From: Acidobacteriota bacterium
GTDB lineage: Bacteria; Acidobacteriota; Terriglobia; Acidiferrales; UBA7541
DNA: 64,000 bases
Direction of reading: 5' to 3'
Assembly: GCA_013289695.1 (NCBI GenBank)
Contig: JABCZK010000006.1
Location: forward strand, 1 to 64,000
A model generated the notes under the pieces. That model was not told where the DNA came from, searched no databases, and worked only from the letters and a program-made list of their open reading frames with translations. This document shows, piece after piece, positions 1 to 64,000 of this stretch (positions are counted from its first letter, which is position 1; every line of letters starts with the position of its first letter). The position numbers were made by a program, and so were the translations under genes.

Positions 1-2358
1 CTGTTCCGTTCCATGCACACGGTAAAAGGCTCCGCAGCGCAAGTCGGATTGCATCGCCTCTCGGCGGTCGCGCATCGCGTCGAGGATTTGATTGGCCGCC
101 TGCGCGATGGCGAACTGAAGCCGAGCGCCAGTATCGTGGACATCTGCCTGGAATCCGTGGACGTCCTGAAAAAATTCCTGCACCGCCAATGGTCCGGCGA
201 TGACGAAATGCGATCCGCGGTGGATCCACTGCTCGCGCAAATCTCTGATCTCGCGCCCGAAGAAAATGACGGAGATGCAGCTCCCGGACAATCCACGGCT
301 GCCAGTGGAGCCGGCACATCAACCGCAGAAGCTGGAATCGCTGCGCCAGAAAAGCGCCGTGCCGCTCCCGAAGCGTTGCCGCAAGCCAAGTCCGTCCGCA
401 TCTCCCTCGAGCGTCTGGACCGCATGATGAACGCGGTCGGCGAACTCGTGATCAATCGCACCCGCATGGTCGGCCGCCTAGCCGAACTGGCAAAATTGGT
501 GGAAGTCCTGAATTTCTCGAAAAGCCGCCTGTCCGGAAAAGTTTCTGAGTTCCAGGAAAAACACGAGTTCAGCAAAATTCAGCCGTTGCTCGTTCCCGGT
601 AGCCGCGCCCCGCAGATGGACACTTTCCGCCCGAATTTTCCGGGAATGCCTTCGCTAACTTCCAACGACCTGCTCGAATTCAGCGAGCTGGAAATGGATC
701 GCTACGACGACGTCAACATTCTCTCCCGCTCGCTCACGGAAATTTCCGCCGACGTGAACGTCGTCCTCACCCAGCTCGAAGGTTTCATGGGCCGCGTGGA
801 TTCCGACATTGACGAATTCACCAAGCTCGCTCACCACCTTCAGGACGAAATCACCGCCGCGCGCATGGTCCCGATCGGCAACCTCTACACGCGCCTCTCC
901 CGCACCGTGCGCGATGCCGCCAACGCCACCGGCAAGCTCGTCGAACTTTCCCTCGAAGGCGCGGACACCGAACTCGACAACAATATTATTCAGCACGTAT
1001 CCGATCCGCTCATTCACCTCGTGCGCAACGCCGTCGCCCACGGTGTTGAAGACCGCCGCACCCGCCAGCGTTCCGGCAAATCCGAAAAGGGCCTCGTCAG
1101 TGTCCGCGCCTATCATCGCGGCAATCACATCTTCATCGAAGTGGAAGATGATGGCCGCGGCATTGACTACGACGGCGCCCGCCGCCGCGTCGTCGAAATG
1201 GGCGCCATGTCTTCCGTCGCCGCCGCCGAGCTCACCGAACGCGAACTCCGCGAATTCCTTTTCCGTCCCGGCTTCACCACCGCAGCTTCCATGACGGAGC
1301 TTGCCGGTCGCGGCGTCGGCCTGGACGTCGTGCGCGCGAACGTGCACGCGCTGAATGGTGAAATCGAAGTCCGATCCGAACCAGGCCACGGCGCCACCTT
1401 CACCGTGAAAGTTCCCCTGACCCTGATCATCTCGCAAGCGCTCTTCGTTCGCTGCGGCACATCCGTCTTCGCTCTGCCCTTGGCCGTGGTCGAAGAAATT
1501 CGCCGCCTAAAGCCCGACGAAATCGAAGACGTCGGCGGAAAACTCCTCACCCGCGTGCGCGACGTAGTCACCGAAGTCGTGCGCCTCGACGTTCAACTCG
1601 CCCTGCCCCCGCTTGAGCCGCTCAATGGCTATTTCCACATGGTCATCGTGAAAGTCGCCGGAAAACAAGTGGGCGTAGTCGTCGAAGAAGTCCTCGGCAA
1701 GGACGAAATCGTCATCAAGAATCTCGGCGATTATCTCCGCAGCGTGAAATTGTTCCCCGGCACCACCATCGCGCCCGATGGCAGCTTGATTCTCTTGATT
1801 GATTTGAATCGCCTGGCCTCCGCCGATACCGCTGAACGCAACGCGCTCCCCGCCTCTTCGCCTGCAGCCCGCGTTTTTGCACCGGGCGCCGAAGCAGTCG
1901 CCGCGGGAAGCATTCCGGCAGGCGCCGTGGACTCCATCGAGAACGATCGCGTAGTCGTCGTCGCCGACGACTCGATCAGCGTGCGCAAATTCGTCGGACG
2001 TATGCTCGAAAAAGCCGGCTATCGCGTGAAGCTCGCCTCCGACGGCCTGGAAGCTTCCGAACTCGTCGCCCAGATCGGCTGTCACTTGGTCATCACTGAC
2101 CTCGAGATGCCGCGCATGAACGGTTACGAGCTGATGGCCCATCTGCGCCAGAATCCAGTGACGCGAAAGATTCCCGTGCTGGTCGTCACCTCCCGCGCCG
2201 GAGCGAAACATCGCGACCGCGCCATGAAAGAAGGTGCCGTCGCATTTCTAACCAAGCCCGTGCAGGAAGATCAGCTGGTCTCGACCGTTGACGAATTGAT
2301 TGGCGCGGAAAAGCCCGACACCCGCCGCAAGTTAAACCTGCCGGTGCGGCAGGATTGA
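1..2358 (+). CDS. cheA: Hybrid chemotaxis histidine kinase CheA with C-terminal receiver (5' end cut by window edge)
   Basis: The frame is open from base 1, so the N-terminus lies outside the window. The first residues visible are the end of an HPt domain; the phosphorylated His is codon 6 (bases 16-18) in the motif HTVKG. After an Ala/Pro-rich linker come the CheA dimerisation helices (LDRMMNAVGELVINR), the ATPase domain (N box HLVRNAVAHG, G boxes DDGRGID and GRGVGLDVV), a CheW-like coupling domain and a receiver domain. The receiver keeps its acidic pair and the phospho-acceptor Asp at bases 2098-2100 (TDLEMPRMNG), and the Lys of FLTKP. The kinase would autophosphorylate in response to chemoreceptor arrays and pass phosphate to its own receiver, CheB and the downstream response regulator. 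It is one base away from cheB, and the six genes to 6108 form one operon. Hybrid CheAs of this kind are typical of alternative-function or pili-linked chemosensory systems. Confidence 0.95.
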   Translation: MFRSMHTVKGSAAQVGLHRLSAVAHRVEDLIGRLRDGELKPSASIVDICLESVDVLKKFLHRQWSGDDEMRSAVDPLLAQISDLAPEENDGDAAPGQSTAASGAGTSTAEAGIAAPEKRRAAPEALPQAKSVRISLERLDRMMNAVGELVINRTRMVGRLAELAKLVEVLNFSKSRLSGKVSEFQEKHEFSKIQPLLVPGSRAPQMDTFRPNFPGMPSLTSNDLLEFSELEMDRYDDVNILSRSLTEISADVNVVLTQLEGFMGRVDSDIDEFTKLAHHLQDEITAARMVPIGNLYTRLSRTVRDAANATGKLVELSLEGADTELDNNIIQHVSDPLIHLVRNAVAHGVEDRRTRQRSGKSEKGLVSVRAYHRGNHIFIEVEDDGRGIDYDGARRRVVEMGAMSSVAAAELTERELREFLFRPGFTTAASMTELAGRGVGLDVVRANVHALNGEIEVRSEPGHGATFTVKVPLTLIISQALFVRCGTSVFALPLAVVEEIRRLKPDEIEDVGGKLLTRVRDVVTEVVRLDVQLALPPLEPLNGYFHMVIVKVAGKQVGVVVEEVLGKDEIVIKNLGDYLRSVKLFPGTTIAPDGSLILLIDLNRLASADTAERNALPASSPAARVFAPGAEAVAAGSIPAGAVDSIENDRVVVVADDSISVRKFVGRMLEKAGYRVKLASDGLEASELVAQIGCHLVITDLEMPRMNGYELMAHLRQNPVTRKIPVLVVTSRAGAKHRDRAMKEGAVAFLTKPVQEDQLVSTVDELIGAEKPDTRRKLNLPVRQD

Positions 2359-2359
2359 G

Positions 2360-3493
2360 ATGAATCAGGTGCCTGAAAAGAAAATTCGCGTCCTCGTCGC
2401 CGATGATTCCGCCTTCATGTGCAAGGTGCTGAAGGAAATCATCAATTCAGACGCGCAACTGGAGGTCGCCGGCACCGCCCGCGACGGTCGCGAAGCCGTG
2501 GCCCTCGCCGAATCCTTGCGCCCAGACGTAATCACGATGGACATCAATATGCCGCATCTCGACGGCCTGCAAGCGACCGAATTAATTATGTCGCAGCATC
2601 CCCGCCCCGTCGTGATCGTCAGTTCCGAATCGCGCGAAGGCGCCGCCAGCACTCTGCGCGCGCTCGAGCTCGGCGCCATTGATTTCGTGCCCAAGCCCAC
2701 CAACGGCATTGACCTCGACATGCGCAATATCCGCGAAGAACTGACGCGCAAATTAAAGATGGCCGCAAAAGTTCGCGTCGTGCGCACCGCCACGCTCTCG
2801 AAGCTGACGACTCCGCACGCACCGGTCCCGCACCCACCGGCTGTAACAAACAGTGCAGAACGCGCCGCGCAGCACCACGCCGGCAACGGCACGAAATTTC
2901 CGATAGTCGTGATCGCCGCTTCCACGGGTGGACCTGCCGCGGTCATGCGCGTCGTCGCAGGGCTCCCCAAAGATCTCCAGGCCGCAGTCCTGCTGGTGCT
3001 GCACATGCCCGCTGCATTCACCAGCCAATTCACCATTCAGCTCGCGGAAATTTCGCGCTTGCCCGTGAAAGAGGCCGAATCGCACGAAGCGCCGCAGCCC
3101 GGCGTGATCTACCTTTGCCCCGGCGCCAATCATTTGCGCATTTCTTCCACTGGAAAAATCACCTTGGATGGCGGTCCGCGCATCGAGGGCTATCGCCCCT
3201 GCGCCGACGTCGCCCTCGAATCTGCCGCCGCCTTCGCGCGCCCGCTCACCGTGGCCGTGGTCCTCACCGGCATGGGCAACGACGCCTCCAAAGGTGTGCA
3301 AGCAGTGAAAGCCGCTGGCGGCCACGTAATCGTCCAGGATGAAGCTAGCTGCGTAATTTTCGGCATGCCCGCCGAAGCAATCAAGACCGGCTCAGTGGAC
3401 GAGATTCTCCCGCTTGATCAAATCAGCGCAGCGATCGAAAAGCGTGTCGCGAAAATCACTCGCCTCGCGCCGGCCCCGATAGGTGCGCGATGA
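2360..3493 (+). CDS. cheB: Chemoreceptor glutamate methylesterase/deamidase CheB
   Basis: 377 residues in the usual two-domain layout. Residues about 9-130 are a receiver with the acidic pair ADDSAF, phospho-acceptor Asp61 (TMDINMP) and Lys112 (VPKP). Residues about 180-365 are the methylesterase domain with Ser188 in AASTGGP, His215 in VLHMP and Asp308 in LTGMGNDAS, matching the catalytic Ser-His-Asp triad of the family. The enzyme removes methyl groups from receptor glutamates and so resets sensitivity when phosphorylated by CheA. The ATG follows the cheA stop by one base and the stop overlaps the next start (ATGA). No cheR methyltransferase is visible in the window; it may lie upstream. 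Confidence 0.95.
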   Translation: MNQVPEKKIRVLVADDSAFMCKVLKEIINSDAQLEVAGTARDGREAVALAESLRPDVITMDINMPHLDGLQATELIMSQHPRPVVIVSSESREGAASTLRALELGAIDFVPKPTNGIDLDMRNIREELTRKLKMAAKVRVVRTATLSKLTTPHAPVPHPPAVTNSAERAAQHHAGNGTKFPIVVIAASTGGPAAVMRVVAGLPKDLQAAVLLVLHMPAAFTSQFTIQLAEISRLPVKEAESHEAPQPGVIYLCPGANHLRISSTGKITLDGGPRIEGYRPCADVALESAAAFARPLTVAVVLTGMGNDASKGVQAVKAAGGHVIVQDEASCVIFGMPAEAIKTGSVDEILPLDQISAAIEKRVAKITRLAPAPIGAR

Positions 3494-4023
3494 AAATCGC
3501 CATGCAGGACACGGCGAAGTCGCGCCGCTCGCGCTCTACCGAAGCCCTAATTCTGTTTTGCATCGGCACGCAAACCTTCGCCATTGCCGCCGACGCAGTG
3601 CAGGAAATTCGCAGCACAGACAGCCTCGCCACCGCCGCCGTCGAAATGGAGCTGGCTGAAGTTCCCAAGGTCCGCCACCTCGTCGAACGCAGCCATCGCA
3701 CCTACTACGTCGTCAGCGGCTGCGTGCATTTCGGCCTGCGCGTCACACGCCCCACTCTCGTCCTGATCCTGCGTCAAATTCGCACCGCCGTTCTCGTGGA
3801 TTCCATCGAAAGAATGGTGGACGTTCCCAAAGTCCACGCGCTGCCCCAAGCTTTCCAAGGTGAAGAACGCCAATGGTATCGCGGCCTCACCTACCTCGAA
3901 GATCGCGTGATTCCCGTAATCCAGCCCAATGGATTTCTTACTCCCGAAGAATTCGCGCGCCTCGATCGCGCCTCGAAATCCATCGAAGCTCGCCACGAAC
4001 TCGAAGGAGCTGTGCCAGCATGA
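3490..4023 (+). CDS. cheW: CheW-type coupling protein
   Basis: 177 residues, nearly all a CheW/SH3-like coupling domain (from LILFCIGTQTFAIAADAVQEI to the C-terminal IPVIQPNGFL). CheW links the CheA kinase to chemoreceptors at the membrane. The start overlaps the cheB stop by four bases and the stop overlaps the next gene in the same way, so translation is probably coupled. Sequence is divergent compared with enteric CheW, but the position in the operon supports the call. It is one of two CheW-like proteins encoded side by side, which suggests the array may use more than one adaptor. Confidence 0.85.
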   Translation: MKIAMQDTAKSRRSRSTEALILFCIGTQTFAIAADAVQEIRSTDSLATAAVEMELAEVPKVRHLVERSHRTYYVVSGCVHFGLRVTRPTLVLILRQIRTAVLVDSIERMVDVPKVHALPQAFQGEERQWYRGLTYLEDRVIPVIQPNGFLTPEEFARLDRASKSIEARHELEGAVPA

Positions 4024-4505
4024 GCGGCGCACAAAATCACGCGCGCAAATCCTGGGTGCTCCTGCACGTAGGCAACCGCCGATTCGCGCTGCCTGCTGAG
4101 TCCGTGATGGAACTGGCGCCGCCCGTGCGCCTGCACAATTTTCCGCACACCTCGCGCCTCATCGCCGGAGTAATCGTCCGCCGCGGCCGCATCGTTCCGG
4201 TTTACGACGTCGCGCCAGTTCTTTGCGGCAGGGAATCGTCGGTGCACCGTTTCTATCTGATCGCCGACCGCGCGTTCGGAACCGACGCCGGCCCGGACGC
4301 CACGGAAGCGAGCGCGATTCCGGTAAATGGCGAATGCGAGTTAGCTACGGGCGAAATGCAACCGCCGCAGGAAAACGCCCCACCCTATTTCGCCGGCACT
4401 CTCGCTATCGAAGCCGAAAATATAGACGTCCTGGATTTGCAAAAACTGGTCAGCGCCGTCCGCGATAATCCCAGCGCCACAAATCACGCGGAGCCGCGCC
4501 CATGA
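4020..4505 (+). CDS. Second CheW-like coupling protein
   Basis: 161 residues. A CheW-like fold is indicated by the pattern WVLLHVGNRRFALPAESV near the N-terminus and GVIVRRGRIVPVYDVAPVL around residues 48-66, the usual hydrophobic strands of CheW. The C-terminal third (Glu, Ala and Pro-rich) is less conserved. The ATG at 4020 overlaps the preceding stop as ATGA; an in-frame upstream extension exists but would run deep into the previous gene and is rejected. Likely a second adaptor or a competitor for CheA or receptor binding. The family call is less certain than for the preceding gene. Confidence 0.75.
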   Translation: MSGAQNHARKSWVLLHVGNRRFALPAESVMELAPPVRLHNFPHTSRLIAGVIVRRGRIVPVYDVAPVLCGRESSVHRFYLIADRAFGTDAGPDATEASAIPVNGECELATGEMQPPQENAPPYFAGTLAIEAENIDVLDLQKLVSAVRDNPSATNHAEPRP

Positions 4506-5329
4506 ACGCCCTCGCAAATCTTCCGCGTATCCTGCTCGTCGATAGCAACGTGTATTTCGCGAAGCGCGTCGGCGAAGCTCTGCAGCAGGTCGGCTTTGAA
4601 GTCATCCCCTGCACGCAAGCAGCCTACGCGCTCACCATGCTCGAATGGAATGCGCCCGCTGCCATTTTATGCGCCACAAATCTGCGCGAGATGGGCGCGC
4701 TCGAAATGGCTCCGATCCTGCGCGCCGATCCCAACACCGCGCACATCCCGCTCATCGCCATCGGCGGCGTTAATGCAGGCGAGCAAGCCCTGCTGGAAGC
4801 CTATCGCGCCGGCTGCGACGATTTCGTCGATCGCCGCCGCTCGCCCTCGGACATCGCCGCGCACGTGCGCAGTTTTCTCGTAAGCCGTCAGGACGGTTTT
4901 CAGCCCACGCAAATGCTCACCAGCGCCGAAACCGATTTGAGCGGCAACCTTCAGCACCTCGATTTGCCCGGCGTAATTCAAATGCTCGGCCAGGCCCGCC
5001 AGACCGGTGCGCTACACATCAACGCCGTGGATGCCGACGGAATTATTTTCTTCGAAGGCGGCGAAATCAATCACGCCGAATGCGGCATGCTCTTCGGCGA
5101 TGAAGCTGTCACCCAAATCGTCGCCACCTGCCAGGGCGCCGACAAAGGCGTTTACAAATTCGTGTACGGCGCCACCGCCACGCAGCGCACCGTGTTGCGC
5201 TCCGCCACCGATCTGCTCCTCGATGCCATGCGCGAATTCGATGAATCGCAACGAGACTCCGAGGAAGGGCCCCAACTCGACTCCGAGCAACACGCCGCAC
5301 CAGATAAAGTCGAAAAGGAATCGCTATGA
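4502..5329 (+). CDS. Degenerate receiver fused to a DUF4388 (PATAN-like) domain
   Basis: 275 residues. Residues about 10-125 have the receiver fold pattern (RILLVDSNVYFAKRVGEAL at the start, helix-strand alternation after it). The usual phospho-acceptor position reads CATNLREMG with Ala in place of Asp, the Thr/Ser position is Gly (AIGG), and the conserved Lys-Pro is Arg-Arg (VDRRRS). Residues about 150-240 match a DUF4388/PATAN-type domain (GNLQHLDLPGVIQMLGQ, then TGALHI, GEINHAECG). PATAN and DUF4388 domains are found in response regulators that control motility and development. The missing acceptor suggests signalling through protein contact rather than phosphorylation. Four-base overlaps on both sides place it in the chemosensory operon. 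Confidence 0.8.
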   Translation: MNALANLPRILLVDSNVYFAKRVGEALQQVGFEVIPCTQAAYALTMLEWNAPAAILCATNLREMGALEMAPILRADPNTAHIPLIAIGGVNAGEQALLEAYRAGCDDFVDRRRSPSDIAAHVRSFLVSRQDGFQPTQMLTSAETDLSGNLQHLDLPGVIQMLGQARQTGALHINAVDADGIIFFEGGEINHAECGMLFGDEAVTQIVATCQGADKGVYKFVYGATATQRTVLRSATDLLLDAMREFDESQRDSEEGPQLDSEQHAAPDKVEKESL

Positions 5330-6108
5330 GCGAAACGCCGGCTCTCACCGCCGCCCGCACTCCCACGGTCTATTTCATTGACGACAGCGCCACCATGCGC
5401 GAAGTCATCAAGATCGCCTTCCGCAAGGAAAATATCAACGTCATCACCTGCGCGGACGCCGCCTCTGCCCTCGCGCAATTCGGCGACTCCGCGCCCGACG
5501 CGGTCATCACCGACGTGATCATGCCCGATAAAGACGGCTACGAAGTCTGCCAGTTCATCAAGGAACACGAACGCTTCGGAAAGACGCCGGTGATCCTCAT
5601 GTCAGGCGTCGTAAATCGCACCGTCGCGGAAAGAGCCATGCAGGTGAAAGCCGATGAACTGGTGCGCAAACCTTTCCAGCCGCAGGATCTAATCGCACGT
5701 GTGAAAAGCCTTCTGAATCCTGGGGGCGCCGCAGCCCGCGGCTCGTTGCGCGAAGAAGAAGCAAATGCATCGCAAGCCGCCAGCCGCGTTCTCAGCGGCC
5801 TTTTCGCACCGCCCCCCGGTCAACAAAATGGCGCGCCGCACAATCCCGCCACGTCCGCATGGCCCGCGGAACCCGCGCAAACATTCGCGCCGCAACGCAG
5901 CGCGCCGGCAGCCCCGCGTCCGGTCGCACTCACAGCGCCACTGCAACGCGCTGCAGCCGCCCCATTTTCCGCCGACACCCAAAAACTGCGCCACGAAATC
6001 CGCCGCCTCGAGCTGCTCGTAAAAAAACTCCAAGCCGAACTAGAAGCGCAAAAACAATATTGCGCCGCGCTGGAAGCCGACTTCAAATCCATGCAAGAAA
6101 CCGAATAG
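5326..6108 (+). CDS. Response regulator with C-terminal coiled coil
   Basis: 260 residues. An intact CheY-like receiver covers residues about 14-130, with the acidic pair FIDDSA, acceptor Asp63 in ITDVIMPDKDG and the Lys-Pro-Phe motif VRKPF. A long linker rich in Ala, Pro and Gln follows (about 135-215), then a C-terminal coiled coil of about 40 residues (LRHEIRRLELLVKKLQAEL). There is no DNA-binding or enzymatic domain, so output is probably by binding a partner, as for CheY. It is the last gene of the chemosensory operon and is followed by a convergent gene. Confidence 0.85.
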   Translation: MSETPALTAARTPTVYFIDDSATMREVIKIAFRKENINVITCADAASALAQFGDSAPDAVITDVIMPDKDGYEVCQFIKEHERFGKTPVILMSGVVNRTVAERAMQVKADELVRKPFQPQDLIARVKSLLNPGGAAARGSLREEEANASQAASRVLSGLFAPPPGQQNGAPHNPATSAWPAEPAQTFAPQRSAPAAPRPVALTAPLQRAAAAPFSADTQKLRHEIRRLELLVKKLQAELEAQKQYCAALEADFKSMQETE

Positions 6109-6127
6109 CATCCTCGCGTCGTCTCTG

Positions 6128-6204
6128 GTAGCGCCGGCGTGCCGCTGGCTCTTTGCGGTTGCCTTTGACGTTGTAGCGGCCAGCTTCAGCTGGGCGCCTT
6201 TGAC
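6128..6204. repeat. Intergenic palindromic repeat, copy A
   Basis: This lies in the gap between the convergent genes ending at 6108 and 6324. It contains a GTAGCGCCGGCG unit and a 32-base unit at 6173-6204 that starts GTAGCGGCCAGC and ends GCCTTTGAC. The 32-base unit is repeated exactly, in inverted orientation, at 25901-25932, and in diverged form at 33634-33664. The centre can fold through the pair CAGCTTCAGCTG. The position suggests a bidirectional terminator or a REP-like mobile palindrome; no open reading frame is present. Confidence 0.8.
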
Positions 6205-6323
6205 TTGCTTTGGCTTTCGCCTCCGCGTGTACTCCGACTCGTCATCCTGACAGGCAGCGAAGGATCTCTGTTCGCTTTTCCCCAGCGCGGCTCCCATTCA
6301 TCACCGCGAACGCTTCGCCCTCC

Positions 6324-7229
6324 TCACTCCAACCCCTTCCCCCGCAAAAATTCCCGCGCCACGTCCGCAACATCCCGATGTTCCCCATCCACCTCATAAT
6401 TCATCCGCCGCATTTGCTCATCATCAATCTTCCCCGCCAATTCCAGCAAAGCCCCACGCATTTCCGAAAATCGCCCCAGCGCATCCGCCCGCACCACCGG
6501 CACCGCCTCATAAGGCGGAAAATAATGCTTGTCGTCCTCCAACATCGTCAAATCGCGCGCCGCCAGTAATCCATCCGTGGAATTTCCTGCCACGATGTCC
6601 ACCTGCTTCTCCAGCAGCGCGCGATAAAGCAATCCCAAATCCAGAATCCGCGGCGTCTCACGAAATGCAAGCCCGTACGTTCGCGCCAACCCCGCAAACC
6701 CGTCTGGCCGCTCCATGAATTCGTATCCAAACCCCGCCTGCCATCCGCGCGTGTAAGGCGCCGCATCCGAAATGGTCTTCAGACGCAGCCGCCGCGCATC
6801 CTCGCCGCGCACCACAATCGCAAAAGTATTGTTGAATCCCAGCGAGGGCAGCACGTCCAATCCAAATCGCCGCTGGTATTCACTCCGCACCCGCTGCAAC
6901 ACCGCGGCTGAATCAGACTCCAGCGGATCGTGCAAAATCGCCGTCAGCGCCGTCCCCGTGTATTCCACGTACAAATCAATTCGGCCCGCTAGCAGCGACT
7001 GCTGGCAAATATAAGATCCTGCCAGATAAAATCGGCGCGTCACCGAACGATGTGTCCGCGCTTCCAGATGCTGCGCCACAATTTCACCAAGCAAAGCTTG
7101 CTCAGAGAAATTCTTCGAACCAACGACGATCTCATCGCGCCGCGCATCGCCACACGAACCCAGCGCCACCGCCCACGCAGACACCACGCAAGCGAAAACG
7201 CCCAGCCGCAGCGCCGGCCTGCGAATCAT
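6324..7229 (-). CDS. Glycine betaine/osmoprotectant ABC transporter, substrate-binding lipoprotein (OpuAC/ProX-like)
   Basis: 301 residues. The start at 7229 is chosen because its ATG overlaps the permease stop as ATGA; an in-frame start 30 bases upstream is less likely. A lipoprotein signal peptide ends at the lipobox LGSC (Cys26), so the protein is anchored outside the cytoplasmic membrane. The mature part begins EIVVGSKNFSEQALLGEI and contains DLYVEYTGTALTAIL, both diagnostic of the OpuAC quaternary-amine binding family. It would capture glycine betaine, choline or a related compatible solute and deliver it to the permease encoded just upstream. Third gene of a three-gene minus-strand operon. 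Confidence 0.9.
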   Translation of the reverse strand: MIRRPALRLGVFACVVSAWAVALGSCGDARRDEIVVGSKNFSEQALLGEIVAQHLEARTHRSVTRRFYLAGSYICQQSLLAGRIDLYVEYTGTALTAILHDPLESDSAAVLQRVRSEYQRRFGLDVLPSLGFNNTFAIVVRGEDARRLRLKTISDAAPYTRGWQAGFGYEFMERPDGFAGLARTYGLAFRETPRILDLGLLYRALLEKQVDIVAGNSTDGLLAARDLTMLEDDKHYFPPYEAVPVVRADALGRFSEMRGALLELAGKIDDEQMRRMNYEVDGEHRDVADVAREFLRGKGLE

Positions 7230-7864
7230 GATCGCGCGGGCTGCCACCGGCGCTCGCACACGCCCAGCAGGAAATCGGCAACCAGCGCCAGCAACGCCGC
7301 TGGAATCGCCCCGGCCAATATCAGTTGATTGTTCACCATCGCCAGCCCGCGAAAAATGAATTCGCCTAGGCCCCCCGCTCCCACCGCCGCTGCAATCGTC
7401 GCGATCCCCACGGTCAGCACCGTCGCCACGCGAATGCCCGCCAGCATCGTCGAAAACGACAGCGGCAATTCCACTTGCAACAGAATCTGCCGGTCGGTCA
7501 TGCCCATGCCGCGCGCCGCGTCGCGGATCGCCGCGTCCACACCGCTAATTCCCGCCGCGGTGTTGCGAATGATCGGCAGCAGCGCATACAGCGCCAGCGC
7601 CGCGATGGCCAGCCGGTCAGCGCGATCGCCCAGCCAGGGCACCGGCAGCAAAAAACCAAAGAGCGCCAGGCTCGGAATTGTTTCCGCAATATTCGCCCCG
7701 CCCAAGATCGGTTTCGATAGCCAAGGCCGCCGCGCCACCAGCACGCCCAGCGGCACGCCCACCGCCACCGCCAGCAGCATCGCAATTCCCACCAGCCACA
7801 CGTGTTCCAGTGTCGCCTGCAAAATTTCCCGATGATGTCGCGCAAAATATTCCAGCAGATTCAT
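7226..7864 (-). CDS. Osmoprotectant ABC transporter permease (OpuB/YehW type)
   Basis: 212 residues with about five hydrophobic membrane segments. The binding-protein-dependent transport signature is visible as the EAA loop (RDAARGMGMTDRQILLQVELP, around residues 118-138), which contacts the ATPase. The motif AVGAGGLGEFIFRGL near the C-terminal side is typical of quaternary-amine permeases. Start and stop both overlap neighbours by four bases (ATGA), so the ATPase, permease and binding protein are translated as a coupled set. Role: the membrane channel for osmoprotectant uptake. Confidence 0.9.
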   Translation of the reverse strand: MNLLEYFARHHREILQATLEHVWLVGIAMLLAVAVGVPLGVLVARRPWLSKPILGGANIAETIPSLALFGFLLPVPWLGDRADRLAIAALALYALLPIIRNTAAGISGVDAAIRDAARGMGMTDRQILLQVELPLSFSTMLAGIRVATVLTVGIATIAAAVGAGGLGEFIFRGLAMVNNQLILAGAIPAALLALVADFLLGVCERRWQPARS

Positions 7865-8667
7865 CCCGGTCCCTCCAGCTTTTCGAACATCCGCGCATTG
7901 GCGGTGTAGGCGGCGGTCACTGGCTCCGTCGCACCCATAAAATCCTTCGGCGTATAAAGTCCCACCAGCGCCCCCGCATCAATCACGCCGATGCGATCCC
8001 CCAGCAGCAGCGCTTCCGCCACATGATGCGTCACGATCACAATCGTCTTCTGCAACCGCCGCTGCAATTCCTGAAATTCGCACTGCACCTCCGCGCGCGT
8101 TAGCGGATCCAGGGCCCCAAAGGGCTCGTCCATCAGCAGAATCGGCGGATCCGCGGCCAACGCCCGCGCCACGCCCACACGCTGCCGCTGCCCGCCGGAA
8201 AGTTGATGCGGATAGCGACGCAAAAATTCTTGCTGATCCAAACTGACCAGTTGCAAAAGTTCCGCAACCCGCGCGCGAATACGCTCCTCCGGCCAATGCT
8301 CCAGCCGTGGCACCAAAGAAATATTCTGTTCCACGGTGAAATGCGGAAAAAGTCCGACTTCCTGAATCACGTAACCAATCCGCCGCCGCAGCTCGATCGG
8401 ATCGCGTTCCAATGTCGAGCGTCCCTCGACGAGCACCGCACCTTCGCCAGGCTCCAGCATCCGGTTGATCAATTTCAAAGCCGTGGACTTTCCCGCCCCG
8501 CTGCGCCCCAGCAAAACCAAAGTTTCGCCGCGCTGCACCACAAGGTTCAGATCGTGCAGCAACACCCGCCCATTCGGCAGCTTGTAACCCGCATGACGAA
8601 ATTCAATAACGGGTTGCGAATCAGGAAGGGAACTGCGCTCGGAAGTACGTTCGGTGTCAGCGCTCAT
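7861..8667 (-). CDS. Osmoprotectant ABC transporter ATP-binding protein (OpuA/ProV type)
   Basis: About 268 residues from the ATG at 8667; a TTG 69 bases upstream would extend it by 23 residues but adds nothing recognisable. Walker A is LGRSGAGKST, the ABC signature LSGGQRQRV, Walker B ILLMDEPFG, and the switch His is present (VIVTHH). Around the Walker A region the sequence NRMLEPGEG is typical of quaternary-amine ATPases. It lacks the C-terminal CBS pair that many ProV/OpuAA proteins carry, so it is a short form. First gene of the transporter operon and divergent from the SDR gene at 8831. Confidence 0.9.
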   Translation of the reverse strand: MSADTERTSERSSLPDSQPVIEFRHAGYKLPNGRVLLHDLNLVVQRGETLVLLGRSGAGKSTALKLINRMLEPGEGAVLVEGRSTLERDPIELRRRIGYVIQEVGLFPHFTVEQNISLVPRLEHWPEERIRARVAELLQLVSLDQQEFLRRYPHQLSGGQRQRVGVARALAADPPILLMDEPFGALDPLTRAEVQCEFQELQRRLQKTIVIVTHHVAEALLLGDRIGVIDAGALVGLYTPKDFMGATEPVTAAYTANARMFEKLEGPG

Positions 8668-8830
8668 GCCGTGGACGCCGGCCCACAACAAATGCCGCGT
8701 CCCGCGCAGGCTAGCAAGCGCCACATACCCTGTCAAACGCCAACGCGGGACTAAAGAATCCTGCGTGCATCCATCCTCATCTCATCAGACAGCAGTACCC
8801 AAACACAAACAACATCCAAGGGAGTCACAA

Positions 8831-9577
8831 GTGAGCAAGCTAAAAGGTAAAGTCGCAGTAGTAACCGGCGCCTCCAAAGGCATCGGTGCAGCCATCGCCA
8901 AAGCGCTCGCCGCCGAAGGTGCATCCGTAATCGTAAACTACGCTTCCAGCAAAGCTGGCGCGGAAAAAGTTGTCGCCGCCATCACCGCAGCTGGCGGCAA
9001 GGCCGTCGCCGTAGGTGGTGACGTTTCCAAAGCCGCCGAAGCCCAGGCCATAATCGCCGCAGCCATCAAAAATTACGGCCGCCTAGACATTCTCGTGAAC
9101 AATTCCGGCGTGTACGAATTCGCGCCCCTCGAGGCCGTCACCGAAGATTCCTTCCACCGCATGTTCAATATCAACGTGCTCGGCCTCCTCCTCGTCAGCC
9201 AGGCCGCGGCAAAGCATCTCGGCGCAGGCGGCAGTATCATTAATATCGGCTCGGGCGTCAGCCGCATCACTCCTCCCAGCAGCGCCGTCTATACCGCCAC
9301 CAAGGGCGCGGTTGACGCCATCACCGGTGTTCTCGCCCGCGAGCTCGGGCCCAAAAAGATCCGCGTCAATAGCATCAACCCAGGCGTTGTCGAAACCGAG
9401 GGCACGCACACTGGCGGATTCATCGGCTCTGACTTCGAGAAGGGCATCGTCGCACAGACCCCGCTAGGCCGCACCGGGCAACCCGCCGACATCGCTCCTG
9501 TCGCCGTCTTCCTGGCCTCGGACGATTCGGCCTGGCTAACCGGCGAACAACTCCTCGCCAGCGGCGGCCTCCGCTAA
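8831..9577 (+). CDS. Short-chain dehydrogenase/reductase (FabG-like, classical SDR)
   Basis: 248 residues from a GTG preceded by an AAGGGAG ribosome-binding sequence seven bases away; longer in-frame extensions upstream are rejected on that ground. The Rossmann motif is TGASKGIG, the structural motif is NNSG instead of the usual NNAG, and the catalytic Ser (GSGVS), Tyr and Lys (YTATK) are present. The C-terminus ends with the common LTGEQLLASGGLR. It is an NAD(P)-dependent oxidoreductase acting on an alcohol or ketone that cannot be deduced. It stands alone, divergent from the ABC transporter, so it is probably not the fatty-acid synthesis FabG. Confidence 0.85.
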   Translation: MSKLKGKVAVVTGASKGIGAAIAKALAAEGASVIVNYASSKAGAEKVVAAITAAGGKAVAVGGDVSKAAEAQAIIAAAIKNYGRLDILVNNSGVYEFAPLEAVTEDSFHRMFNINVLGLLLVSQAAAKHLGAGGSIINIGSGVSRITPPSSAVYTATKGAVDAITGVLARELGPKKIRVNSINPGVVETEGTHTGGFIGSDFEKGIVAQTPLGRTGQPADIAPVAVFLASDDSAWLTGEQLLASGGLR

Positions 9578-9616
9578 CCCGATCCGTGTCAGCCACCCGT
9601 GCGCTTCATCAGGTTT

Positions 9617-9835
9617 GGTAGGGGCGGGTCTCAGACCCGCCCTTTGCAGCCCGGGCGTCCAGCCGGTTCCGTCTCCTGTGGTTTTGACTTTGCCTCAGAA
9701 CTTGTAGCGGCCGGTTCCGTTTCATAGAACCGGGCAGCCGTCGTAGTTGGTTTTGAATTTGTACCGGCCGCCTGCTCACCCGTCATTCGCGGTGGCGAAT
9801 GACGGGTCGGCGGGCGAATTTGACTCCGCTCTTGA
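9617..9835. repeat. Cluster of palindromic elements in a 792-base gene-free gap
   Basis: The gap 9578-10369 has no convincing gene. Its first third is a mosaic of hairpins: a 9-base stem with a 3-base loop at 9622-9642 (GGGCGGGTC/GACCCGCCC) that could terminate the SDR transcript, a 7-base stem at 9711-9734 (CCGGTTC/GAACCGG), and a 13-base perfect stem with a 4-base loop at 9779-9808. GTAGCGGCC and TTTGAC words seen in the repeats at 6173 and 25901 recur here. The middle (about 9840-10180) shows nothing recognisable. A direct repeat TCTAAYCGGTGGT occurs at 10185 and 10252. Confidence 0.7.
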
Positions 9836-10288
9836 AATTGGCGTGGGCCCCTCGTTTTCCCTCCCCGAACACCCGCGCAAAAATGGCATTGGTCCATTCT
9901 CCATCTTTTCTATACGTTACCTGCTTAAGCAGTTCTACGAATAGTTATCAAATCACAACTGTGCTAACGGGAGTAGGGGCACGATTGAAGCCCGCAAAAG
10001 GACGCAACATGCTCGCACCATCCCAAAATGGGAAACCCACGCTCCCTAAACTTCTCGCCGGCCTCTCACGGAACCAAACCAACCGGCCCGCACCATCACC
10101 TCCACTACAATCCTCGCGTCAACAGCCGGGTCCCACAGCGGCGGCCCTCTCCTCACTCGCCACTAACCTCTGCCCACCGCCGTTTCTAATCGGTGGTGAG
10201 CAATTATTGCAATTCCATGCAAGCCATTGAAAACAAAGAACGGCGATACGCTCTAACCGGTGGTTTCTCGGTTGTTTTCGCCGGCGAG

Positions 10289-10330
10289 ATACCTGTTGCG
10301 TCGAAGGCGCCGCACAGGTATAAGCGGCGC
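10289..10330 (+). promoter_or_regulatory. Two overlapping inverted repeats in the leader of the NCS1 transporter
   Basis: Two perfect inverted repeats interlock 40-80 bases before the transporter start. The first pairs ATACCTGT (10289-10296) with ACAGGTAT (10314-10321). The second pairs GCGCCGC (10307-10313) with GCGGCGC (10324-10330). One arm of each lies within the loop of the other. As RNA the two stems would be mutually exclusive, because only two bases remain to cross an 8-base stem in a pseudoknot. As DNA, ATACCTGT could also be an operator. No known riboswitch consensus was recognised. Confidence 0.45.
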
Positions 10331-10369
10331 AATTGCCTGGGAGCGCCGAACAATGCGATCAGCTAGCAG

Positions 10370-11815
10370 ATGATCGAAAGCACAAACCCGAACGCGGAAG
10401 TCGCCACGCGCCCAGCCGCAGCCTCCAGCTGGCTCTGGAATAAAGATCTAGCCCCCATCCCGCGCAACCAGCGAACCTGGGGAACCTACAACTACGCCGC
10501 GCTCTGGGTTGCCATGAGCGTCAATATCCCGACCTATATGCTCGCCAGCGCCATGATTGCCGGCGGCATGAATTGGAAGCAAGCCATCTTCACCGTTTTT
10601 CTCGGCAACATCATCGTGCTGATTCCCATGCTGCTCAACGCGCACGCCGGCGCCGCATACGGCATTCCGTTTCCAGTCTTCGCGCGCTCATCCTTCGGCG
10701 TTCTGGGCGCCAACGTCCCCGCAATCCTGCGCGCACTCGTAGCCTGCGGCTGGTTCGGAATTCAAACCTGGATCGGCGGCGAAGCAATCAACACGCTGCT
10801 GGCCGCCATGATTCCCGGATGGAATCATGCTTGGATGTGTTTCTTTCTGTTCTGGCTGCTGAACCTCGCCGTAATTCTGCGCGGCATCGAAGCAATCCGC
10901 TACTTGCAAGGTATCACGGCTCCCGCCCTGCTGATTCTAGGCCTCGCGATGCTCGCTTGGGCCTACACCAAAGCGGGCGGCCTCGGTCCAATGCTTTCCA
11001 CTCCCTCGCAGTTTCACACCTTCCGCGAATTCTTCGCGTTCTTCATTCCGTCGCTCACCGGCGTAGTAGCCTTCTGGGCGACGGTCGCGCTGAACATTCC
11101 GGATTTCACGCGCTACGCCAAAGGACAGCGCGAACAAATGCTCGGCCAAGCACTCGGCCTGCCGACGACGATGACTTTTTATTCTTTCATCGGCATTGCA
11201 GTCACTTCCGCAACGGTAGTCGTATTCGGCCGCGCGATCTGGGATCCAGTAGAAGTCCTCAGCCGCCTCGGGAATCCGATCGCCGTGGTAGTTGCGATGC
11301 TCGCGCTGCTGCTCGCCACGCTCAACGTGAACGTCGCCGCCAACGTAGTCTCGCCTTCCAACGATTTTTCGAATCTCTATCCGCGCAAAATCAGTTTCAA
11401 GATCGGCGGCGTCATCACTTGTTTTATCGGACTGCTGCTGCAGCCGTGGCGCTGGCTTTCCAGTCACGGCAGCTACGTGACGGGCTGGTTGGTGGGATAT
11501 TCCAGTTTCCTCGGTCCGATTGCCGGCGTGATGATCGCGGATTATTACGTCCTGCACAAACGTGTGATTCTGGCCGACGATTTATACCAGCGTGGCGGTG
11601 CCTACGAATTTACCAGCGGCTGCAATTGGCGCGCCATCGCCGCGCTCGTCGCCGGCGTAGCCGTTGCTCTGAGCGGCCTCGAAATCCCCGCGCTCCACGG
11701 CCTGTACCCCTACGCCTGGTTCGTAGGCTTCGCCGTCTCCTTTTTCATGTACTTATTATTGATGGGTCGCGCTGCAGCGCCATCAAAAAGCGAAAATCGA
11801 AATGCCTCGATTTAG
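10370..11815 (+). CDS. NCS1-family nucleobase/hydantoin/allantoin-type transporter
   Basis: 481 residues with about twelve hydrophobic segments. Family features are the N-terminal LAPIPRNQRTWGTYNYAALW, the conserved AHAGAAYGIPFPVFARSSFG, and WFGIQTWIGGEAI, which corresponds to the substrate and Na+-coupling region of NCS1 carriers such as Mhp1 and PucI. Later NIPDFTRYAKGQ and the C-terminal YYVLHKR also match. Members import nucleobases, hydantoins, allantoin, thiamine precursors or related compounds with Na+ or H+; the substrate cannot be assigned here because no catabolic genes are adjacent. Start at ATG 10370; no strong ribosome-binding sequence is visible, which fits possible control by the leader inverted repeats. 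Confidence 0.88.
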   Translation: MIESTNPNAEVATRPAAASSWLWNKDLAPIPRNQRTWGTYNYAALWVAMSVNIPTYMLASAMIAGGMNWKQAIFTVFLGNIIVLIPMLLNAHAGAAYGIPFPVFARSSFGVLGANVPAILRALVACGWFGIQTWIGGEAINTLLAAMIPGWNHAWMCFFLFWLLNLAVILRGIEAIRYLQGITAPALLILGLAMLAWAYTKAGGLGPMLSTPSQFHTFREFFAFFIPSLTGVVAFWATVALNIPDFTRYAKGQREQMLGQALGLPTTMTFYSFIGIAVTSATVVVFGRAIWDPVEVLSRLGNPIAVVVAMLALLLATLNVNVAANVVSPSNDFSNLYPRKISFKIGGVITCFIGLLLQPWRWLSSHGSYVTGWLVGYSSFLGPIAGVMIADYYVLHKRVILADDLYQRGGAYEFTSGCNWRAIAALVAGVAVALSGLEIPALHGLYPYAWFVGFAVSFFMYLLLMGRAAAPSKSENRNASI

Positions 11816-11887
11816 GGAGTCGATGGCAATTCAAGAATCTTTTTGGGCCGTAGTTTTTCTGCTCACAGAGACGAAAGGTTGCGTCAG

Positions 11888-11942
11888 GGCACGGCTTGAG
11901 CCGTGCCGTGGTCGTCGCAAAATCAGAGCGGTTTTAGCCGCT
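11888..11942. repeat. Palindromic elements between convergent genes, copy E
   Basis: A 9-base perfect stem with a 2-base loop (GGCACGGCT/AGCCGTGCC, 11888-11907) is followed by a smaller stem AGCGG/CCGCT at 11927-11942. Both lie in the gap between the NCS1 gene and the convergent glycosylase gene. The second unit contains the TTTTAGCCGC core, complementary in type to the GGCTAAAGCC cores at 23910-23963. They may act as a bidirectional terminator. Confidence 0.65.
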
Positions 11943-11966
11943 GAGGCCACGAACTTCTGCCGCAAA

Positions 11967-12650
11967 TCACCGCGCCAATAGTTTTTGTATATCGCGCAAA
12001 ACTTTAAACAGCATCGCATCCGTGAGCTTGCCGGTGAATGTATTCTGCTGGCTCGGATGGTACGACGCAAAAAGCCGCGGCAAATCTCCCGGCAGCGCGT
12101 AATTCGCGCCATGCCGAAAAGGAAAAGCAGCAAGCGTCGCAATTTGCCCGCTCTCTTTCAGCAGTCCCAGATAAGCCCGCATCGCGATGCTGCCCAGCAC
12201 CAGCACCGCGCGCGGCCGCAGAATTTCGAGCTCGCGCTGCAAAAAGTGACGGCAATTCGCGAGCTCCGAAGGCAGCGGTTTATTCGCAGGCGGCGCACAG
12301 CACACCGTGGCAACCATATATACATTTTGCAGCGCGAGGCCGTCGTCGCGATTTGTGGAAGTGGGTTGATTCGCAAAGCCCGCGCGATACAGCGCCTGGT
12401 ACAGAAAATCGCCGGAGCGGTCTCCGGTGAATATTCGCCCCGTGCGGTTGCCGCCATGCGCAGCGGGCGCAAGACCCAGAATCAAAAGCTCGGCGCGCGG
12501 ATCGCCGAAGCCCGGAACCGGCTTGCCCCAGTAGTCCCACGCGAGGAACGCGCGGCGCTTGTCCCGCGCGACCTGTTCGCGGTACCGTACCAGACGCGGG
12601 CACGCGCGACAGTGAATGATTTCCCGATTCAGCTTTTCCAATTCGCTCAA
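11967..12650 (-). CDS. udgB: Uracil-DNA glycosylase family 5 (UdgB-type, iron-sulfur)
   Basis: 227 residues. The family 5 active-site motif is GLAPAAHGGNRTGRIFTGD (about residues 57-75), which lacks the catalytic Asp/Asn of other UDG families as expected for UdgB. The second motif is HPSQQNTFTG near the C-terminus. Four Cys likely to hold a 4Fe-4S cluster are visible: the pair in HCRACPRL near the N-terminus, then TVCCAPP and the Cys of NCRHF. The enzyme excises uracil and other deaminated bases from DNA. The start is TTG at 12650, because an in-frame stop lies four codons upstream and no ATG is available near the conserved N-terminus. Convergent with the NCS1 gene. Confidence 0.9.
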   Translation of the reverse strand: MSELEKLNREIIHCRACPRLVRYREQVARDKRRAFLAWDYWGKPVPGFGDPRAELLILGLAPAAHGGNRTGRIFTGDRSGDFLYQALYRAGFANQPTSTNRDDGLALQNVYMVATVCCAPPANKPLPSELANCRHFLQRELEILRPRAVLVLGSIAMRAYLGLLKESGQIATLAAFPFRHGANYALPGDLPRLFASYHPSQQNTFTGKLTDAMLFKVLRDIQKLLAR

Positions 12651-12882
12651 GTGGCAGTCTCACTAAAAAGTTATCATGAACCCAGCCGAGCTCGCCAAGC
12701 ATCTAAGCAGCGTGCCAGGTGAGCGCTGCGGCGCGGCATGGCGACAATTGCTTTTGCTCGCACCAGGCCAAAGAATGAAGCGGCGCGGCAATCACGGCGC
12801 CATGAATTACCTTCGCTCGTAGTTTGCGGACGAATTCGCAGCAGCAACAGCGCACAGAAAACTTCGGAGTCAACGAATCTCC

Positions 12883-14574
12883 ATGGTTAACACCCCCGAG
12901 AGAATCATCATCCTCGATGCCGACGCGCACAGCCGCGAAGACATGCGCGCCGCGCTGCAGTCAGCCGGATACGACGTCGCCGTGTTTGCGACCACGCGCG
13001 AGGGACTGGACGCCATCCGTCAGGGCGGCGCCGATCTTCTGCTTCTCGACGCGGCCATGCAGGAGCCCAGCGCCGGCGAAGTGCTGGCGACGATTCGCGG
13101 ATCCGCGAAAACCGCGGGGATCCGCGTACTGCTCCTCGTGGCGGCGGGAAGCGAGCAGCGCGCCTCGGCATTGGATCTGGGCGCGGACGACGCTATTTCC
13201 CGCCCGTGTGATTCACGCGAATTGCTCGCCCGAGTCCGCGCGCGCCTGCGCATGCAGCGCGCCGAAAATGAACTGCGCGAAAAGATGCGCATCGCCGAAG
13301 AAGGCCAACAGATCGCGCACACCGCGTTCGAGGCGCTCGCCGTCACGGAAAAGATGACCAGCGACGCCTTCTCCCTCGATCGCAAACTCAAAACTGGTTT
13401 CGCCGCCGTGCTGGCCGTGGCCATCCTGATGGCCGGAATTTATTTCCTGTTTGTGCGCACCGAGCAGAAAGCGACGCAGCGTACCAATTCGATTATCGCC
13501 AAACTGGAAGGCGGTATTGTCCGGCAGCAGAACTTGATCGCCGAAGCGCGCAAGCTTCGCGCACTACAGGGCGCGCAGCCTGACGGGGTCGGCGCGGATC
13601 CCGCGGGCAAGGACGATCTCAAGAAACAGGCAGCGGATTTGAAGGCCAAAATGGCCACGGCCAGTTCAGACGACGCGGCTGGCCTGGAAAAGCAATTGCG
13701 AGAAACCAATTCGCGCCTGCAGCGGCTCGAAGCGCAGGGCGAAACCGCGCAAAGTATCATTCCGGTGGATGTCCAATCCGTCTGCCTGCTGCATGTGGCC
13801 GTCGCATTCAACGACCAATCCTCCGGGCGTCGCTTGCGTTATGGCGGCCTCAACGAGGACGGCGAGCCGATTCAGGACAGCGAGGGCAATCCGGTGTTGA
13901 CGCTCGATGGAAAAGGCCCGGAAGTGAAAATGGACGTTTTTGGCACGGGCTTCGTTGCCGGACCCAACGGACGCGTGATTACCAACCGGCACGTAGCCGA
14001 GCCTTGGTGGAAGAATGACGAGATCGCCCAAATCACCGGCCAGGGATTGCAGCCGCAAATTTCCGCGATTCGCGCCTATTTTCCCGGCGACCCGCGCGCG
14101 TTCCACGCCGAAATACAGGACATTTCAGACGTCACGGACCTGGCCTCGGTGCGTGTGGACTTGCAGGACCTGAAGCGCCCAGTCCTTGCGATTGATACCG
14201 GCAAGGATTCAGCATTGAGCGGCCAGCCAATCATCTTGATGGGCTATGCCACGGGCCTAGCCGCAATCCTGGCGCGCACCGATGAAGAATCCGCGCAGGA
14301 CATACTGAAAAAAAGCGGCAGCGATGTTTCGCAAGTGCTCAACGAACTCGCCAAACGCAATCTGATTCATCCGCTGATCACCCAAGGCCACATCGGCGAC
14401 ATCTTGCCCGACAAAATTGTGTTCGACGCGCAAACAACTTCCGGTGGCTCGGGCGGACCGCTCTTCAACCGCGACGGAAAAGTAATTGGAGTCACCGTAG
14501 CGATCTTGAAAGGCTTCGGCGGGTCCAATTTCGGCATTCCGATCCGCTTCTCGCAGCCTCTGCTAACGCATTAA
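12883..14574 (+). CDS. Membrane protein: receiver-like domain, transmembrane helix, coiled coil, trypsin-like serine protease
   Basis: 563 residues. Residues 7-122 form a receiver domain with the acidic residues Asp12 and Asp14 and the acceptor Asp56 (LLLLDAAMQ), but the conserved Lys is Arg107 (ISRP). A short helical stretch leads to one transmembrane segment (about 172-191, AAVLAVAILMAGIYFLF). Residues about 195-290 are charged and coiled-coil-like. Residues about 350-560 are an HtrA/trypsin-like protease with His370 (TNRHV), Asp419 (TDLASV) and Ser523 (SGGSGGPLFN). There is no PDZ domain. By topology the receiver should be cytoplasmic and the protease extracytoplasmic, so a cytoplasmic signal could control proteolysis outside. 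The combination is unusual. Flanked by a divergent glycosylase and a convergent CadC-like regulator. Confidence 0.88.
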   Translation: MVNTPERIIILDADAHSREDMRAALQSAGYDVAVFATTREGLDAIRQGGADLLLLDAAMQEPSAGEVLATIRGSAKTAGIRVLLLVAAGSEQRASALDLGADDAISRPCDSRELLARVRARLRMQRAENELREKMRIAEEGQQIAHTAFEALAVTEKMTSDAFSLDRKLKTGFAAVLAVAILMAGIYFLFVRTEQKATQRTNSIIAKLEGGIVRQQNLIAEARKLRALQGAQPDGVGADPAGKDDLKKQAADLKAKMATASSDDAAGLEKQLRETNSRLQRLEAQGETAQSIIPVDVQSVCLLHVAVAFNDQSSGRRLRYGGLNEDGEPIQDSEGNPVLTLDGKGPEVKMDVFGTGFVAGPNGRVITNRHVAEPWWKNDEIAQITGQGLQPQISAIRAYFPGDPRAFHAEIQDISDVTDLASVRVDLQDLKRPVLAIDTGKDSALSGQPIILMGYATGLAAILARTDEESAQDILKKSGSDVSQVLNELAKRNLIHPLITQGHIGDILPDKIVFDAQTTSGGSGGPLFNRDGKVIGVTVAILKGFGGSNFGIPIRFSQPLLTH

Positions 14575-14684
14575 CCCACAAGGCGCGCAGTTTCACTCAT
14601 GCGCCCGTCTGCACCGGGCACAAGTTTCAGCTGAATCCGTCAAGCGGCGCCCGAAGATTGCGCAAATCTCCTCTGGCGAAAATC

Positions 14685-16628
14685 CTATTGCGCCAAGCCC
14701 ACGCGCCGCGACAATTCCTGAAAGCGGGGATCATCCCGCAGCGGATCATAGACAGGTTCCACCTTCAGCGCCGTCAGAAAATTCGAGCGTTGAGCGTACG
14801 CTTTTTCCAGCGAGCTCAATGCTGCGTCGTTATTCCCAACGCCAATGTACGCCAGCGCCATAGGCACGGGATCGAGTGATCGCGTCCCGTTCATCGCTTC
14901 CAGCTTTCTCAGCTCGGCTCGCGCCTTATCCTCTTGCCCCATCCGTCCGTAGAGATAAACCAACCTCGAACTGATGTGGATTCCATCGCCGAACGTGCGA
15001 CGCCATGCAGCGATGTCCGCCAGTGCTTCGGCGAAGCGGCCCTGTTGCACGTAGGCATCAGCTATCAGGTGAGCTCGCCCGAAGGCCGGATCCATTTCCC
15101 GGACACTCTGGAACTGCTCGATCGCGCGGTCATATTGTCGCGAGAAATAGAATATAGAGCCGCGATCGGTGGCGATAATCAAGGACAGCGGATCAAGCCT
15201 GCGCGCGGTTTCGCTCTCGCGCAACGCCTCGTCGAAGCGCCCGCGCCACGTCAGAAACTCCGCATACCATTGGTGCGCCGTCGCGTAGTTTGGGTTCAAT
15301 TCGATGGCGCGGCGATACTCTTTTTCCGCGCTGCTCCAGTCCCAATCGTAGTTCTCCAGAATCAATGCCAGCGCCACGTGTGCTTCCGGCAGGTGATCGT
15401 CGAGCTGCAGCGCTCGTGCTGCGGCCTCCCGGGCTTTGGGCATATATTTTGATGCGGGAGCCAGAGTGTAACCCAGCAATAGCACGTAGTTATTTGCAAG
15501 GCCGGCATAGGCCGGAGCATAGTCTGGATCTTTGGCGATGGCCTGCTGGAAATATACGATCGCCTGCTGAAATCCTGGCACATTACGTTTATTCCAGAAG
15601 TAAAGTCCTTTCAGACACAAATCGTAGGCTTGATAAGCCTGCGGCGTCAGAGTGGGCTCGCTAACGCGTTCGCTTCGTGCCGGACTCCCCAGCGTTAATT
15701 GGATGGAATCAGAGATTTCCCGTGCGATCTCCGCCTGTACCACCAATAAATTCGTTAGCTCGCGATCGTACTGCTGCGCCCAGAGCTGCCGTTGGCCGCC
15801 CACTTCGATCAGCTCGGCGTTGATTCGCACGTTCTCGGTATCGCGCCGGACGCTGCCTTCCAGCACGTACTGCACGCCTAGTTCACTTCCGATCTGATCC
15901 ACTTTCTCGGAACTGTGCTGGTAATGCATCACCGAAGTTCGCGCAATCACTCCAAATTCCTTCGGATCGAGCCGTCCCAACTGCGCGATCATCTCCTCCG
16001 TCAAACCGTCGCTGAAGTAGTCCTGCGACACGTCTCCCGTCATATTCTCGAAGGGCAGCACCGCCAGCATTATTCTTCCGGCGGGCGCTGCTCGTTGCGG
16101 CGCCGGATGCGCTCGCGGCCACTTTAGGAATGCAACCAGGCAAGCTATCCCAAGCACGCTTACCGCTGCCCGCGCCATCCACAGCCGCTTTCTTGAATTA
16201 GCCGGTCGCCCCGGCGCGGTCGAAACGGCCGCTTCGCCCGCCACTTTCGCGGCGGCGGACTCTTCCCTTGCGCCTGTGGAGCGCTCGCCCGCCGAGCCCG
16301 CTTCGTACTCCACCGGCGCGATCATCCGATAGCCCAGCTTAGGCAACGTTTCGATATACCGAGGCTCCGCAGCGGAATCGTTCAGGCTCGCCCGTAGTTG
16401 CTTGATTGCCGAATTCACCCCATTCTCAAAATCAACGAACGTGTTCGAAGGCCAAACGCGTTTCTGCAACTCCTCCCGCGTTACACACTCTGGGGCGTGC
16501 TCCAGCAGCAGGGCCAGAACCTGATAGCCCTGTGGCCGAAGCTTTAGCTTCATCCCATGCTTATAGAGTTCACGCGTTTGGGTTCGAAGCTCAAACGGAC
16601 CGAAGCGGTATTTACAGCCTCGCGACAT
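14685..16628 (-). CDS. CadC-like membrane regulator: winged helix, TolB-like domain and TPR repeats
   Basis: About 647 residues from the ATG at 16628; an ATG 96 bases upstream would add a poorly conserved leader. Residues about 5-105 are an OmpR/CadC-type winged helix (YRFGPFELRTQTRELYKHG, then RPQGYQVLALLLEH and the wing LPKLGYRMIAPVEYE). One transmembrane segment follows an Ala-rich linker (WMARAAVSVLGIACLVAFL). Next is a domain related to the TolB N-terminus (VLPFENMTGDVSQDYFSDGLTEE), as in many acidobacterial regulators, then tetratricopeptide repeats to the C-terminus. It probably binds DNA on the cytoplasmic side and senses a partner through the outer domain. Target genes are unknown; the di-haem cytochrome gene is divergent from it and is a candidate. 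Confidence 0.88.
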   Translation of the reverse strand: MSRGCKYRFGPFELRTQTRELYKHGMKLKLRPQGYQVLALLLEHAPECVTREELQKRVWPSNTFVDFENGVNSAIKQLRASLNDSAAEPRYIETLPKLGYRMIAPVEYEAGSAGERSTGAREESAAAKVAGEAAVSTAPGRPANSRKRLWMARAAVSVLGIACLVAFLKWPRAHPAPQRAAPAGRIMLAVLPFENMTGDVSQDYFSDGLTEEMIAQLGRLDPKEFGVIARTSVMHYQHSSEKVDQIGSELGVQYVLEGSVRRDTENVRINAELIEVGGQRQLWAQQYDRELTNLLVVQAEIAREISDSIQLTLGSPARSERVSEPTLTPQAYQAYDLCLKGLYFWNKRNVPGFQQAIVYFQQAIAKDPDYAPAYAGLANNYVLLLGYTLAPASKYMPKAREAAARALQLDDHLPEAHVALALILENYDWDWSSAEKEYRRAIELNPNYATAHQWYAEFLTWRGRFDEALRESETARRLDPLSLIIATDRGSIFYFSRQYDRAIEQFQSVREMDPAFGRAHLIADAYVQQGRFAEALADIAAWRRTFGDGIHISSRLVYLYGRMGQEDKARAELRKLEAMNGTRSLDPVPMALAYIGVGNNDAALSSLEKAYAQRSNFLTALKVEPVYDPLRDDPRFQELSRRVGLAQ

Positions 16629-16837
16629 GGACCTACTCGTACACCTTGTGGGATTCTGCACTTTGTAGCGCTGGCCGCGCAAGCTATAAGTCGTCAAATG
16701 AAGTACTTGGGCGTACAGCTCCATAACATCGAATGTGCATCCGTCCTCTATTGACCTACGGCCGCGGATCTGCGATCTACGCCTCCGACGACGCAGTCCG
16801 AACGATCACAGAAGAATGCACGTTTGACTTGAGATGC

Positions 16838-16859
16838 ATCCCCGCTCGGGGATAGGAGG
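16838..16859 (+). promoter_or_regulatory. Hairpin abutting the ribosome-binding site of the di-haem cytochrome gene
   Basis: A perfect inverted repeat ATCCCCG/CGGGGAT (16838-16844 and 16847-16853) with a 2-base centre ends directly before AGGAGG at 16854-16859, which is four bases from the ATG at 16864. In RNA this stem would stack against the ribosome-binding sequence and could affect initiation; in DNA it could be an operator. It lies within the 235-base divergent gap 16629-16863. Confidence 0.5.
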
Positions 16860-16863
16860 CGCA

Positions 16864-18372
16864 ATGCGGCCAAATCGTGGTTTCTTAAATCGGGTTGTGC
16901 CAGGGCGAAAATGGCAACTGGTTGCCGGGAGTGTGGCACTCGCCACGGTCGCTTCCGGGGCCATTATTCCCAACCTTTTCCCGTTTCCGGATCCCACCGG
17001 ACTCATCTCCACGTACAACGCCAACGGTCCGATTGAGGACAGCGACAAGAATGTTTTCTTTCAGAGCCTGGGCACAAATGGACGCTCTTGCGGCAGCTGC
17101 CACCTCGCCAGCGATGGATTCGGTCTGGGTGTCAACAGCATTCAGGCGAAGTTTGCTGCTACGCACGGGAACGACCCGCTATTTGCGTCCATTGATGGCG
17201 CGAATTGCCCGAATGGCACGTCTGACGACCCCGCCTCGCACAGTCTTCTGTTGAACAGCGGATTGATTCGCGTATTCCTGCCAGTTCCCGCGAACGCCCA
17301 ATACCAAATCCTGGCCGAGCGCGATCCGTACGGCTGCGCGGTGGTGAGCGACGAATCCACCGGCGTGCAGACCGTTTCGGTTTACCGCCGGCCGTTGCCG
17401 ACCACGAACTTGCGTTTTCTCAGCTCGGTTATGTTTGACGGCCGCGAAACACATCAACCACTGACTGCCGCCGCCACCTTTCAGCAGAATCTTCAGACCG
17501 ATCTGCTGCAACAGTCTATTGATGCCACGCTGACCCACGCGCAAGCAGCCGCGCCGCCGACGCTCGAGCAGCAAACCGCCATCGTCAATTTCGAGTTGGG
17601 GCTGAATTCCGCGCAGGCGCTGGATTTTCGGGCAGGCTGGCTGAACTTTGCGGGCGCGCTCGGTGGCCCCGCGATTCTTTCCAATCAAGCTTACTATCCC
17701 GGCACCAATGATTCGCTCGGAGCCGATCCCGAAGGCAATGCATTCAACTCCACGGCATTCACAATCTTTTCGGATTGGGAAACTTCGCCTGACCCCATGC
17801 GACGAAAGATCGCGGCCGGAGAAAAGCTCTTCAACACCCGCGCGCTCACCATCTCTAACGTCCGGGGATTGACTGATAACGCCGCGCTAGCCAAAGCTCT
17901 GGGTACCCCCGTGCCCATCGCGCCATTCGCGGGAACCTGCACTACCTGCCACGACGCGCCGAACGTCGGCAACCACTCTCTGCCCTTGGCTCTGGATATC
18001 GGCACCGGCCACGATCCTGTCGCCGAATCGGATCCCCTGATTGCGAATGGACTTTCGCAACTCAGCGTTCCGGATCTGCCGGTTTATCGCATCACTGGAT
18101 GTCCGAATCCTTTCCAGGTGCCTGGGCAGCCTGCGATTCCCTACGTGATTTTCACGACAGATCCGGGCAAAGGGCTGATCAGCGGTTTGTGCAGCGACAT
18201 GAGCCGGACGAAAGGCCCAATCCTTCGGGGCCTCGCCTCGCGTGCTCCCTATTTTCACAATGGAGCCGCGCGCGATTTGAACGAGCTGCTCGAATTTTAC
18301 AACCAGCGTTTTCAGATGAATTTGACCAACGAAGAGAAAGAGCAGTTCATCGCGTTCCTGAACTCGCTCTAG
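16864..18372 (+). CDS. Exported di-haem cytochrome c, cytochrome c peroxidase/MauG-like
   Basis: 502 residues. The ATG at 16864 is chosen over an earlier in-frame ATG because AGGAGG stands four bases before it. An uncleaved or cleaved N-terminal hydrophobic segment (LVAGSVALATVASGAII) directs export. Two CxxCH haem c motifs are present: CGSCH (residues 76-80) and CTTCH (359-363). The spacing and the C-terminal KGPILRGLASRAPYFHNGAARDLNELLEFYNQRF are typical of the bacterial di-haem peroxidase/MauG family, in which the N-terminal haem transfers electrons and the C-terminal haem reacts with peroxide or oxidises a partner. It is longer than classical CcpA (about 330-350), with a large insertion between the haems, so a substrate other than peroxide is possible. 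Confidence 0.85.
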   Translation: MRPNRGFLNRVVPGRKWQLVAGSVALATVASGAIIPNLFPFPDPTGLISTYNANGPIEDSDKNVFFQSLGTNGRSCGSCHLASDGFGLGVNSIQAKFAATHGNDPLFASIDGANCPNGTSDDPASHSLLLNSGLIRVFLPVPANAQYQILAERDPYGCAVVSDESTGVQTVSVYRRPLPTTNLRFLSSVMFDGRETHQPLTAAATFQQNLQTDLLQQSIDATLTHAQAAAPPTLEQQTAIVNFELGLNSAQALDFRAGWLNFAGALGGPAILSNQAYYPGTNDSLGADPEGNAFNSTAFTIFSDWETSPDPMRRKIAAGEKLFNTRALTISNVRGLTDNAALAKALGTPVPIAPFAGTCTTCHDAPNVGNHSLPLALDIGTGHDPVAESDPLIANGLSQLSVPDLPVYRITGCPNPFQVPGQPAIPYVIFTTDPGKGLISGLCSDMSRTKGPILRGLASRAPYFHNGAARDLNELLEFYNQRFQMNLTNEEKEQFIAFLNSL

Positions 18373-18442
18373 CGGCGTGTTTGTGCGGGGCGCGGCCCTT
18401 GTTCCGGCAATGGTGCGGGGTCGCGCTGCTAATAATCGAAGG

Positions 18443-19104
18443 TCACAGGGGCAATGCGTAGAGCAGCGGCCGGTTTTTGATCGTTCTCCAGAAGTAGGCG
18501 AGGATGATCACGCTGGCAACCGCCGCGTAGGCGCACCAAAGCGATGTGAAGGCGTAGCGCTTGAACGCCATCACCACCAGCAGGATCACCAGGTTTGCCA
18601 TCCCGAAAATCACCATGGCCCTAACCTTGGAAAAAACAGCGAGCCGCAGGTGGCGGCCACGTACAGCATCGCAACCGCCGTATTGTTGGTCGCTTGATTG
18701 ATGTACACGATGCTGTTTTCCCGCACGTACACCTGCAGCGGGTACGCCGTCAAAGCCCACAACATATAAAGCGTCGTTCCCGCGCCCAGCGCGAGGAACG
18801 GCACCATGCGCTTGCGGCTCTTGCCGTTGGGCTCAAAGAGCAGCACGCTCAGCGGCAGCAGGAAGGGCAGCAGCCCCTGCGCGTACAGCATGAATGCCGC
18901 GGCCATGTTGTGCGTCATCGTGGGCGAGAGAAGCCCATCCAGTCCCAGCCACACGAATCCCTCGATGAACTGATGAATGGCGAACAGCAAAGGCAGCGAC
19001 GCGAAAAGCAATTCGCGCCGGTGCTTCACCTTCGTCAACGTGACGACGCCCACAGCGCCCAAAGCCGTGCTGCCAACAAAGTTCGCGGTCGCCGAAAAAC
19101 ACAT
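18443..19104 (-). pseudogene. DUF6629-like membrane protein, interrupted by a one-base frameshift
   Basis: The frame from ATG 19104 gives an integral membrane protein beginning MCFSATANFVGSTALGAVG, the DUF6629 signature, and runs to a stop just after SLFFPRLGPW. The adjacent frame from about 18635 to the stop at 18443 continues with hydrophobic, family-like sequence (SKVRAMVIFGMANLVILL). The break falls in a run of six A (18631-18636 on the plus strand); one extra base would restore a single 220-residue protein with about seven membrane segments. It may be a real recent inactivation, a homopolymer sequencing error, or slippage. Function of the family is unknown. Confidence 0.8.
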
Positions 19105-19307
19105 GTCCGATTTTTCTCCCGCGCGAGGATTACATCAATCATCGCACAACGCAAAATATTTCTTACGATGCAGCGATTGAATCTGCCGCAAGCGGGAAGG
19201 CGACGCAGCCGCAAGCGGGCGAGCGGTTGGGGTGCAGACCAGGCGCGAGCTCGACTACCGATTGGTCGCGCAGTCGGAAACGGATCCATTTCTCCGCTTT
19301 CGCCAAA

Positions 19308-19337
19308 TTGACAGCGCGTGCTCCGCGCAGCTAGCAT
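19308..19337 (+). promoter_or_regulatory. Predicted sigma-70 promoter of trpCFBA
   Basis: TTGACA at 19308-19313 and TAGCAT at 19332-19337 are separated by 18 bases, about 76 bases before the trpC ATG. The rest of the 308-base divergent gap 19105-19412 holds no gene; no Trp-rich leader peptide or TRAP-type repeat was seen, only a short stem (CGGAG/CTCCG) at about 19353-19366. Confidence 0.5.
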
Positions 19338-19412
19338 AGTTACAGCGATTGTTCCCTCGGAGGCGGCTCCGCAGGTGTGCCTGCCGAACCCGGTAAGACC
19401 GGACCTTGCGCC

Positions 19413-20240
19413 ATGGAAAGCAGCTCGCGTTCGAAAAATATTCTGGAGCGGATTGTCGAAGCGCGCCGCGCGTCGGTGGCGCATCGCAAACGCGTGCTTC
19501 CCGAAGTTGCGCTGAAGCTGGCGGTGGAAAAGAAAGTTGCGCCGCCGCGCGATTTCGCAGGGGCGCTGGCGCGGGCCGGCAAGATCAATATTATTTCCGA
19601 ATTGAAGAAGGCTTCGCCGTCGCGCGGCGTGATTCGCGAAGAATATGCTCCGGCGGTGCTGGCGGCGGACCTTGAAGAGGCGGGCGCTGCTGCTTTGTCG
19701 GTGCTGACCGAGGAGGATTTCTTTTCCGGGTCGCTCGGCGATCTGAAGGAAGCGAGCCGCGTGACCAGGATTCCCGTCCTGCGCAAAGATTTCATCGTAG
19801 ATCCCTGGCAAGTCTGGGAAACGCGCGCGGCGGGCGCCGATTCCTTTCTGCTCATTGCCGCGGTGCTGAACGACGCGGAGCTGCGGGAATTGCTGGAACT
19901 GGGTCGCGCTCTAAAAATGGAAGCGCTGGTAGAAGTGCACTCGCGCGAAGAGCTCAAACGCGTGCTGGATGCCGGCGCGCGAATCATCGGCGTGAATAAT
20001 CGCGACCTGCGCGATTTTCAAGTGCACCTGGAAACGTCGCTCGGAATGGCCGAGCTGATTCCGGAGGAATGCATCGCGGTGAGTGAATCCGGTCTGCGGA
20101 CCTACGGTGATCTGGCGCGGCTGCAGCGCGCCGGCTTCGACGCATTTCTCATCGGCGAGCACGTGATGCAGAGCGCCGATCCGGCGGCGGCGTTGCGCGC
20201 TTTGCTCGCGCCTGCCAACGCGGGGCACACGGCTGCATGA
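19413..20240 (+). CDS. trpC: Indole-3-glycerol phosphate synthase
   Basis: 275 residues from the ATG at 19413; a GTG 36 bases earlier is possible but adds a non-conserved stretch. Family motifs are SELKKASPSRG (phosphate and catalytic Lys region), VLTEEDFFSGSL, LRKDFIVDPWQV, GVNNRDL and SESGL, in the right order for the TIM barrel. The enzyme closes the pyrrole ring of carboxyphenylaminodeoxyribulose phosphate to give indole-3-glycerol phosphate. It opens the operon trpC-trpF-trpB-trpA; trpE, trpG and trpD are not in the window. Confidence 0.95.
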   Translation: MESSSRSKNILERIVEARRASVAHRKRVLPEVALKLAVEKKVAPPRDFAGALARAGKINIISELKKASPSRGVIREEYAPAVLAADLEEAGAAALSVLTEEDFFSGSLGDLKEASRVTRIPVLRKDFIVDPWQVWETRAAGADSFLLIAAVLNDAELRELLELGRALKMEALVEVHSREELKRVLDAGARIIGVNNRDLRDFQVHLETSLGMAELIPEECIAVSESGLRTYGDLARLQRAGFDAFLIGEHVMQSADPAAALRALLAPANAGHTAA

Positions 20241-20253
20241 GCGGCGGAGAGTA

Positions 20254-20943
20254 ATGGTGAAAGTGAAGATTTGCGGGATCACCAATTGGAGCGACGCGCG
20301 AGGCGCCGTCGAAGCCGGCGCGGATTTCTTGGGTTTTAATTTCTACCGCGAAAGTTCGCGTTACATCGCGCCCGCTGCGGCCCGGCGCATTGTGCAACGC
20401 TTGCCCGAGGGAGTGGCATCCGTAGGGGTATTCGTGAACGAGCCGGAGCCGGAAATACTGGCGATCGCGCGGCGAGTAGGCCTCGATTACGTGCAATTGC
20501 ACGGAGACGAGACGGCGGAAGCTGTGGCGCGCATGAGGCGCAGCTTTCGCGTAATCAAGGTGATTCGCGTGCGCGATTCATTCCGCGTGGCGCAGCTTGC
20601 GAATTTCAAACGAGCTTCCTCTATTCTGCTCGATGGTTTTGATTCGCGGCTGCGCGGCGGCACCGGAAAGAGCTTTAACTGGAAACTGGCCAAGAGCGCC
20701 GGACGCAAGCGCCAAATATTTCTAGCGGGAGGCTTGACGCCGGAGAATGCCGCGGCGGCGGTTTCTGCAGCACGACCTTTCGCGATTGACGTGTGCAGCG
20801 GAGTGGAATCGCGGCCCGGCAAAAAAGATGCGGCGCGGATGCGCGCACTGGTTGCTGCAGTTCGACCAGTGAATGCGAGTACCGCGCGCACAGCGGGTAC
20901 GAAGCGCCCGGTAAGTCCAGCGCGGAGGAAACGAAGGTCATGA
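20254..20943 (+). CDS. trpF: Phosphoribosylanthranilate isomerase
   Basis: 229 residues. The catalytic general base Cys7 ([10 protein letters not shown]) and the general acid Asp of LLDGFDS are present, with HGDE and the phosphate-binding loops AGGLTPEN and DVCSGVES. It isomerises phosphoribosylanthranilate to the substrate of TrpC. The last 25 or so residues form a basic Ala/Thr/Arg-rich tail that is not part of the barrel. The start is 13 bases after the trpC stop and the stop overlaps trpB by four bases (ATGA). Confidence 0.95.
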
Positions 20944-22151
20944 GTGCAATCGCACCGATGGTGCCCGATGCGCGCGGCAGGTATGGCCGCTACGGCGGGC
21001 GTTACGTGCCGGAGACGCTGATGGCGCCGCTCGAAGAACTCGAGCGGGCCTATGCTGCGGCGCGCGCGGATAGCAGTTTTCAAGCCGAGCTCGATTCACT
21101 GCTGCACAATTTCGCGGGTCGTCCGACGCCGCTGCAATTCGCCGAACGACTGAGCGCGTATTTAGGCGGCCCGCGCATTTACATCAAGCGCGAGGACTTG
21201 CTGCACACCGGCGCGCACAAGATTAATAACGCGCTGGGCCAGGGCCTGCTGGTTACGCGCATGGGCAAGAAGCGCATCATCGCGGAAACCGGCGCGGGCC
21301 AGCACGGCGTCGCCACCGCCACCGTCGCGGCGAAGTTCGGCCTCACCTGCACCGTGTATATGGGCACCGAAGATATGGAGCGCCAGCGATTGAATGTGTT
21401 TCGCATGCGTCTGCTGGGCGCGGAAGTGGTGGGAGTGGATTCCGGCAGCCGCACTCTGAAAGATGCGATCAATGAAGCCATGCGCGATTGGGTGACCAAC
21501 GTCGAGAGTTCGCATTATTTGCTGGGCTCGGTGCTCGGCGCGCATCCCTATCCGCAAATTGTGCGCGATTTTCAGAAAGTAATCGGCGAAGAAGCGCGCG
21601 CGCAAATCGCGCAGGCCGAAGGGCGTTTGCCGGACACTTTGATCGCCTGCGTGGGCGGCGGTTCGAATGCGATTGGATTGTTTCACGCGTTTTTGCCGGA
21701 CGCGTCCGTGAGAATGATCGGTGTGGAAGCGGGCGGGCGCGGCACGACTCTAGGCGAACACGCCGCGCGGCTGGCAGCGGCTAGCGGTTTCAGCGGCGCG
21801 CGTCCCGGAGTTTTGCAGGGGACTTACACATACGTTTTGCAGAATTTCGACGGGCAGATCGCGACGACGCACTCGGTCTCCGCGGGACTGGATTATCCCG
21901 GCGTCGGTCCCGAGCACGCCTGGCTCGCCGAACAGGGCCGCGCGGAATATTGCGCGGTGAGCGACGCGGAAGCCGTGGAAGCCGCGCGCACGCTGGCGCG
22001 CCTGGAAGGGATTATTCCAGCGCTGGAATCGGCGCACGCGCTGGCGGAAGTGATTCGCCGCGCGCCGCGGATGAAGAAGGACGAGCTGGTGATCCTGAAT
22101 CTGTCCGGGCGCGGCGATAAGGATATGGATATTCTCTCGCGCTATGTCTGA
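20940..22151 (+). CDS. trpB: Tryptophan synthase beta chain
   Basis: 403 residues from the ATG at 20940, which overlaps the trpF stop. The N-terminus [17 protein letters not shown], the PLP-binding Lys in [15 protein letters not shown], the substrate loop [10 protein letters not shown] and the phosphate-binding glycines [10 protein letters not shown] identify the beta-1 type (TrpB1) that works in a complex with TrpA. It joins indole and serine to make tryptophan. No anomaly was noticed. Confidence 0.97.
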
Positions 22152-23019
22152 GAACTTCGCAACGTGGCAAAGCGCGCTGGCGGTGCAACCTGCGGGGCGC
22201 ATCGCGCGACGTTTTCGCGCGCTCGCTGAAGCTGGCGAGATGGGCCTGGTGGCATACATCACCGCGGGCGATCCTTCGCTTGCGGCAACCGAGAAAATCG
22301 TGCTGGCCGCCGCAGAAGCAGGCGCGGACGTGATTGAGCTGGGTGTGCCCTTCAGCGATCCTGTCGCGGACGGGCCCACGATTCAACGCGCGAGCGATCG
22401 CGCGCTGCGCAGTGGAACCACTCTTGCCGGCGTGATCGAACTGGTCCGCCGCATTCGCGCGAATTCGGAAGTTCCGCTGGTGCTGTTCAGCTACTTCAAT
22501 CCGATTTTGCAGATGGGACTCGAGAAATTTGCCGCTGCAGCGGCAGCGGCTGGAGCGGATGGCGTGCTGGCGACGGACCTCACCCTCGAAGAAGCGGTGG
22601 AATATCGCGCGGCGCTCCAAGCGCACGGTCTGGATACGATTTTTCTTGCCGCGCCTACCTCCACGGATGCGCGCCTGGCGCAAATCGGCGCCGCGTCCAG
22701 CGGATTTCTTTACGTGATTTCGCGTGCCGGTGTCACGGGCGAGCGCGAGGCCCTGCCGGCAGATTTGCCGGCGCTAATCCGTCGCGCGCGAAAATTCACA
22801 TCACTTCCCATCGCCGTGGGTTTCGGCATCTCGCTGCCCACGCACGTTACGGTGCTGGGCGGGATCGCCGACGCGGCCGTGGTCGGCTCAGCGCTGATGG
22901 CTGAAGTCGAGAAGGCCGCGTCAACCGACGAAGCGGCAGCAGCCGTCGCCGAGCGCATCCGCGTGCTCAAATCCGCCGCCCGCACCGGCGTCAGCCGCCG
23001 CAGCAGTGAAGCGTCGTAG
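22144..23019 (+). CDS. trpA: Tryptophan synthase alpha chain
   Basis: 291 residues. Catalytic Glu ([10 protein letters not shown]) and Asp ([10 protein letters not shown]) of the aldolase-like active site are present, together with the loop GVTGERE and the phosphate-binding GFGIS and VVGSAL. It splits indole-3-glycerol phosphate and channels indole to TrpB. Its start overlaps the trpB end by eight bases. The N-terminus is about 20 residues longer than in enteric TrpA. Last gene of the trp operon; the next gene begins 120 bases later. Confidence 0.97.
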
Positions 23020-23139
23020 TAGTCGCGCAACGCCGACGAGTGATCAACTGGACCGCGAACGAACGTTGCGGAAAGCTTCCTTGTTTGCAGTAAACTTCAT
23101 GCGCATTGAGTAGCCGGATTTATGTCTTGAGGAGAACAG

Positions 23140-23838
23140 ATGGATAAGCGCGTGGCCAACGCCGACGCTGCCATCGCGGGCATTCAGGATGGCGCGACGA
23201 TTTTGCTGGGTGGCTTCGGCCTGTGCGGGATTCCGGAGAATTTGATTGCGGCGTTGCGCCGCAAGGGCACCAAGAATCTGACGCTCGCTTCGAACAACGC
23301 CGGCGTGGACGATTTCGGCATCGGCCTGCTGCTGCAAAGCAAGCAGGTTAAGAAAATGATCGCGAGTTACGTGGGTGAAAATAAGACGTTCGAGCAACTC
23401 GCGCTGAAAAAAGAAATCGAAGTCGAGTTGAACCCGCAGGGGACCCTGGCCGAACGCATTCGCTGTGGCGGCGCGGGAATTCCAGCGTTTTACACGCCGA
23501 CCGGTTACGGAACCATGGCGGCGGAGGGCAAGGAAATTCGCGAATTCAACGGCCGCCCGCATGTGCTGGTGCCGGCGTTGCGCGGGAATTTCGCGTTCAT
23601 CAAGGCATGGAAGGGCGATCGCTGGGGCAATCTGCTCTATCGCAAGACCGCGCGAAATTACAATGCGGTTATGGCCACCGCGGCCGATTACACGATTGCC
23701 GAGGTGGAGGAAATCGTCGAGCTTGGGACACTGAATCCCGATTGCGTGCACACGCCGGGAATTTTCGTGGACGCGATTTTTCAGGGGCAAGAGTACGAGA
23801 AGAGGATCGAGCGGCGCACATTGCGCAAGCGTTCCTAG
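23140..23838 (+). CDS. scoA: 3-oxoacid CoA-transferase subunit A (ScoA/PcaI-like)
   Basis: 232 residues. The glycine-rich N-terminus [19 protein letters not shown], then [29 protein letters not shown] and [19 protein letters not shown] are the conserved blocks of class I CoA-transferase A subunits. With ScoB it moves CoA from succinyl-CoA to acetoacetate or, in the PcaIJ form, to beta-ketoadipate. The GAGGAGA sequence eight bases before the ATG supports the start. The box and pcaB-like genes elsewhere in the window make a role in aromatic degradation possible, but ketone-body use is equally compatible. Confidence 0.93.
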
Positions 23839-23904
23839 GTTCTTGCGAGACGGGACAAAACCAAGCCGGCATGAAGAGTATTTCGCGGTGACCGCCTGCG
23901 GGAG

Positions 23905-23963
23905 CTTCAGCGGCTAAAGCCGCGCTGCGGGAGCGAAGCTTAGGTCGCGGCTAAAGCCACGAC
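23905..23963. repeat. Palindromic GGCTAAAGCC-type repeats between scoA and scoB, copy F
   Basis: Two hairpins stand in tandem: AGCGGC-TAAA-GCCGCGCT at about 23909-23926 and GGTCGCGGCTAA-AGCCACGACC at about 23943-23964 (one mismatch). Both centre on GGCTAAAGCC. They separate two genes that encode subunits of one enzyme and might lower transcription of scoB relative to scoA, or simply be insertions of a dispersed repeat. Confidence 0.65.
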
Positions 23964-24048
23964 CCACGAAGATCGCAGAATCGCACGCGGAATCTAAAGC
24001 TCCGAATCCCGGTGCGCAACTTTTTGCGCAAAATGTCAGGAGGTGCGA

Positions 24049-24714
24049 ATGCCGACGGAAATTGACAAGCGCGAAGTGATCGCGCGGCGCGTGGCGCAGG
24101 AATTGCGCGACGGGTATTACGTGAATCTGGGGATTGGGCTGCCGACGCTGATCCCAAATTATTTGCCGGCAGGAATCGAAGTGATTCTGCAATCCGAAAA
24201 CGGCATGTTGGGCATCGGGCCCTATCCCTTCGCGGGCGAAGAAGATCCTGACCTGATCAACGCGGGCAAGGAGACGATCACGGAAATTCCCGGCTGCTGT
24301 TATTTCTCGAGCGCGGAATCATTCGGCATGATTCGCGGCGGTCGCGTGGATCTGACGGTACTCGGCGCCTTGCAGGTGGACGAAGCCGGAAACCTGGCGA
24401 ACTGGGCGATCCCCGGAAAAATGTTGAAGGGCATGGGCGGCGCGATGGACTTGGTGGCCGGCGCCAAGCGCGTGATTATCGCGATGGAACACACCACCAA
24501 AGAGGGCGACGCGAAAATCGTGAAGAAATGCAGCCTGCCGCTCACGGGAGTGGGGGTTGTAAAGCTGATCGTCACCGAGCTCGGCGTGATTGAGGTGACG
24601 CCGCAGGGGCTGGTGCTGCGCGAAGTGGCGGCCGGAGTTAGTCCCGAGGAAGTGCAGAAGGCCACAGAGCCGCTGCTAAAGCGCGCGGCGGATTTGAAAA
24701 CGATGTCCGTGTAA
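24049..24714 (+). CDS. scoB: 3-oxoacid CoA-transferase subunit B (ScoB/PcaJ-like)
   Basis: 221 residues from the ATG at 24049, with AGGAGG five bases before it; a GTG six bases upstream overlaps that sequence and is rejected. The catalytic Glu50 that forms the CoA thioester intermediate is in LQSENGMLG. Other conserved blocks are [31 protein letters not shown] and [14 protein letters not shown]. It completes the CoA-transferase with ScoA. A 210-base gap with palindromic repeats separates the two subunit genes, which are usually adjacent or overlapping. Confidence 0.93.
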
Positions 24715-24808
24715 GGCAGGCAGCAAAGTTATCTATTGCGTCGCGGGACTGCGCGGGAATCGCGAATTGCGATACCATTCAGGGAACGGGGAGCGTCCAG
24801 GAGAATTG

Positions 24809-25117
24809 ATGGAGCCGCATTCAATAGTGGTGATCAGTCTGCACACGCCGAAGGAAAGGCTCTGGGGAGAATTGATGGATATTTCCAGCTCCGGAGTGAC
24901 TTTGCGCGGGATTGATTTGAGTTCGTTCGACGATTTCGTCAGCCAGGTGCTGCATCCGGAAGGCGACCGCATGGGGCTGCCGACGCTTTTTTTTCCAATG
25001 CTGCGAATCGAACGCATCGCCCTGGACGAAGCGCGCGGCTCGATTCCATCGCTAGCGGAAATGTTCGAGAAGAAGACCGGCCGCTCGCTCGAGGACTACC
25101 TGGCGCAGTTTGCCTAG
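24809..25117 (+). CDS. Small conserved hypothetical protein
   Basis: 102 residues from the ATG at 24809, which has AGGAGA nine bases before it. The sequence (MEPHSIVVISLHTPKERLWGELMDISSSGVTLRGIDL) has the alternating pattern of a small beta-rich domain, weakly like PilZ or Sm-like folds, followed by an amphipathic C-terminal helix (SLAEMFEKKTGRSLEDYLAQF). I do not recognise the family with confidence. It sits between scoB and pgsA on the same strand. Confidence 0.75.
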   Translation: MEPHSIVVISLHTPKERLWGELMDISSSGVTLRGIDLSSFDDFVSQVLHPEGDRMGLPTLFFPMLRIERIALDEARGSIPSLAEMFEKKTGRSLEDYLAQFA

Positions 25118-25150
25118 ACGGCTGTTTCCGGCGCTGTACAAAACAAACTC

Positions 25151-25705
25151 ATGAACAGCCGAATTTTCACAGTTCCCAATCAGCTCACGTTCCTGCGCCT
25201 GGCCTTCCTGCCGTTTTTCATCATGGCGATTCATTACGAGCGCTACAACTGGGGCCTCATTATTCTGATCGTGGCGGGCTTCACTGACGCGCTCGATGGT
25301 TTTCTCGCGCGAGGGCTGAATCAGAAAACTCCGCTGGGAGCGTATCTGGATCCCATCGCCGATAAATTGCTGCTTTCTTCTTCGTATTTCGAGCTGGCGC
25401 TGCACGGAAAAGTGGCCTGGTGGCTGACGATTCTGGTTCTGGGGCGCGACGTGCTGCTGCTGGTCGCGAGCGCGGTGATTTTGCTAACCGTGGGCTACAT
25501 GTCGCTGCCGCCCAGCATGTACGGCAAGGCCACCACGTTTTTCGAAATTACGATGATTTTTCTGGTGCTGGTGCTGGCGCTGCGCGACAATCACGCGTTG
25601 TACATGGTGAAAGAAATTTGCGGCTATTGCGTCGCCGTGTTCGTCTGCATTTCGGGAGTTCACTACAGCATCGTGGTATCGCGACGGATGCACACGGGCG
25701 GGTAG
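25151..25705 (+). CDS. pgsA: CDP-diacylglycerol-glycerol-3-phosphate 3-phosphatidyltransferase
   Basis: 184 residues, an integral membrane enzyme with about five hydrophobic segments. The CDP-alcohol phosphotransferase signature is complete: DALDGFLARG, eight residues, then Gly, and DPIAD, which matches DGx2ARx8Gx3Dx3D with both metal-binding Asp. The N-terminus NQLTFLRLAFLP is typical of PgsA. It makes phosphatidylglycerol phosphate from CDP-diacylglycerol and glycerol-3-phosphate. A related alcohol acceptor cannot be excluded from sequence alone. Confidence 0.88.
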   Translation: MNSRIFTVPNQLTFLRLAFLPFFIMAIHYERYNWGLIILIVAGFTDALDGFLARGLNQKTPLGAYLDPIADKLLLSSSYFELALHGKVAWWLTILVLGRDVLLLVASAVILLTVGYMSLPPSMYGKATTFFEITMIFLVLVLALRDNHALYMVKEICGYCVAVFVCISGVHYSIVVSRRMHTGG

Positions 25706-25778
25706 CGCGGTTGGTGCGCCAAATATAGCGCGGTCCAGCGCGCAATTATCCTTCGGCTCGGCACCGCCGGATCTCAGG

Positions 25779-25804
25779 GTGAATCGCCCTGCAGGGCGAT
25801 TCAC
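25779..25804. repeat. 26-base perfect palindrome
   Basis: The sequence from 25779 to 25804 is fully self-complementary: the left arm GTGAATCGCCC, centre TGCA, right arm GGGCGATTCAC. It lies 74 bases after the pgsA stop in the 265-base convergent gap 25706-25970 and could act as a bidirectional terminator or a protein-binding site. No T run follows. Confidence 0.7.
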
Positions 25805-25826
25805 GAATTCGAAGGCAAATTCAACT

Positions 25827-25932
25827 GCGCCCGCCTGAAAAGCAGGCGGCCGCTACAAAGTCAAAGGCAAAAGCGCCGGCGGGACGCCGGCGCTACCAAA
25901 GTCAAAGGCGCCCAGCTGAAGCTGGCCGCTAC
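25827..25932. repeat. Intergenic palindromic repeat, copy B
   Basis: This is a mosaic of three units in the gap between convergent pgsA and the rhomboid gene. A hairpin CGCCTG-AAAAG-CAGGCG (25832-25848) is shared with 33605-33621. A GCGCCGGCG/CGCCGGCGC stem lies at about 25873-25893. The 32 bases at 25901-25932 are the exact reverse complement of 6173-6204. The units are joined by AAGTCAAAGGC words. Confidence 0.85.
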
Positions 25933-25970
25933 AAGATCAAAACCTGATCCTGCAAGCATTTTTCCGCGAA

Positions 25971-26918
25971 TTACGAACTGGCGCGAAGAACACCGAAAGC
26001 AACCATTCCCAGGCTTGCCGCGATCACCAGCGCGGTAGCCCAGCCGAGCAGGTTCGCGCGTTTCCATTCTTCAGGTGACGACGGCGTGCGATCCACCATG
26101 ATTTTCCCCAGCGCGAAGCCGCTGGCGAAACCCCCGATGTGAGCGAGATTGTCAATGTTTCCGAACAAGCCGATCGGCAAAATCGCGATCACTAGAATGT
26201 AAATCAAGAGGCGCACGACCTGGGCTCGCAGCATTTGGTGACCGATGCTGCGGCTGCCTGCGGTCACTGCAATAATAACGCCGCACAGTCCGAGGATTGC
26301 CCCGGAACCACCAATGGCGAAGTGCCCAAACAGGCTGCTCAGCACGTAGCCACCAACGCCCGTCGCCACATAAATGAACAAATATCTTGCGGAGCCATAC
26401 ATCTCTTCGACTTGCGGGCCAAAATCCATAAGCACCCACATGTTGAATGCAATATGCAGCAGGCTGCCGTGGAGAAACACGGCCATCACCAAGCGCCAAG
26501 GTTGCTGTAGGTTGTAGGGCAATGGCAAAGACGCACCGAATTCCTGCAGCACTTTGCCGCTGATTGCGCCAAGACTCATGAGCGCTGAAAATCCGCCGCC
26601 CGCCGGCGCCTGAAACCCCGTGGTTCGAATCGTGGCTAGCAGGCTCACGCCATAAAGCAGGCAGCTCAAGGTTAAAATTCCGTAAGTTGCCGGCGACGTC
26701 GTGGGCAGCAGACGCCCGAGGGAGCGGCTGGCCGCGGCCATCCCAAACGTCAAGCTCGCGCCACATTGATGGCATTTCGTTGCAGTAGCGCCAACGAGCG
26801 TGCCGCAGGCGGGGCAGAGCTTAGGGCGCGGGTTTTCTTTTGCGCCGCCGCCGATGAGACCGCTCATCTGTTCTTTAAATCGATCCAGCTTCCAACGCAG
26901 ACGCGGCGAGATATCCAA
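25971..26918 (-). CDS. Rhomboid intramembrane serine protease with N-terminal zinc ribbon
   Basis: About 315 residues from a TTG at 26918 that has AAGGA six bases before it; an ATG at 26867 is the alternative. Residues about 34-54 form a zinc-ribbon-like motif (CPACG and CHQCG). The rhomboid domain has six or seven hydrophobic helices, with HGSLLHIAFNMWVL in the second, the catalytic Ser in GGSGAILGLCG and the catalytic His in AHIGGFASGFALG. It cleaves membrane proteins within the bilayer; its substrate is unknown. It is divergent from rlpA. Confidence 0.88.
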   Translation of the reverse strand: MDISPRLRWKLDRFKEQMSGLIGGGAKENPRPKLCPACGTLVGATATKCHQCGASLTFGMAAASRSLGRLLPTTSPATYGILTLSCLLYGVSLLATIRTTGFQAPAGGGFSALMSLGAISGKVLQEFGASLPLPYNLQQPWRLVMAVFLHGSLLHIAFNMWVLMDFGPQVEEMYGSARYLFIYVATGVGGYVLSSLFGHFAIGGSGAILGLCGVIIAVTAGSRSIGHQMLRAQVVRLLIYILVIAILPIGLFGNIDNLAHIGGFASGFALGKIMVDRTPSSPEEWKRANLLGWATALVIAASLGMVAFGVLRASS

Positions 26919-27035
26919 TAGGGTTCCTTGCGAGAGTGTGAGTGCGTTCCTATAATACAGAAATGCGAGAAAACCTGTGAATCGGGAAACCGCGTGAGGC
27001 CAGCGAACCGGCTGCAGAAATTCCCCACACAATTC

Positions 27036-27821
27036 ATGCACGGCTTGCGCGGCGAACGCTTGGGTTTCGCGCGGCTCACGCTAACAATATTCTTCGCGTT
27101 TGCCGGCGTTGCGGGTTGCGCAAGACACAACGTAGCCACGCGTCCGCCAGCGAGCACGCCCACGTCGCAACCGCCTGGTTCACAGCCCGCTCCGGCCCCA
27201 CAGCCGGGCCAGCCGGGTGCGTCGCGTCCCTCCGGACCTCCGCCCGCAATCGAGCGCCAGCCAGCGGTGCCGGGCGCGTATATCGAGGAAGGCGTCGCGT
27301 CGTGGTATGGCTTGCCGTTTAACGGGCGCCGCACGTCCAACGGTGAAATTTACGACATGCACGAATTCACCGCGGCGCACCGCACGCTGCCTTTCGATTG
27401 CGTGGTGCGCGTCACCAACCTGAACAACGGCAAACACACCGAAGTGCGCATCAACGATCGCGGCCCGTTCGTGGCCAATCGCGTGATTGACCTGTCGCTC
27501 TCAGCGGCGCAAGCAATCGAGATGGTGGGAACTGGAACGGCGAACGTGCGGCTGGAAATTCTTTCGGGACCGAATCCGAATGTAGGGTACTTCGCGGTAC
27601 AGGTGGGCGCGTTCAAAGTGCAGGAAAATGCCGAGCGGCTGAAAGCGCAGATGGAAGAAACGTATCCGCCGGTGAGCATCGCTACGTACGATACGCCGAA
27701 CGGCACGTTTTATCGCGTGCGCATTGGCCGATTGCCGAGTGAAGACGCGGCGCAAAAGCTGGCGGACAAGTTGCACAACGCCGAGCAGATCATGACGTTT
27801 GTGGTGCGCTTGGACGATTAA
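27036..27821 (+). CDS. rlpA: RlpA family lipoprotein with SPOR domain
   Basis: 261 residues from the ATG at 27036. The signal peptide ends at the lipobox GVAGC (Cys28), which predicts an outer-membrane lipoprotein. A Pro/Ala-rich linker is followed by the double-psi beta-barrel domain of septal lytic transglycosylases (VASWYGLPFNGRRTSNGEIYD, VRINDRGPF, catalytic Asp in NDRGP), then a C-terminal SPOR domain (YFAVQVGAFKVQENAERL to IMTFVVRLDD) that binds stripped peptidoglycan at division sites. RlpA proteins cut glycan strands lacking stem peptides. No strong ribosome-binding sequence is seen, so an upstream start remains possible. Confidence 0.9.
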   Translation: MHGLRGERLGFARLTLTIFFAFAGVAGCARHNVATRPPASTPTSQPPGSQPAPAPQPGQPGASRPSGPPPAIERQPAVPGAYIEEGVASWYGLPFNGRRTSNGEIYDMHEFTAAHRTLPFDCVVRVTNLNNGKHTEVRINDRGPFVANRVIDLSLSAAQAIEMVGTGTANVRLEILSGPNPNVGYFAVQVGAFKVQENAERLKAQMEETYPPVSIATYDTPNGTFYRVRIGRLPSEDAAQKLADKLHNAEQIMTFVVRLDD

Positions 27822-27845
27822 GCCTTTTCGTAGCGCGCGCCGCTT

Positions 27846-30233
27846 CTACTTGTGCTTCATTGCGTAAACGCCGTCCCATCCAATCGGCGGCTCTTCCGCG
27901 ATGAATTCCTCGCAGCGCGCGAGGAACACGCGCGAAGGGCCATCATCCGGCCAGCGCTGCAGGATCGCCGCCCAGGCGGACCTCGCAGCGCGCCAATCGC
28001 GGAGCCTGAACTCTTTTCGTGCGGCGCCAAATAGAGCAACCAGCTCCTCGCCGCTCTTTTCTTTTGCGCGCGGCCCCAGGATTTCGTAAATGGTCACAGG
28101 CTGCAGCTTGCCTTTCACGCGGATGAAATCAATCTCGCGAAACAGAAATTGATCATCGCGAAGTTCGCGTCGGGTGAATTCGCTGATCAATATTTGCGTG
28201 CCGTATTCCTTATTTAAGCCTTCGAGCCGTGCAGCGAGATTTACGGCGTCACCCAAGGCCGTATATCCGTAACGCAAAGACGAGCCCATGTTGCCGACCG
28301 AAGCGATGCCGGTATTGATTCCGATGCCTATGTCCAGCACCGGGCTCCCCTGCGCGCGCCACTGCACTTGCAATTCCGACAGCCGCGCGAGCATGCTGAC
28401 CGCGCTCAGGCAGCAGCGTTCGGTGTGATTGGGCTCGTCGAACGGAGCGCCCCAGATCGCCATCACCGCGTCGCCGATATATTTATCGAGCGTGCCCTGG
28501 TGGCGAAAAATGATGCGAGTCATTTCCGTCAGGTAGCCGTTGAGCAGGTCGGCGAGCGTTTGCGCGTCGAGGGTTTCGGAGATGGTGGTGAAGCCGCGAA
28601 TGTCGCTGAAGAGCACGCTCACTTCCGTCTTGCGCGGTTTCACGCGCTCGGGATCGCTGAGCAAGCGGCGAATCACTTCCGGGCTGACGTATTGCTGAAA
28701 CGCGCCGCGCACTTTGCGTTTTTCCTGCTCCTCGATGAGCACGCGGTAGAGCGCCACCAGGCTGACGTTGGGGATCAGCACGAACACGGCCGGAATGATG
28801 AAGTTCAGCCACCAACCATGAAGGAAGGCCCAGTACACAATTCCGGCGAACGGAAAGATGAACGCGAGGCCCAAAATCATCCAGCGCGGTCGCACCATTG
28901 CCAGCCAAATTCCCAGCGGAATGCCAAATAACAGAATAAATCCCACGTCGGTGAGCGCTTGCAGGCCCCGGCGCACAATGAACTTCTGGTTCAAAATGTT
29001 GTCAATCACATTGGCATGGATCTCCGTGCCGGGAAAATCAATGCCGCCAAATGGTGTGGCGCGTAAATCGCCGATTCCTGTGGCGGAGGCGCCGACCAGC
29101 ACGATCTTGTCTTTAAACGTGCCCGGAGGAAATTTCTTCAGCGCGGCATTGGCGAAGGAAACGTAAGGATAAGTGCGCGCCGGGCCGTGGAAATTCACCA
29201 GCAGGCGGCTGATGTCGTCGGTACGCACGAACAGTTGCTTCCCGAATTCCACGCCGACGATTCCGCTGCCGCCGTAGGTCAGCGCCACTTCTTCGTCCGT
29301 GAGCCCGAGATAGAGGCGCACCGCCTGCACTTCCAGTGCGGCGTAAAAATCCCAAGTGGCGCGATCCGGATCGCGGCCGTAAGGAATCGCCAGGGGCAAA
29401 TGGCGAACTACGGAGTCGGCGTCCAGAAAAACGTTAAAGAAGCCCACACCTTTTTTTGCAACGACCGCTTCGGTAAAAATTGCGGCATTCGCTTCAGCGC
29501 CGCGCGGCAGATAATTCGAATCCTCGTACAGCTGGATCACTTTGACGCGGTCGGTTTCACCTTTGGCGGAGGGCAGAGGCCGCACCTGCGGAAAAGGAAA
29601 ATAAGCGATCTGGTTGGCGTATTCGTCGAGCGATTGGGTGGAAACTCCCGCGAGATCCGCTTTCGTGTAAAGAAAATAACTTCCCAGGACGACGTTTCCA
29701 AAACGCTGGATGGCTTCGGCCACTTGCTGGTCGTAGTTGTATTGCTTTTCCTTATTTTCGATCGTCGCAAGCACCGCGGAGCTGACGGCGCGGCCTTTTT
29801 TTTGCTGCGCCGCCAGAACGCCGGAAAGATCCTGCAGCGGCAGGACCGTTTCGTCGGGCTTGCTGAAAGTTATATCGAAAGCGACAACGCGCGCGCCGTC
29901 TTCGCGCAGCGCGTCCAGCAAGTGCGCGAAATGAATACGCGGAAATGGCCAGCGGCCCAGCTGTTCCTGCGATTCCTGGTCCACGTCCACGATTATGATC
30001 CGCGGATCGGTGCGCATGCGGCCGCGGAACTGGTAGCGTGTGTCCAGCGTGGATAATTCCATGCGATAAACAAAGTCGGAAACCGGCATGCGCCGTTCGC
30101 CCAGAAAGGTGATGTAGTAAGTGGCCAGCGCGAACAGCGTGACCAGCAAGCTGATCGCGAAAGAGCCTCGGTGGGCCCACCATTCGCGAAGCAATTCCGC
30201 GGTGCGGTTGATTATGGTTCTGGGTTGGGCCAT
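27846..30233 (-). CDS. CHASE2 sensor adenylate/guanylate cyclase
   Basis: 795 residues from the ATG at 30233. One N-terminal membrane helix (SFAISLLVTLFALATYYITFL) is followed by a large extracytoplasmic CHASE2 domain (about residues 45-390; RIIIVDVDQESQEQLGRWPF at its start), three further membrane helices (about 405-500), and a class III cyclase domain (about 545-730). The cyclase has the metal Asp in LFSDIRGFTT, the second metal Asp in KYIGDAVMAIWGAP and the purine-specifying Lys and Asp (LDKY, ALGDAVN) that favour ATP and hence cyclic AMP. A short C-terminal region has helical repeats. It would turn an outside signal into cyclic nucleotide. Divergent from the HD-GYP gene. Confidence 0.9.
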   Translation of the reverse strand: MAQPRTIINRTAELLREWWAHRGSFAISLLVTLFALATYYITFLGERRMPVSDFVYRMELSTLDTRYQFRGRMRTDPRIIIVDVDQESQEQLGRWPFPRIHFAHLLDALREDGARVVAFDITFSKPDETVLPLQDLSGVLAAQQKKGRAVSSAVLATIENKEKQYNYDQQVAEAIQRFGNVVLGSYFLYTKADLAGVSTQSLDEYANQIAYFPFPQVRPLPSAKGETDRVKVIQLYEDSNYLPRGAEANAAIFTEAVVAKKGVGFFNVFLDADSVVRHLPLAIPYGRDPDRATWDFYAALEVQAVRLYLGLTDEEVALTYGGSGIVGVEFGKQLFVRTDDISRLLVNFHGPARTYPYVSFANAALKKFPPGTFKDKIVLVGASATGIGDLRATPFGGIDFPGTEIHANVIDNILNQKFIVRRGLQALTDVGFILLFGIPLGIWLAMVRPRWMILGLAFIFPFAGIVYWAFLHGWWLNFIIPAVFVLIPNVSLVALYRVLIEEQEKRKVRGAFQQYVSPEVIRRLLSDPERVKPRKTEVSVLFSDIRGFTTISETLDAQTLADLLNGYLTEMTRIIFRHQGTLDKYIGDAVMAIWGAPFDEPNHTERCCLSAVSMLARLSELQVQWRAQGSPVLDIGIGINTGIASVGNMGSSLRYGYTALGDAVNLAARLEGLNKEYGTQILISEFTRRELRDDQFLFREIDFIRVKGKLQPVTIYEILGPRAKEKSGEELVALFGAARKEFRLRDWRAARSAWAAILQRWPDDGPSRVFLARCEEFIAEEPPIGWDGVYAMKHK

Positions 30234-30448
30234 ATTTGCCGCGAATGCAGTGTGCCGCGCTTCGCGGGATGGAAATTGAAATCCGCGCAAGGCTAACAAA
30301 CGCCTGCGTCCGATTCAAGGCGCGAAGCTAGCGGAGGTGCCGCAGGCACGACGCCTGCCCCGCCAGACCAAAAAGGATATAGAATCGGCTGGCTGTGGCA
30401 CTCTGATAGGTTCCGATATACTGGGCGCCGGCGCGGGCGCAAGAACAT

Positions 30449-32437
30449 ATGGACGAAAAGAGGGAAATTTGGTTCATGGAAGGCTCGCTGGCGGAGAAAC
30501 TCGTTGCGCCATTGCGCCAGAGCTATGATTTGCGCAGCCTCACCGCGAACAAGCAGAGCGATTCGAGCCGAAGACGCGAGCAGGAACGTGCGGCGAATTA
30601 CGGCGTAGTGCTAGCCGATATGCGCGATGGCGCGCCCGTGCTGCCCGCTTCCTGGAATGGTTCCGGCAGCAATTACCGCGTGATCGGCGTGTTGCCCGCG
30701 GCCGGCTTGGGCTCCGGGAAGACATCGGAATCACACGGCACCAGGGCCGCGGTGTCCGTTTTCGCATTCGTTTCTTCCAGCGCTTCCGCCGAGGAATTGG
30801 AAAAGACGCTGGGCATTGCGTTCGAGAATCTCGAGTTGATAGCGCGCGAACGCGCCGCGCGCGAAGAACTGGAAAGCGCCGAACGCGAGCGCGAGCAGCT
30901 GAATGAAATCGGAATCGCACTATCCTCGCAACGCGACGTTCGCGGGTTGCTCAACCTGATTCTCGCCAAGGCCCGGGAAATCACGCGCGCGGATGCCGGC
31001 TCGCTCTATCTGATTGAGGATGAAATCGAGGGCCGCCGGGATTTGCGATTCGTGTTGACGCAAAACGACAGCCTGGTATTTCCGTTCAAGGAATTTGCGC
31101 TGCCACTGACGGAAGATTCCATGGCGGGCTACACCGCCCTACGCGGCGAAGTAGTGAATTTCGCGGACGCGTATCACATCCCGCCGGAAATGCCGTTTCA
31201 CTTCAACGATAACTACGATCGCGAATCGGGTTACCGCACGAAATCGTTGCTGACCTTGCCGATGCGGAACGCCAAAGGCGAAGTGCTGGGCGTGCTACAG
31301 CTGATCAATGCGAAAAGCGATCCGGCGGCGCGTTTGCGCAACGAAGCGGACGTGGCGCAACACGTGCAGCCGTTCCACAAACGTTCCGTGCGGCTGGCGT
31401 TGTCGCTCGCTTCGCAAGCTGCGGTGGCCTACGAAAACCGCAAGCTTTACAACGATATTCAATCGTTGTTCGAAGGCTTCGTGAAAGCCGCTGTGACCGC
31501 GATCGAGCAACGCGACCCCACCACGTCCGGACATTCGCTGCGCGTGGCCGCTTACACCCAGGGCCTGGCTGAAGTTGTGGACCATGTTTCCACCGGCCCA
31601 TACAGCGGCAGCCATTTCGATCACGGGCAGATGAAGGAAATTCGTTACGCCGCACTGCTGCACGATTTCGGGAAAGTAGGAGTGCGCGAAGAAGTGCTGG
31701 TGAAGGCGAAAAAATTGTACCCGTTGCAGATGGAACTGGTGAAGCAGCGCTTCGACTACATCCGCAAGGAAGTGGAAGTGGGCATGGTGCGCCGCAAGCT
31801 GCAGATGTTTCTGGAACGCGACCGCGGCGACGCGCTTTCTGAAATCGCGCGGCTCAGCGAAGATTTCGAGCAGCGCCTCGAGCGCATTCGGGATTATCTG
31901 CAGTTCATCCTGGAAGCGAACGAGCCCACGCTGCTGGAGCAAGGACAATTCCGGAAGCTAAACGAAATCGCGCACCAGTTTTTCGTGGACAGCAAGGGCA
32001 GCGAGTTGCCGTACATCAATGCCGATGAATTGCGGCTGCTCTCGATACTCAAAGGAAGCCTCGACGCCTCTGAGCGCCAGCAGATCGAATCGCACGTCGT
32101 GAACACGTTTAATTTTCTCAGCCAGATTCCGTGGACGAAAGAACTGCGCGGCGTGCCGGAAATCGCGCGCGCGCATCACGAAAAACTGAACGGCCTCGGC
32201 TATCCCTACAAACTGCACGGCGATCAGATTCCGCTGCCTACCAAAATGATGACGATCTGCGACATTTTCGACGCGTTGACGGCTTCCGACCGGCCCTACA
32301 AACGCGCGGTTCCCGCCGAGCGCGCCCTGAGTATCCTGGACGAATGCGTGCGGGCCAACGAAATTGACTCCGAGCTTTACCGGCTGTTCCGCGAATCCAA
32401 GGTGTACGAACGCGTGTTACCTGTGCCGCCTAAATAA
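30449..32437 (+). CDS. GAF and HD-GYP domain protein (predicted c-di-GMP phosphodiesterase, variant)
   Basis: 662 residues. A poorly conserved N-terminal module (about 1-130) and a coiled coil lead into a GAF domain (about 145-330; LNLILAKAREITRADAGSLYLI). The HD-GYP domain follows: HD in ALLHDFGKVGV (about residue 405), the later metal His in QQIESHV, and HHEKLNGLGYP (about 575). Between the HD motif and QQIESHV lies an insertion of roughly 100 helical residues absent from typical HD-GYP proteins. The family hydrolyses cyclic di-GMP. The stop overlaps the next start (TAATG), so the exported protein downstream is translationally coupled. Divergent from the CHASE2 cyclase. Confidence 0.88.
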   Translation: MDEKREIWFMEGSLAEKLVAPLRQSYDLRSLTANKQSDSSRRREQERAANYGVVLADMRDGAPVLPASWNGSGSNYRVIGVLPAAGLGSGKTSESHGTRAAVSVFAFVSSSASAEELEKTLGIAFENLELIARERAAREELESAEREREQLNEIGIALSSQRDVRGLLNLILAKAREITRADAGSLYLIEDEIEGRRDLRFVLTQNDSLVFPFKEFALPLTEDSMAGYTALRGEVVNFADAYHIPPEMPFHFNDNYDRESGYRTKSLLTLPMRNAKGEVLGVLQLINAKSDPAARLRNEADVAQHVQPFHKRSVRLALSLASQAAVAYENRKLYNDIQSLFEGFVKAAVTAIEQRDPTTSGHSLRVAAYTQGLAEVVDHVSTGPYSGSHFDHGQMKEIRYAALLHDFGKVGVREEVLVKAKKLYPLQMELVKQRFDYIRKEVEVGMVRRKLQMFLERDRGDALSEIARLSEDFEQRLERIRDYLQFILEANEPTLLEQGQFRKLNEIAHQFFVDSKGSELPYINADELRLLSILKGSLDASERQQIESHVVNTFNFLSQIPWTKELRGVPEIARAHHEKLNGLGYPYKLHGDQIPLPTKMMTICDIFDALTASDRPYKRAVPAERALSILDECVRANEIDSELYRLFRESKVYERVLPVPPK

Positions 32438-33549
32438 TGCGCCAAATCCGATTTCTCTCCGGGCTATGGGTCACAAATTCGGCGAAGGCGTGGGCGCCTG
32501 CCCTAATATTGTGCGCGGTTTGCTCCGCATTGCTCGTGTGCGGCTGCTTGTTTTTGATTTGCGCACCGGCGGCGCAAGCACAATCCACAGCTGCAACCAC
32601 CTGGACGGTTACGGTTGTGCTGCCGGCGCGTTTGGTCGCGGGGCAACCGGCCACACTTGCGGTTCTCGGCGTGGACGGGCGGCTAGCGGATGGAATTACA
32701 GTGGACTTCGGAAAAGGCCAGCGCGTGAAGACGGACAAAACCGGGCGCGCATTTTTCACCGCTCCCACCGATGCGCCGGTTTTGATTGTCAGCGCCGCGG
32801 GAAATTCCGCCGCAGCGCTGATAGACGCGCCCGCGACGGCAGGGGGTGAGCCGACCCCAAGCGTCTCGCCCGTCGTTTCGCAAGTGGATCGGTTTTCAGT
32901 TTGCGGCGGTGGATTTCGCGGCGACGTGGACGCGAATCACGCGAGCATCAATGGCGACCGCTCGTTTGTGCTGGCGTCTTCGCCGGAATGCATTGTGGTG
33001 CTGGCGAGCCCGCGCGCGCTTCCCGGCCCGGCGAAATTATTGATCGAGACGCCGGTCGGGCAGTGGACCGCGACGACCACGCTGGCAAGCTTGCATTTTG
33101 ATCCTCCCTTGCCGCCGCTGGTGGCGGAAAAACGCAGCAAGCTCGCCTTGCACGTTCAGGGGACGGACCAGGCGTTGCGCGTGTGGGTGGAAAATCAGAC
33201 TCCCGGCGTGCTGCGGTTTTTGCGGGGCGACCGCCAGGAAGTGCTCACTTCGGGCGGGCCGCAAAATTCCGCGGAAATTGAAGTGCAGGCCATCGCCACG
33301 GGAGATTTTTCGTTTCACGGGCGAATTCTTGCAGCGCCGGATGCGGGCGTGGCCCGGCGATATCTCACCGCCGCGGAAGCCATCGCCCCCAAAGATCTGC
33401 AGCACGTGGTGAAGAACCTGGCGGAGCGGCTCACGCATCATCCGGGCGACACACAAAAAGTGTGGCACGACGCGGAAGCGATACTTTCCACCACGATGGC
33501 GGGGGATTTTCGCACGCTGATGGAATGCGCGGCTGCGGCGTTAGAGTAG
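32437..33549 (+). CDS. Exported protein of unknown function, coupled to the HD-GYP gene
   Basis: 370 residues. A long N-terminal signal (hydrophobic LILCAVCSALLVCGCLFLICAP, cleavage probably after APAAQA) predicts export. The rest is rich in Ala, Val and Thr, with beta-strand character and two Ig-like stretches (TVTVVLPARLVAGQPATLAVL and KLLIETPVGQW), and a helical C-terminus. No catalytic motif is recognised. The start shares one base with the preceding stop, so it is probably made together with the HD-GYP protein. It may be a surface or adhesion-like protein; this is inference. Confidence 0.8.
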   Translation: MRQIRFLSGLWVTNSAKAWAPALILCAVCSALLVCGCLFLICAPAAQAQSTAATTWTVTVVLPARLVAGQPATLAVLGVDGRLADGITVDFGKGQRVKTDKTGRAFFTAPTDAPVLIVSAAGNSAAALIDAPATAGGEPTPSVSPVVSQVDRFSVCGGGFRGDVDANHASINGDRSFVLASSPECIVVLASPRALPGPAKLLIETPVGQWTATTTLASLHFDPPLPPLVAEKRSKLALHVQGTDQALRVWVENQTPGVLRFLRGDRQEVLTSGGPQNSAEIEVQAIATGDFSFHGRILAAPDAGVARRYLTAAEAIAPKDLQHVVKNLAERLTHHPGDTQKVWHDAEAILSTTMAGDFRTLMECAAAALE

Positions 33550-33586
33550 GAATGTCCGAAAGGTTGTTCCCGCTGCGCCAGTCGAA

Positions 33587-33669
33587 GGCGAATTCAACCA
33601 CGCGCGCCTGAAAAGCAGGCGGCCCCCAGCAGGGCAAAGACGCCCAGCTAAAGTTGGCCGCTACGAAGT
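33587..33669. repeat. Intergenic palindromic repeat, copy C
   Basis: The same modular repeat as at 25827-25932 lies here between convergent genes. The hairpin CGCCTG-AAAAG-CAGGCG is at 33605-33621, and 33634-33664 is a diverged inverted copy of the 32-base unit at 6173-6204, differing at a few positions. Flanking words GAAGGCGAATTCAAC and AAGTCAAAAC also match copy B. Confidence 0.75.
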
Positions 33670-33736
33670 CAAAACCGGGCTGCTGCCGACTTCTTCCGCA
33701 AGCTGTGAAGCTGCATTTCGCGCTTGACGATGACCG

Positions 33737-34840
33737 CTAATCTTCGTTCGTGGCGCTCAGGACCTTCGAGGGCACTTGAGATTCGGGCAGCGCGCCCTGC
33801 GCCATTTGTTCCAGCGCATTGCGCGCGCGGCTCAGGCGGCTGTCAGCGTCTTCGTAACTCTGCTGCGCGTGGCGCAGATGCGTTCCGAGCCGGTCGTAGA
33901 CCTCGGCGAAAGCTTCGAATTGTTTTTTCAATCCTCCCATTCCAGCCAGCAAATGGCGCGTGTTCTCCTCGATCTTCTGCCCTTGCAGGCTGATGGCCAC
34001 GGCGCTCAAGCAGGCATAAAAAGTGTTCGGCGAAACTGGAAACACGCGTTTCGCGCGGCAATATTCGTCGATCTGGCCGTATTTTGAATCTTCGGTCATC
34101 AGCAGCTCGTAATACACGCCCTCCGACGGCACGAACATCAGCGCGTAATCGAAAGTGTGCTCATCCGGAAGAATGTATTTCTCGGCGATGGAATCAGCGT
34201 GTTTGCGAACGGCCAGCGAAAATTCCCGCCGCGCGGATTCGCCGGCGTCGAAGAGCCGGCGATACGCGTCCAGAGGAAATTTCGAGTCCACGGAAAGAAT
34301 GCGGTCGCCGCTGCGCACGATCGCGTCTACGATCGCGCCGGTGGAATCGAAGCGGTATTGCGTCTCGTAAGCGCTGCGCGGCAAGGCATCCTGCAGCAAT
34401 CGTTCCAGCACAACTTCGCCGAGCACGCCGCGCGTTTTCGCTCCTCCCAGAACATTTTGCAGGGTCTGCGCGGATTGGGACATTGCGTTTCCCGCCTGCT
34501 GTACTTCGGCGATCTGCATGCTGATTTTGCGGATGGTCTCGTTCGAGGATTGCAGTTGCTGCGCCATGGCGATTTGCGCATCGCTGGCGAGCTTCCCGGA
34601 GGATGCGACTCCGGTCTGTAATTCCTGCCGCACCTGGCCAAGCTGCGTGGTGACCGACTGCATCAAGTGATTGATCTGCGCGTTTACGGATTGGCCCTGG
34701 GTCGCCAGCGAATTCTGCATTTCCTGACGCACCGCGGAAAGTTGCGCGTCCGCACGCCGTGCCGCGGACCACACGATGGCCGCGACAACGCCGATGGCAA
34801 CCAAGCCCAGGATCAACCACACGATGGAGCTCATCAACAT
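33737..34840 (-). CDS. rmuC: DNA recombination protein RmuC homologue
   Basis: 367 residues. An N-terminal membrane helix (IVWLILGLVAIGVVAAIVW) is followed by a long coiled coil (about 30-130) and the RmuC nuclease-like core: GVLGEVVLERLLQDAL, VDAIVRSGDRILSVDSKFPLDAY, and YALMFVPSEGVYYELL. RmuC proteins limit DNA inversion and share the PD-(D/E)XK nuclease fold. The C-terminal part (KIEENTRHLLAGMGGLKKQFEAF) is the usual helical tail. Start at the first ATG; a second ATG two codons later is equally possible. Confidence 0.93.
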   Translation of the reverse strand: MLMSSIVWLILGLVAIGVVAAIVWSAARRADAQLSAVRQEMQNSLATQGQSVNAQINHLMQSVTTQLGQVRQELQTGVASSGKLASDAQIAMAQQLQSSNETIRKISMQIAEVQQAGNAMSQSAQTLQNVLGGAKTRGVLGEVVLERLLQDALPRSAYETQYRFDSTGAIVDAIVRSGDRILSVDSKFPLDAYRRLFDAGESARREFSLAVRKHADSIAEKYILPDEHTFDYALMFVPSEGVYYELLMTEDSKYGQIDEYCRAKRVFPVSPNTFYACLSAVAISLQGQKIEENTRHLLAGMGGLKKQFEAFAEVYDRLGTHLRHAQQSYEDADSRLSRARNALEQMAQGALPESQVPSKVLSATNED

Positions 34841-35007
34841 TGTTCCCGTCGAATCGCACGCTCCTGCGGAGCGCTTGCAATCACTTTAGCGCGAACGCGC
34901 GTGCAGCGCAAAATTTCGGGTGAACCGGGGATCGCGCAATCGCGCTGGGAGCGATCCAAAAGCTCGCGGGAAATGCGCCGCAAGCCAGGCAGATGCCCGC
35001 AGAGCGT

Positions 35008-38000
35008 CTAGAAATTAAGTTTTAGCGCGAACTGGAATGTGCGCGGATCGTAGGCCGAGGTGGGCTGGCCCGCGGCGCAACTAGTTGTCCCCGCAGTGGA
35101 ATCGCAGACCGGGTTCACGCCGCTGACGTTGAAGCGATTCAGCATGTTGAATCCGTCGGCGATCACCTGCAGATGTACGCGCTCCGTTATCGGGATTTCC
35201 TTGGCGATGCGCAGGTCGATCTCGAAGAATCCTGGCTGGTTGAAAGCGTTGCGGCCAAGGTCGCCCGTACAGCCATTCGGCGGCACGGGAACGGTGGCAC
35301 TCGGCGGAATCACCGACCCGTCACTGCCAAAACAATTCGTGGGAATGATGAACTCGGCATTGTGGATGAAAGGCGAAGTCGTTGCCGCCGGAAAACCCGC
35401 AGGAACCGCCGCACCCGCGGGAAGCGCGGACGGACGTCCCGTGGAAGAGCCAAAGTCGAGGTTCGAGTCAAATCCAAGTAGGACGTTGTAAGGCCGGCCG
35501 GAAGCCACTTCGATCACTGGGGAGACGGTAAAGTTCGAAAGTATTTTTTTCCACATCGCGGAATCGCTCTGGCGGAAGGGCGTCTGATACACGGCGCTAG
35601 TGATCCAGCGATGACGTTGGTCGAAGTCCGAGTTTCCGCGGTCGCCATTGGGATTGCTGTTGTCCTGCGGATTCAGGAGTGTGGAAAGGTCGGTCGAATC
35701 GTCGATCGTGTGCGAATATGTCCAGCCGGAAACCATTTCAAACCCGTGCGAAAAACGCTTGGTCACCGTCAGCGTGAAGCCGTTGTAAAGCGAATTGCCC
35801 GTGGAAGTTTGCGGGTTCACATCGCTCCACGGCACCTGCACTCCCGCGAACCCGGTGGGGAACCCGGCTGATGCTGCTAGGCCAACTAAATTGGCATAGC
35901 CTCCGACGAGTCCGGCGAAAGTTGGATTCGGACCCGAGGGCCGGAAGAAATTAAACGCGGCCGCAGTGCCGATCGCTCCGATGGGCGTTCCGCATCCGGG
36001 AGCCGAGGAGCCGATGCCGAAAACACCGGGCGCTTCCACCAGAACGCTGCCAGTGCCGGTATTCACGCAGCCCGGCACGCCGCCGTTGGCGGGAACCTGC
36101 ACAGTCAGAGGATTCGTTCCGGGCGTGATCAACCCGGCCTCGATGGCATTGGTCGCGTTGGAATCGAGAATCGCTGGATTGGTGACGTTAATATTGATGG
36201 TGCGATCCAGATGCGTGCCGTGCGTGTAGTTGTATCCGGCGCTCACTTTCCAGTCCCGCGAAAGCTCGCGTTCGATCGAGAGGTTCGCCTGCTGCGCCAG
36301 CGCATATTGGAAATTATTTTTGATCGGAATCGTGTAGGGAATGCCCACCAGCGGATACCCCAGCGCCCCCGGCACAAAGGGGTTCGGCACCGTCAGATAA
36401 TTCTGGTTGATGAACAGGGAGTTGGGCTGGAACGCATTGAAGCGCTGCTGATTTGCCTGATAGCACATGTTCGGCGTGGCTGTGGAACAGCCCATGTCCG
36501 GCACGTTCAGAATTCCCTGAAAAATCGAAGCGGCGTTCAAAGAGCCGTCGGGCGTGCCGCCCGGGAACTGCAGCAGCGCGGACCGCGCGCCGTCTTCGGC
36601 CGTAGCAAGAAAAGTAAGCGCGAGCGCCGGATTGTCGTAGAAAAACCCGTAGCCGGCGCGGATGACCGTCTTGCCGTTACCCCAGGGATCCCAGGCGATT
36701 CCGATGCGCGGGGAAACATTGTTGGAATCAATCGGCACACCTTCCTGGACGCCAAAGGCTTTCTCGGCGACCCCGTTGGCAGTGGTGGCTGCCGCAAAGG
36801 TGGGCTGCCAACCGATGTCGTAGCGCACGCCGTAATTCAGCGTGAGCCGGTGATTTATTTTCCAACTATCCTGCGCGAATACTCCCAGCAATTTATTGTT
36901 GAACGGGCTATCCGACTGGCCGATTCCCTGGAAGAAAATCGTGGGCGTGCCTAAGCCGTAGGCCTGCACGGGAGTCAGGTTGGGAGCGCCGGGCGCGATG
37001 GAAACGCTGCCGAAATCATAAACGCCGCCGTAATTCAGAGTGAAAATTTGTGAGGAAGGCGATTGCAGTTGAATGAAGTTGAAGTCCACTCCGAACTTGA
37101 GCGAATGCTTTCCTTTGACCCACGTCAGGTTGTCGGTGAGCTGATAGCGTTTTTCGATGCGGTTTTCGGTGGAGAAAGGCTCGCGCCCGATATACGCGGC
37201 GCCGGCGATGTTGACGGCGGGATCGGAGCCGCCGGGAAGATCCGAGAAGCCGTAAAAGAGACTGCGGCGCGCAAACTGAAAGTGAACTTCATTGAACACA
37301 TTGCTGCTGATGGTGGTCGTGTGCTGCGCGATCAGCGCCCAATCGTGGGTTTGCTGTGAGGACGTGCGGCTCCCGGAGTTCTGGCCGAAGGTCTGGTTCT
37401 GCGCATTCACCTGGATACCATCCACGCTGTCGGGCGAAACCATGGCGCGAACAAAAGTGCTGTTCCGCGAATTCCAGATATGGTCGATGCGCAACGAATA
37501 GATGCTGCCCTTCTCGGATGTAGGAAAGTTTCCAATGGTGGAAAGTAATCCCGTGAAGGAAGCAGGCACCGGAGCGTTGGTGATGGGAAATCTCGAGCCG
37601 GGAAAGAACGGCGTGTTGCCAAAGATGGCCGTGAAAGAACTCGCCGCTGCAGCACAAAGATACGGGATGCCCGCCGCCCCCGCAGCGGAAACGAACGCTT
37701 CCTGAGTCGGCGTCACCAGATACGCCGGGAGCGGGCACGGCGCAGAGAACGGCGGCAGAATATTGGAATTAATAAACCCGAAGTTGTCCTGGCCGATGGC
37801 GGTGAATCCGGTTTCCTCGCGGCGCGTGAGTTCGTAGCTGAAAAAGAAAAAAGTCTTGTCCTTCTGGATTGGTCCGCCCAGCGTAAGACCGGACTGCACG
37901 CGCGTGTAGGATTGCTTCACAGGTGTGATGCCGCACTCAAACGTCGTCGGGCTGCAAGACGCCGTCACCGAAAACGGATTCTGCGCTTGGATGGCGCCAT

Positions 38001-38781
38001 TGCGCAGAAAGCCGAAAGCATTGCCGTGCAATTCGTTCGATCCCGATTTGGTGACGATGTTGACGACTCCTCCCATCGCGCGTCCGTATTCCGGCATGTA
38101 GCTGCTGGTGATCACCTGAAATTCTTGCACGCCTTCCTGCGATACTGTCGCGCGCACCCCGTTGACCGAACTATCAATCGCATCCGCGCCGTCCACGGAA
38201 ATTTCGTTGGAACGACCGCGCTGGCCGCCCAGGTTCAATCCGGTGTTGGGCGCCGCGCCGATGGAAGGCGTGTTGTCGCGCGCCGCGCGCGAATCCAGCA
38301 GCGTGAAGTTGATGTAATTCCGCCCGTTGATCGGCAAATTATCAATCTGATTCTGCGAAACGGTCATGGAAACGTCGGTCTTGCTGGTTTCCACCAGGTC
38401 CGGCGCGGCCGTAACGCTTACCGACGCTGCTGTGGTCTGCAATTGCAGCTGGGGGTTGTATTCAGCCACTTGCCCGAGCGTTAAAGTGAAAGATGTGTCG
38501 GTGAGAATTGCGAAACCGGACGCTGCGACGGTCAAGGTGTAGGTTCCAGGCGGCAAGCCGACGAACTCGTATCTTCCGTTGGCGTCGCTGGCGGCGGTGC
38601 GCTCGATGCCCTTGGCGGGATTCTGCAGCGTGACTTTTGCGTCTTTCACGGCGAGATTCTGCGGATCCAGAACCGTGCCGGACAAATTCACGGTGTTCAC
38701 TTGCGCGGAACTGCGTGTGGGAAGAGCCGGGACCATAAAACAAAGCAGCAACATCAAAACCATAAATTGGCGCAGGCTCAT
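35008..38781 (-). CDS. Oar-like TonB-dependent outer-membrane receptor with N-terminal carboxypeptidase-regulatory domain
   Basis: 1257 residues from the ATG at 38781, preceded by a GGGGG sequence; longer upstream frames lack a signal peptide at the right place. Residues 1-27 are a signal peptide (LMLLLCFMVPALPTRSSAQ). Residues about 30-115 are a carboxypeptidase-regulatory/CNA-B-like domain (LSGTVLDPQNLAVKDAKVTL, RYEFVGLPPGTYTLTV). A plug domain (NLPINGRNYINFTLLDSRAA, GGVVNIVTKSGSNELHG) and a long 22-strand-type barrel follow, ending in Phe as expected for BAM assembly. Such very large Oar-like receptors are greatly expanded in Acidobacteria and are thought to take up large sugars or adhere to substrates. 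No partner lipoprotein (SusD) is adjacent. Confidence 0.92.
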   Translation of the reverse strand: MSLRQFMVLMLLLCFMVPALPTRSSAQVNTVNLSGTVLDPQNLAVKDAKVTLQNPAKGIERTAASDANGRYEFVGLPPGTYTLTVAASGFAILTDTSFTLTLGQVAEYNPQLQLQTTAASVSVTAAPDLVETSKTDVSMTVSQNQIDNLPINGRNYINFTLLDSRAARDNTPSIGAAPNTGLNLGGQRGRSNEISVDGADAIDSSVNGVRATVSQEGVQEFQVITSSYMPEYGRAMGGVVNIVTKSGSNELHGNAFGFLRNGAIQAQNPFSVTASCSPTTFECGITPVKQSYTRVQSGLTLGGPIQKDKTFFFFSYELTRREETGFTAIGQDNFGFINSNILPPFSAPCPLPAYLVTPTQEAFVSAAGAAGIPYLCAAAASSFTAIFGNTPFFPGSRFPITNAPVPASFTGLLSTIGNFPTSEKGSIYSLRIDHIWNSRNSTFVRAMVSPDSVDGIQVNAQNQTFGQNSGSRTSSQQTHDWALIAQHTTTISSNVFNEVHFQFARRSLFYGFSDLPGGSDPAVNIAGAAYIGREPFSTENRIEKRYQLTDNLTWVKGKHSLKFGVDFNFIQLQSPSSQIFTLNYGGVYDFGSVSIAPGAPNLTPVQAYGLGTPTIFFQGIGQSDSPFNNKLLGVFAQDSWKINHRLTLNYGVRYDIGWQPTFAAATTANGVAEKAFGVQEGVPIDSNNVSPRIGIAWDPWGNGKTVIRAGYGFFYDNPALALTFLATAEDGARSALLQFPGGTPDGSLNAASIFQGILNVPDMGCSTATPNMCYQANQQRFNAFQPNSLFINQNYLTVPNPFVPGALGYPLVGIPYTIPIKNNFQYALAQQANLSIERELSRDWKVSAGYNYTHGTHLDRTININVTNPAILDSNATNAIEAGLITPGTNPLTVQVPANGGVPGCVNTGTGSVLVEAPGVFGIGSSAPGCGTPIGAIGTAAAFNFFRPSGPNPTFAGLVGGYANLVGLAASAGFPTGFAGVQVPWSDVNPQTSTGNSLYNGFTLTVTKRFSHGFEMVSGWTYSHTIDDSTDLSTLLNPQDNSNPNGDRGNSDFDQRHRWITSAVYQTPFRQSDSAMWKKILSNFTVSPVIEVASGRPYNVLLGFDSNLDFGSSTGRPSALPAGAAVPAGFPAATTSPFIHNAEFIIPTNCFGSDGSVIPPSATVPVPPNGCTGDLGRNAFNQPGFFEIDLRIAKEIPITERVHLQVIADGFNMLNRFNVSGVNPVCDSTAGTTSCAAGQPTSAYDPRTFQFALKLNF

Positions 38782-38863
38782 CGTCACACCCCCAAGGAAA
38801 CCCGGAATTTTTTGTCCGGCATGCAGCCGCGTCTCTGCGTCTGCAGCAGAATATCGTGGATCC

Positions 38864-38915
38864 GCTCCGCACCCCGCGGAGCAGTAAAAGGACAGATGAG
38901 CGACTTTTACGCTCA
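38864..38915 (-). promoter_or_regulatory. Two small hairpins in the leader of the TonB-dependent receptor gene
   Basis: A 7-base stem GCTCCGC/GCGGAGC (38864-38882) and a 6-base stem TGAGCG/CGCTCA (38897-38915) lie about 83-134 bases upstream of the start codon on the coding strand. They may structure the mRNA leader. The remainder of the 265-base gap 38782-39046 shows nothing further. Confidence 0.35.
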
Positions 38916-39046
38916 CGTGTAACTGTTTGCAATAGGAAACTCTAATTGGTTCGACGGGACTTGCCCAAGAATTAGCTCGCTGCGCTGCGAAAGAGAAACG
39001 GGGGAGCAGTGGCTGGATTTTCAGAAATAGCGATGGCGCAACGAAA

Positions 39047-40096
39047 TTACGATGGGCGATTCGATGGACCCGTCAGTTGTACCAAATTGTCCGCCGCGGT
39101 CACTGGAGGCGTAGCGCCCGGCTCGAACGTTTGCGGCGCGCGCCAGAAATCCATTGCCGAAGTTTGATGCACGCAGGAAACGGTGCAATGCGGGGCGCAG
39201 CCCTTCTTGGTGAAAAATTCCCGATGACGCTGCTCGTCGGTGTATGCAGCGAGAGGAACGCCCGGGTAACCGCGCTGCTGCGAGCAATAATGCACCAGGC
39301 CGTCTTCGCATATGTAGAGATAACGCGAGCCGGCGCGGCACCGCCAGTTGTTCTCCAGGCCCTTCGCGATATTGTGCTGGAATTGATTGATGCGCGTGAA
39401 GGACTGCTTGCCGAGCGACATGATCTCTTCGAAAATTTCCTGCTCGCGAGGGCCCAGCGGCTGCAGCTGGCCGTTGTGGTCGTGCAGGATCCCGACGGTG
39501 GAAGTGAACCCCAGCTCGACCGCGCGGTGCGCGACGGTCAAAGCGTCCTCGGAATTGGCGACGCCTCCGCCGAGCACCGAATTGATGTTGATCTGAAATT
39601 CGGCGTGCTCGGCCAGCAGCTTCAGCTTTTGGTCGAGCACTTTCAGGCTTTTCATGGAAACATCGTCCGGATTGACGTTGTCTATGCTGATCTGCAGGTA
39701 TTCCAACCCTGCGCGATTCAGCGCTTTAATGCGCTCGGCGACCAGCAAATAGCCGTTGGTGATTAGCCCGGCCATGATGCCATTCTTGCGGATGCGCGCG
39801 ATAATCGCGTCCAGCTCCGGATGCAGCAGCGGCTCGCCGCCGCTGATGGTTATTACGGAGGTGCCCATCTCGCCCAGCCGGTCAATGCGCCGGAACATTT
39901 CCTCCAGCGGCACGGGCTTCGAGAAATCGTCGAATTCGTTGCAGTAGGTGCAGGCCAGATTGCAGCGCCGAATGGGGATGATATGCACCAGCACGGGATG
40001 GCGCGTGGATAGCAGGCCCTTCGCGATCATGCGCAACTCGCGGAGTTTGCGGTGCACCGCGAGCAGCTTTCTGCGAATTTTCGTGCCTGTTGTCAC
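39047..40096 (-). CDS. Radical SAM protein with SPASM-like C-terminal cysteine cluster
   Basis: 349 residues. The 4Fe-4S S-adenosylmethionine motif CNLACTYC (Cys45, Cys49, Cys52) follows IIPIRR, and the SAM-binding [13 protein letters not shown] and LITNGY are present. The C-terminal third has six Cys ([29 protein letters not shown]), which may hold auxiliary clusters like those of SPASM peptide-modifying enzymes. The substrate is unknown; no short precursor peptide was recognised nearby. The start is GTG at 40096, with ATG at 40030 as an alternative. The next gene upstream is an aldo/keto reductase on the same strand, 136 bases away. Confidence 0.85.
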
Positions 40097-40232
40097 GGGT
40101 TTGGGAGATCAGGCTTCCGTAATTGCCGGGCAGCTGATCTCGCTTGAATTATTATGCCATATCCGTGGAGGCGGCCCACGGCGGATCGCCGGCGCGATGC
40201 GGAAAGGGCAGCGCGAGGCGACGAGCTAGCGC

Positions 40233-41204
40233 TCAGTCCGACCATCCCTGCGGCACGCGATCCCAGCGATGCGCCTTCAGTTTTTGCAGCAGCGCTTTAT
40301 CGAGCGGACCCGCGTCGCTCACGGCGATGTTCTCTTTCACGTGGGCGAGCTTTCTCATGCCGATGATCGTGGTGCCCACGTCCGAATTGGACAAGATGAA
40401 ACGCAGCGACATTTCCGGCAGAGTCATTCCAGGCGGCACGATTTTCTGCAATTGATCCACGCGCGCCACAGTTTGCGCCAGGTTCGCCGGGCCAAAATAT
40501 TTCGCGCGCCAGTCGTTGGGCGGGAATTTTGTCTCGCGCGTCATTTTTCCGCCCAGGCTTCCTTCATCGAGTGGAACGCGCGCGATCACGCCGACATTCA
40601 ATTCGCGGCAAACTGGAAAAAGCTTGTCCTCCGGCGATTGATCGAAAACGTTGTAGATCACTTGCACGGTGTCCACTAGGCCCGTGCGTAGAGCCGCGAT
40701 TCCGTTCTCGGGCTGCCAGCGATTGAGGCTCAGACCGAAAAATCGAATCAGCTTATCGCTTTTCAGTTTCTCGACGGTTTCGCGAAATTCTGGTTCGCTC
40801 GCCCAGCTGTCGTCCCAAACGTGGAATTGCAGAATGTCAATTGATTCCGTGCCGAGCTTCTCCCGGATTTTCTTTGCATAGCGCAACACGTGAGCGGCGG
40901 GAAAGACATCACGGTACTTGTATTCCGGAATGGCAGGCCATTGGTCATTCATCGGCGGAACTTTCGACGCGGCGTACAACCGTTTGGTATTGTTCCGCGA
41001 CAATATTTCACCGAGCAGTCCGTCGCTCTTGCCTGCGCCATAGGCCCATGCGGTATCGAAGAAATTGCAACCCTGGTCAATCGCCAATTGCATCGCTTGC
41101 AGCGATTCCTGATCCTCCGAACCGCTCCAGCCGCTCACGCCCCACAGTCCGTGGGCGATGTCACTCACATCGAAACCCGTGCGCCCCAGCTTGCGATATT
41201 TCAT
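40233..41204 (-). CDS. Aldo/keto reductase
   Basis: 323 residues, a TIM-barrel AKR. The catalytic Asp and Tyr are in FDTAWAYG, the Lys in AASKV and the His in LQFHVWD. The NADPH-binding end reads SNSDVGTTIIGMRKLAHVKEN. The start is supported by AGGAG six bases before the ATG at 41204. Substrate not assignable; it resembles the YajO/IolS-type and not the sugar-reductase branch. It lies between the radical SAM gene and two SH3-domain protein genes on the same strand. Confidence 0.92.
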   Translation of the reverse strand: MKYRKLGRTGFDVSDIAHGLWGVSGWSGSEDQESLQAMQLAIDQGCNFFDTAWAYGAGKSDGLLGEILSRNNTKRLYAASKVPPMNDQWPAIPEYKYRDVFPAAHVLRYAKKIREKLGTESIDILQFHVWDDSWASEPEFRETVEKLKSDKLIRFFGLSLNRWQPENGIAALRTGLVDTVQVIYNVFDQSPEDKLFPVCRELNVGVIARVPLDEGSLGGKMTRETKFPPNDWRAKYFGPANLAQTVARVDQLQKIVPPGMTLPEMSLRFILSNSDVGTTIIGMRKLAHVKENIAVSDAGPLDKALLQKLKAHRWDRVPQGWSD

Positions 41205-41245
41205 TTGAGCTCCTCGCGATTGTTATACAACGAATCGGGGCGTCG

Positions 41246-42586
41246 CTACGGCTTCGCTGAAGATTGGAACGATTCCGGCGGATCGAGCGAGCACTGCTTC
41301 CAGAATGCGCTTTCGGAGATGACGCCGTCCGTTAGTTGCTTCAGACTGGCGAGCGTCGCGGCGATTTGTCCGCCGTCAGCCGAATCAAATACGAGCACCA
41401 CGCCTTCGACCGACGGAGCGGGCGATTTTAGTTCGCGGTACGTTTTTTCGAAGAGCGCTCTGGCAAACGCGAGTTTTTCCCTGGCGGTGGAAGTGGCCGC
41501 AGGAGACGTAGGCTCTAGCCAGATCACGCGAACTTTCTTGCTCGCCAGCGGCGCCCACTTACCGCCGAAAGTAGTCGTCTCGTCCTTGCTGATGTTGAAA
41601 AGCGTCGCAGCGGCGCTGTCCTTGAATTCCGCCGGCAAATCCAGCTGCGCGCGGCGAATCCAACCGCGAGACGAGCCGGAGATCTGGACGTGCACCCAGG
41701 CGCCCTCCAGTTCTAGGACCTGAAATTCGTCTTCCGCATCGGCGGAAAATAGAACCGGAGATCCCTCAGCGGGTTTGGAGAAGACGTGCGTGCCAGCCTT
41801 CTTCACGGTTGCGAGATCAGCTGGTCGCACCTGATTGTGAAGAATCTCTTCAAAGTTCTTAATATCGGCCGACAGTTCCTGGGTGCGTTTTTCGACCGCC
41901 GCCCGCTGCAGCTTCAAAGTTTCCAGGCTTTCGCTCGAAGAAGGAGGCGGCGCGACCGGCTCCGCCGCCGCGCGCGGAGCGCTCGAGAAGTCTCCGGCTA
42001 CGCCGCTCTTGTTTGACGACGATTCACCCAGTTCCGAAGCCGCGGGATCGAGCCGGGTTTGCGGGCGCAAGCCTCCGCTACTCACCGATGGTGCAGGAGC
42101 GGTGCTGGATTTCGGCGCAGGCGCTATCGCGGACGAGCCGGCGGGCTTTGGAACGGAACTGGGACCCAGGGCCTCCTGAATCTGGTCCAGGAAATCATTC
42201 TCGATGTGGCCGTTCGAGACGAGCACGTGATAACCGGAGCGCCCGGGCGTGGGATCGTTGTACCAAGCCGTGATTTTGGCACTGGCGCGGACGGTAGCGC
42301 CGCCTGCAGGCGTCGCCACCACCTGAAATGTGCACTCGTAATAGCCGCGCTCGAAGTGGTCAGTCGGCAGGTCACTCGCCTCAACAAAGCCGTCAACCGT
42401 GGGCAGACGCCCGCTGGAACTGGGGCGCAGATTGCGCACCACGCGCTCAACATCTGCAACAGGGCTGGTAAACGTACGTTCGTAGGGAACTGCAGGAACT
42501 GCCTGCGCAGAGATTTGTGCGGCCAGGAATGTTAATGCCAGCAACAAAGTTCCAAAATGGACCGCGGGCCGAAGGGTTTTCTTCAC
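41246..42586 (-). CDS. Exported protein with SH3-like domain
   Basis: 446 residues from a GTG at 42586 that overlaps the previous stop (GTGA); an upstream ATG at 42619 would lengthen the signal peptide but overlap more. The signal peptide (HFGTLLLALTFLAAQISAQA) predicts export. Residues about 35-140 form a beta-rich domain, then a Pro/Ser/Ala-rich disordered linker (about 140-230), a coiled coil (LETLKLQRAAVEKRTQELSADIKNFEEIL), a bacterial SH3-like domain (VHVQISGSSRGWIRRAQLDL) and a mixed C-terminal domain. Function unknown; SH3-like domains of this kind bind cell wall or protein ligands. Appears to be a diverged partner of the adjacent gene. Confidence 0.78.
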   Translation of the reverse strand: MKKTLRPAVHFGTLLLALTFLAAQISAQAVPAVPYERTFTSPVADVERVVRNLRPSSSGRLPTVDGFVEASDLPTDHFERGYYECTFQVVATPAGGATVRASAKITAWYNDPTPGRSGYHVLVSNGHIENDFLDQIQEALGPSSVPKPAGSSAIAPAPKSSTAPAPSVSSGGLRPQTRLDPAASELGESSSNKSGVAGDFSSAPRAAAEPVAPPPSSSESLETLKLQRAAVEKRTQELSADIKNFEEILHNQVRPADLATVKKAGTHVFSKPAEGSPVLFSADAEDEFQVLELEGAWVHVQISGSSRGWIRRAQLDLPAEFKDSAAATLFNISKDETTTFGGKWAPLASKKVRVIWLEPTSPAATSTAREKLAFARALFEKTYRELKSPAPSVEGVVLVFDSADGGQIAATLASLKQLTDGVISESAFWKQCSLDPPESFQSSAKP

Positions 42587-43554
42587 GGTATGGGTTCCAC
42601 CTGGTCGTGCCGCAGCCATCCGCGACGTCCGTCCACGGTTTCGACTCCGTACCAGTAGGGCGTGATGATCTCAATGAGCACGTCTGAATTCGCTGGCACG
42701 GACTGCAGCGTCGCGGCGTGCTGGAAGGGAGCTGATTTCAGGTTGGCCTGGGCTTTTACGCGCAATTCGGCCTGGTGCTGCAGCTCGTGCAGCCGCAATT
42801 CCAGGCTCTGCACGGAGCTTTCTGCGTCCTTTAGCCGCGCTGCTTCCGCATCGCGTTCCTTCACATTGGATTGCGCCGCAAGTTGAAGTTGCCGACGCTG
42901 CAGCAAATCCGCGGTCTGCCGTTCCTCGCGCTGGATGCGCACGATGTGGCTTTGGATCTCCGCGAACTCGCTGGTTTCGACGGTGGTGTCCGATGTATGG
43001 ATTCTCTTCGATCCGTCTTCCATGAATATCGCGTCAATCTGCACATGAGTGCGATTAGGGGCAACTCCCAATACGATGTAGCGGACGGTGATTGTTCCAA
43101 CGTCCGTGCTGTTCTTGAAGTGCTGCGGCGACAGGGCTTGTTTGCGCACCTTATAGAAGGCATGGCCAGGTCCGGTCCACGGCCCGTAGTACGCGGAGGA
43201 TGTCGCCGCTTCGGCTTCGGTCAATTCGTCTTCCCGGGCATAGACCTGCGTGCCGTGCAGGATTGTGTCTTGCGTTACTAATTCCACCGCTTTCATCACG
43301 TCCGCTTCGGAGGCCTTAAGGTCAATCGCGAAGCCTTCCGGCACGTCCGCTGATTTCTGGCCAGGGTTCGCAGCAGAGAACGCCTGCGCGGCCGCGCCAA
43401 AAACCAGCGCGACAGCGATAAGCGCGAAACCACAGCGAAATAGCCCGTAAATTGAGCGGGCCAGACCGCCGAGCCACCACGGGCTGATCAACTCTACCTT
43501 GGTTGCGTCCGCCAGCCGCACCGCCTCAAGTTTGTCCGCCAGCCTATGACCCAT
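42583..43554 (-). CDS. Membrane-anchored or exported protein with coiled coil and SH3-like domain
   Basis: 323 residues from the ATG at 43554, which follows a G-rich ribosome-binding stretch; a longer frame upstream is basic and not convincing. One hydrophobic segment (about 30-58, FRCGFALIAVALVFGAAAQAFSA) is preceded by about 30 polar residues, so it may be an internal signal anchor. A beta-rich domain (about 65-180) is followed by a coiled coil (about 190-260, LQRRQLQLAAQSNVKERDAEAARL) and a C-terminal SH3-like domain (YWYGVETVDGRRGWLRHDQ). The layout parallels that of the next gene, with which it overlaps by four bases, suggesting a duplicated pair acting together. Confidence 0.78.
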   Translation of the reverse strand: MGHRLADKLEAVRLADATKVELISPWWLGGLARSIYGLFRCGFALIAVALVFGAAAQAFSAANPGQKSADVPEGFAIDLKASEADVMKAVELVTQDTILHGTQVYAREDELTEAEAATSSAYYGPWTGPGHAFYKVRKQALSPQHFKNSTDVGTITVRYIVLGVAPNRTHVQIDAIFMEDGSKRIHTSDTTVETSEFAEIQSHIVRIQREERQTADLLQRRQLQLAAQSNVKERDAEAARLKDAESSVQSLELRLHELQHQAELRVKAQANLKSAPFQHAATLQSVPANSDVLIEIITPYWYGVETVDGRRGWLRHDQVEPIP

Positions 43555-43960
43555 CCATTTCCCCCCATTATTTGTGCGTTCGACGCGATGGCCGCGCGAA
43601 CACGGCCTCGGCAGACCTTTGAAGGTGCGCCGCAGTCGCCTGCGCCAGTGCACCGGAAGACCGAGCAGCGTACAGGGCAAAATACACTAAAAGGGAGGTG
43701 GAGAACAAATTGTTAAGTTTTGTTAATTTTTATCTTGCATTCTTAATTCGCCCGGAGTAATTTCCTGGGCGTTTGGCGTGTGCGCAGCGTTGCGGCACTC
43801 GCTAACGGGGGAAGCCCAGGTTCCTGGGATGCGCGCATACAATGATCAACTCGGCCTTCATTGCACCAGCTGGCTTGCCGCGCGAGTCGCTCCCGCTGCC
43901 GTACGCAGCACGGTTACCAGTCACATCGAAGCTATCCCGCCAATTGCAACAGGAGGGTGT
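43555..43960. promoter_or_regulatory. Divergent control region of the respiratory operon, with AT-rich direct repeat
   Basis: This 406-base gap has no convincing gene. An AT-rich island at about 43705-43747, unusual in this high-GC window, holds the direct repeat TTGTTAA at 43710-43716 and 43720-43726, one helical turn apart. Next to it is an imperfect inverted repeat CGCCCGG-AGTAATTT-CCTGGGCG (43748-43770). These lie about 190-250 bases before the Cyc2-like gene and are candidate operator or promoter elements. AGGAGG at 43951 is the ribosome-binding sequence of that gene. Confidence 0.4.
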
Positions 43961-45451
43961 ATGTCAACGAAGTTTCGCGAGGGTGCAAATCCCATGAATA
44001 CGAAATGGTCCCGGTGGAAGACGATTTGGACGTGCGCATTTCTACTGATAGCGATCGTGCTGTGCGATGCGCGCGCAGCAAGCGCCCTGCCCACGGGCAA
44101 GGTGATGGCGCTCCCGATGTTCGCGCGCAAGTATGGCCTGCCGTGTTCTGCGTGTCATACCGCGTGGCCCGAGCTGAATAACTTCGGGCAAGTGTTTCGC
44201 GACAACGGCTATCAGCTGATGAATGATCGCGACTCTCCGATTTGGCAGAATCCCTCCTACTTCCCGATCTCGTTCCGCATCACTCCAAGCTGGCATCGTG
44301 AAAGCACCACGAATCAGGCATTTGATTCGGTTCCTGGAAACGGAGATGGATTGGGGGTCGGCACCTTGACCCAAGCCGGATTTGACCTTTCCGGAATGGA
44401 CCTATGGTCGGGCGGAACACTCTACAAGAACATTTCATTCATCCTGCTTCCTTCATCCGATCCAACGGCAGTGTGGCACTTTGAGAGCGCCTTCATTCGC
44501 TTCGATAACCTGTGGCACTCTCCGTGGCTGAACGTGAAGTTCGGAAGGTTTGAACTCGACAATTTGATCTCTGAAAAGCGATTTCTCTTCCTGTCGGCTA
44601 ACGGCGGGCTCTACCAGATTTATCACTTCAATGTCCCGGGCAGTATCAACAACTTCGGCTACGGGGATAATCAGATTGGCGTTGAACTAGCAGGCCACTC
44701 GGCGAACAGCTATACCCGGTATTCCGTGTCGATGTTGAGCAGCAACGAAGGCGGCGTGAACTTTACGACCGACGTTGTGCCAGGGGGGAGCCCCTCCAAC
44801 CGGACGTACGACGTCAACTTGGCGTTCAGTCAGGCATTCAATGCTCCCGGGCCGCCAGGTGAAAGCGGTTTCGGTCTGGAGCGCGTCGGTGCGTTTGCCT
44901 ACATCGGCCAGCGTCCGACCAACTTCGAGACAGAACTCGGTACGCAGTTGGTGGGCATTAATAACAAGCCGTTCTATCGCATCGGCTTCGCCGGTGACTT
45001 GTCGTACAAAAACCTGGAACTCATGCCCTTGTTTATGTACGGGCACGATAATCCATATTTGGGTCAATTCGGCGTGCCTGCGGGTTCGACGCTCCCAGCA
45101 GGCGCACAAGCCCCGACTTTCTACGGTGGATTTCTGGAGGCGCACTACTACTTCAATCCGCAGAACGTAGCCCTGGCCCGCTTTGAACAGATCAATGTAG
45201 GGCAACAGGCGATCTCGCCGTCGGTTTCGGGCGTTTCGGGAAGCAATGGCAACATCACCGCGGTGTCGTTCGGATATCGCTGGTATCCAATCATGTTCAG
45301 CCGCGCGGGCGTAGCGCTGGACGGCGAATTCTCACGCGTAAGAACGATCGGACAGGAACCGGAAAGCGGCAATGGCAGCGGCTTCATCGGAAATCCGACC
45401 GCTGCAGTGTGGAGCAACAGCATTTATTTCGGAATAGATTTCGACTTTTAA
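43961..45451 (+). CDS. Cyc2-like outer-membrane porin fused to a mono-haem cytochrome c
   Basis: 496 residues from the ATG at 43961, with AGGAGG five bases before it. A signal peptide (IWTCAFLLIAIVLCDARAASA) precedes a single haem c motif CSACH (Cys62, Cys65, His66) embedded in PMFARKYGLP and, after it, TAWPELNNFGQVFRDNGY. This arrangement is the diagnostic N-terminus of Cyc2-like fused cytochrome-porins. The remaining 400 residues alternate polar and aromatic strands and end in Phe (YFGIDFDF), as expected for an outer-membrane beta-barrel. Cyc2 proteins accept electrons from outside the cell, classically from ferrous iron; many relatives have no known donor. It opens the operon that leads to a cytochrome oxidase. 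Confidence 0.82.
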   Translation: MSTKFREGANPMNTKWSRWKTIWTCAFLLIAIVLCDARAASALPTGKVMALPMFARKYGLPCSACHTAWPELNNFGQVFRDNGYQLMNDRDSPIWQNPSYFPISFRITPSWHRESTTNQAFDSVPGNGDGLGVGTLTQAGFDLSGMDLWSGGTLYKNISFILLPSSDPTAVWHFESAFIRFDNLWHSPWLNVKFGRFELDNLISEKRFLFLSANGGLYQIYHFNVPGSINNFGYGDNQIGVELAGHSANSYTRYSVSMLSSNEGGVNFTTDVVPGGSPSNRTYDVNLAFSQAFNAPGPPGESGFGLERVGAFAYIGQRPTNFETELGTQLVGINNKPFYRIGFAGDLSYKNLELMPLFMYGHDNPYLGQFGVPAGSTLPAGAQAPTFYGGFLEAHYYFNPQNVALARFEQINVGQQAISPSVSGVSGSNGNITAVSFGYRWYPIMFSRAGVALDGEFSRVRTIGQEPESGNGSGFIGNPTAAVWSNSIYFGIDFDF

Positions 45452-45465
45452 GGGAGAGACCAGCA

Positions 45466-46377
45466 ATGACACTCAAAAAATTCGCAGTGACATTTGCGCT
45501 GGGCTCCATCGCTCTGCTTACGGCCGGCGCGCGGGTTAGCACAGCGCAATCACACGTCAATTCACCCGATCCTTTGCTCGGCACACCCAGCGTGGCGACG
45601 GAGACGAGCCAAGTTAACGGTCTAACCGGTCATGCCGAAGAAGGGAAGCATCAGTACCGGCGCTTCTGCATCGGCTGCCACGGACCCGACGGCAACGGTC
45701 AGGGAATGAACGCGCAATGGATTGATCCCCAACCGCGAGATTTTACCGAGGCTACGTTCAAGTGCCGCTCGACGCCTACCGGTACGCTGCCCACGGACGA
45801 GGACCTCTTTAACGCCATCACCCGCGGCTTCGTCACCACCAACATGCCGTCCTGGCGGCCGCTGAATCCCCAGCAGCGTGCTGATTTGGTCGCCTTCATC
45901 AAGACCTGGTCACCACGTTGGGCCAAGGAAAAGCCTGGTGCTGTGCTAAACATCCCGCCGGAGACGGCCGTAACAATCGAAAGCATCCTGCACGGCCGGG
46001 AACTGTTCCAGAAGCTGGAATGCTGGAAGTGCCACGGTCCCGAAGGTCACGCAGACGGCCCGTCGGCGTCAACGCTGACGGACAGCAAGGGCAATCCCAT
46101 CAAGCCCTTTAATTTTTCCACGGGCGAGCGATTTATGTGCGGCGATAGCAACCGCGATCTGTATCGCATCTTCATGACCGGCCTCGATGGTTCGCCGATG
46201 CCTTCCTTCGCGGACGTGATCCAGCCGAACGACGCATGGGACTTGGTACATTTCCTGCGCACCCTGCAAGTGGCGCTCCCAAATAACCAGGAATTGACGC
46301 TCTGGCAAAGTTATAAAGCAGCTCACGGAAAGGATCTGAAGCCGATCGGTCCGGATTCCGCGGGCGGCGCACAGTAA
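45466..46377 (+). CDS. Exported di-haem cytochrome c
   Basis: 303 residues from the ATG at 45466, preceded by AGGGAGA. The signal peptide ends near VSTAQS. Two CxxCH motifs are present: CIGCH (68-72) and CWKCH (186-190), each in a class I cytochrome c domain with later Met ligands likely in TNMPSW and SPMPSF. The layout is of the cytochrome c4/Cyc1 kind, which carries electrons across the periplasm to a terminal oxidase. It starts 14 bases after the Cyc2-like gene and precedes the copper-protein and cox genes, so it is a natural intermediate between outer membrane and oxidase. Confidence 0.88.
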   Translation: MTLKKFAVTFALGSIALLTAGARVSTAQSHVNSPDPLLGTPSVATETSQVNGLTGHAEEGKHQYRRFCIGCHGPDGNGQGMNAQWIDPQPRDFTEATFKCRSTPTGTLPTDEDLFNAITRGFVTTNMPSWRPLNPQQRADLVAFIKTWSPRWAKEKPGAVLNIPPETAVTIESILHGRELFQKLECWKCHGPEGHADGPSASTLTDSKGNPIKPFNFSTGERFMCGDSNRDLYRIFMTGLDGSPMPSFADVIQPNDAWDLVHFLRTLQVALPNNQELTLWQSYKAAHGKDLKPIGPDSAGGAQ

Positions 46378-46405
46378 TTCCAGTTAAGAAGGAGGGACTG
46401 ATTCG

Positions 46406-47125
46406 ATGAGAATGAAATTTTTTGCAGCTTTGGGTTTTACCGTGGCGATGGGCAGCGCACTGATGGTTTTCGCAACGCCGCCACCGGCGGGCTCGGGGTC
46501 CATCACCGGCAAGGTGACGTACACCGGAACGCCGATGAAGATGAAACCGATTGATATGTCCAAGGAACCGTCCTGCGCCAAGCAGCATGCGACGCCAATA
46601 ACGACCGAGAACGTCGCGACCGGGCAGGGAAACACGCTGGAATGGGTGGTGGTTTACATTTCGGCCGGTGATGAAGGCACGACGACGCCCTCCCAGGGTG
46701 TCCGCTATGACCAGAAGGGCTGCCAGTATTTGCCCCACGTCCTGACGATGCTGGCCGGCCAGCAACTGCAGATTTATAACGACGATCAAACCTCCCACAA
46801 CATCCATCCTTTGGCCAAGGTGAACCAGGAATGGAACAAGTCGCAGCCTCCCGGTTCGCCTCCAATCGACACGAAGTGGGATAAGCCGGAATTCATCGCG
46901 GTGAAGTGCAATATCCATCCGTGGATGCACGGATACTTCGCGGTGTTGAAAACTTCTCACGTTTCGGTGACAGGAGAGGACGGCACTTTCGATATTAAGG
47001 GGCTTGCTCCCGGGAAATACACCGTAACCGCTTGGCAAGAGCAGTACGGCACGAAAACGCAGGACGTAACGGTTGGGGCCGGAGCCGCCACTGCGAATTT
47101 CGTTTTCACCGCCACACCGTATTGA
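46406..47125 (+). CDS. Exported cupredoxin-like protein with C-terminal carboxypeptidase-regulatory-like domain
   Basis: 239 residues. The signal peptide runs to about residue 24. Around residues 115-180 the sequence resembles a cupredoxin: His131 and His134 in SHNIHPLA, then Cys168, His171 and Met174 in KCNIHPWMHGY, the order His...Cys-x2-His-x2-Met of type 1 copper sites. The N-terminal SITGKVTYTG and the C-terminal GTFDIKGLAPGKYTVTAW are prealbumin/CNA-B-like strands. Its place between the di-haem cytochrome and coxB suggests an electron carrier or a copper donor for the CuA site. GGAGGGA before the ATG supports the start. Confidence 0.75.
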   Translation: MRMKFFAALGFTVAMGSALMVFATPPPAGSGSITGKVTYTGTPMKMKPIDMSKEPSCAKQHATPITTENVATGQGNTLEWVVVYISAGDEGTTTPSQGVRYDQKGCQYLPHVLTMLAGQQLQIYNDDQTSHNIHPLAKVNQEWNKSQPPGSPPIDTKWDKPEFIAVKCNIHPWMHGYFAVLKTSHVSVTGEDGTFDIKGLAPGKYTVTAWQEQYGTKTQDVTVGAGAATANFVFTATPY

Positions 47126-47151
47126 GCTAGAAGTGCCGGTGTTTCAGACAG

Positions 47152-47182
47152 CCGCACCCCTCGAATTAACGGAGGGGTGCGG
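47152..47182 (+). terminator. Strong hairpin inside the respiratory operon
   Basis: An 11-base perfect stem (CCGCACCCCTC at 47152-47162 and GAGGGGTGCGG at 47172-47182) with a 9-base loop lies between the cupredoxin-like gene and coxB. It is followed by ATATTCG, not a T run, so it may be a processing or partial attenuation element that sets cox expression relative to the upstream carriers. It might equally be a dispersed palindrome. Confidence 0.5.
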
Positions 47183-47233
47183 ATATTCGAAGACCCGTTG
47201 GTTTTGAGCACAGCGTAGCGAGGCGGATAAATT

Positions 47234-48034
47234 ATGGGCAAATTGTTTGCGGTGGCCGTAATAGTGATCACGCTCATTTCGGTGTCGTTCTTCGTGATGC
47301 ACACGTGGTGGATGCCGGTGGACATCTCCACGACCGGCCCGGCAATCGACCACCAGCTGGAAGAGACCATGACCGGCTCAGGGCTGCTATTTTTGGCAGG
47401 GCAGCTGGTTTTGGGTCTGTTCGTGTGGCAGGCCAGCAATAAGAACCCCGCGCGAAAGATTAAGATGTTTCCCGGTGGCGCCAGCCCTCTGGTCGCGGCG
47501 GCGATCATTCTGGTGGGCATCGAGATTTTGACGCTCACTTTCGTCGGCACGAAGGCTTGGGGCGCTGTCAATCTGGCGCCTGCCGCTGCGGATTCGCTGC
47601 ACATTGACGTGCAGGCTGAGCAGTTCGCATTTTATTTTCGCTACGCCGGCCCGGACGGCCAATTTGGCGGCCTCCATCCCGACAAGATTGACGACGGCAG
47701 CGGCAACTACTTCGGTTTGGATCCAGCGAACGATGTAGCGGCCCGCGACGATGTGGTGGTGGGTTCGCTGGTGATACCTGTGAATCGCCCAATCCTGCTC
47801 AGTCTGCATTCCAAGGACGTAGGGCACTCTTTCTATGTCCCGGAACTGCGAATCCAACAGGACTTTGTCCCCGGGATCGAAATTCCCGTGCACTTCACCG
47901 CCACGCAAACCGGAAAATTTGAAATCGTGTGCACGCAGCTGTGCGGACTGGGCCACTACAACATGAAAGCGTATCTACAAGTGATGTCGGAGCCGGATTA
48001 CGAGCAGTGGTTGAAGTCTCAAGAAGGGCAGTAA
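47234..48034 (+). CDS. coxB: Cytochrome c oxidase subunit II
   Basis: 266 residues. Two N-terminal membrane helices (about 5-25 and 85-108) are followed by a periplasmic cupredoxin domain with the binuclear CuA site: His198 (GHSFYVPELR), Cys233, Cys237 (CTQLC), His241 and Met244 (GHYNM). The residue between the cysteines that is usually Glu is Gln235 here. There is no cytochrome c fusion, so the soluble cytochrome or copper protein upstream must deliver electrons. It passes electrons from the periplasm to the haem/CuB centre of subunit I. First of six consecutive oxidase-related genes. Confidence 0.93.
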   Translation: MGKLFAVAVIVITLISVSFFVMHTWWMPVDISTTGPAIDHQLEETMTGSGLLFLAGQLVLGLFVWQASNKNPARKIKMFPGGASPLVAAAIILVGIEILTLTFVGTKAWGAVNLAPAAADSLHIDVQAEQFAFYFRYAGPDGQFGGLHPDKIDDGSGNYFGLDPANDVAARDDVVVGSLVIPVNRPILLSLHSKDVGHSFYVPELRIQQDFVPGIEIPVHFTATQTGKFEIVCTQLCGLGHYNMKAYLQVMSEPDYEQWLKSQEGQ

Positions 48035-48106
48035 GCCGGGTACACGGTTCATCTGTTCGCGCGCGTCTCGCGCGTGGAGTCAAGTTGCTCTCTTCGAGGT
48101 CCACAT

Positions 48107-49885
48107 ATGCATGAGACATCTGCATCGCACGCTGCGCACCAGCACACGGCGCCGACCAGCTTTATTCGCAAGCACGTCTTCAGTCTCGATCACAAAGTGA
48201 TCGGCAAGCAATACTACGGGCTGGCGCTGCTCGCTGTTTTTATCGGCATGGGCCTTTCCTGGCTCATGCGTCTGCACCTCGGCTGGCCAGCTTGGCCGAT
48301 TCCGCTGCTGGATAAGCTTTCAGCCGTCGGCGCGCCGAGTGGCGTAATGACTCCGGAGTATTACCTCTCGCTGATGACCATGCACGGAACGATCATGGTG
48401 TTTTTCGTGCTGACCAACGCTCCTTTCGCCGCGTTTGGAAATTACTTCCTGCCCATTCAAATCGGCGCGGAGGACATGGCCTTCCCACGATTTAACATGA
48501 TGTCGTTTTGGACCACGTTCATGGCCTTTCTGGTGATGATGGCCGCATTTTTCGTTACCGACGGGCCGCCGATTTCCGGATGGACGGCATACGCTCCGCT
48601 GAGCGCGGTAGGTGGCGACGCCGGCCCCGGTTTGAAGGTAGGCCAGACATTGTGGGCGATTTCGATTGCGATCTTTTGCATCGGGTCGCTGCTGGGTGCG
48701 CTGAACTTCATCGCAACGACGCTGGATTTGCGCACCAAGGGCATGTCGCTGGCGCGCATGCCGTATTGCTCGTGGGCCTGGTTCGTAACTTCAGTGATCG
48801 CGCTGCTGGCGTTCGCGGTTTTGCTGCCGGCTTGTATTCTCCTGATTTTGGATCGCACCGCGGGCACCAGTTTCTTTATTCCCGCGGGGCTGGTTCTCAG
48901 CGACAAGCTGCAGCCGCATTCCGGCGGTTCCCCGCTGTTGTGGCAGCACCTCTTCTGGTTCTTCGGCCATCCGGAGGTGTACATCGCGATTCTGCCCTCG
49001 ATCGGAATCGTCTGCCACATCCTGCCGGTTTTCGCGCGCAAACCTCTGCTGGGCCCGCGCGCCACCGTCGGTTGCATGATCGCCATCGGCTTCTTGAGCT
49101 ACATGGTCTGGGGCCATCACATGTTCGTTAGCGGAATGAATCCTTTCTCCGCCACGCTCTTTTCAGTGCCCACCCTGTTTATCACCGTTCCGGCGACGAT
49201 CCTGACTCTGCTGTTGCTTGGCTCGGTGTACGGGGCAAAGATGCGCTTCACTTCGGCTTCGCTCTTTTGCTTGGGCTTTATTTCCGTGTTCATCAGCGGC
49301 GGCATAAGCGGTTTCTTCCTGGCGCAGCCCTCGATTGACATTTATCTGCATGCCACCTATTTCGTCGTCGCGCACTTCCACTTTGTGATGGCGGTGGCCT
49401 CGCTCTTCGGAGTGTTCGCCGGAACGTATTTCTGGTTCCCAAAAATGACGGGACGCATGATGAACGAAGCCCTCGGAAAATTGCACTTCTGGCTTACGTT
49501 TATCGGCGTCTACGCGATATTCATGCCGATGCATTATCTGGGGCTGGCGGGCAACGTGCGCCGCTACTCCGCGTTTGTGGACGACTATCTGATCCCGCTG
49601 ATTCCCGTGCACAAATTCATTACGATTGCGGCCCTTCTGACTGGCGCCGCCCAGTTCATCTTCTTGTTCAACCTGATTTGGAGCCGCTTCAAGGGCCCCA
49701 TCGCCTCCGAGAATCCTTGGGAAGCGACTTCGCTGGAATGGTCAACCGCCACGCCACCACCGTTTGACAATTTTGGCGGGAAGCACATGGTGGTGTACAA
49801 CGGCCCGAACGAATACGGAGTCGAGAGCCGCGACGGCAAAGACTTCATCATGCAAACGTCGCCTGAAAAAGCTCCGGCGAGCTAA
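48107..49885 (+). CDS. coxA: Cytochrome c oxidase subunit I
   Basis: 592 residues from the ATG at 48107 (GAGG seven bases before); an earlier in-frame ATG is less likely. Twelve hydrophobic helices. Haem a and a3/CuB ligands are visible: His in LMTMHGTIMVFF, GHPEVYIAILPSIGI (CuB His and the Glu and Tyr of helix VI), the HH pair in VWGHHMF and HFHFVM near the C-terminal side. FGNYFLPIQIGAEDMAFPR carries the Asp of the D-channel. The set indicates an A-type proton-pumping haem-copper oxidase that reduces oxygen to water. Located right after coxB. Confidence 0.96.
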   Translation: MHETSASHAAHQHTAPTSFIRKHVFSLDHKVIGKQYYGLALLAVFIGMGLSWLMRLHLGWPAWPIPLLDKLSAVGAPSGVMTPEYYLSLMTMHGTIMVFFVLTNAPFAAFGNYFLPIQIGAEDMAFPRFNMMSFWTTFMAFLVMMAAFFVTDGPPISGWTAYAPLSAVGGDAGPGLKVGQTLWAISIAIFCIGSLLGALNFIATTLDLRTKGMSLARMPYCSWAWFVTSVIALLAFAVLLPACILLILDRTAGTSFFIPAGLVLSDKLQPHSGGSPLLWQHLFWFFGHPEVYIAILPSIGIVCHILPVFARKPLLGPRATVGCMIAIGFLSYMVWGHHMFVSGMNPFSATLFSVPTLFITVPATILTLLLLGSVYGAKMRFTSASLFCLGFISVFISGGISGFFLAQPSIDIYLHATYFVVAHFHFVMAVASLFGVFAGTYFWFPKMTGRMMNEALGKLHFWLTFIGVYAIFMPMHYLGLAGNVRRYSAFVDDYLIPLIPVHKFITIAALLTGAAQFIFLFNLIWSRFKGPIASENPWEATSLEWSTATPPPFDNFGGKHMVVYNGPNEYGVESRDGKDFIMQTSPEKAPAS

Positions 49886-49900
49886 CGAGAGCGAATTACA

Positions 49901-50587
49901 ATGGCCACTACAACACTGCCTCCGGGTGCCGAAATTACTCTTGACGATCACGGCTCCGGCAAACCGCCGGAGCGAACTCCTCGTCAGCGACAAGTGACGA
50001 TGCCGGGCTCGCAAGCCCAGAAGTCCGAGACCGGCATGTGGGTGGCGGTTTCGGCCATCGGAATGTCCTTCGCGGCGTTCACCAGCGCGATGATCGTCCG
50101 GCAGGATGCGTCCACGGATTGGCAGCGCTTTCAGTTGCCGCACGTGCTGTACCTCAATACTTTGATTCTGCTCGCGAGCAGCGTGACGCTCGAGTTGTCG
50201 CGCCAGCGCATCGCTGCCATGCCGGATGCTGCGCGGCACGCAGCGGGGTCCGCGAAGGCCTTGTTGGCCAACGGGATCTATTGGCTGTACCTTACCGCGG
50301 CTCTGGGGCTGATCTTCGTTCTCGGCCAGCTTTTGGCTTGGCGAAATCTGGCGGCGCAGGGATTGTTCCTCGCAACGAATCCCAGTTCTTCGTTCTTCTA
50401 TCTCTTCACGGCTTTACACGCCGTGCATTTGCTGGGTGGAATGGGCGGCTTGTTCTATGTGCTGCGGAAACTCGTGCGCAGCGGCGGTGCCGGCGAAACC
50501 AGCGGGCTGAGCGCATTTTCCATTTACTGGCACTTCATGGATTTGTTGTGGGTGTACCTGCTGTTGCTTCTCGCGATGCGCATGTAG
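49901..50587 (+). CDS. coxC: Cytochrome c oxidase subunit III
   Basis: 228 residues. A polar N-terminus of about 40 residues is followed by five hydrophobic helices with the subunit III blocks MWVAVSAIGMSFAAFTSAMIVR, FLFTALHAVHLLGG-type (FYLFTALHAVHLLGGMGG) and the C-terminal FSIYWHFMDLLWVYLLLLL. Subunit III stabilises subunit I and assists proton uptake. A second, different subunit III-like gene follows at once, which is unusual but known in some caa3 and ba3 clusters. Confidence 0.88.
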   Translation: MATTTLPPGAEITLDDHGSGKPPERTPRQRQVTMPGSQAQKSETGMWVAVSAIGMSFAAFTSAMIVRQDASTDWQRFQLPHVLYLNTLILLASSVTLELSRQRIAAMPDAARHAAGSAKALLANGIYWLYLTAALGLIFVLGQLLAWRNLAAQGLFLATNPSSSFFYLFTALHAVHLLGGMGGLFYVLRKLVRSGGAGETSGLSAFSIYWHFMDLLWVYLLLLLAMRM

Positions 50588-50608
50588 TTGGCAATGGGAG
50601 GAGGAGCT

Positions 50609-51241
50609 GTGAGCGAAACGGAAATCACATTAGATGCGGGGCACGCGGCGGCGCTGGAGCCCTCGCCTTATGCCCTTCAGTCGAAAAAACTGACGATGTG
50701 GCTGTTCATCATCTCAGACGCGATAACCTTTGGAGCGATCCTCTTCGGTTACGCCTACTTGCGAATCGGAACGCCGAACTGGTCCACTCCGTTTCACTTT
50801 TCGCCGAACATTGTCAATGGCTTGATCATGACGTTTGTGTTGCTCAGCAGCAGCTTGACAATGCTGGCTGCTGACGCTGCCGCGAAACAAGGACGCAAAT
50901 CGTCCTGCCTGAAATGGCTGGGAGCCACGGTCGTCCTGGGAATCGTGTTTGCGACGCTCCACCTTCGCGAATGGTCCCACATGTTCGAGGAGGGATGGAG
51001 CCTGTCCACGAATCCGCTGGGTGGATCGGTTCAGTTTGGTGCTACTTTTTTCAGCATCACCGGCCTGCATCTTATGCACGTTATTTCCGGAATCATCGCG
51101 CTGATTGTGATCGCCATCGGCTACAACACCGACTGGCTGGACGCCGGACACGTCGAAACCACCGGCCTCTACTGGCACTTTGTGGACTTGGTGTGGATGT
51201 TTGTGTTTCCGCTACTGTATCTGATGAACGTGGCCCGCTGA
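50609..51241 (+). CDS. Second cytochrome c oxidase subunit III-like protein
   Basis: 210 residues from a GTG at 50609 with GGAGGAG five bases before it; an ATG at 50594 lies inside this sequence and is rejected. Conserved subunit III blocks are MWLFIISDAITFGAILFGYAYLRI, GLHLMHVISGIIALIVI and GLYWHFVDLVWMFVFPLLYL, with five helices. Compared with the preceding gene it is shorter and closer to the canonical family. The two may form a split or heterodimeric subunit III. Confidence 0.88.
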   Translation: MSETEITLDAGHAAALEPSPYALQSKKLTMWLFIISDAITFGAILFGYAYLRIGTPNWSTPFHFSPNIVNGLIMTFVLLSSSLTMLAADAAAKQGRKSSCLKWLGATVVLGIVFATLHLREWSHMFEEGWSLSTNPLGGSVQFGATFFSITGLHLMHVISGIIALIVIAIGYNTDWLDAGHVETTGLYWHFVDLVWMFVFPLLYLMNVAR

Positions 51242-51274
51242 ATCGGGTCCGCTGAAAAACAGGGAGGCGCTGCC

Positions 51275-51583
51275 GTGATGGAGACGAATCACGAACCCGG
51301 TATGAAGGAATACATCGCCATCTGGGTCGGCTTGCTGTGCATCGTCGGCATCGAAGCTTTTCTCACGTCGATGAATTTGTCTACCCATGGACTGCTGGTC
51401 TCGCTGCTGGTGCTGGCCTTTATCGAGGCTGGAATCGGGCTGCTGTATTTCATGCATCTGAGATACGAGAAGCCGAATCTGTTCTGGTCGCTGGTGCCGG
51501 CGGTGATCTTTGTGCTATTCATGATGAATCACATCTGGCCCGATGCGTATCGCATGCTAAATTTACGCGTGCCGATCCAGTAG
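51275..51583 (+). CDS. coxD: Cytochrome c oxidase subunit IV (prokaryotic)
   Basis: 102 residues with three hydrophobic helices (YIAIWVGLLCIVGIEAFL, GLLVSLLVLAFIEAGIGLLYFMHL, LFWSLVPAVIFVLFMMNHIW), which match the small prokaryotic subunit IV. AGGGAGG lies seven bases before the GTG at 51275; an ATG at 51278 is an alternative. The role of this subunit is probably to stabilise the complex. Confidence 0.85.
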   Translation: MMETNHEPGMKEYIAIWVGLLCIVGIEAFLTSMNLSTHGLLVSLLVLAFIEAGIGLLYFMHLRYEKPNLFWSLVPAVIFVLFMMNHIWPDAYRMLNLRVPIQ

Positions 51584-51677
51584 TTCGCCGTTGCCGCCGC
51601 AACGCGTTGGCGCGGCGGTTCGAAGCGAAGTATCATTTGTAAGCGATGACGCGTTGATAGGGGGGAGCTTAATTGCC

Positions 51678-51932
51678 ATGAGCGGAACGAAACGGGGGAT
51701 CCCGGGTATCCTAAGGCGCGCGGCAGCTGCGTTGACAGTGATTGCTAGTCCCGCAACTCTCTACGCGCAGAGCTGCGCGATGTGTTACCAGAGCGCGGCT
51801 GCCTCCGGCCCGCGTTCGATCCACGCCCTGAAAGTCGGCATCTTGATTCTGATGTTTCCGCCTTTGCTGATCACCGCCGGAGTCATTTACCTGGCCTATA
51901 GCAAGCGCGACCAGTTCCACCGGAACTCGTAG
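51678..51932 (+). CDS. Small membrane protein with CxxC motif at the end of the cox operon
   Basis: 84 residues from the ATG at 51678, with a GGGGGGAG ribosome-binding stretch upstream. The N-terminus is a signal or membrane segment (AAAALTVIASPATLYAQ), followed by SCAMCYQSAAASGPRSIHALKVG and a second membrane segment (ILILMFPPLLITAGVIYLAY). The CAMC cysteines could bind copper or carry out thiol exchange, so a role in oxidase assembly is possible. I do not recognise a characterised family. Last gene of the operon. Confidence 0.75.
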   Translation: MSGTKRGIPGILRRAAAALTVIASPATLYAQSCAMCYQSAAASGPRSIHALKVGILILMFPPLLITAGVIYLAYSKRDQFHRNS

Positions 51933-52064
51933 CGTCCATCCTCTTCAAACATAATTGAGCGCGCTGTACGGCTGCGCAATTTGTGCGCCCGCGCGCGCTG
52001 TTCACCTGCAACGTGGTATTTGTTTCGAGCGTCTGGCCGCGGCTGACTGGGTTAATCCATTGCA

Positions 52065-52261
52065 TCACTGACGCAGAATGACTCGGGATGCCTGGAAGTT
52101 GCGGGTTTGCGGCTCGATCTCGTACGCCATGAAGTCCGACGTGGCAATCACGTGCTTCAGCTGACTCAACACGATTTTTCGCTACTGGAATACCTCAGGG
52201 TCGTGACCGGATAATCATACTCGCTCCCACGCACGTGGCCGCAGTCACCCAACAAAGTGCG
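52065..52261 (-). pseudogene. Possible gene remnant downstream of the cupredoxin, with one-base frameshift
   Basis: The 329-base gap 51933-52261 otherwise holds only a small hairpin (GCGCA/TGCGC at 51974-51988). On the minus strand, the cupredoxin frame stays open after its TAG for about 30 codons (LLGDCGHVRGSEYDYPVTTL...), then the neighbouring frame continues for 36 codons (VLSQLKHVIATSDFMAYEIE...) to a TGA at 52065. The switch falls at a run of five A; one added base would join the two into one open frame. The amino-acid make-up looks protein-like, but no family is recognised. It could be a decayed gene or an extension of the cupredoxin gene. Confidence 0.35.
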
Positions 52262-52687
52262 CTACGGTTCTACGACTAATTTGCCTTTCATGCGGTCGTG
52301 GCCGAGTCCACATACCTTTGCGCATTTGAAATCGTACGTGCCTGATTCTTGAGCGGCGAAATCAAAGACCTGGTCCACGCCTTTTGTAACTTTCCCGTTC
52401 TCGCCAGGCTGATCAAATAGCAAACCCGGCTTACCCTTGTCCTTGGTACCTTCCGCGTAGACGCTTAGCTTTATTCCGTGTGTTTCATCTTCAGAATGCA
52501 CTTTCAATTCAACCCTCGTGCCTTGCTGGACGCGAATTTCATTGGGAGTAAATTCGTACTTCTTAGCCGATACTTCGATGATTTTCGGTGCCTGATTTTG
52601 GTTTGCGGGGCTTTGCGCAATAGCCACACATAGCGGCACCACCGCGAGGCCTACGGAAACGGTCACTGCAACGATCGCCTTGCGCAT
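52262..52687 (-). CDS. Exported stand-alone cupredoxin with CuA-like ligand motif
   Basis: 141 residues from the ATG at 52687, which has AGGAGG four bases before it. A signal peptide (IVAVTVSVGLAVVPLCVAIAQS) leads to a single cupredoxin domain starting KIIEVSAKKYEFTPNEI. The C-terminal motif CAKVCGLGHDRMKG has Cys-x3-Cys-x3-His-x2-Met, with an upstream His in DETHGIKL, the ligand set of the binuclear CuA centre of oxidase subunit II and not of a blue copper protein. It may be a periplasmic electron carrier for the oxidase encoded nearby in the opposite direction. Confidence 0.85.
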   Translation of the reverse strand: MRKAIVAVTVSVGLAVVPLCVAIAQSPANQNQAPKIIEVSAKKYEFTPNEIRVQQGTRVELKVHSEDETHGIKLSVYAEGTKDKGKPGLLFDQPGENGKVTKGVDQVFDFAAQESGTYDFKCAKVCGLGHDRMKGKLVVEP

Positions 52688-52722
52688 CTTTCCTCCTATA
52701 TTCGGCCTGCAATTATCTTGTT

Positions 52723-52739
52723 CGATTGAAATACAATCG
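52723..52739 (-). promoter_or_regulatory. Palindrome upstream of the cupredoxin gene
   Basis: CGATTG (52723-52728) and CAATCG (52734-52739) form a perfect 6-base inverted repeat with a 5-base AT spacer, 36-52 bases before the cupredoxin ATG. The position and form are those of an operator for a dimeric regulator. The rest of the 456-base divergent gap 52688-53143 contains no convincing gene or other signal. Confidence 0.4.
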
Positions 52740-53143
52740 GATGCGAGAGTAAATTCAGAGGTTGCCGTGAAGTGCGTTGGCAATGTCTCCGCAAGTCTCA
52801 GGCGAATGGCCCATGCCGCTGAATCCTCACGGATCTGAGTCTCTCTACCTCGCTCGGGAAGCCCAATTTGTGACGGGAGCGTCGCGAAACCCTCGGTATA
52901 CGCACGGTGCTACTTCTCGACCGGGCTGGTAAACTCGAGCGCGTTGGATCGCGTGCCCGCAGTGCGCGAGCGCGCCGCTGCGCAAGCGTATTGAGTGTTC
53001 AGCGAAGCCCAATGCATTATTCTCTGGAATTGGATGGATTGATGCAGCGCCCGTGTCGCATTGTCCCCGTCACCGGCCCTTTTCACGCGGCCAGTGCGGT
53101 GGGCCGCGCTCTTCGCTAATTCAAATTTGGAGGAGAACTGCCA

Positions 53144-54232
53144 GTGCCAGGAACCAGGAACTACAAAATTGCAGTGATCCCCGGTGACGGGATCGGCCTT
53201 GAAGTCGTGCCGCAGGGAATTCGCGTGCTCGAAGCTGCCGGAAAGCGTTTCGGATTTTCCTGCACGTGGCGGAATTTCGATTGGAGCTGCGAGATTTATC
53301 GCCGTACGGGCCGCATGATGCCGGAAGACGGGCTCGATCACTTGCGCCCCTGCGACGCAATTTTTCTGGGTGCAGTCGGCCATCCCGACGTTCCCGACCA
53401 CATATCGCTGTGGGGGCTGCTGATTCCAATTCGCCGCCGTTTTCGCCAGTACGCAAATTTGCGCCCCGTCCTCTTGCTCGAGGGCCTGGATTCGCCGCTG
53501 AAAAATATCCGGCCCGGCCAGATTGATATGGTGATCGTCCGCGAAAATAACGAAGGCGAGTATTCGGAAATCGGCGGCAGGTTATACGCGGGCACCGACG
53601 ACGAGCTCGCGATGCAACAGTCTATCTTCACACGGCGCGGCGTGGACCGCATCCTGCGCTATGCCTTTCGCTTGGCCAGAACGCGCAAATCGCACGTAAC
53701 TTCCGCCACGAAATCGAACGGCATCCTTCACACCATGCCTTACTGGGACGAGCGTTTTCACGTCGTCGCTCGGGAATTTCCCGACGTCCGCACCGATCAA
53801 TATCATATAGACATTTTGACGGCCCACTTCGTTCGCCATCCGGAGTGGTTCGACGTCGTGGTCGGTTCGAATCTGTTCGGTGATATTCTTTCCGACCTCG
53901 GCCCGGCCGTGGTGGGCTCGATCGGCATCGCGCCCTCGGCGAATTTGAATCCCGAGCGCGAATTTCCATCCATGTTCGAACCGGTGCACGGCTCCGCGCC
54001 CGATATCGCCGGGCAGGGCATCGCGAATCCGATTGGCCAAATCTGGTCCGGCGCGATGATGTTGCGTCACCTCGGCGAAGAGGACGCGGCGACAGCCGTC
54101 GAGCAGGCTATCGCAAAGGTACTGGCGAGTTCGAACGTGCGTACGCCGGATCTCGGCGGGAAATCCACCACCAGCGATATGGGAGGGGCGATCGAGCGCG
54201 AAGTCCTGGCAGCGCACCAACAAAGCGCCTGA
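53144..54232 (+). CDS. Tartrate/D-malate dehydrogenase-type decarboxylating dehydrogenase
   Basis: 362 residues of the isocitrate/isopropylmalate dehydrogenase family, starting at a GTG with GGAGGA nine bases before it. Motifs are IAVIPGDGIGLEVVPQG, FDWSCEIYRRTGRMMPEDGL, which is characteristic of the tartrate/D-malate (TtuC/DmlA) branch, the metal-binding VVVGSNLFGDILSDLGP and the nucleotide-binding EPVHGSAPDIAGQGIANP. It oxidises a 2-hydroxydicarboxylate with NAD, often with loss of CO2. Exact substrate is uncertain between tartrate, D-malate and isopropylmalate. It is followed by tRNA-Arg, 40 bases downstream. Confidence 0.88.
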   Translation: MPGTRNYKIAVIPGDGIGLEVVPQGIRVLEAAGKRFGFSCTWRNFDWSCEIYRRTGRMMPEDGLDHLRPCDAIFLGAVGHPDVPDHISLWGLLIPIRRRFRQYANLRPVLLLEGLDSPLKNIRPGQIDMVIVRENNEGEYSEIGGRLYAGTDDELAMQQSIFTRRGVDRILRYAFRLARTRKSHVTSATKSNGILHTMPYWDERFHVVAREFPDVRTDQYHIDILTAHFVRHPEWFDVVVGSNLFGDILSDLGPAVVGSIGIAPSANLNPEREFPSMFEPVHGSAPDIAGQGIANPIGQIWSGAMMLRHLGEEDAATAVEQAIAKVLASSNVRTPDLGGKSTTSDMGGAIEREVLAAHQQSA

Positions 54233-54272
54233 CGATTTAGGAACGGCATCTGCCGTGTTAAAATGCGCCCGT

Positions 54273-54349
54273 GGGGCTGTAGCTCAGTTGGATAGAGCGA
54301 CGCACTCCTAACGCGTAGGTCGTCGGTTCAATTCCGACCAGCCCCACCA
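54273..54349 (+). tRNA. tRNA-Arg (anticodon CCT)
   Basis: A 77-base cloverleaf with a 7-base acceptor stem GGGGCTG/CAGCCCC, D arm GCTCAGTTGGATAGAGC, anticodon loop CTCCTAA (anticodon CCT at 54307-54309, reads AGG), T arm with GGTTCAATTCC, and an encoded CCA. The base pair next to the anticodon loop (A-C) is a mismatch. No integrase or attachment repeat was seen at its 3' end. Confidence 0.97.
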
Positions 54350-54412
54350 TTTTGAGTTTGTGGCTGCCTCGCAAATCCACGGCAGAAGTTTCCAGCTCGG
54401 CAGGATTGGTCG

Positions 54413-55342
54413 TCACGAAGTTCGCGGCTTCCTATCTTTCGATGCGCGCTTCAAATCTTCCACGGACGGAAACGATGTGGGAGCCGTCAGCGCCAACTCC
54501 GGCGGGTTCTTGCCCTGCTGCATTGCAGCCACTAGCATTTCCAGCGCAAGCTTCGTGTTCGGCGGCACCACGACGGTGGCCGCAAGCAAACCGCTGCGCA
54601 CATATTGTTGTCCGGTAGCAATCAACCCGTCGCAACCGGTGAACGGAACACCCAGCCACTTTTCTCGCGTAGCCCCGTCGGCGCTTTCCCGCATCGCTTT
54701 GCGCGCGCCAATGGCCATAGAATCGTCTTGCGCGCCCACTAGATCCACGAACTGCTTCACGGAGGTGGACAAACGCATCCACGAGCTCACCGCTTTGTAA
54801 GCACTCTCTTCAGTCCACTGGCCCTTTAACATATTAATTTTGATGTTGGCAGGCTTGGTCTGCTGCATTCCGGTAGTGCGTTCTTTGGCAGCGGAATTTT
54901 CCGAGGGACCTTGAATGTAGAGCACCGATCCGCCATTGGGAAGCAGCGCCGCGAATTGCTGGCCCTGAATCCGCCCGATCTCCAGATGATCCGAGCTAAC
55001 CGCGAAAGCCGCTGCGCGCCCGGAGCGGCGCAGTTCAGGTAAATATTCCGCGTTGCGATTCAGTACGACCCATCCAATTCCTGCCACGGATGCCGCGCGA
55101 GCCACTTGCGGCAACGCCGTAGCTCCGAGCGGTTCGAAAAGTATGGCATCGGGCCGCGCGCCCGCCGGCGATTGGATCGCTTTCAAAATTTGATCGCTCT
55201 GCTTGATTGCGTCGTTACCCGCGTATACCACTTGCAGCTCCAAGCCCAGTCGCAGCGCCGTTTCCTTCGCTGCGGAGGCTTGTTCCTGCTGAAAATCGTT
55301 GTCGTCGGTAGGCAGCGAGAGCAGACAGGTCAACTTGGGCAT
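54413..55342 (-). CDS. Periplasmic-binding-protein-fold (sugar-binding type) protein without signal peptide
   Basis: 309 residues with the type I periplasmic binding fold: LTCLLSLPTDDNDFQQEQ at the N-terminus, QSDQILKAIQSPAGARPDAILFEPLG, GWVVLNRNAE, VSSDHLEIGRIQGQQFAALLPNGGSVLYI and FVDLVGAQDDSMAIGARKAM. ABC sugar-binding proteins normally have a signal peptide; here none is visible and the start (MPKLTCLLSL) leads straight into the fold. It also lacks a DNA-binding domain, so it is neither a LacI regulator nor an obvious transport protein. It may be a cytoplasmic ligand sensor or have lost its leader. Downstream (minus strand) of the box operon, 154 bases away. Confidence 0.78.
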   Translation of the reverse strand: MPKLTCLLSLPTDDNDFQQEQASAAKETALRLGLELQVVYAGNDAIKQSDQILKAIQSPAGARPDAILFEPLGATALPQVARAASVAGIGWVVLNRNAEYLPELRRSGRAAAFAVSSDHLEIGRIQGQQFAALLPNGGSVLYIQGPSENSAAKERTTGMQQTKPANIKINMLKGQWTEESAYKAVSSWMRLSTSVKQFVDLVGAQDDSMAIGARKAMRESADGATREKWLGVPFTGCDGLIATGQQYVRSGLLAATVVVPPNTKLALEMLVAAMQQGKNPPELALTAPTSFPSVEDLKRASKDRKPRTS

Positions 55343-55496
55343 GGTCCGGTTGGGTCCTTAATTTCTCCGTCCCGGAAAGAGTACATGGAAAACGGCAGAG
55401 GATGTTCGGTGAACACACTGCGTAGTGCCGTGTCGTGACACGGCCCTCAAGCCGCCCGCGAAGCCGGCGAATCGTGCACAATATGCCGCCAGTGGC

Positions 55497-56921
55497 TTAG
55501 TTGAATCGCACGTATTCGAAATTCAATGGCTGGCGATTAACGCCACGAATCGGCGGCGCGATCCAATTGGCGAATTTGCCGGGCTCGATCACGCGCCCCG
55601 TCATCAGCGATTGCACGAACTTCTGATCCGCCGCGCTGGGCATCCACTTGTCGCGATTATTTTCCCACGCTTCCTTCGTCAGCACTTCGCCTTCGGGGCT
55701 GATGAAGTGCCCTGCGAAATTGCCGATCGCGCGGTGAAATCCTTTGTGCGGCAGCGTCAGGCGGAACGAAACGCCAGCCTGCTCTATGATTTTATTCCAG
55801 CGATCCACGCCACCCTGAATTTCCGCGATGTAGTCGTCGCGCAGCCGCTCATTCAGCGCCGTCAAGGCGGAAACGCGCCGCGTGATAATTTTGTTGCCGG
55901 AAACTTCCAGCACCGGATACTCGGCGTTTTGCAGCACGTGGTCATCTTCGATTTTCGTTTCCTCGTAGCGCCCTTTCAGGCCGGTGGTGTAGTAGCTGGC
56001 GGCATTCGAGGAAGCGTCCGAACCAAAGAGGTCAATTGTGACGCTGAAATGAAAGTTCAAATATTTCTGCATCGTTTGCAGGTCAATTACGCCCAGCGCG
56101 CGCACGTCGCTCGCGTTTTCCACTTTGTGTTCCTTCATCACTTCGCAGGTGCGCTGCAAAATGCGGCTGATGCCCGTCTCACCGACGAACATGTGATGCG
56201 CTTCCTCAGTGAGCATGAACCGACAAGTCCGCGCCAGAGGATCGAAACCGGATTCAGCCAGCGCGCAGAGCTGGAATTTTCCGTCGCGGTCGGTAAAAAA
56301 CGTGAACATGTAAAACGCCAGCCAGTCGGGGGTCGGCTCATTGAACGCGCCCAGAATGCGAGGATTATCCACATCGCCCGACCGCCGTTCCAGCAGCGCT
56401 TCGGCTTCTTCGCGTCCATCGCGGCCGAAATAGCGGTGCAAGAGATACACCATTGCCCACAGGTGCCGCCCCTCTTCCACATTCACCTGAAAAATATTCC
56501 GCAGATCGTACAGAGACGGGCAACACATTCCGAGGAGCCGCTGCTGCTCGACGGATGCCGGCTCCGTATCACCCTGCGTGACGATCACGCGCCGCAAAGT
56601 CGAGCGGTATTCGCCGGGAACTTCCTGCCACGCCGGCTGTCCCTTGTGCACGCCGAAATTTACCTGGCGCGCGGCATCGCGCGGCTGCAGAAAAATTCCC
56701 CAGCGATATTCGGGCATGCGCACGTAACCAAACTGCGCCCAGCCGTCGGGCTCCACGCTCGTCGCGGTGCGCAGATACACTTCCAGCGCGTGGCTTTCGC
56801 TTGGACCCATGTCGTACCACCAGTTCATGTAGGCCGGCTGCCAGTGTTCCAGCGCGCGCTGCAGCACGCGGTCCCTGCCCAGATCCACGTTATTCGGGAT
56901 TTTTTCCGTGTAATCAATCAT
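55497..56921 (-). CDS. boxB: Benzoyl-CoA 2,3-epoxidase, oxygenase component
   Basis: 474 residues, matching BoxB throughout. The di-iron ligands fall at Gln116, Glu120, Glu150 and His153 (NVEEGRHLW), Asp211, Glu240 and His243 (LTEEAHHMF), the spacing known for the family. It uses oxygen to make 2,3-epoxybenzoyl-CoA from benzoyl-CoA, the key step of the aerobic hybrid benzoate pathway. AGGAG lies seven bases before the ATG. Third gene of boxR-boxC-boxB; the reductase BoxA, which supplies electrons, is not in the window. Confidence 0.95.
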   Translation of the reverse strand: MIDYTEKIPNNVDLGRDRVLQRALEHWQPAYMNWWYDMGPSESHALEVYLRTATSVEPDGWAQFGYVRMPEYRWGIFLQPRDAARQVNFGVHKGQPAWQEVPGEYRSTLRRVIVTQGDTEPASVEQQRLLGMCCPSLYDLRNIFQVNVEEGRHLWAMVYLLHRYFGRDGREEAEALLERRSGDVDNPRILGAFNEPTPDWLAFYMFTFFTDRDGKFQLCALAESGFDPLARTCRFMLTEEAHHMFVGETGISRILQRTCEVMKEHKVENASDVRALGVIDLQTMQKYLNFHFSVTIDLFGSDASSNAASYYTTGLKGRYEETKIEDDHVLQNAEYPVLEVSGNKIITRRVSALTALNERLRDDYIAEIQGGVDRWNKIIEQAGVSFRLTLPHKGFHRAIGNFAGHFISPEGEVLTKEAWENNRDKWMPSAADQKFVQSLMTGRVIEPGKFANWIAPPIRGVNRQPLNFEYVRFN

Positions 56922-56976
56922 GGCGATCTCCTAAGAATGTAAAATGGCAAAAAACTCTGGCGCTCGCGACCGAGTT

Positions 56977-58659
56977 TCAGACGCGCTCCCAATTAAATTT
57001 CACCGGCGCACCCGTACCGTAAATCTTCAGCGCGCCGCTTTCGCCGACGGCGTTCGGGCGAATGAAAATCCAATTCTGCCAGGCGGAAAGCCTGCCAAAA
57101 ATCCGCGTCTCCGTCGTTTCCGTTGCACCAAACCGCAGATTCGCTTCCAGCCCGGTGAGGGCGTCTGGCGAAAGCGCGATTCTGGATTCGATTGCCTGCC
57201 GCACTTCATCCTGCCAATCAAGATCGTCTGGCGCGGCGGTCACCAGGCCCAACTCCACGGCATTCTTCACTTGCAGCTCTCTCCCAACGTGTTCCCGTAG
57301 CGTTTCGATTCTCGTTGCGTCTCGGTAAAAGCGCGCCGCCAAGCGCGAAAGATGATTCACCATCGGCAGCGCCCCAAAATTCATTTCCGAGAGCATCATC
57401 GCGGCCCGCGCGTCGCCTTCCTGCGTGTCTAGCATGTAAACGCGATCCGCCGCGAGCGCCAGCTCCAGCAAAGTCCCGGCAAAACAGGATTGGGGTTCCA
57501 CCAGCGCATAGATCGAACGCGAGGAAACATCCAGCCGCGCAAAGGTGCGCCGCATCATGCCCAGCACTTCGCGCACAAACCAGTTTTCCTGATTAGTTAG
57601 GATGAAATTGTCGAACGCCAAAACCGCTTTCGGATTTCCGGCTGTTTTGACGATCCACAAACCAAGTTCGGCCTCGCTCGTGCGCAGGCCGAGAATGGCG
57701 TCGTCCAGTTCACGAGCCATTTGCAGCGGCCACCAGCGAGCGCCAGCAGCCAGCGCGCTTTCCAGCGTCGGCGCCACTGCGGATTCCGGCGCGCGCATGG
57801 TCAATGTCACGGCCCGCGATTCGCGATTCACCTGCGCGTCAACAAACTCGTAATGCCGTCCGGCGTCGTCGATACTTCTTTGCAACGGCGTGAGCGCCAC
57901 GCCCTGCGCGATCGCAGGGCGATCGCTTCGTTTCGCCAACTCGAATGCGCGCTGCTTCACATGCTCCGCGAATTGCTGCGTTTTCACCACTTCGTCCACC
58001 AAGCCCCAATCCTTCGCGCGCTGGCCCTTCACTCCATCCGCCGTGGTGCAAAAAATGTCCGCGTGGTCCCGCCGTACTTTGCGCTTGTCCGTCACGCGCG
58101 TAAGGCCGCCAGTCCCCGGCAGAACTCCCAGCAACGGAACTTCCGGCAAACTCACTGCAGAAGACCGATCGTCGACCAGAATAATTTCATCGCACGCGAG
58201 GGCCAGCTCGTATCCGCCTCCCGCGGTGGTTCCGTTCAACGCCGCCAGAAATGTCAACCCCGAATGCGCGCTGGAATCCTCAATGCCGTTGCGCGTCTCA
58301 TTCGTGAACTTGCAGAAATTCACTTTCCACGCGTGCGAGGAAAGGCCCAGCATATAAATGTTGGCTCCCGAGCAAAACACGCGGTTCTTCGCGCTGGTGA
58401 GCATCACGCAGTGAATTTCCGGATGCTCGAAACGGATTCTCTGCAGCACATCGTGCAGCTCGATGTCCACGCCCAGATCGTAGGAATTCAGTTTCAGTTT
58501 ATAACCAGGGCGCAAGCCGCCGTCCTCGTTCACGTCCATCGTCAGTGTCGCCACCGGCCCGTCATAGGCCACGCGCCAATGCTTGTAGTTCGCCGGCTCG
58601 GTCTGGTAATCCACCGGCGCAGCTTTAACTTGCGAATCTTGCGCTGCCGTCACGTCCAC
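56977..58659 (-). CDS. boxC: 2,3-epoxybenzoyl-CoA dihydrolase (benzoyl-CoA dihydrodiol lyase)
   Basis: 560 residues, starting at a GTG with AGGAGG five to six bases before it. The enoyl-CoA hydratase/isomerase (crotonase) fold shows in the N-terminal half as NRVFCSGANIYMLG and NGTTAGGGYELALACDEIILVDDRSSAVSLPEVPLLGVLPGTGGL, with a second crotonase-like half (YALVEPQSCFAGTLLELALAAD). BoxC opens and cleaves the epoxide ring with water, releasing formate and 3,4-dehydroadipyl-CoA semialdehyde. Length and two-part layout match known BoxC. Nine bases after boxR and 55 before boxB on the coding strand. Confidence 0.95.
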   Translation of the reverse strand: MDVTAAQDSQVKAAPVDYQTEPANYKHWRVAYDGPVATLTMDVNEDGGLRPGYKLKLNSYDLGVDIELHDVLQRIRFEHPEIHCVMLTSAKNRVFCSGANIYMLGLSSHAWKVNFCKFTNETRNGIEDSSAHSGLTFLAALNGTTAGGGYELALACDEIILVDDRSSAVSLPEVPLLGVLPGTGGLTRVTDKRKVRRDHADIFCTTADGVKGQRAKDWGLVDEVVKTQQFAEHVKQRAFELAKRSDRPAIAQGVALTPLQRSIDDAGRHYEFVDAQVNRESRAVTLTMRAPESAVAPTLESALAAGARWWPLQMARELDDAILGLRTSEAELGLWIVKTAGNPKAVLAFDNFILTNQENWFVREVLGMMRRTFARLDVSSRSIYALVEPQSCFAGTLLELALAADRVYMLDTQEGDARAAMMLSEMNFGALPMVNHLSRLAARFYRDATRIETLREHVGRELQVKNAVELGLVTAAPDDLDWQDEVRQAIESRIALSPDALTGLEANLRFGATETTETRIFGRLSAWQNWIFIRPNAVGESGALKIYGTGAPVKFNWERV

Positions 58660-58668
58660 GCGTCCCTC

Positions 58669-59574
58669 CTACCCGATTTCGGAGTGCAATGCCTGCTTGA
58701 GTTTCAGGAAACTTTGCTCCGCGGATTCGCCCGAGGTGTCCAGATGCAAATCCGCCTTGCGGTAAAAAGGCTCTCGCGCCTGCAGAATCCGGCGCAAGTC
58801 CTCCATCGCTTCATCGTTTTCGGCCATGGCGCGAAAATCGCCCTGCGCCATCACCCGCGCCATGTAGTCTTCCGGATTCGCTTTCACCCAAACCGTGAAG
58901 CAGCTCCCGAGAAGCCGGTCGTAGGTTTCTTTTTCGGAGACCACGCCTCCGCCGACGGAGAGCACGGCGCGCGGGTATTCGCGCAGGATGCGCTCCAGCA
59001 CTCGATGTTCGATTCTGCGGTACCCACTTTGCCCGTAAAGCGAAAAAATCTCCGACAAATCCATCCCGGCTTCTTGGGCGATCTCGCGGTCCAGTTCGAT
59101 GAACGGCGCCTTCACCGCTTGCGCCAGCCTCAGACCGAGAGTTGATTTCCCCGCGCCGCGCAGGCCGATCAACGCAATGCGCGAATGCCGGTCCTTCGGC
59201 GCTGCGCCGAATTCCTGCACGAGGCGCGCCACAACTGCACCGAGTTGCTGGGTGGGAAGACGATCCAGGAGTTTCTGTATCGAGCGCTTCGCTTCGGAAT
59301 CGGGGGCTTCTGCGGCAAACAGGTCGGGCAGCGAGACGTTCAGAGCGGTCGCGATGCGGCGGAGCAGCACGATCGAGACATTGCCGTCACCCAGCTCGAG
59401 CTGCGCCAAATGCCGCTCGGAGACGTCGGATTCTTGAGCCACCATTTTCCGCGTCATCCCCCGGCGGCTGCGCAGTTCGCGAACCCTCATGCCCAAAATA
59501 CGCAGGAAGTCTGCGTCGCTAGGATGCGCGGGCGGGGAAGGCAGTACGGCGCCGGATTGCATTTCTGTGGTCAT
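58669..59574 (-). CDS. boxR: BoxR/BzdR-type regulator: XRE helix-turn-helix fused to shikimate-kinase-like domain
   Basis: 301 residues. Residues about 25-85 are an XRE-type helix-turn-helix (VRELRSRRGMTRKMVAQESDVSERHLAQLE). Residues about 130-295 are like shikimate kinase, with Walker A GLRGAGKST, ELDREIAQEAGM, and SVGGGVV. The fusion is the signature of BzdR/BoxR, which represses benzoate genes and is released by benzoyl-CoA bound to the kinase-like domain. It is the first gene of the boxR-boxC-boxB operon, so it probably controls its own transcription. An ATG four codons later is an alternative start. Confidence 0.94.
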   Translation of the reverse strand: MTTEMQSGAVLPSPPAHPSDADFLRILGMRVRELRSRRGMTRKMVAQESDVSERHLAQLELGDGNVSIVLLRRIATALNVSLPDLFAAEAPDSEAKRSIQKLLDRLPTQQLGAVVARLVQEFGAAPKDRHSRIALIGLRGAGKSTLGLRLAQAVKAPFIELDREIAQEAGMDLSEIFSLYGQSGYRRIEHRVLERILREYPRAVLSVGGGVVSEKETYDRLLGSCFTVWVKANPEDYMARVMAQGDFRAMAENDEAMEDLRRILQAREPFYRKADLHLDTSGESAEQSFLKLKQALHSEIG

Positions 59575-59595
59575 GCTTATGCGCTCGCGCAGTAT

Positions 59596-59628
59596 GCATT
59601 ATAATACATGCCGTGACGACCGAGTCAA
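59596..59628 (-). promoter_or_regulatory. Predicted promoter and operator of the box operon
   Basis: On the coding (minus) strand TTGACT (59628-59623) is followed by TATTAT (16-base spacing, 59606-59601) or TATAAT (19-base spacing, 59603-59598). The -10 region is straddled by GCAT (59596-59599) and ATGC (59608-59611), an inverted repeat with an 8-base spacer, next to a TGCA word as in known BzdR operators. The 312-base gap 59575-59886 shows nothing else except AT-rich sequence at about 59690-59715. Confidence 0.5.
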
Positions 59629-59886
59629 CCATTTAGCTTCGAGCGCTTTCAGAGGCAGAAACCAGCGTCCGGCGGCCAGTATGCCACCTATATACACATA
59701 ATAAACAGCTTAGCAAAGCTATCCCTTGGTCCCAGCCTAACGCGGCAAAAGCGAAGTGTGCAACATCCTACAGGCCATAGCAAGGATTCTCAGCCGACAT
59801 CCATTTTTCCGCGCAGGGGAATTCGCGCGAAAAATGGCCCGTTCGTACCATCGCGGCCACCTATATCCGTAGTGCTAAAGTTAGTC

Positions 59887-60435
59887 ATGCGCGTCCGATG
59901 CCTCCATTGCGCCGCCCAGATAGAACTTGACGACCGGCGGGTAAAGGGCCGCAAAATGGCCCAAATTCGCTGCTGGATGTGTGCGCAGAGCTCCGTTGTG
60001 GACCTGCTGCCTCCGGACGTCAAATCCTCTACAATCGTCACGGACCCGGTGGCGCCTCAGGATCGTCCTTTCGTCGCATCCCGCCTCGAGGAATCGGGAA
60101 GGAACGGGGTTGCGACGCTTGATCTTCCACCCGGCAAATCCATTGCGATTTCAGTGCTTACGGGATCGTCGCAAGGCTTGGAGCGCGGGCTGACGATGCC
60201 TCTGGTCACCATTGGACGGCTGCGTGGCGGCGCGGATTTTGAAATTGATGATCCCATGATTTCGCGGCTGCATTGCGCCGTAGAAGTGACCAACGACGCG
60301 GTTTACCTGCGCGATCTTCGCTCGACCAACGGCACCTATGTCGCGGAAAAACGCGTCCTCGCGACACAAATAGATGACGCCACCGAGTTCCGAATCGGGG
60401 CTTCCACCTTGCGCGTCAGTATCAGGTCGCACTAA
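59887..60435 (+). CDS. FHA-domain protein with N-terminal zinc-finger-like motif
   Basis: 182 residues from the ATG at 59887. The N-terminus has two CxxC pairs (CLHC at residues 5-8 and CWMC about 20 residues later), probably a small zinc-binding unit of the kind that begins many bacterial regulatory proteins. Residues about 105-180 are a forkhead-associated domain, with TIGRLRGGADFEIDDPMISRLHCAVE and the phosphothreonine-binding SR-H and STNGTYV. FHA domains bind phosphothreonine peptides, so a Ser/Thr kinase partner is expected elsewhere. Longer upstream starts are possible but not supported. Confidence 0.85.
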   Translation: MRVRCLHCAAQIELDDRRVKGRKMAQIRCWMCAQSSVVDLLPPDVKSSTIVTDPVAPQDRPFVASRLEESGRNGVATLDLPPGKSIAISVLTGSSQGLERGLTMPLVTIGRLRGGADFEIDDPMISRLHCAVEVTNDAVYLRDLRSTNGTYVAEKRVLATQIDDATEFRIGASTLRVSIRSH

Positions 60436-60610
60436 GCCCTCTCAAGCATCCGCGCCCTCCCCTAGCCTCCGCCGCCTATCGCGCGCCCGTTCTCGAAAGT
60501 TTAGTCCTGCATCGCGCTCACGACTGCGGTATGCTCGTTCTCTATAAATCTAAAGCCGGTTAGAGCCGTATCTGCTCGTTTTGCCGGTGGTCAAATCCTC
60601 GGGGGAGCAG

Positions 60611-62554
60611 GTGAGTGGTGAAAAACGCGACCGAAAAATCGGCATGGGCAGCAATATCACCAGGCGGGATTTCCTTAACGGCTTCGGCATCGCGATAGGC
60701 GGGTCCTTAATACTTCCAGAAACGAAATGGTTCGAACGCTTCGGCCTCCCGCAGTCGCCCTTAACTCCCGATAAATCCTCCGCCTACTATCCTCCCACGC
60801 TCACAGGCATGCGCGGCACCACCGACGCCGTCATGGAAGTTGGCCACGCCCTGCGCGACGGAAATACCTGGAACAGTCCCTCTCCCGATGCCGAGTCATA
60901 CGATCTGATCGTCGTAGGCGGAGGCATCAGCGGCCTTTCCGCCGCGTATTTCTACCGCAAGATGGCGGGACCGAAAGCCAAGATTCTGATCCTTGAAAAT
61001 CACGATGATTTTGGCGGCCATGCGCGGCGCAACGAGTTTCAGACCGGTCAGCGCATGATTCTCGGTTACGGCGGCACGCAATCCATTGCCGGCCCGAAAA
61101 TCTACAGCAAGCAAGCGAAGCAGCTGTTCGAGGAGCTGGGCATCGAAGTCCAGCGCTTCTACAAGTATTATGACCGGAACTTCGAGAAATCCAATGGCCT
61201 CGCGCGCGGCACATTTTTCGACAAGAAAACATTCGGCGAAGACAAGCTGGTCGCTGGCACGGGCCAGCCGACCTGGCCGGCGTTTCTCGCGAAGACGCCC
61301 CTTTCGCCGCAAGTTCAAAAAGATCTCGTGCGCCTCCACACGGAGAAGGTTGACTATCTGCCGGGCTTGTCTTCGTGGGACAAAAAAGTGCTGCTTGCAA
61401 AGACCAGTTACAAAGATTATCTGCTGAAGCACGTCAAGATCACTCCCGATGCGATTCCTTTTATGCAAACCGAGACATACGGCCTCTACGGCGTTGGCGT
61501 TGACGCCGTTCCGGCTGGCGATCTGGCGGGCCTCGGCTACCCGGGATTTGCGGGCATGGATCTTTCCGGCCCGCCAGGACCAGGCCTCGGCGCCGAAATC
61601 ACGAAGCAGGAAGAAGACGAGCCGTACATTTTTCATTTTCCAGACGGCAACGCTTCCATCGCGCGCCTGCTGGTGCGCTCGCTGATTCCAGCATCCGCTC
61701 CCGGCCACACGATGGAAGATATCGTCACGGCCCAGCTCGATTACGCCACATTGGATGACCCTGCGGCTCCCGTGCGTCTCCGGCTGAACAGCACCGTAAT
61801 CCTCGCCCGCAATATCGGCGACTCCAGCGCGGCGCAAGAAGTCGAAGTAACCTACGTAAAAGACGGTCGCGCCCGCAGCGTACGTGGCGCCACCTGCGTC
61901 CTGGCATGCTGGAACATGGTGATCCCATACCTGTGCCCCGACCTGCCCGACAAACAAAAGGACGCGCTGGCCTACGGCGTGAAAATTCCGCTCGTATATA
62001 CAAATGTGTTGATCCGCAATTGGCAGCCGTTCAAAAAACTCGGAGTGAGCGCCGTGCGCTGCCCCGGCAGCTATTTCGAAACCGTCACGCTGGATTTCCC
62101 AGTCAGTATGGGAGACTACAAATACACCAGCAATCCCGCCGAGCCATGCGTGCTGCATCTGGAACGAGTCCCGTGCAAGGCAGGCCTTCCTGTGCGCGAG
62201 CAGCAAAAGGCCGGGCGGCGCGAGCTGCTCAACACCAACTTTGCGACTTTCGAGCGAAATGTTCGCGAACAGCTAGGCACGATGCTGTCTCCCGGGGGAT
62301 TCGATCCCGCCGTGGATATTCAGGCCATCACTGTAAATCGCTGGCCGCACGGCTACGCCTACGAATACAATTCCTTGTACGATCCCGATTGGCCGGAAGA
62401 CCAGCAACCCTGCGTCATCGGCCGCCAGCCGTTTGGGCGCATCTCGATTGCAAATTCGGACGCCGAAGCGTTTGCGTACAGCAATGCGGCTATCGATCAG
62501 GCCTACCGCGCGGTCAACGAGGTCTCGCGATTCAATCGCGTCGTTGGCACGTAG
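60611..62554 (+). CDS. Tat-exported FAD-dependent oxidoreductase, spermidine dehydrogenase-like
   Basis: 647 residues from a GTG at 60611, chosen because the residues that follow ([19 protein letters not shown]) align with the conserved N-terminus of this family; ATG 60644 is the alternative. A twin-arginine signal ([16 protein letters not shown]) predicts export of a folded cofactor protein. The Rossmann FAD motif is [19 protein letters not shown], followed by [12 protein letters not shown]. Relatives oxidise spermidine, but other amines are possible. It lies between the FHA gene and the pcaB-like gene on the same strand; no polyamine genes are adjacent. Confidence 0.8.
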
Positions 62555-62657
62555 AGAGGGCGGCGCGTAAAGCGGCCACCAGTAAAGTGATATATTGCAC
62601 TGGAAATACGGTGCCTCGTGCACCGCTGACGCCACGCTGGGCAGGGATTTGGACCAC

Positions 62658-64000
62658 TTGAGCGAAAAACAATCAGCCCGCCTGCTCGATCCCTTGTTCA
62701 CCACGGATTCCATGCGTGCAATTTTCTCGGATCGCCGCAGGCTGCAGGGCATGCTCGATTTTGAAGCTGCGCTGACGCTAGCACTCGTGCGCGCAGGCGT
62801 CGCGCCGGATGAGTCCTTCAAGCCCATCGTCGCTCAATGTGTCGCCGATAGATTTGTGATGGACGTCCTAGCGCACGAAGCAGCTCTCGCCGGAAATTTA
62901 GCGATTCCGTTGGTAAAAGCGCTCACTGCGGCCGTCGCGAAATCCGATCCGAAAGCCGCCCGCTTCGTCCACTGGGGCGCCACCAGCCAGGACGCGATTG
63001 ACACCGGGCTTGTCCTGCAATTGCGCGAAGCTCTGGATTTGCTGCAGAGCGAACTCGCGCAATTTTCCGGCGCGCTCGCACGCGTTGCCGAAACGCATCA
63101 GTCCACTCTGCTCGCCGGACGCACCTGGCTGCAGCAAGCGAGCCCCGTGACGCTCGGTCTGAAAGTCGCCGGATGGCTGGATGCGATTCATCGCCAGCAA
63201 GCGCGCATCGCACAGGCGCGCAAAGAGGTTTCGACGCTGCAGTTCGGTGGCGCCGTGGGCACGCTTGCTGCGCTCGGCGAAAAAGGCCCTGCGGTGGCTG
63301 CGACTCTGGCTTCCACTCTAGAATTGGAACTGCCCAGCATTCCCTGGCACACCCATCGCGACCGCTTCGCGGAAGTCGCCACCACGCTAGGTCTGCTGGT
63401 GGGCACGCTGGGAAAAATCGCGCGCGATATTTCGCTGCTCGGGCAAACCGAAATCGGCGAAGTTCTCGAGCCGGCGGAATTCGGCAGAGGCGGCTCTTCC
63501 ACCCTGCCGCACAAACGCAATCCGGTCGGCTCCGCGGTTGTTCTCGCTGCCGCGATTCGCGTTCCCGCGCTGGTTTCCGTGATGCTCTCCGCGATGGTGC
63601 AGGAACATGAACGCGGCCTGGGCGGCTGGCACGCCGAATGGGAAACGCTGCCGGAGATTTTTTTGCTCGCCGCCGGAGCGCTGGCCCATATGACGCACGT
63701 GGTGGATGGATTGGACGTTTTTGAAGAACACATGACGCACAATCTCGCCGCGACGCACGGTCTGATCCTCAGCGAAGCGGTGGCGGTCGCCTTGGCCAAG
63801 CACATCGGGCGCTCGCCCTCGCATCAGCTCGTCGAGCACGCGACGCACCGGGCCCTCGAATCCGGCCGCCCGTTGCGCGACCTGCTGCTCGAAGACCAGG
63901 AAGTGCGTGCGCATCTTTCGTCCGCGGAAATTGATGGATTGCTGGATCCCAAGAATTACACCGGCTCGGCCGCATCCATGATCCAGCGAGTATTGGCTGA
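62658..64000 (+). CDS. pcaB: 3-carboxy-cis,cis-muconate cycloisomerase-like protein (3' end cut by window edge)
   Basis: The frame is open from the TTG at 62658 to the window end with no stop (447 codons), so it is nearly complete. It belongs to the fumarase/aspartase superfamily: WGATSQDAIDTG near residues 105-116, and the signature GRGGSSTLPHKRNPVGSA with the catalytic Ser loop. The N-terminus LLDPLFTTDSMRAIFSDRRRLQGMLDFEAAL and the long C-terminal helices match PcaB, which cyclises 3-carboxymuconate in the protocatechuate branch of the beta-ketoadipate pathway. Adenylosuccinate lyase is less likely given these features. TTG is used because no ATG lies near the conserved start. Confidence 0.88.
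   Translation, partial: MSEKQSARLLDPLFTTDSMRAIFSDRRRLQGMLDFEAALTLALVRAGVAPDESFKPIVAQCVADRFVMDVLAHEAALAGNLAIPLVKALTAAVAKSDPKAARFVHWGATSQDAIDTGLVLQLREALDLLQSELAQFSGALARVAETHQSTLLAGRTWLQQASPVTLGLKVAGWLDAIHRQQARIAQARKEVSTLQFGGAVGTLAALGEKGPAVAATLASTLELELPSIPWHTHRDRFAEVATTLGLLVGTLGKIARDISLLGQTEIGEVLEPAEFGRGGSSTLPHKRNPVGSAVVLAAAIRVPALVSVMLSAMVQEHERGLGGWHAEWETLPEIFLLAAGALAHMTHVVDGLDVFEEHMTHNLAATHGLILSEAVAVALAKHIGRSPSHQLVEHATHRALESGRPLRDLLLEDQEVRAHLSSAEIDGLLDPKNYTGSAASMIQRVLA

Follow-up and report, generated by a model that had tools for sequence, protein, structure and literature searches.

Does a porin-cytochrome gene that stands directly before a set of cytochrome oxidase genes belong with them, and could the products together carry electrons from outside the cell to O2? 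The question is raised by a locus in a 64,000-nucleotide stretch of DNA (the window) from contig JABCZK010000006.1 of an Acidobacteriota bacterium. No description of the operon was found in journal papers on Cyc2 in Acidobacteriota, Gemmatimonadota, soil and peat, as judged from titles and the beginnings of abstracts among the matches listed. We consider it probable that the nine genes specify a respiratory chain of their own, running from the cell exterior to O2, with Fe(II) as the most likely donor. We infer the direction of electron flow, the donor, the cellular location of the proteins and the co-transcription of the genes from sequence and gene order.

Organisation of the locus

Nine open frames occupy positions 43961-51932, all on the forward strand and in the order given by an earlier, sequence-only reading of this DNA (frame list; Pfam and NCBIfam searches; Table 1). 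The intergenic gaps are, in order, 14, 28, 108, 72, 15, 0, 33 and 7 bases, taking ATG 48107 as the start of coxA and 51591 as that of the last gene. For this last gene, which encodes a small CxxC membrane protein without a significant Pfam match, ATG 51678 is the more likely start, and the preceding gap is then 94 bases. A scan for promoters and terminators gave matches no commoner than in shuffled sequence.

Table 1 Features of the operon and of the two genes upstream of it
Feature	Position	Strand	Basis
Cyc2-like fused mono-haem cytochrome-porin, 496 aa	43961..45451	+	Signal peptide, CSACH haem motif, barrel; aggagg before ATG 43961
Di-haem cytochrome c, 303 aa	45466..46377	+	Pfam Cytochrom_C 1.3e-20, two stretches
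Secreted cupredoxin-like protein, 239 aa, C-terminal CarboxypepD_reg domain	46406..47125	+	Pfam, ligand pattern
coxB, oxidase subunit II, CuA motif CTQLCGLGHYNM	47234..48034	+	Pfam COX2 4.5e-11; PDB oxidase subunits II
coxA, A-type subunit I	48107..49885	+	Pfam COX1 1.8e-129; alignment to PDB 6adq_F; residue tables; tree
coxC-like 1	49901..50587	+	Pfam COX3 7.7e-9
coxC 2	50588..51241	+	Pfam COX3 1e-16
coxD	51275..51583	+	Pfam COX4_pro 6e-9
Small CxxC membrane protein (CAMCYQ)	51678..51932	+	Frame open from 51591
upA, divergent	42583..43680	-	Mixed alpha/beta domain, long helix, SH3-like C-terminus
upB, adjoins upA, SH3_3 domain protein	41246..42619	-	Pfam SH3_3 2.7e-6, just over cut-off

The first gene encodes a Cyc2-like porin-cytochrome

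Cyc2 has been defined by A.P.FAR[QK][TY] before CXXCH, PXL after it and a length of at least 365 aa (PMC8406198, PMC7029218). The family shares this motif, a length above 365 aa and a predicted porin barrel that carries its haem at the N-terminus. The window protein carries the motif in its FARKY form (ALPMFARKYGLPCSACHTAWPEL at 44108) and, at 496 aa, has one CXXCH; this is the single N-terminal haem motif, CSACH, that the sequence-only reading had picked out. A chance occurrence was ruled out, as the full pattern A.P.FAR[QK][TY]..C..CH...P.L is found once in the six frames of the window and in none of 200 single-base shuffles.

The protein matched no Pfam or NCBIfam model, and a PDB search with the Cyc2-like profile returned 0 matches. 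The protein falls in a clade of 82 sequences, in an analysis from which 27 near-identical rows out of 145 were removed. Comparison by hhalign with six proteobacterial relatives, none of them an assayed Cyc2, gave a probability of 98.1% (E 6.7e-14) over 150 columns, mainly in the N-terminal third, and a full-length match was reached via the intermediate acidobacterial group A4 (E 4.3e-55, then 3.7e-18). The strict motif is present in two of these six proteins and a near form in three; in one the stretch starts after the motif.

AlphaFold models the protein as a beta barrel whose N-terminus bears the haem motif (pLDDT 85.4, pTM 0.85); confidence in the haem segment is low to middling. Among the Foldseek matches listed most are porins, including OprP (2o4v, rank 2) and OprO (4rjw, rank 30), each with a TM-score of 0.54 by query length; both structures are named by Keffer et al. 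in connection with Cyc2 of Mariprofundus. The structure check that had been proposed for this protein thus returned a barrel, the expected haem position and porin matches. About 16 strands had been foreseen, the number predicted for the Cyc2 porin barrel; the barrel was borne out but the number 16 was unconfirmed, with DSSP assigning 17 strands of at least eight residues plus shorter ones.

Two candidate periplasmic carriers follow the porin-cytochrome

The second gene was read correctly as a di-haem cytochrome c, having two Cytochrom_C stretches. Its best PDB match is 6h5l chain B (E 5.5e-57); of the 22 PDB proteins that matched with E values of 1 or less, none is named c4. Both haem sites are conserved in its relatives: C68, C71 and H72 of haem 1 are kept in 113 of 116 aligned rows and C186, C189 and H190 of haem 2 in all 116, while the axial methionines M127 and M245 are kept in 115 and 114 rows, respectively (duplicates included).

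The third gene, called cupredoxin-like in the sequence-only reading, gave Pfam matches to CarboxypepD_reg (1.7e-9) and related families in its C-terminal part, with no cupredoxin family among them. A copper-ligand pattern is near-invariant, however, with H131 and C168 in 108/108 rows, H171 in 107/108 and M174 in 106/108 (duplicates included), and a blue copper protein matched weakly in a PDB search (E 0.14). We keep the cupredoxin name because of this pattern together with the weak match.

The CoxA of the operon lacks the K-channel lysine

The Cys, His and Met of CuA are present in all 82 CoxB rows that reach the site, 3 of the 85 rows being cut short. CoxA has the features of an A1 oxidase: the GHPEVY Glu, the D-channel Asp and Asn, and the CuB and haem histidines. 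The K-channel Lys, by contrast with the other CoxA proteins of the same genome, is replaced by Leu (position 367); it is present in 0 of 71 operon CoxA frames and in 4/4 of those others. To enter these tables and the tree, a frame had to reach 380 aa and contain the histidine anchors, the tree being also purged of near-identical rows; cut or split frames (for example L122 and L134) and L254 fall outside them. In the tree the 59 distinct sequences without the lysine (K-minus) form one side of a branch with support 100, and the other 26 CoxA (K-plus) all carry it. Of the K-minus proteins, 57/59 share a contig with cyc2; one genome (G463, 55% complete) has a K-minus coxA standing without cyc2.

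The helix around the K position is remodelled in the K-minus clade, with P356, T361 and L369 in all 59 rows and T365 in 54, and the neighbouring helix has Y333 in 53 of the 59. None of these five residues is present in 23 sister rows. The genome of the window also encodes a K-plus CoxA from this lineage, 61-62% identical to the K-minus one. The K-minus clade beside its K-plus sister clade is the new element here, and their occurrence in one genome makes the purpose of the K-channel testable on natural enzymes. The doubled coxC gene and the CxxC protein were also considered as special features of the operon and rejected, as both recur in the K-plus cassette that this genome has on contig C2; a homologue of the CxxC protein (L256 6716-6907, 47%) ends this ordinary cox operon.

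The change in CoxA could lower or abolish oxidase activity, and this bears on what the chain is for. One reading is detoxification, in which extracellular Fe(II) would be oxidised to limit Fenton damage by way of a poorly pumping or slow oxidase. The absence of the lysine throughout the clade would fit such a role, as would the K-plus enzyme, which leaves ordinary respiration with an oxidase of its own. Against it, the D-channel Asp and Asn and the GHPEVY Glu are kept in 71/71 operon frames (duplicates included), as expected if proton uptake and pumping still matter, and a nine-gene chain with a multi-subunit oxidase would be costly for the purpose; we regard detoxification as unlikely. It is conceivable, with the balance tipping slightly against it, that the oxidase works without the K-channel Lys in an operon built by Acidobacteriota and Gemmatimonadota independently of Acidithiobacillus. 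If so, reductive-phase protons would enter the K-minus CoxA via the D-channel or a shifted path, and nature would provide a test of whether a high-potential electron donor makes the K-channel dispensable. Electron uptake from outside the cell to O2 would then also be a common trait of peat and soil heterotrophs.

The porin-cytochrome is linked to an oxidase in two phyla

Relatives of the operon were found in Acidobacteriota and Gemmatimonadota. The survey covered 118 loci, or 88 distinct ones after removal of 30 duplicates; L039, L040, L140, L141 and a distant porin-cytochrome group stand outside it. Counts are given for loci with room for the gene in question, so that denominators differ per gene. 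Downstream of cyc2, the di-haem cytochrome lies within 1.5 kb in 83/85 distinct loci, the cupredoxin within 3 kb in 70/79 and coxA within 7.5 kb in 57/71. Physical linkage of the genes was the reason for setting aside a Fisher test on genomes (6/1/1/33, p 1e-5).

These counts also bear on the possibility that the porin-cytochrome is a mere neighbour of an ordinary oxidase operon, with an unrelated role. Fourteen of the 71 loci have no coxA downstream, and in the distant group a cupredoxin-type protein lies nearby in about 21 of 35 loci and a coxA match in none of the 35. One of the fourteen, L115, has a cbb3-type oxidase instead; at the other 13 a search covering the cox genes of the window found none of these. 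Both L115, of the same genus, and L039, of another family in the same phylum, have COX1 and FixO genes after cyc2 and the cytochrome gene. At L115 and L039 the FixO protein has a c-type part that shares 46% and 43% identity, respectively, with the stand-alone di-haem cytochrome, which ties the latter to oxidases. The recurrence of coxA in two phyla, the gaps of no more than 28 bases among the first three genes and the presence of two different oxidase types behind the porin-cytochrome make mere neighbourhood very unlikely. The sequence-only reading had proposed looking for an oxidase link in other genomes, and these loci supply it.

Relation to the rus operon and other known systems

In Acidithiobacillus, Acidiferrobacter and Acidihalobacter the rus operon is reported to have the order cyc2-cyc1-cup-coxBACD-rus (PMC10654088). 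The window operon follows this order from cyc2 to coxD: the first seven functions agree, with the porin-cytochrome first and an A-type oxidase of its own, so that the near-identity to the Acidithiobacillus operon noted earlier holds for these seven. It differs in having two coxC genes where the rus order lists one. Its CoxA is without the K-channel Lys.

Could this be a true rus operon, acquired laterally from Acidithiobacillus-like bacteria? The shared order is what the two have in common, and several features argue otherwise. The rus cyc1 product is a c4-type di-haem cytochrome, whereas gene 2 matches 6h5l_B and no c4 protein. The rus operon ends in a rusticyanin gene; the rusticyanin family (TIGR03095) was found in 0/7 carrier genomes searched, the window genome (87% complete) included, in a search whose controls gave one weak signal and held no named rusticyanin bearer. 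Iron oxidisers are reported to have a CoxA with two extra helices (2TM type) and type 0 CtaA, whereas in the window CoxA about 30 residues precede DHK and inspection by eye showed no extra helices; nor was any ctaA- or ctaB-like frame recognised by eye downstream within the window. The CoxA tree, which contains no rus sequence, places the protein with oxidases of its own class. Gene 2, rusticyanin and the CoxA N-terminus led us to judge descent from the rus operon unlikely, and lateral acquisition appears most improbable. The likeness is one of order and does not imply descent; the operon looks like an independent equivalent of the rus operon on the lineage's own cox cassette.

Two other systems invite comparison. 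A published network derives Cyt572 of Leptospirillum from a cluster in which acidobacterial and nitrospiral homologues occur. A cbb3-linked variant exists among the relatives of the window operon as well; most loci here have an aa3-type oxidase. The A1 caa3 oxidases of cultured Acidobacteria are A-type and from the same phylum as the window CoxA; in the strains described, their genes lie within bc1 superoperons or occur singly as extra homologues (PMC8407424). The passages on them in that paper mention no porin.

Proposed mechanism and electron donor

In the respiratory reading that we prefer, the haem of the Cyc2-like barrel would be reduced by a soluble donor outside the cell, of which Fe(II), either free or in organic complexes, is the likeliest. 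The di-haem cytochrome c and the cupredoxin would relay the electrons through the periplasm to CuA of CoxB, and CoxA would reduce O2. The operon may have arisen when cyc2 and the di-haem cytochrome gene were placed before a copy of the lineage's cup-coxBACCD-CxxC cassette, and this copy of CoxA may have lost the K-channel Lys.

The same wiring could serve another donor; Mn(II), a phenolic, reduced humic matter and a surface resembling an electrode are candidates. According to Keffer et al., Cyc2 may have further functions, with Cluster 3 functionally the most uncertain. Palsa, bog or fen stands in the record title of 21 of 80 named loci, settings where reduced humics would be plausible, and RuBisCO was not found in 26/28 carriers. 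Fe(II) oxidation, on the other hand, is reported by Keffer et al. to be biochemically supported for three diverse Cyc2 representatives, and the mono-haem plug and narrow pore suit, by their argument, a small soluble donor. We think a donor other than Fe(II) somewhat unlikely and retain Fe(II). Because RuBisCO was found in few carriers (2/28), most would be heterotrophs, not autotrophs, and would gain energy from an additional donor.

If this is correct, the uptake of electrons from iron or another extracellular source by a chain with its own oxidase is not limited to specialists of mine water and iron mats. The trait would be encoded by many Acidobacteriota, some from peat by record title, and some Gemmatimonadota, mostly without detected RuBisCO. 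The nine-gene unit with its diagnostic CoxA change would then provide a genetic handle for tracking it in metagenomes.

Two genes upstream of the operon

A divergent gene, upA, lies upstream of cyc2 in 53/76 distinct loci with room. The AlphaFold model of its product (pLDDT 89, pTM 0.64) gave weak SH3 matches in Foldseek, none below E 0.001. In the loci inspected, upB stands beside upA.

Organisation of the operon

The sequence-only reading had proposed nine genes on one strand, and all were recovered in that order, with intergenic gaps of 0 to 108 bases. The operon lies on contig C6 (JABCZK010000006.1) of a 4.5 Mb genome in 64 contigs, which is 87% complete and carries five COX1 genes.

Coordinates and strands of the operon and of the other genes discussed
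Feature	Coordinates	Strand	Basis
Operon: cyc2-like, di-haem cytochrome c, cupredoxin-like, coxB, coxA, coxC, coxC, coxD, small CxxC protein	43961-51932	+	Open frames and families
Divergent genes upA and upB	41246-43680	-	
Free-standing secreted cupredoxin, convergent with operon	52262-52783	-	
512-aa protein with two CXXCH	16834-18369	+	
Enoyl-CoA hydratase-type protein adjoining HTH-shikimate kinase fusion	56980-59574	-	
FAD-type protein, then lyase	60581-63998	+	
Distant porin-cytochrome (example, locus L057)	9432-11576		

The porin-cytochrome

Cyc2 has been defined as a porin of at least 365 aa with the motif A.P.FAR[Q/K][T/Y], CXXCH and PXL (PMC8406198). The full motif occurs once in the six frames of the window and in none of 200 shuffles. 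An AlphaFold model from 53 sequences (mean pLDDT 85.4, pTM 0.85) is weaker in the haem-bearing segment (below 50 for residues 1-20, 67 for the next ten). Its top Foldseek matches are mainly porins (BpsOmp38, OprP, PorB, Omp32, OprO; also AlgE), with TM-scores by query length of 0.37 to 0.54. A barrel of about 16 strands had been predicted; model and matches bear out the barrel, while the count is unconfirmed because 17 strands of eight residues or more, besides shorter ones, are present in the model.

Profile comparison matched the protein to six proteobacterial-plasmid proteins over 150 N-terminal columns (98.1%, E 6.7e-14), and through an intermediate acidobacterial group the two can be aligned along most of the sequence, with E 4.3e-55 and 3.7e-18 for the two steps. 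The strict motif is present in two of the six and a near form in three (FAAQT twice, FNRQT once); the remaining stretch, as taken, starts past the motif. In a tree of 118 rows, which contains no characterised Cyc2 protein and for which the program warned of long branches meeting among distant rows, the window protein falls within an 82-row clade (support 99) that excludes both proteobacterial rows. Trees here were built by a quick method without bootstrap. A Cyc2-like gene that adjoins genes for a small cytochrome and a transposase gives identical match scores in a plasmid record labelled Acidithiobacillus ferrooxidans (CP084173.1, L271) and in an Acidiphilium plasmid (NC_009469.1, L273); either the gene is mobile or a record is mislabelled.

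Distribution and gene order

Across the phylum, relatives were found in 80 of 396 genomes at E 1e-8 and in five, the window genome among them, at E 1e-50. At E 1e-30 they occur in 36 of 95 genomes of the window's order, every one within its family, and in 7/200 sampled around a Gemmatimonadetes genome. A named-genome scan gave 281 relatives among 326 candidates; by title, the best 80 of the 281 comprise 68 acidobacterial (including Candidatus Acidiferrales and Candidatus Acidiferrum typicum), 10 Gemmatimonad and 2 'Chloroflexi' records, the last of which may be mis-binned, and 21 of these 80 name palsa, bog or fen.

The same order was sought in 118 pooled loci (L036-L038, L105-L139, L142-L221), reduced to 88 by removing 30 duplicates; the counts vary with the tblastn thresholds (E 1e-3; identity above 35% for cytochrome, cupredoxin and coxA, no identity cut-off for upA). 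Where there was room, the di-haem cytochrome gene lies within 1.5 kb in 83 of 85 loci. The cupredoxin gene follows within 3 kb in 70/79, and is upstream instead in several of the remainder. The arrangement recurs, with coxA within 7.5 kb behind the porin-cytochrome in 57 of 71 loci and absent in 14. The CxxC gene and upA/upB were not found by tblastn in the seven Gemmatimonad-titled loci extending beyond coxD.

In L115 (window's genus; one of the 14 without coxA) and L039 (another family of the phylum; outside the 88), the cytochrome gene is followed by a COX1 gene and a FixO gene with extra c-type haems. Part of the FixO protein is 46% and 43% identical in these loci to the separately encoded di-haem cytochrome. 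The oxidase is thus exchangeable, with cyc2 and the cytochrome kept in place. Frames were listed for seven of the other 13 coxA-less loci, some via duplicates.

Among the 76 distinct loci that extend far enough, 53 have the divergent upA gene upstream of cyc2; its AlphaFold model combines a mixed domain with a 72-residue helix and an SH3-like C-terminus. In a second, distant porin-cytochrome group of the phylum (L041-L075), about 21 of 35 loci encode a cupredoxin-CarboxypepD-type protein close by and none of the 35 gave a coxA match; this is possibly another electron-transfer system.

Absence of the K-channel lysine

In alignments with PDB structures the lysine of VPTGIK faces the leucine of VPATIL in the window CoxA. 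This position is V, I, M, L or A in all 71 operon CoxA frames (duplicates included), which all retain the D-channel Asp and Asn and the Glu of GHPEVY; the lysine is present in all four other CoxA of the window genome. The names and roles of these residues are established, and their equivalence in operon CoxA is taken from the alignments. A single branch (support 100) separates 59 CoxA lacking the lysine from 26 possessing it among 85 distinct rows, and every one of the 59 has P356, T361 and L369, which are missing from the 23 sister rows. The contig also bears cyc2 for 57 of the 59, window included. One exception (G460, L230) starts at a contig end; the other (G463, L232; genome 55% complete) has no cyc2 alongside, and we read its neighbours as acetate kinase- and phosphoketolase-like. 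Loss of the lysine has precedent, since K-channel variants are reported for archaeal A-type oxidases, with seven losses under one hypothesis of that paper (PMC8239418).

Origin of the oxidase cassette

The likeness to the rus operon of Acidithiobacillus holds for gene order. The published operon shares this order and includes a c4 cytochrome and rusticyanin (PMC10654088), whereas the window's di-haem cytochrome has no protein named c4 among its 22 PDB matches up to E 1, and the rusticyanin model had no match in seven carrier genomes, the window genome included; the window CoxA, judged by eye, likewise lacks the two extra helices reported for iron oxidisers (PMC8239418). Contig C2 of the window genome carries coxB-coxA-coxC-coxC-coxD-CxxC without cyc2, its CoxA 61-62% identical to that of the operon. 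Sister cassettes L262 and L263 have a cupredoxin gene ahead of coxB, and the sequence covered there contains no cyc2, though for L262 it stops 300 bases past the cupredoxin gene; the L262 genome has no cyc2 at E 1e-30. Judged from these sequences, the operon appears to have been assembled by setting cyc2 and a di-haem cytochrome gene in front of a copy of the cassette native to the class. In the CoxA tree, which includes no rus sequence, Gemmatimonadota rows nest in the acidobacterial operon clade, unlike in the porin-cytochrome tree, where they branch at the clade base.

Function and energy metabolism

Cofactor ligands are conserved: H131 and C168 (both 108/108), H171 (107/108) and M174 (106/108) in the cupredoxin; two CXXCH (113/116 and 116/116) with M127 (115/116) and M245 (114/116) in the cytochrome; and the CuA residues in all 82 rows reaching that region. 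Judging by sequence, the operon probably carries electrons taken up from outside to O2. That Fe(II) is the main donor would be about an even call, and the two together, electron uptake to O2 with mainly Fe(II) as donor, may be somewhat favoured. RuBisCO (PF00016, a model that also matches Bacillus subtilis) was detected in 2 of 28 cyc2 carriers, one match being weak, with 16 of the 28 rated at least 90% complete; it was not found in the 87% complete window genome. Iron autotrophy is therefore unlikely for most carriers. In one operon carrier, L267 (G431:C52), the match to the RuBisCO large subunit is strong (7.4e-134).

The free-standing cupredoxin beyond the operon has a CuA-like motif, CAKVCGLGHDRM, and in the PDB it is matched best by CuA domains of oxidase subunit II. 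The 512-aa protein gave weak RoxA-like and MauG matches, both under curated cut-offs. The hydratase-fusion pair, which we take to be reminiscent of BoxC and BoxR, and the FAD-type and lyase genes are possible aromatic degradation genes.
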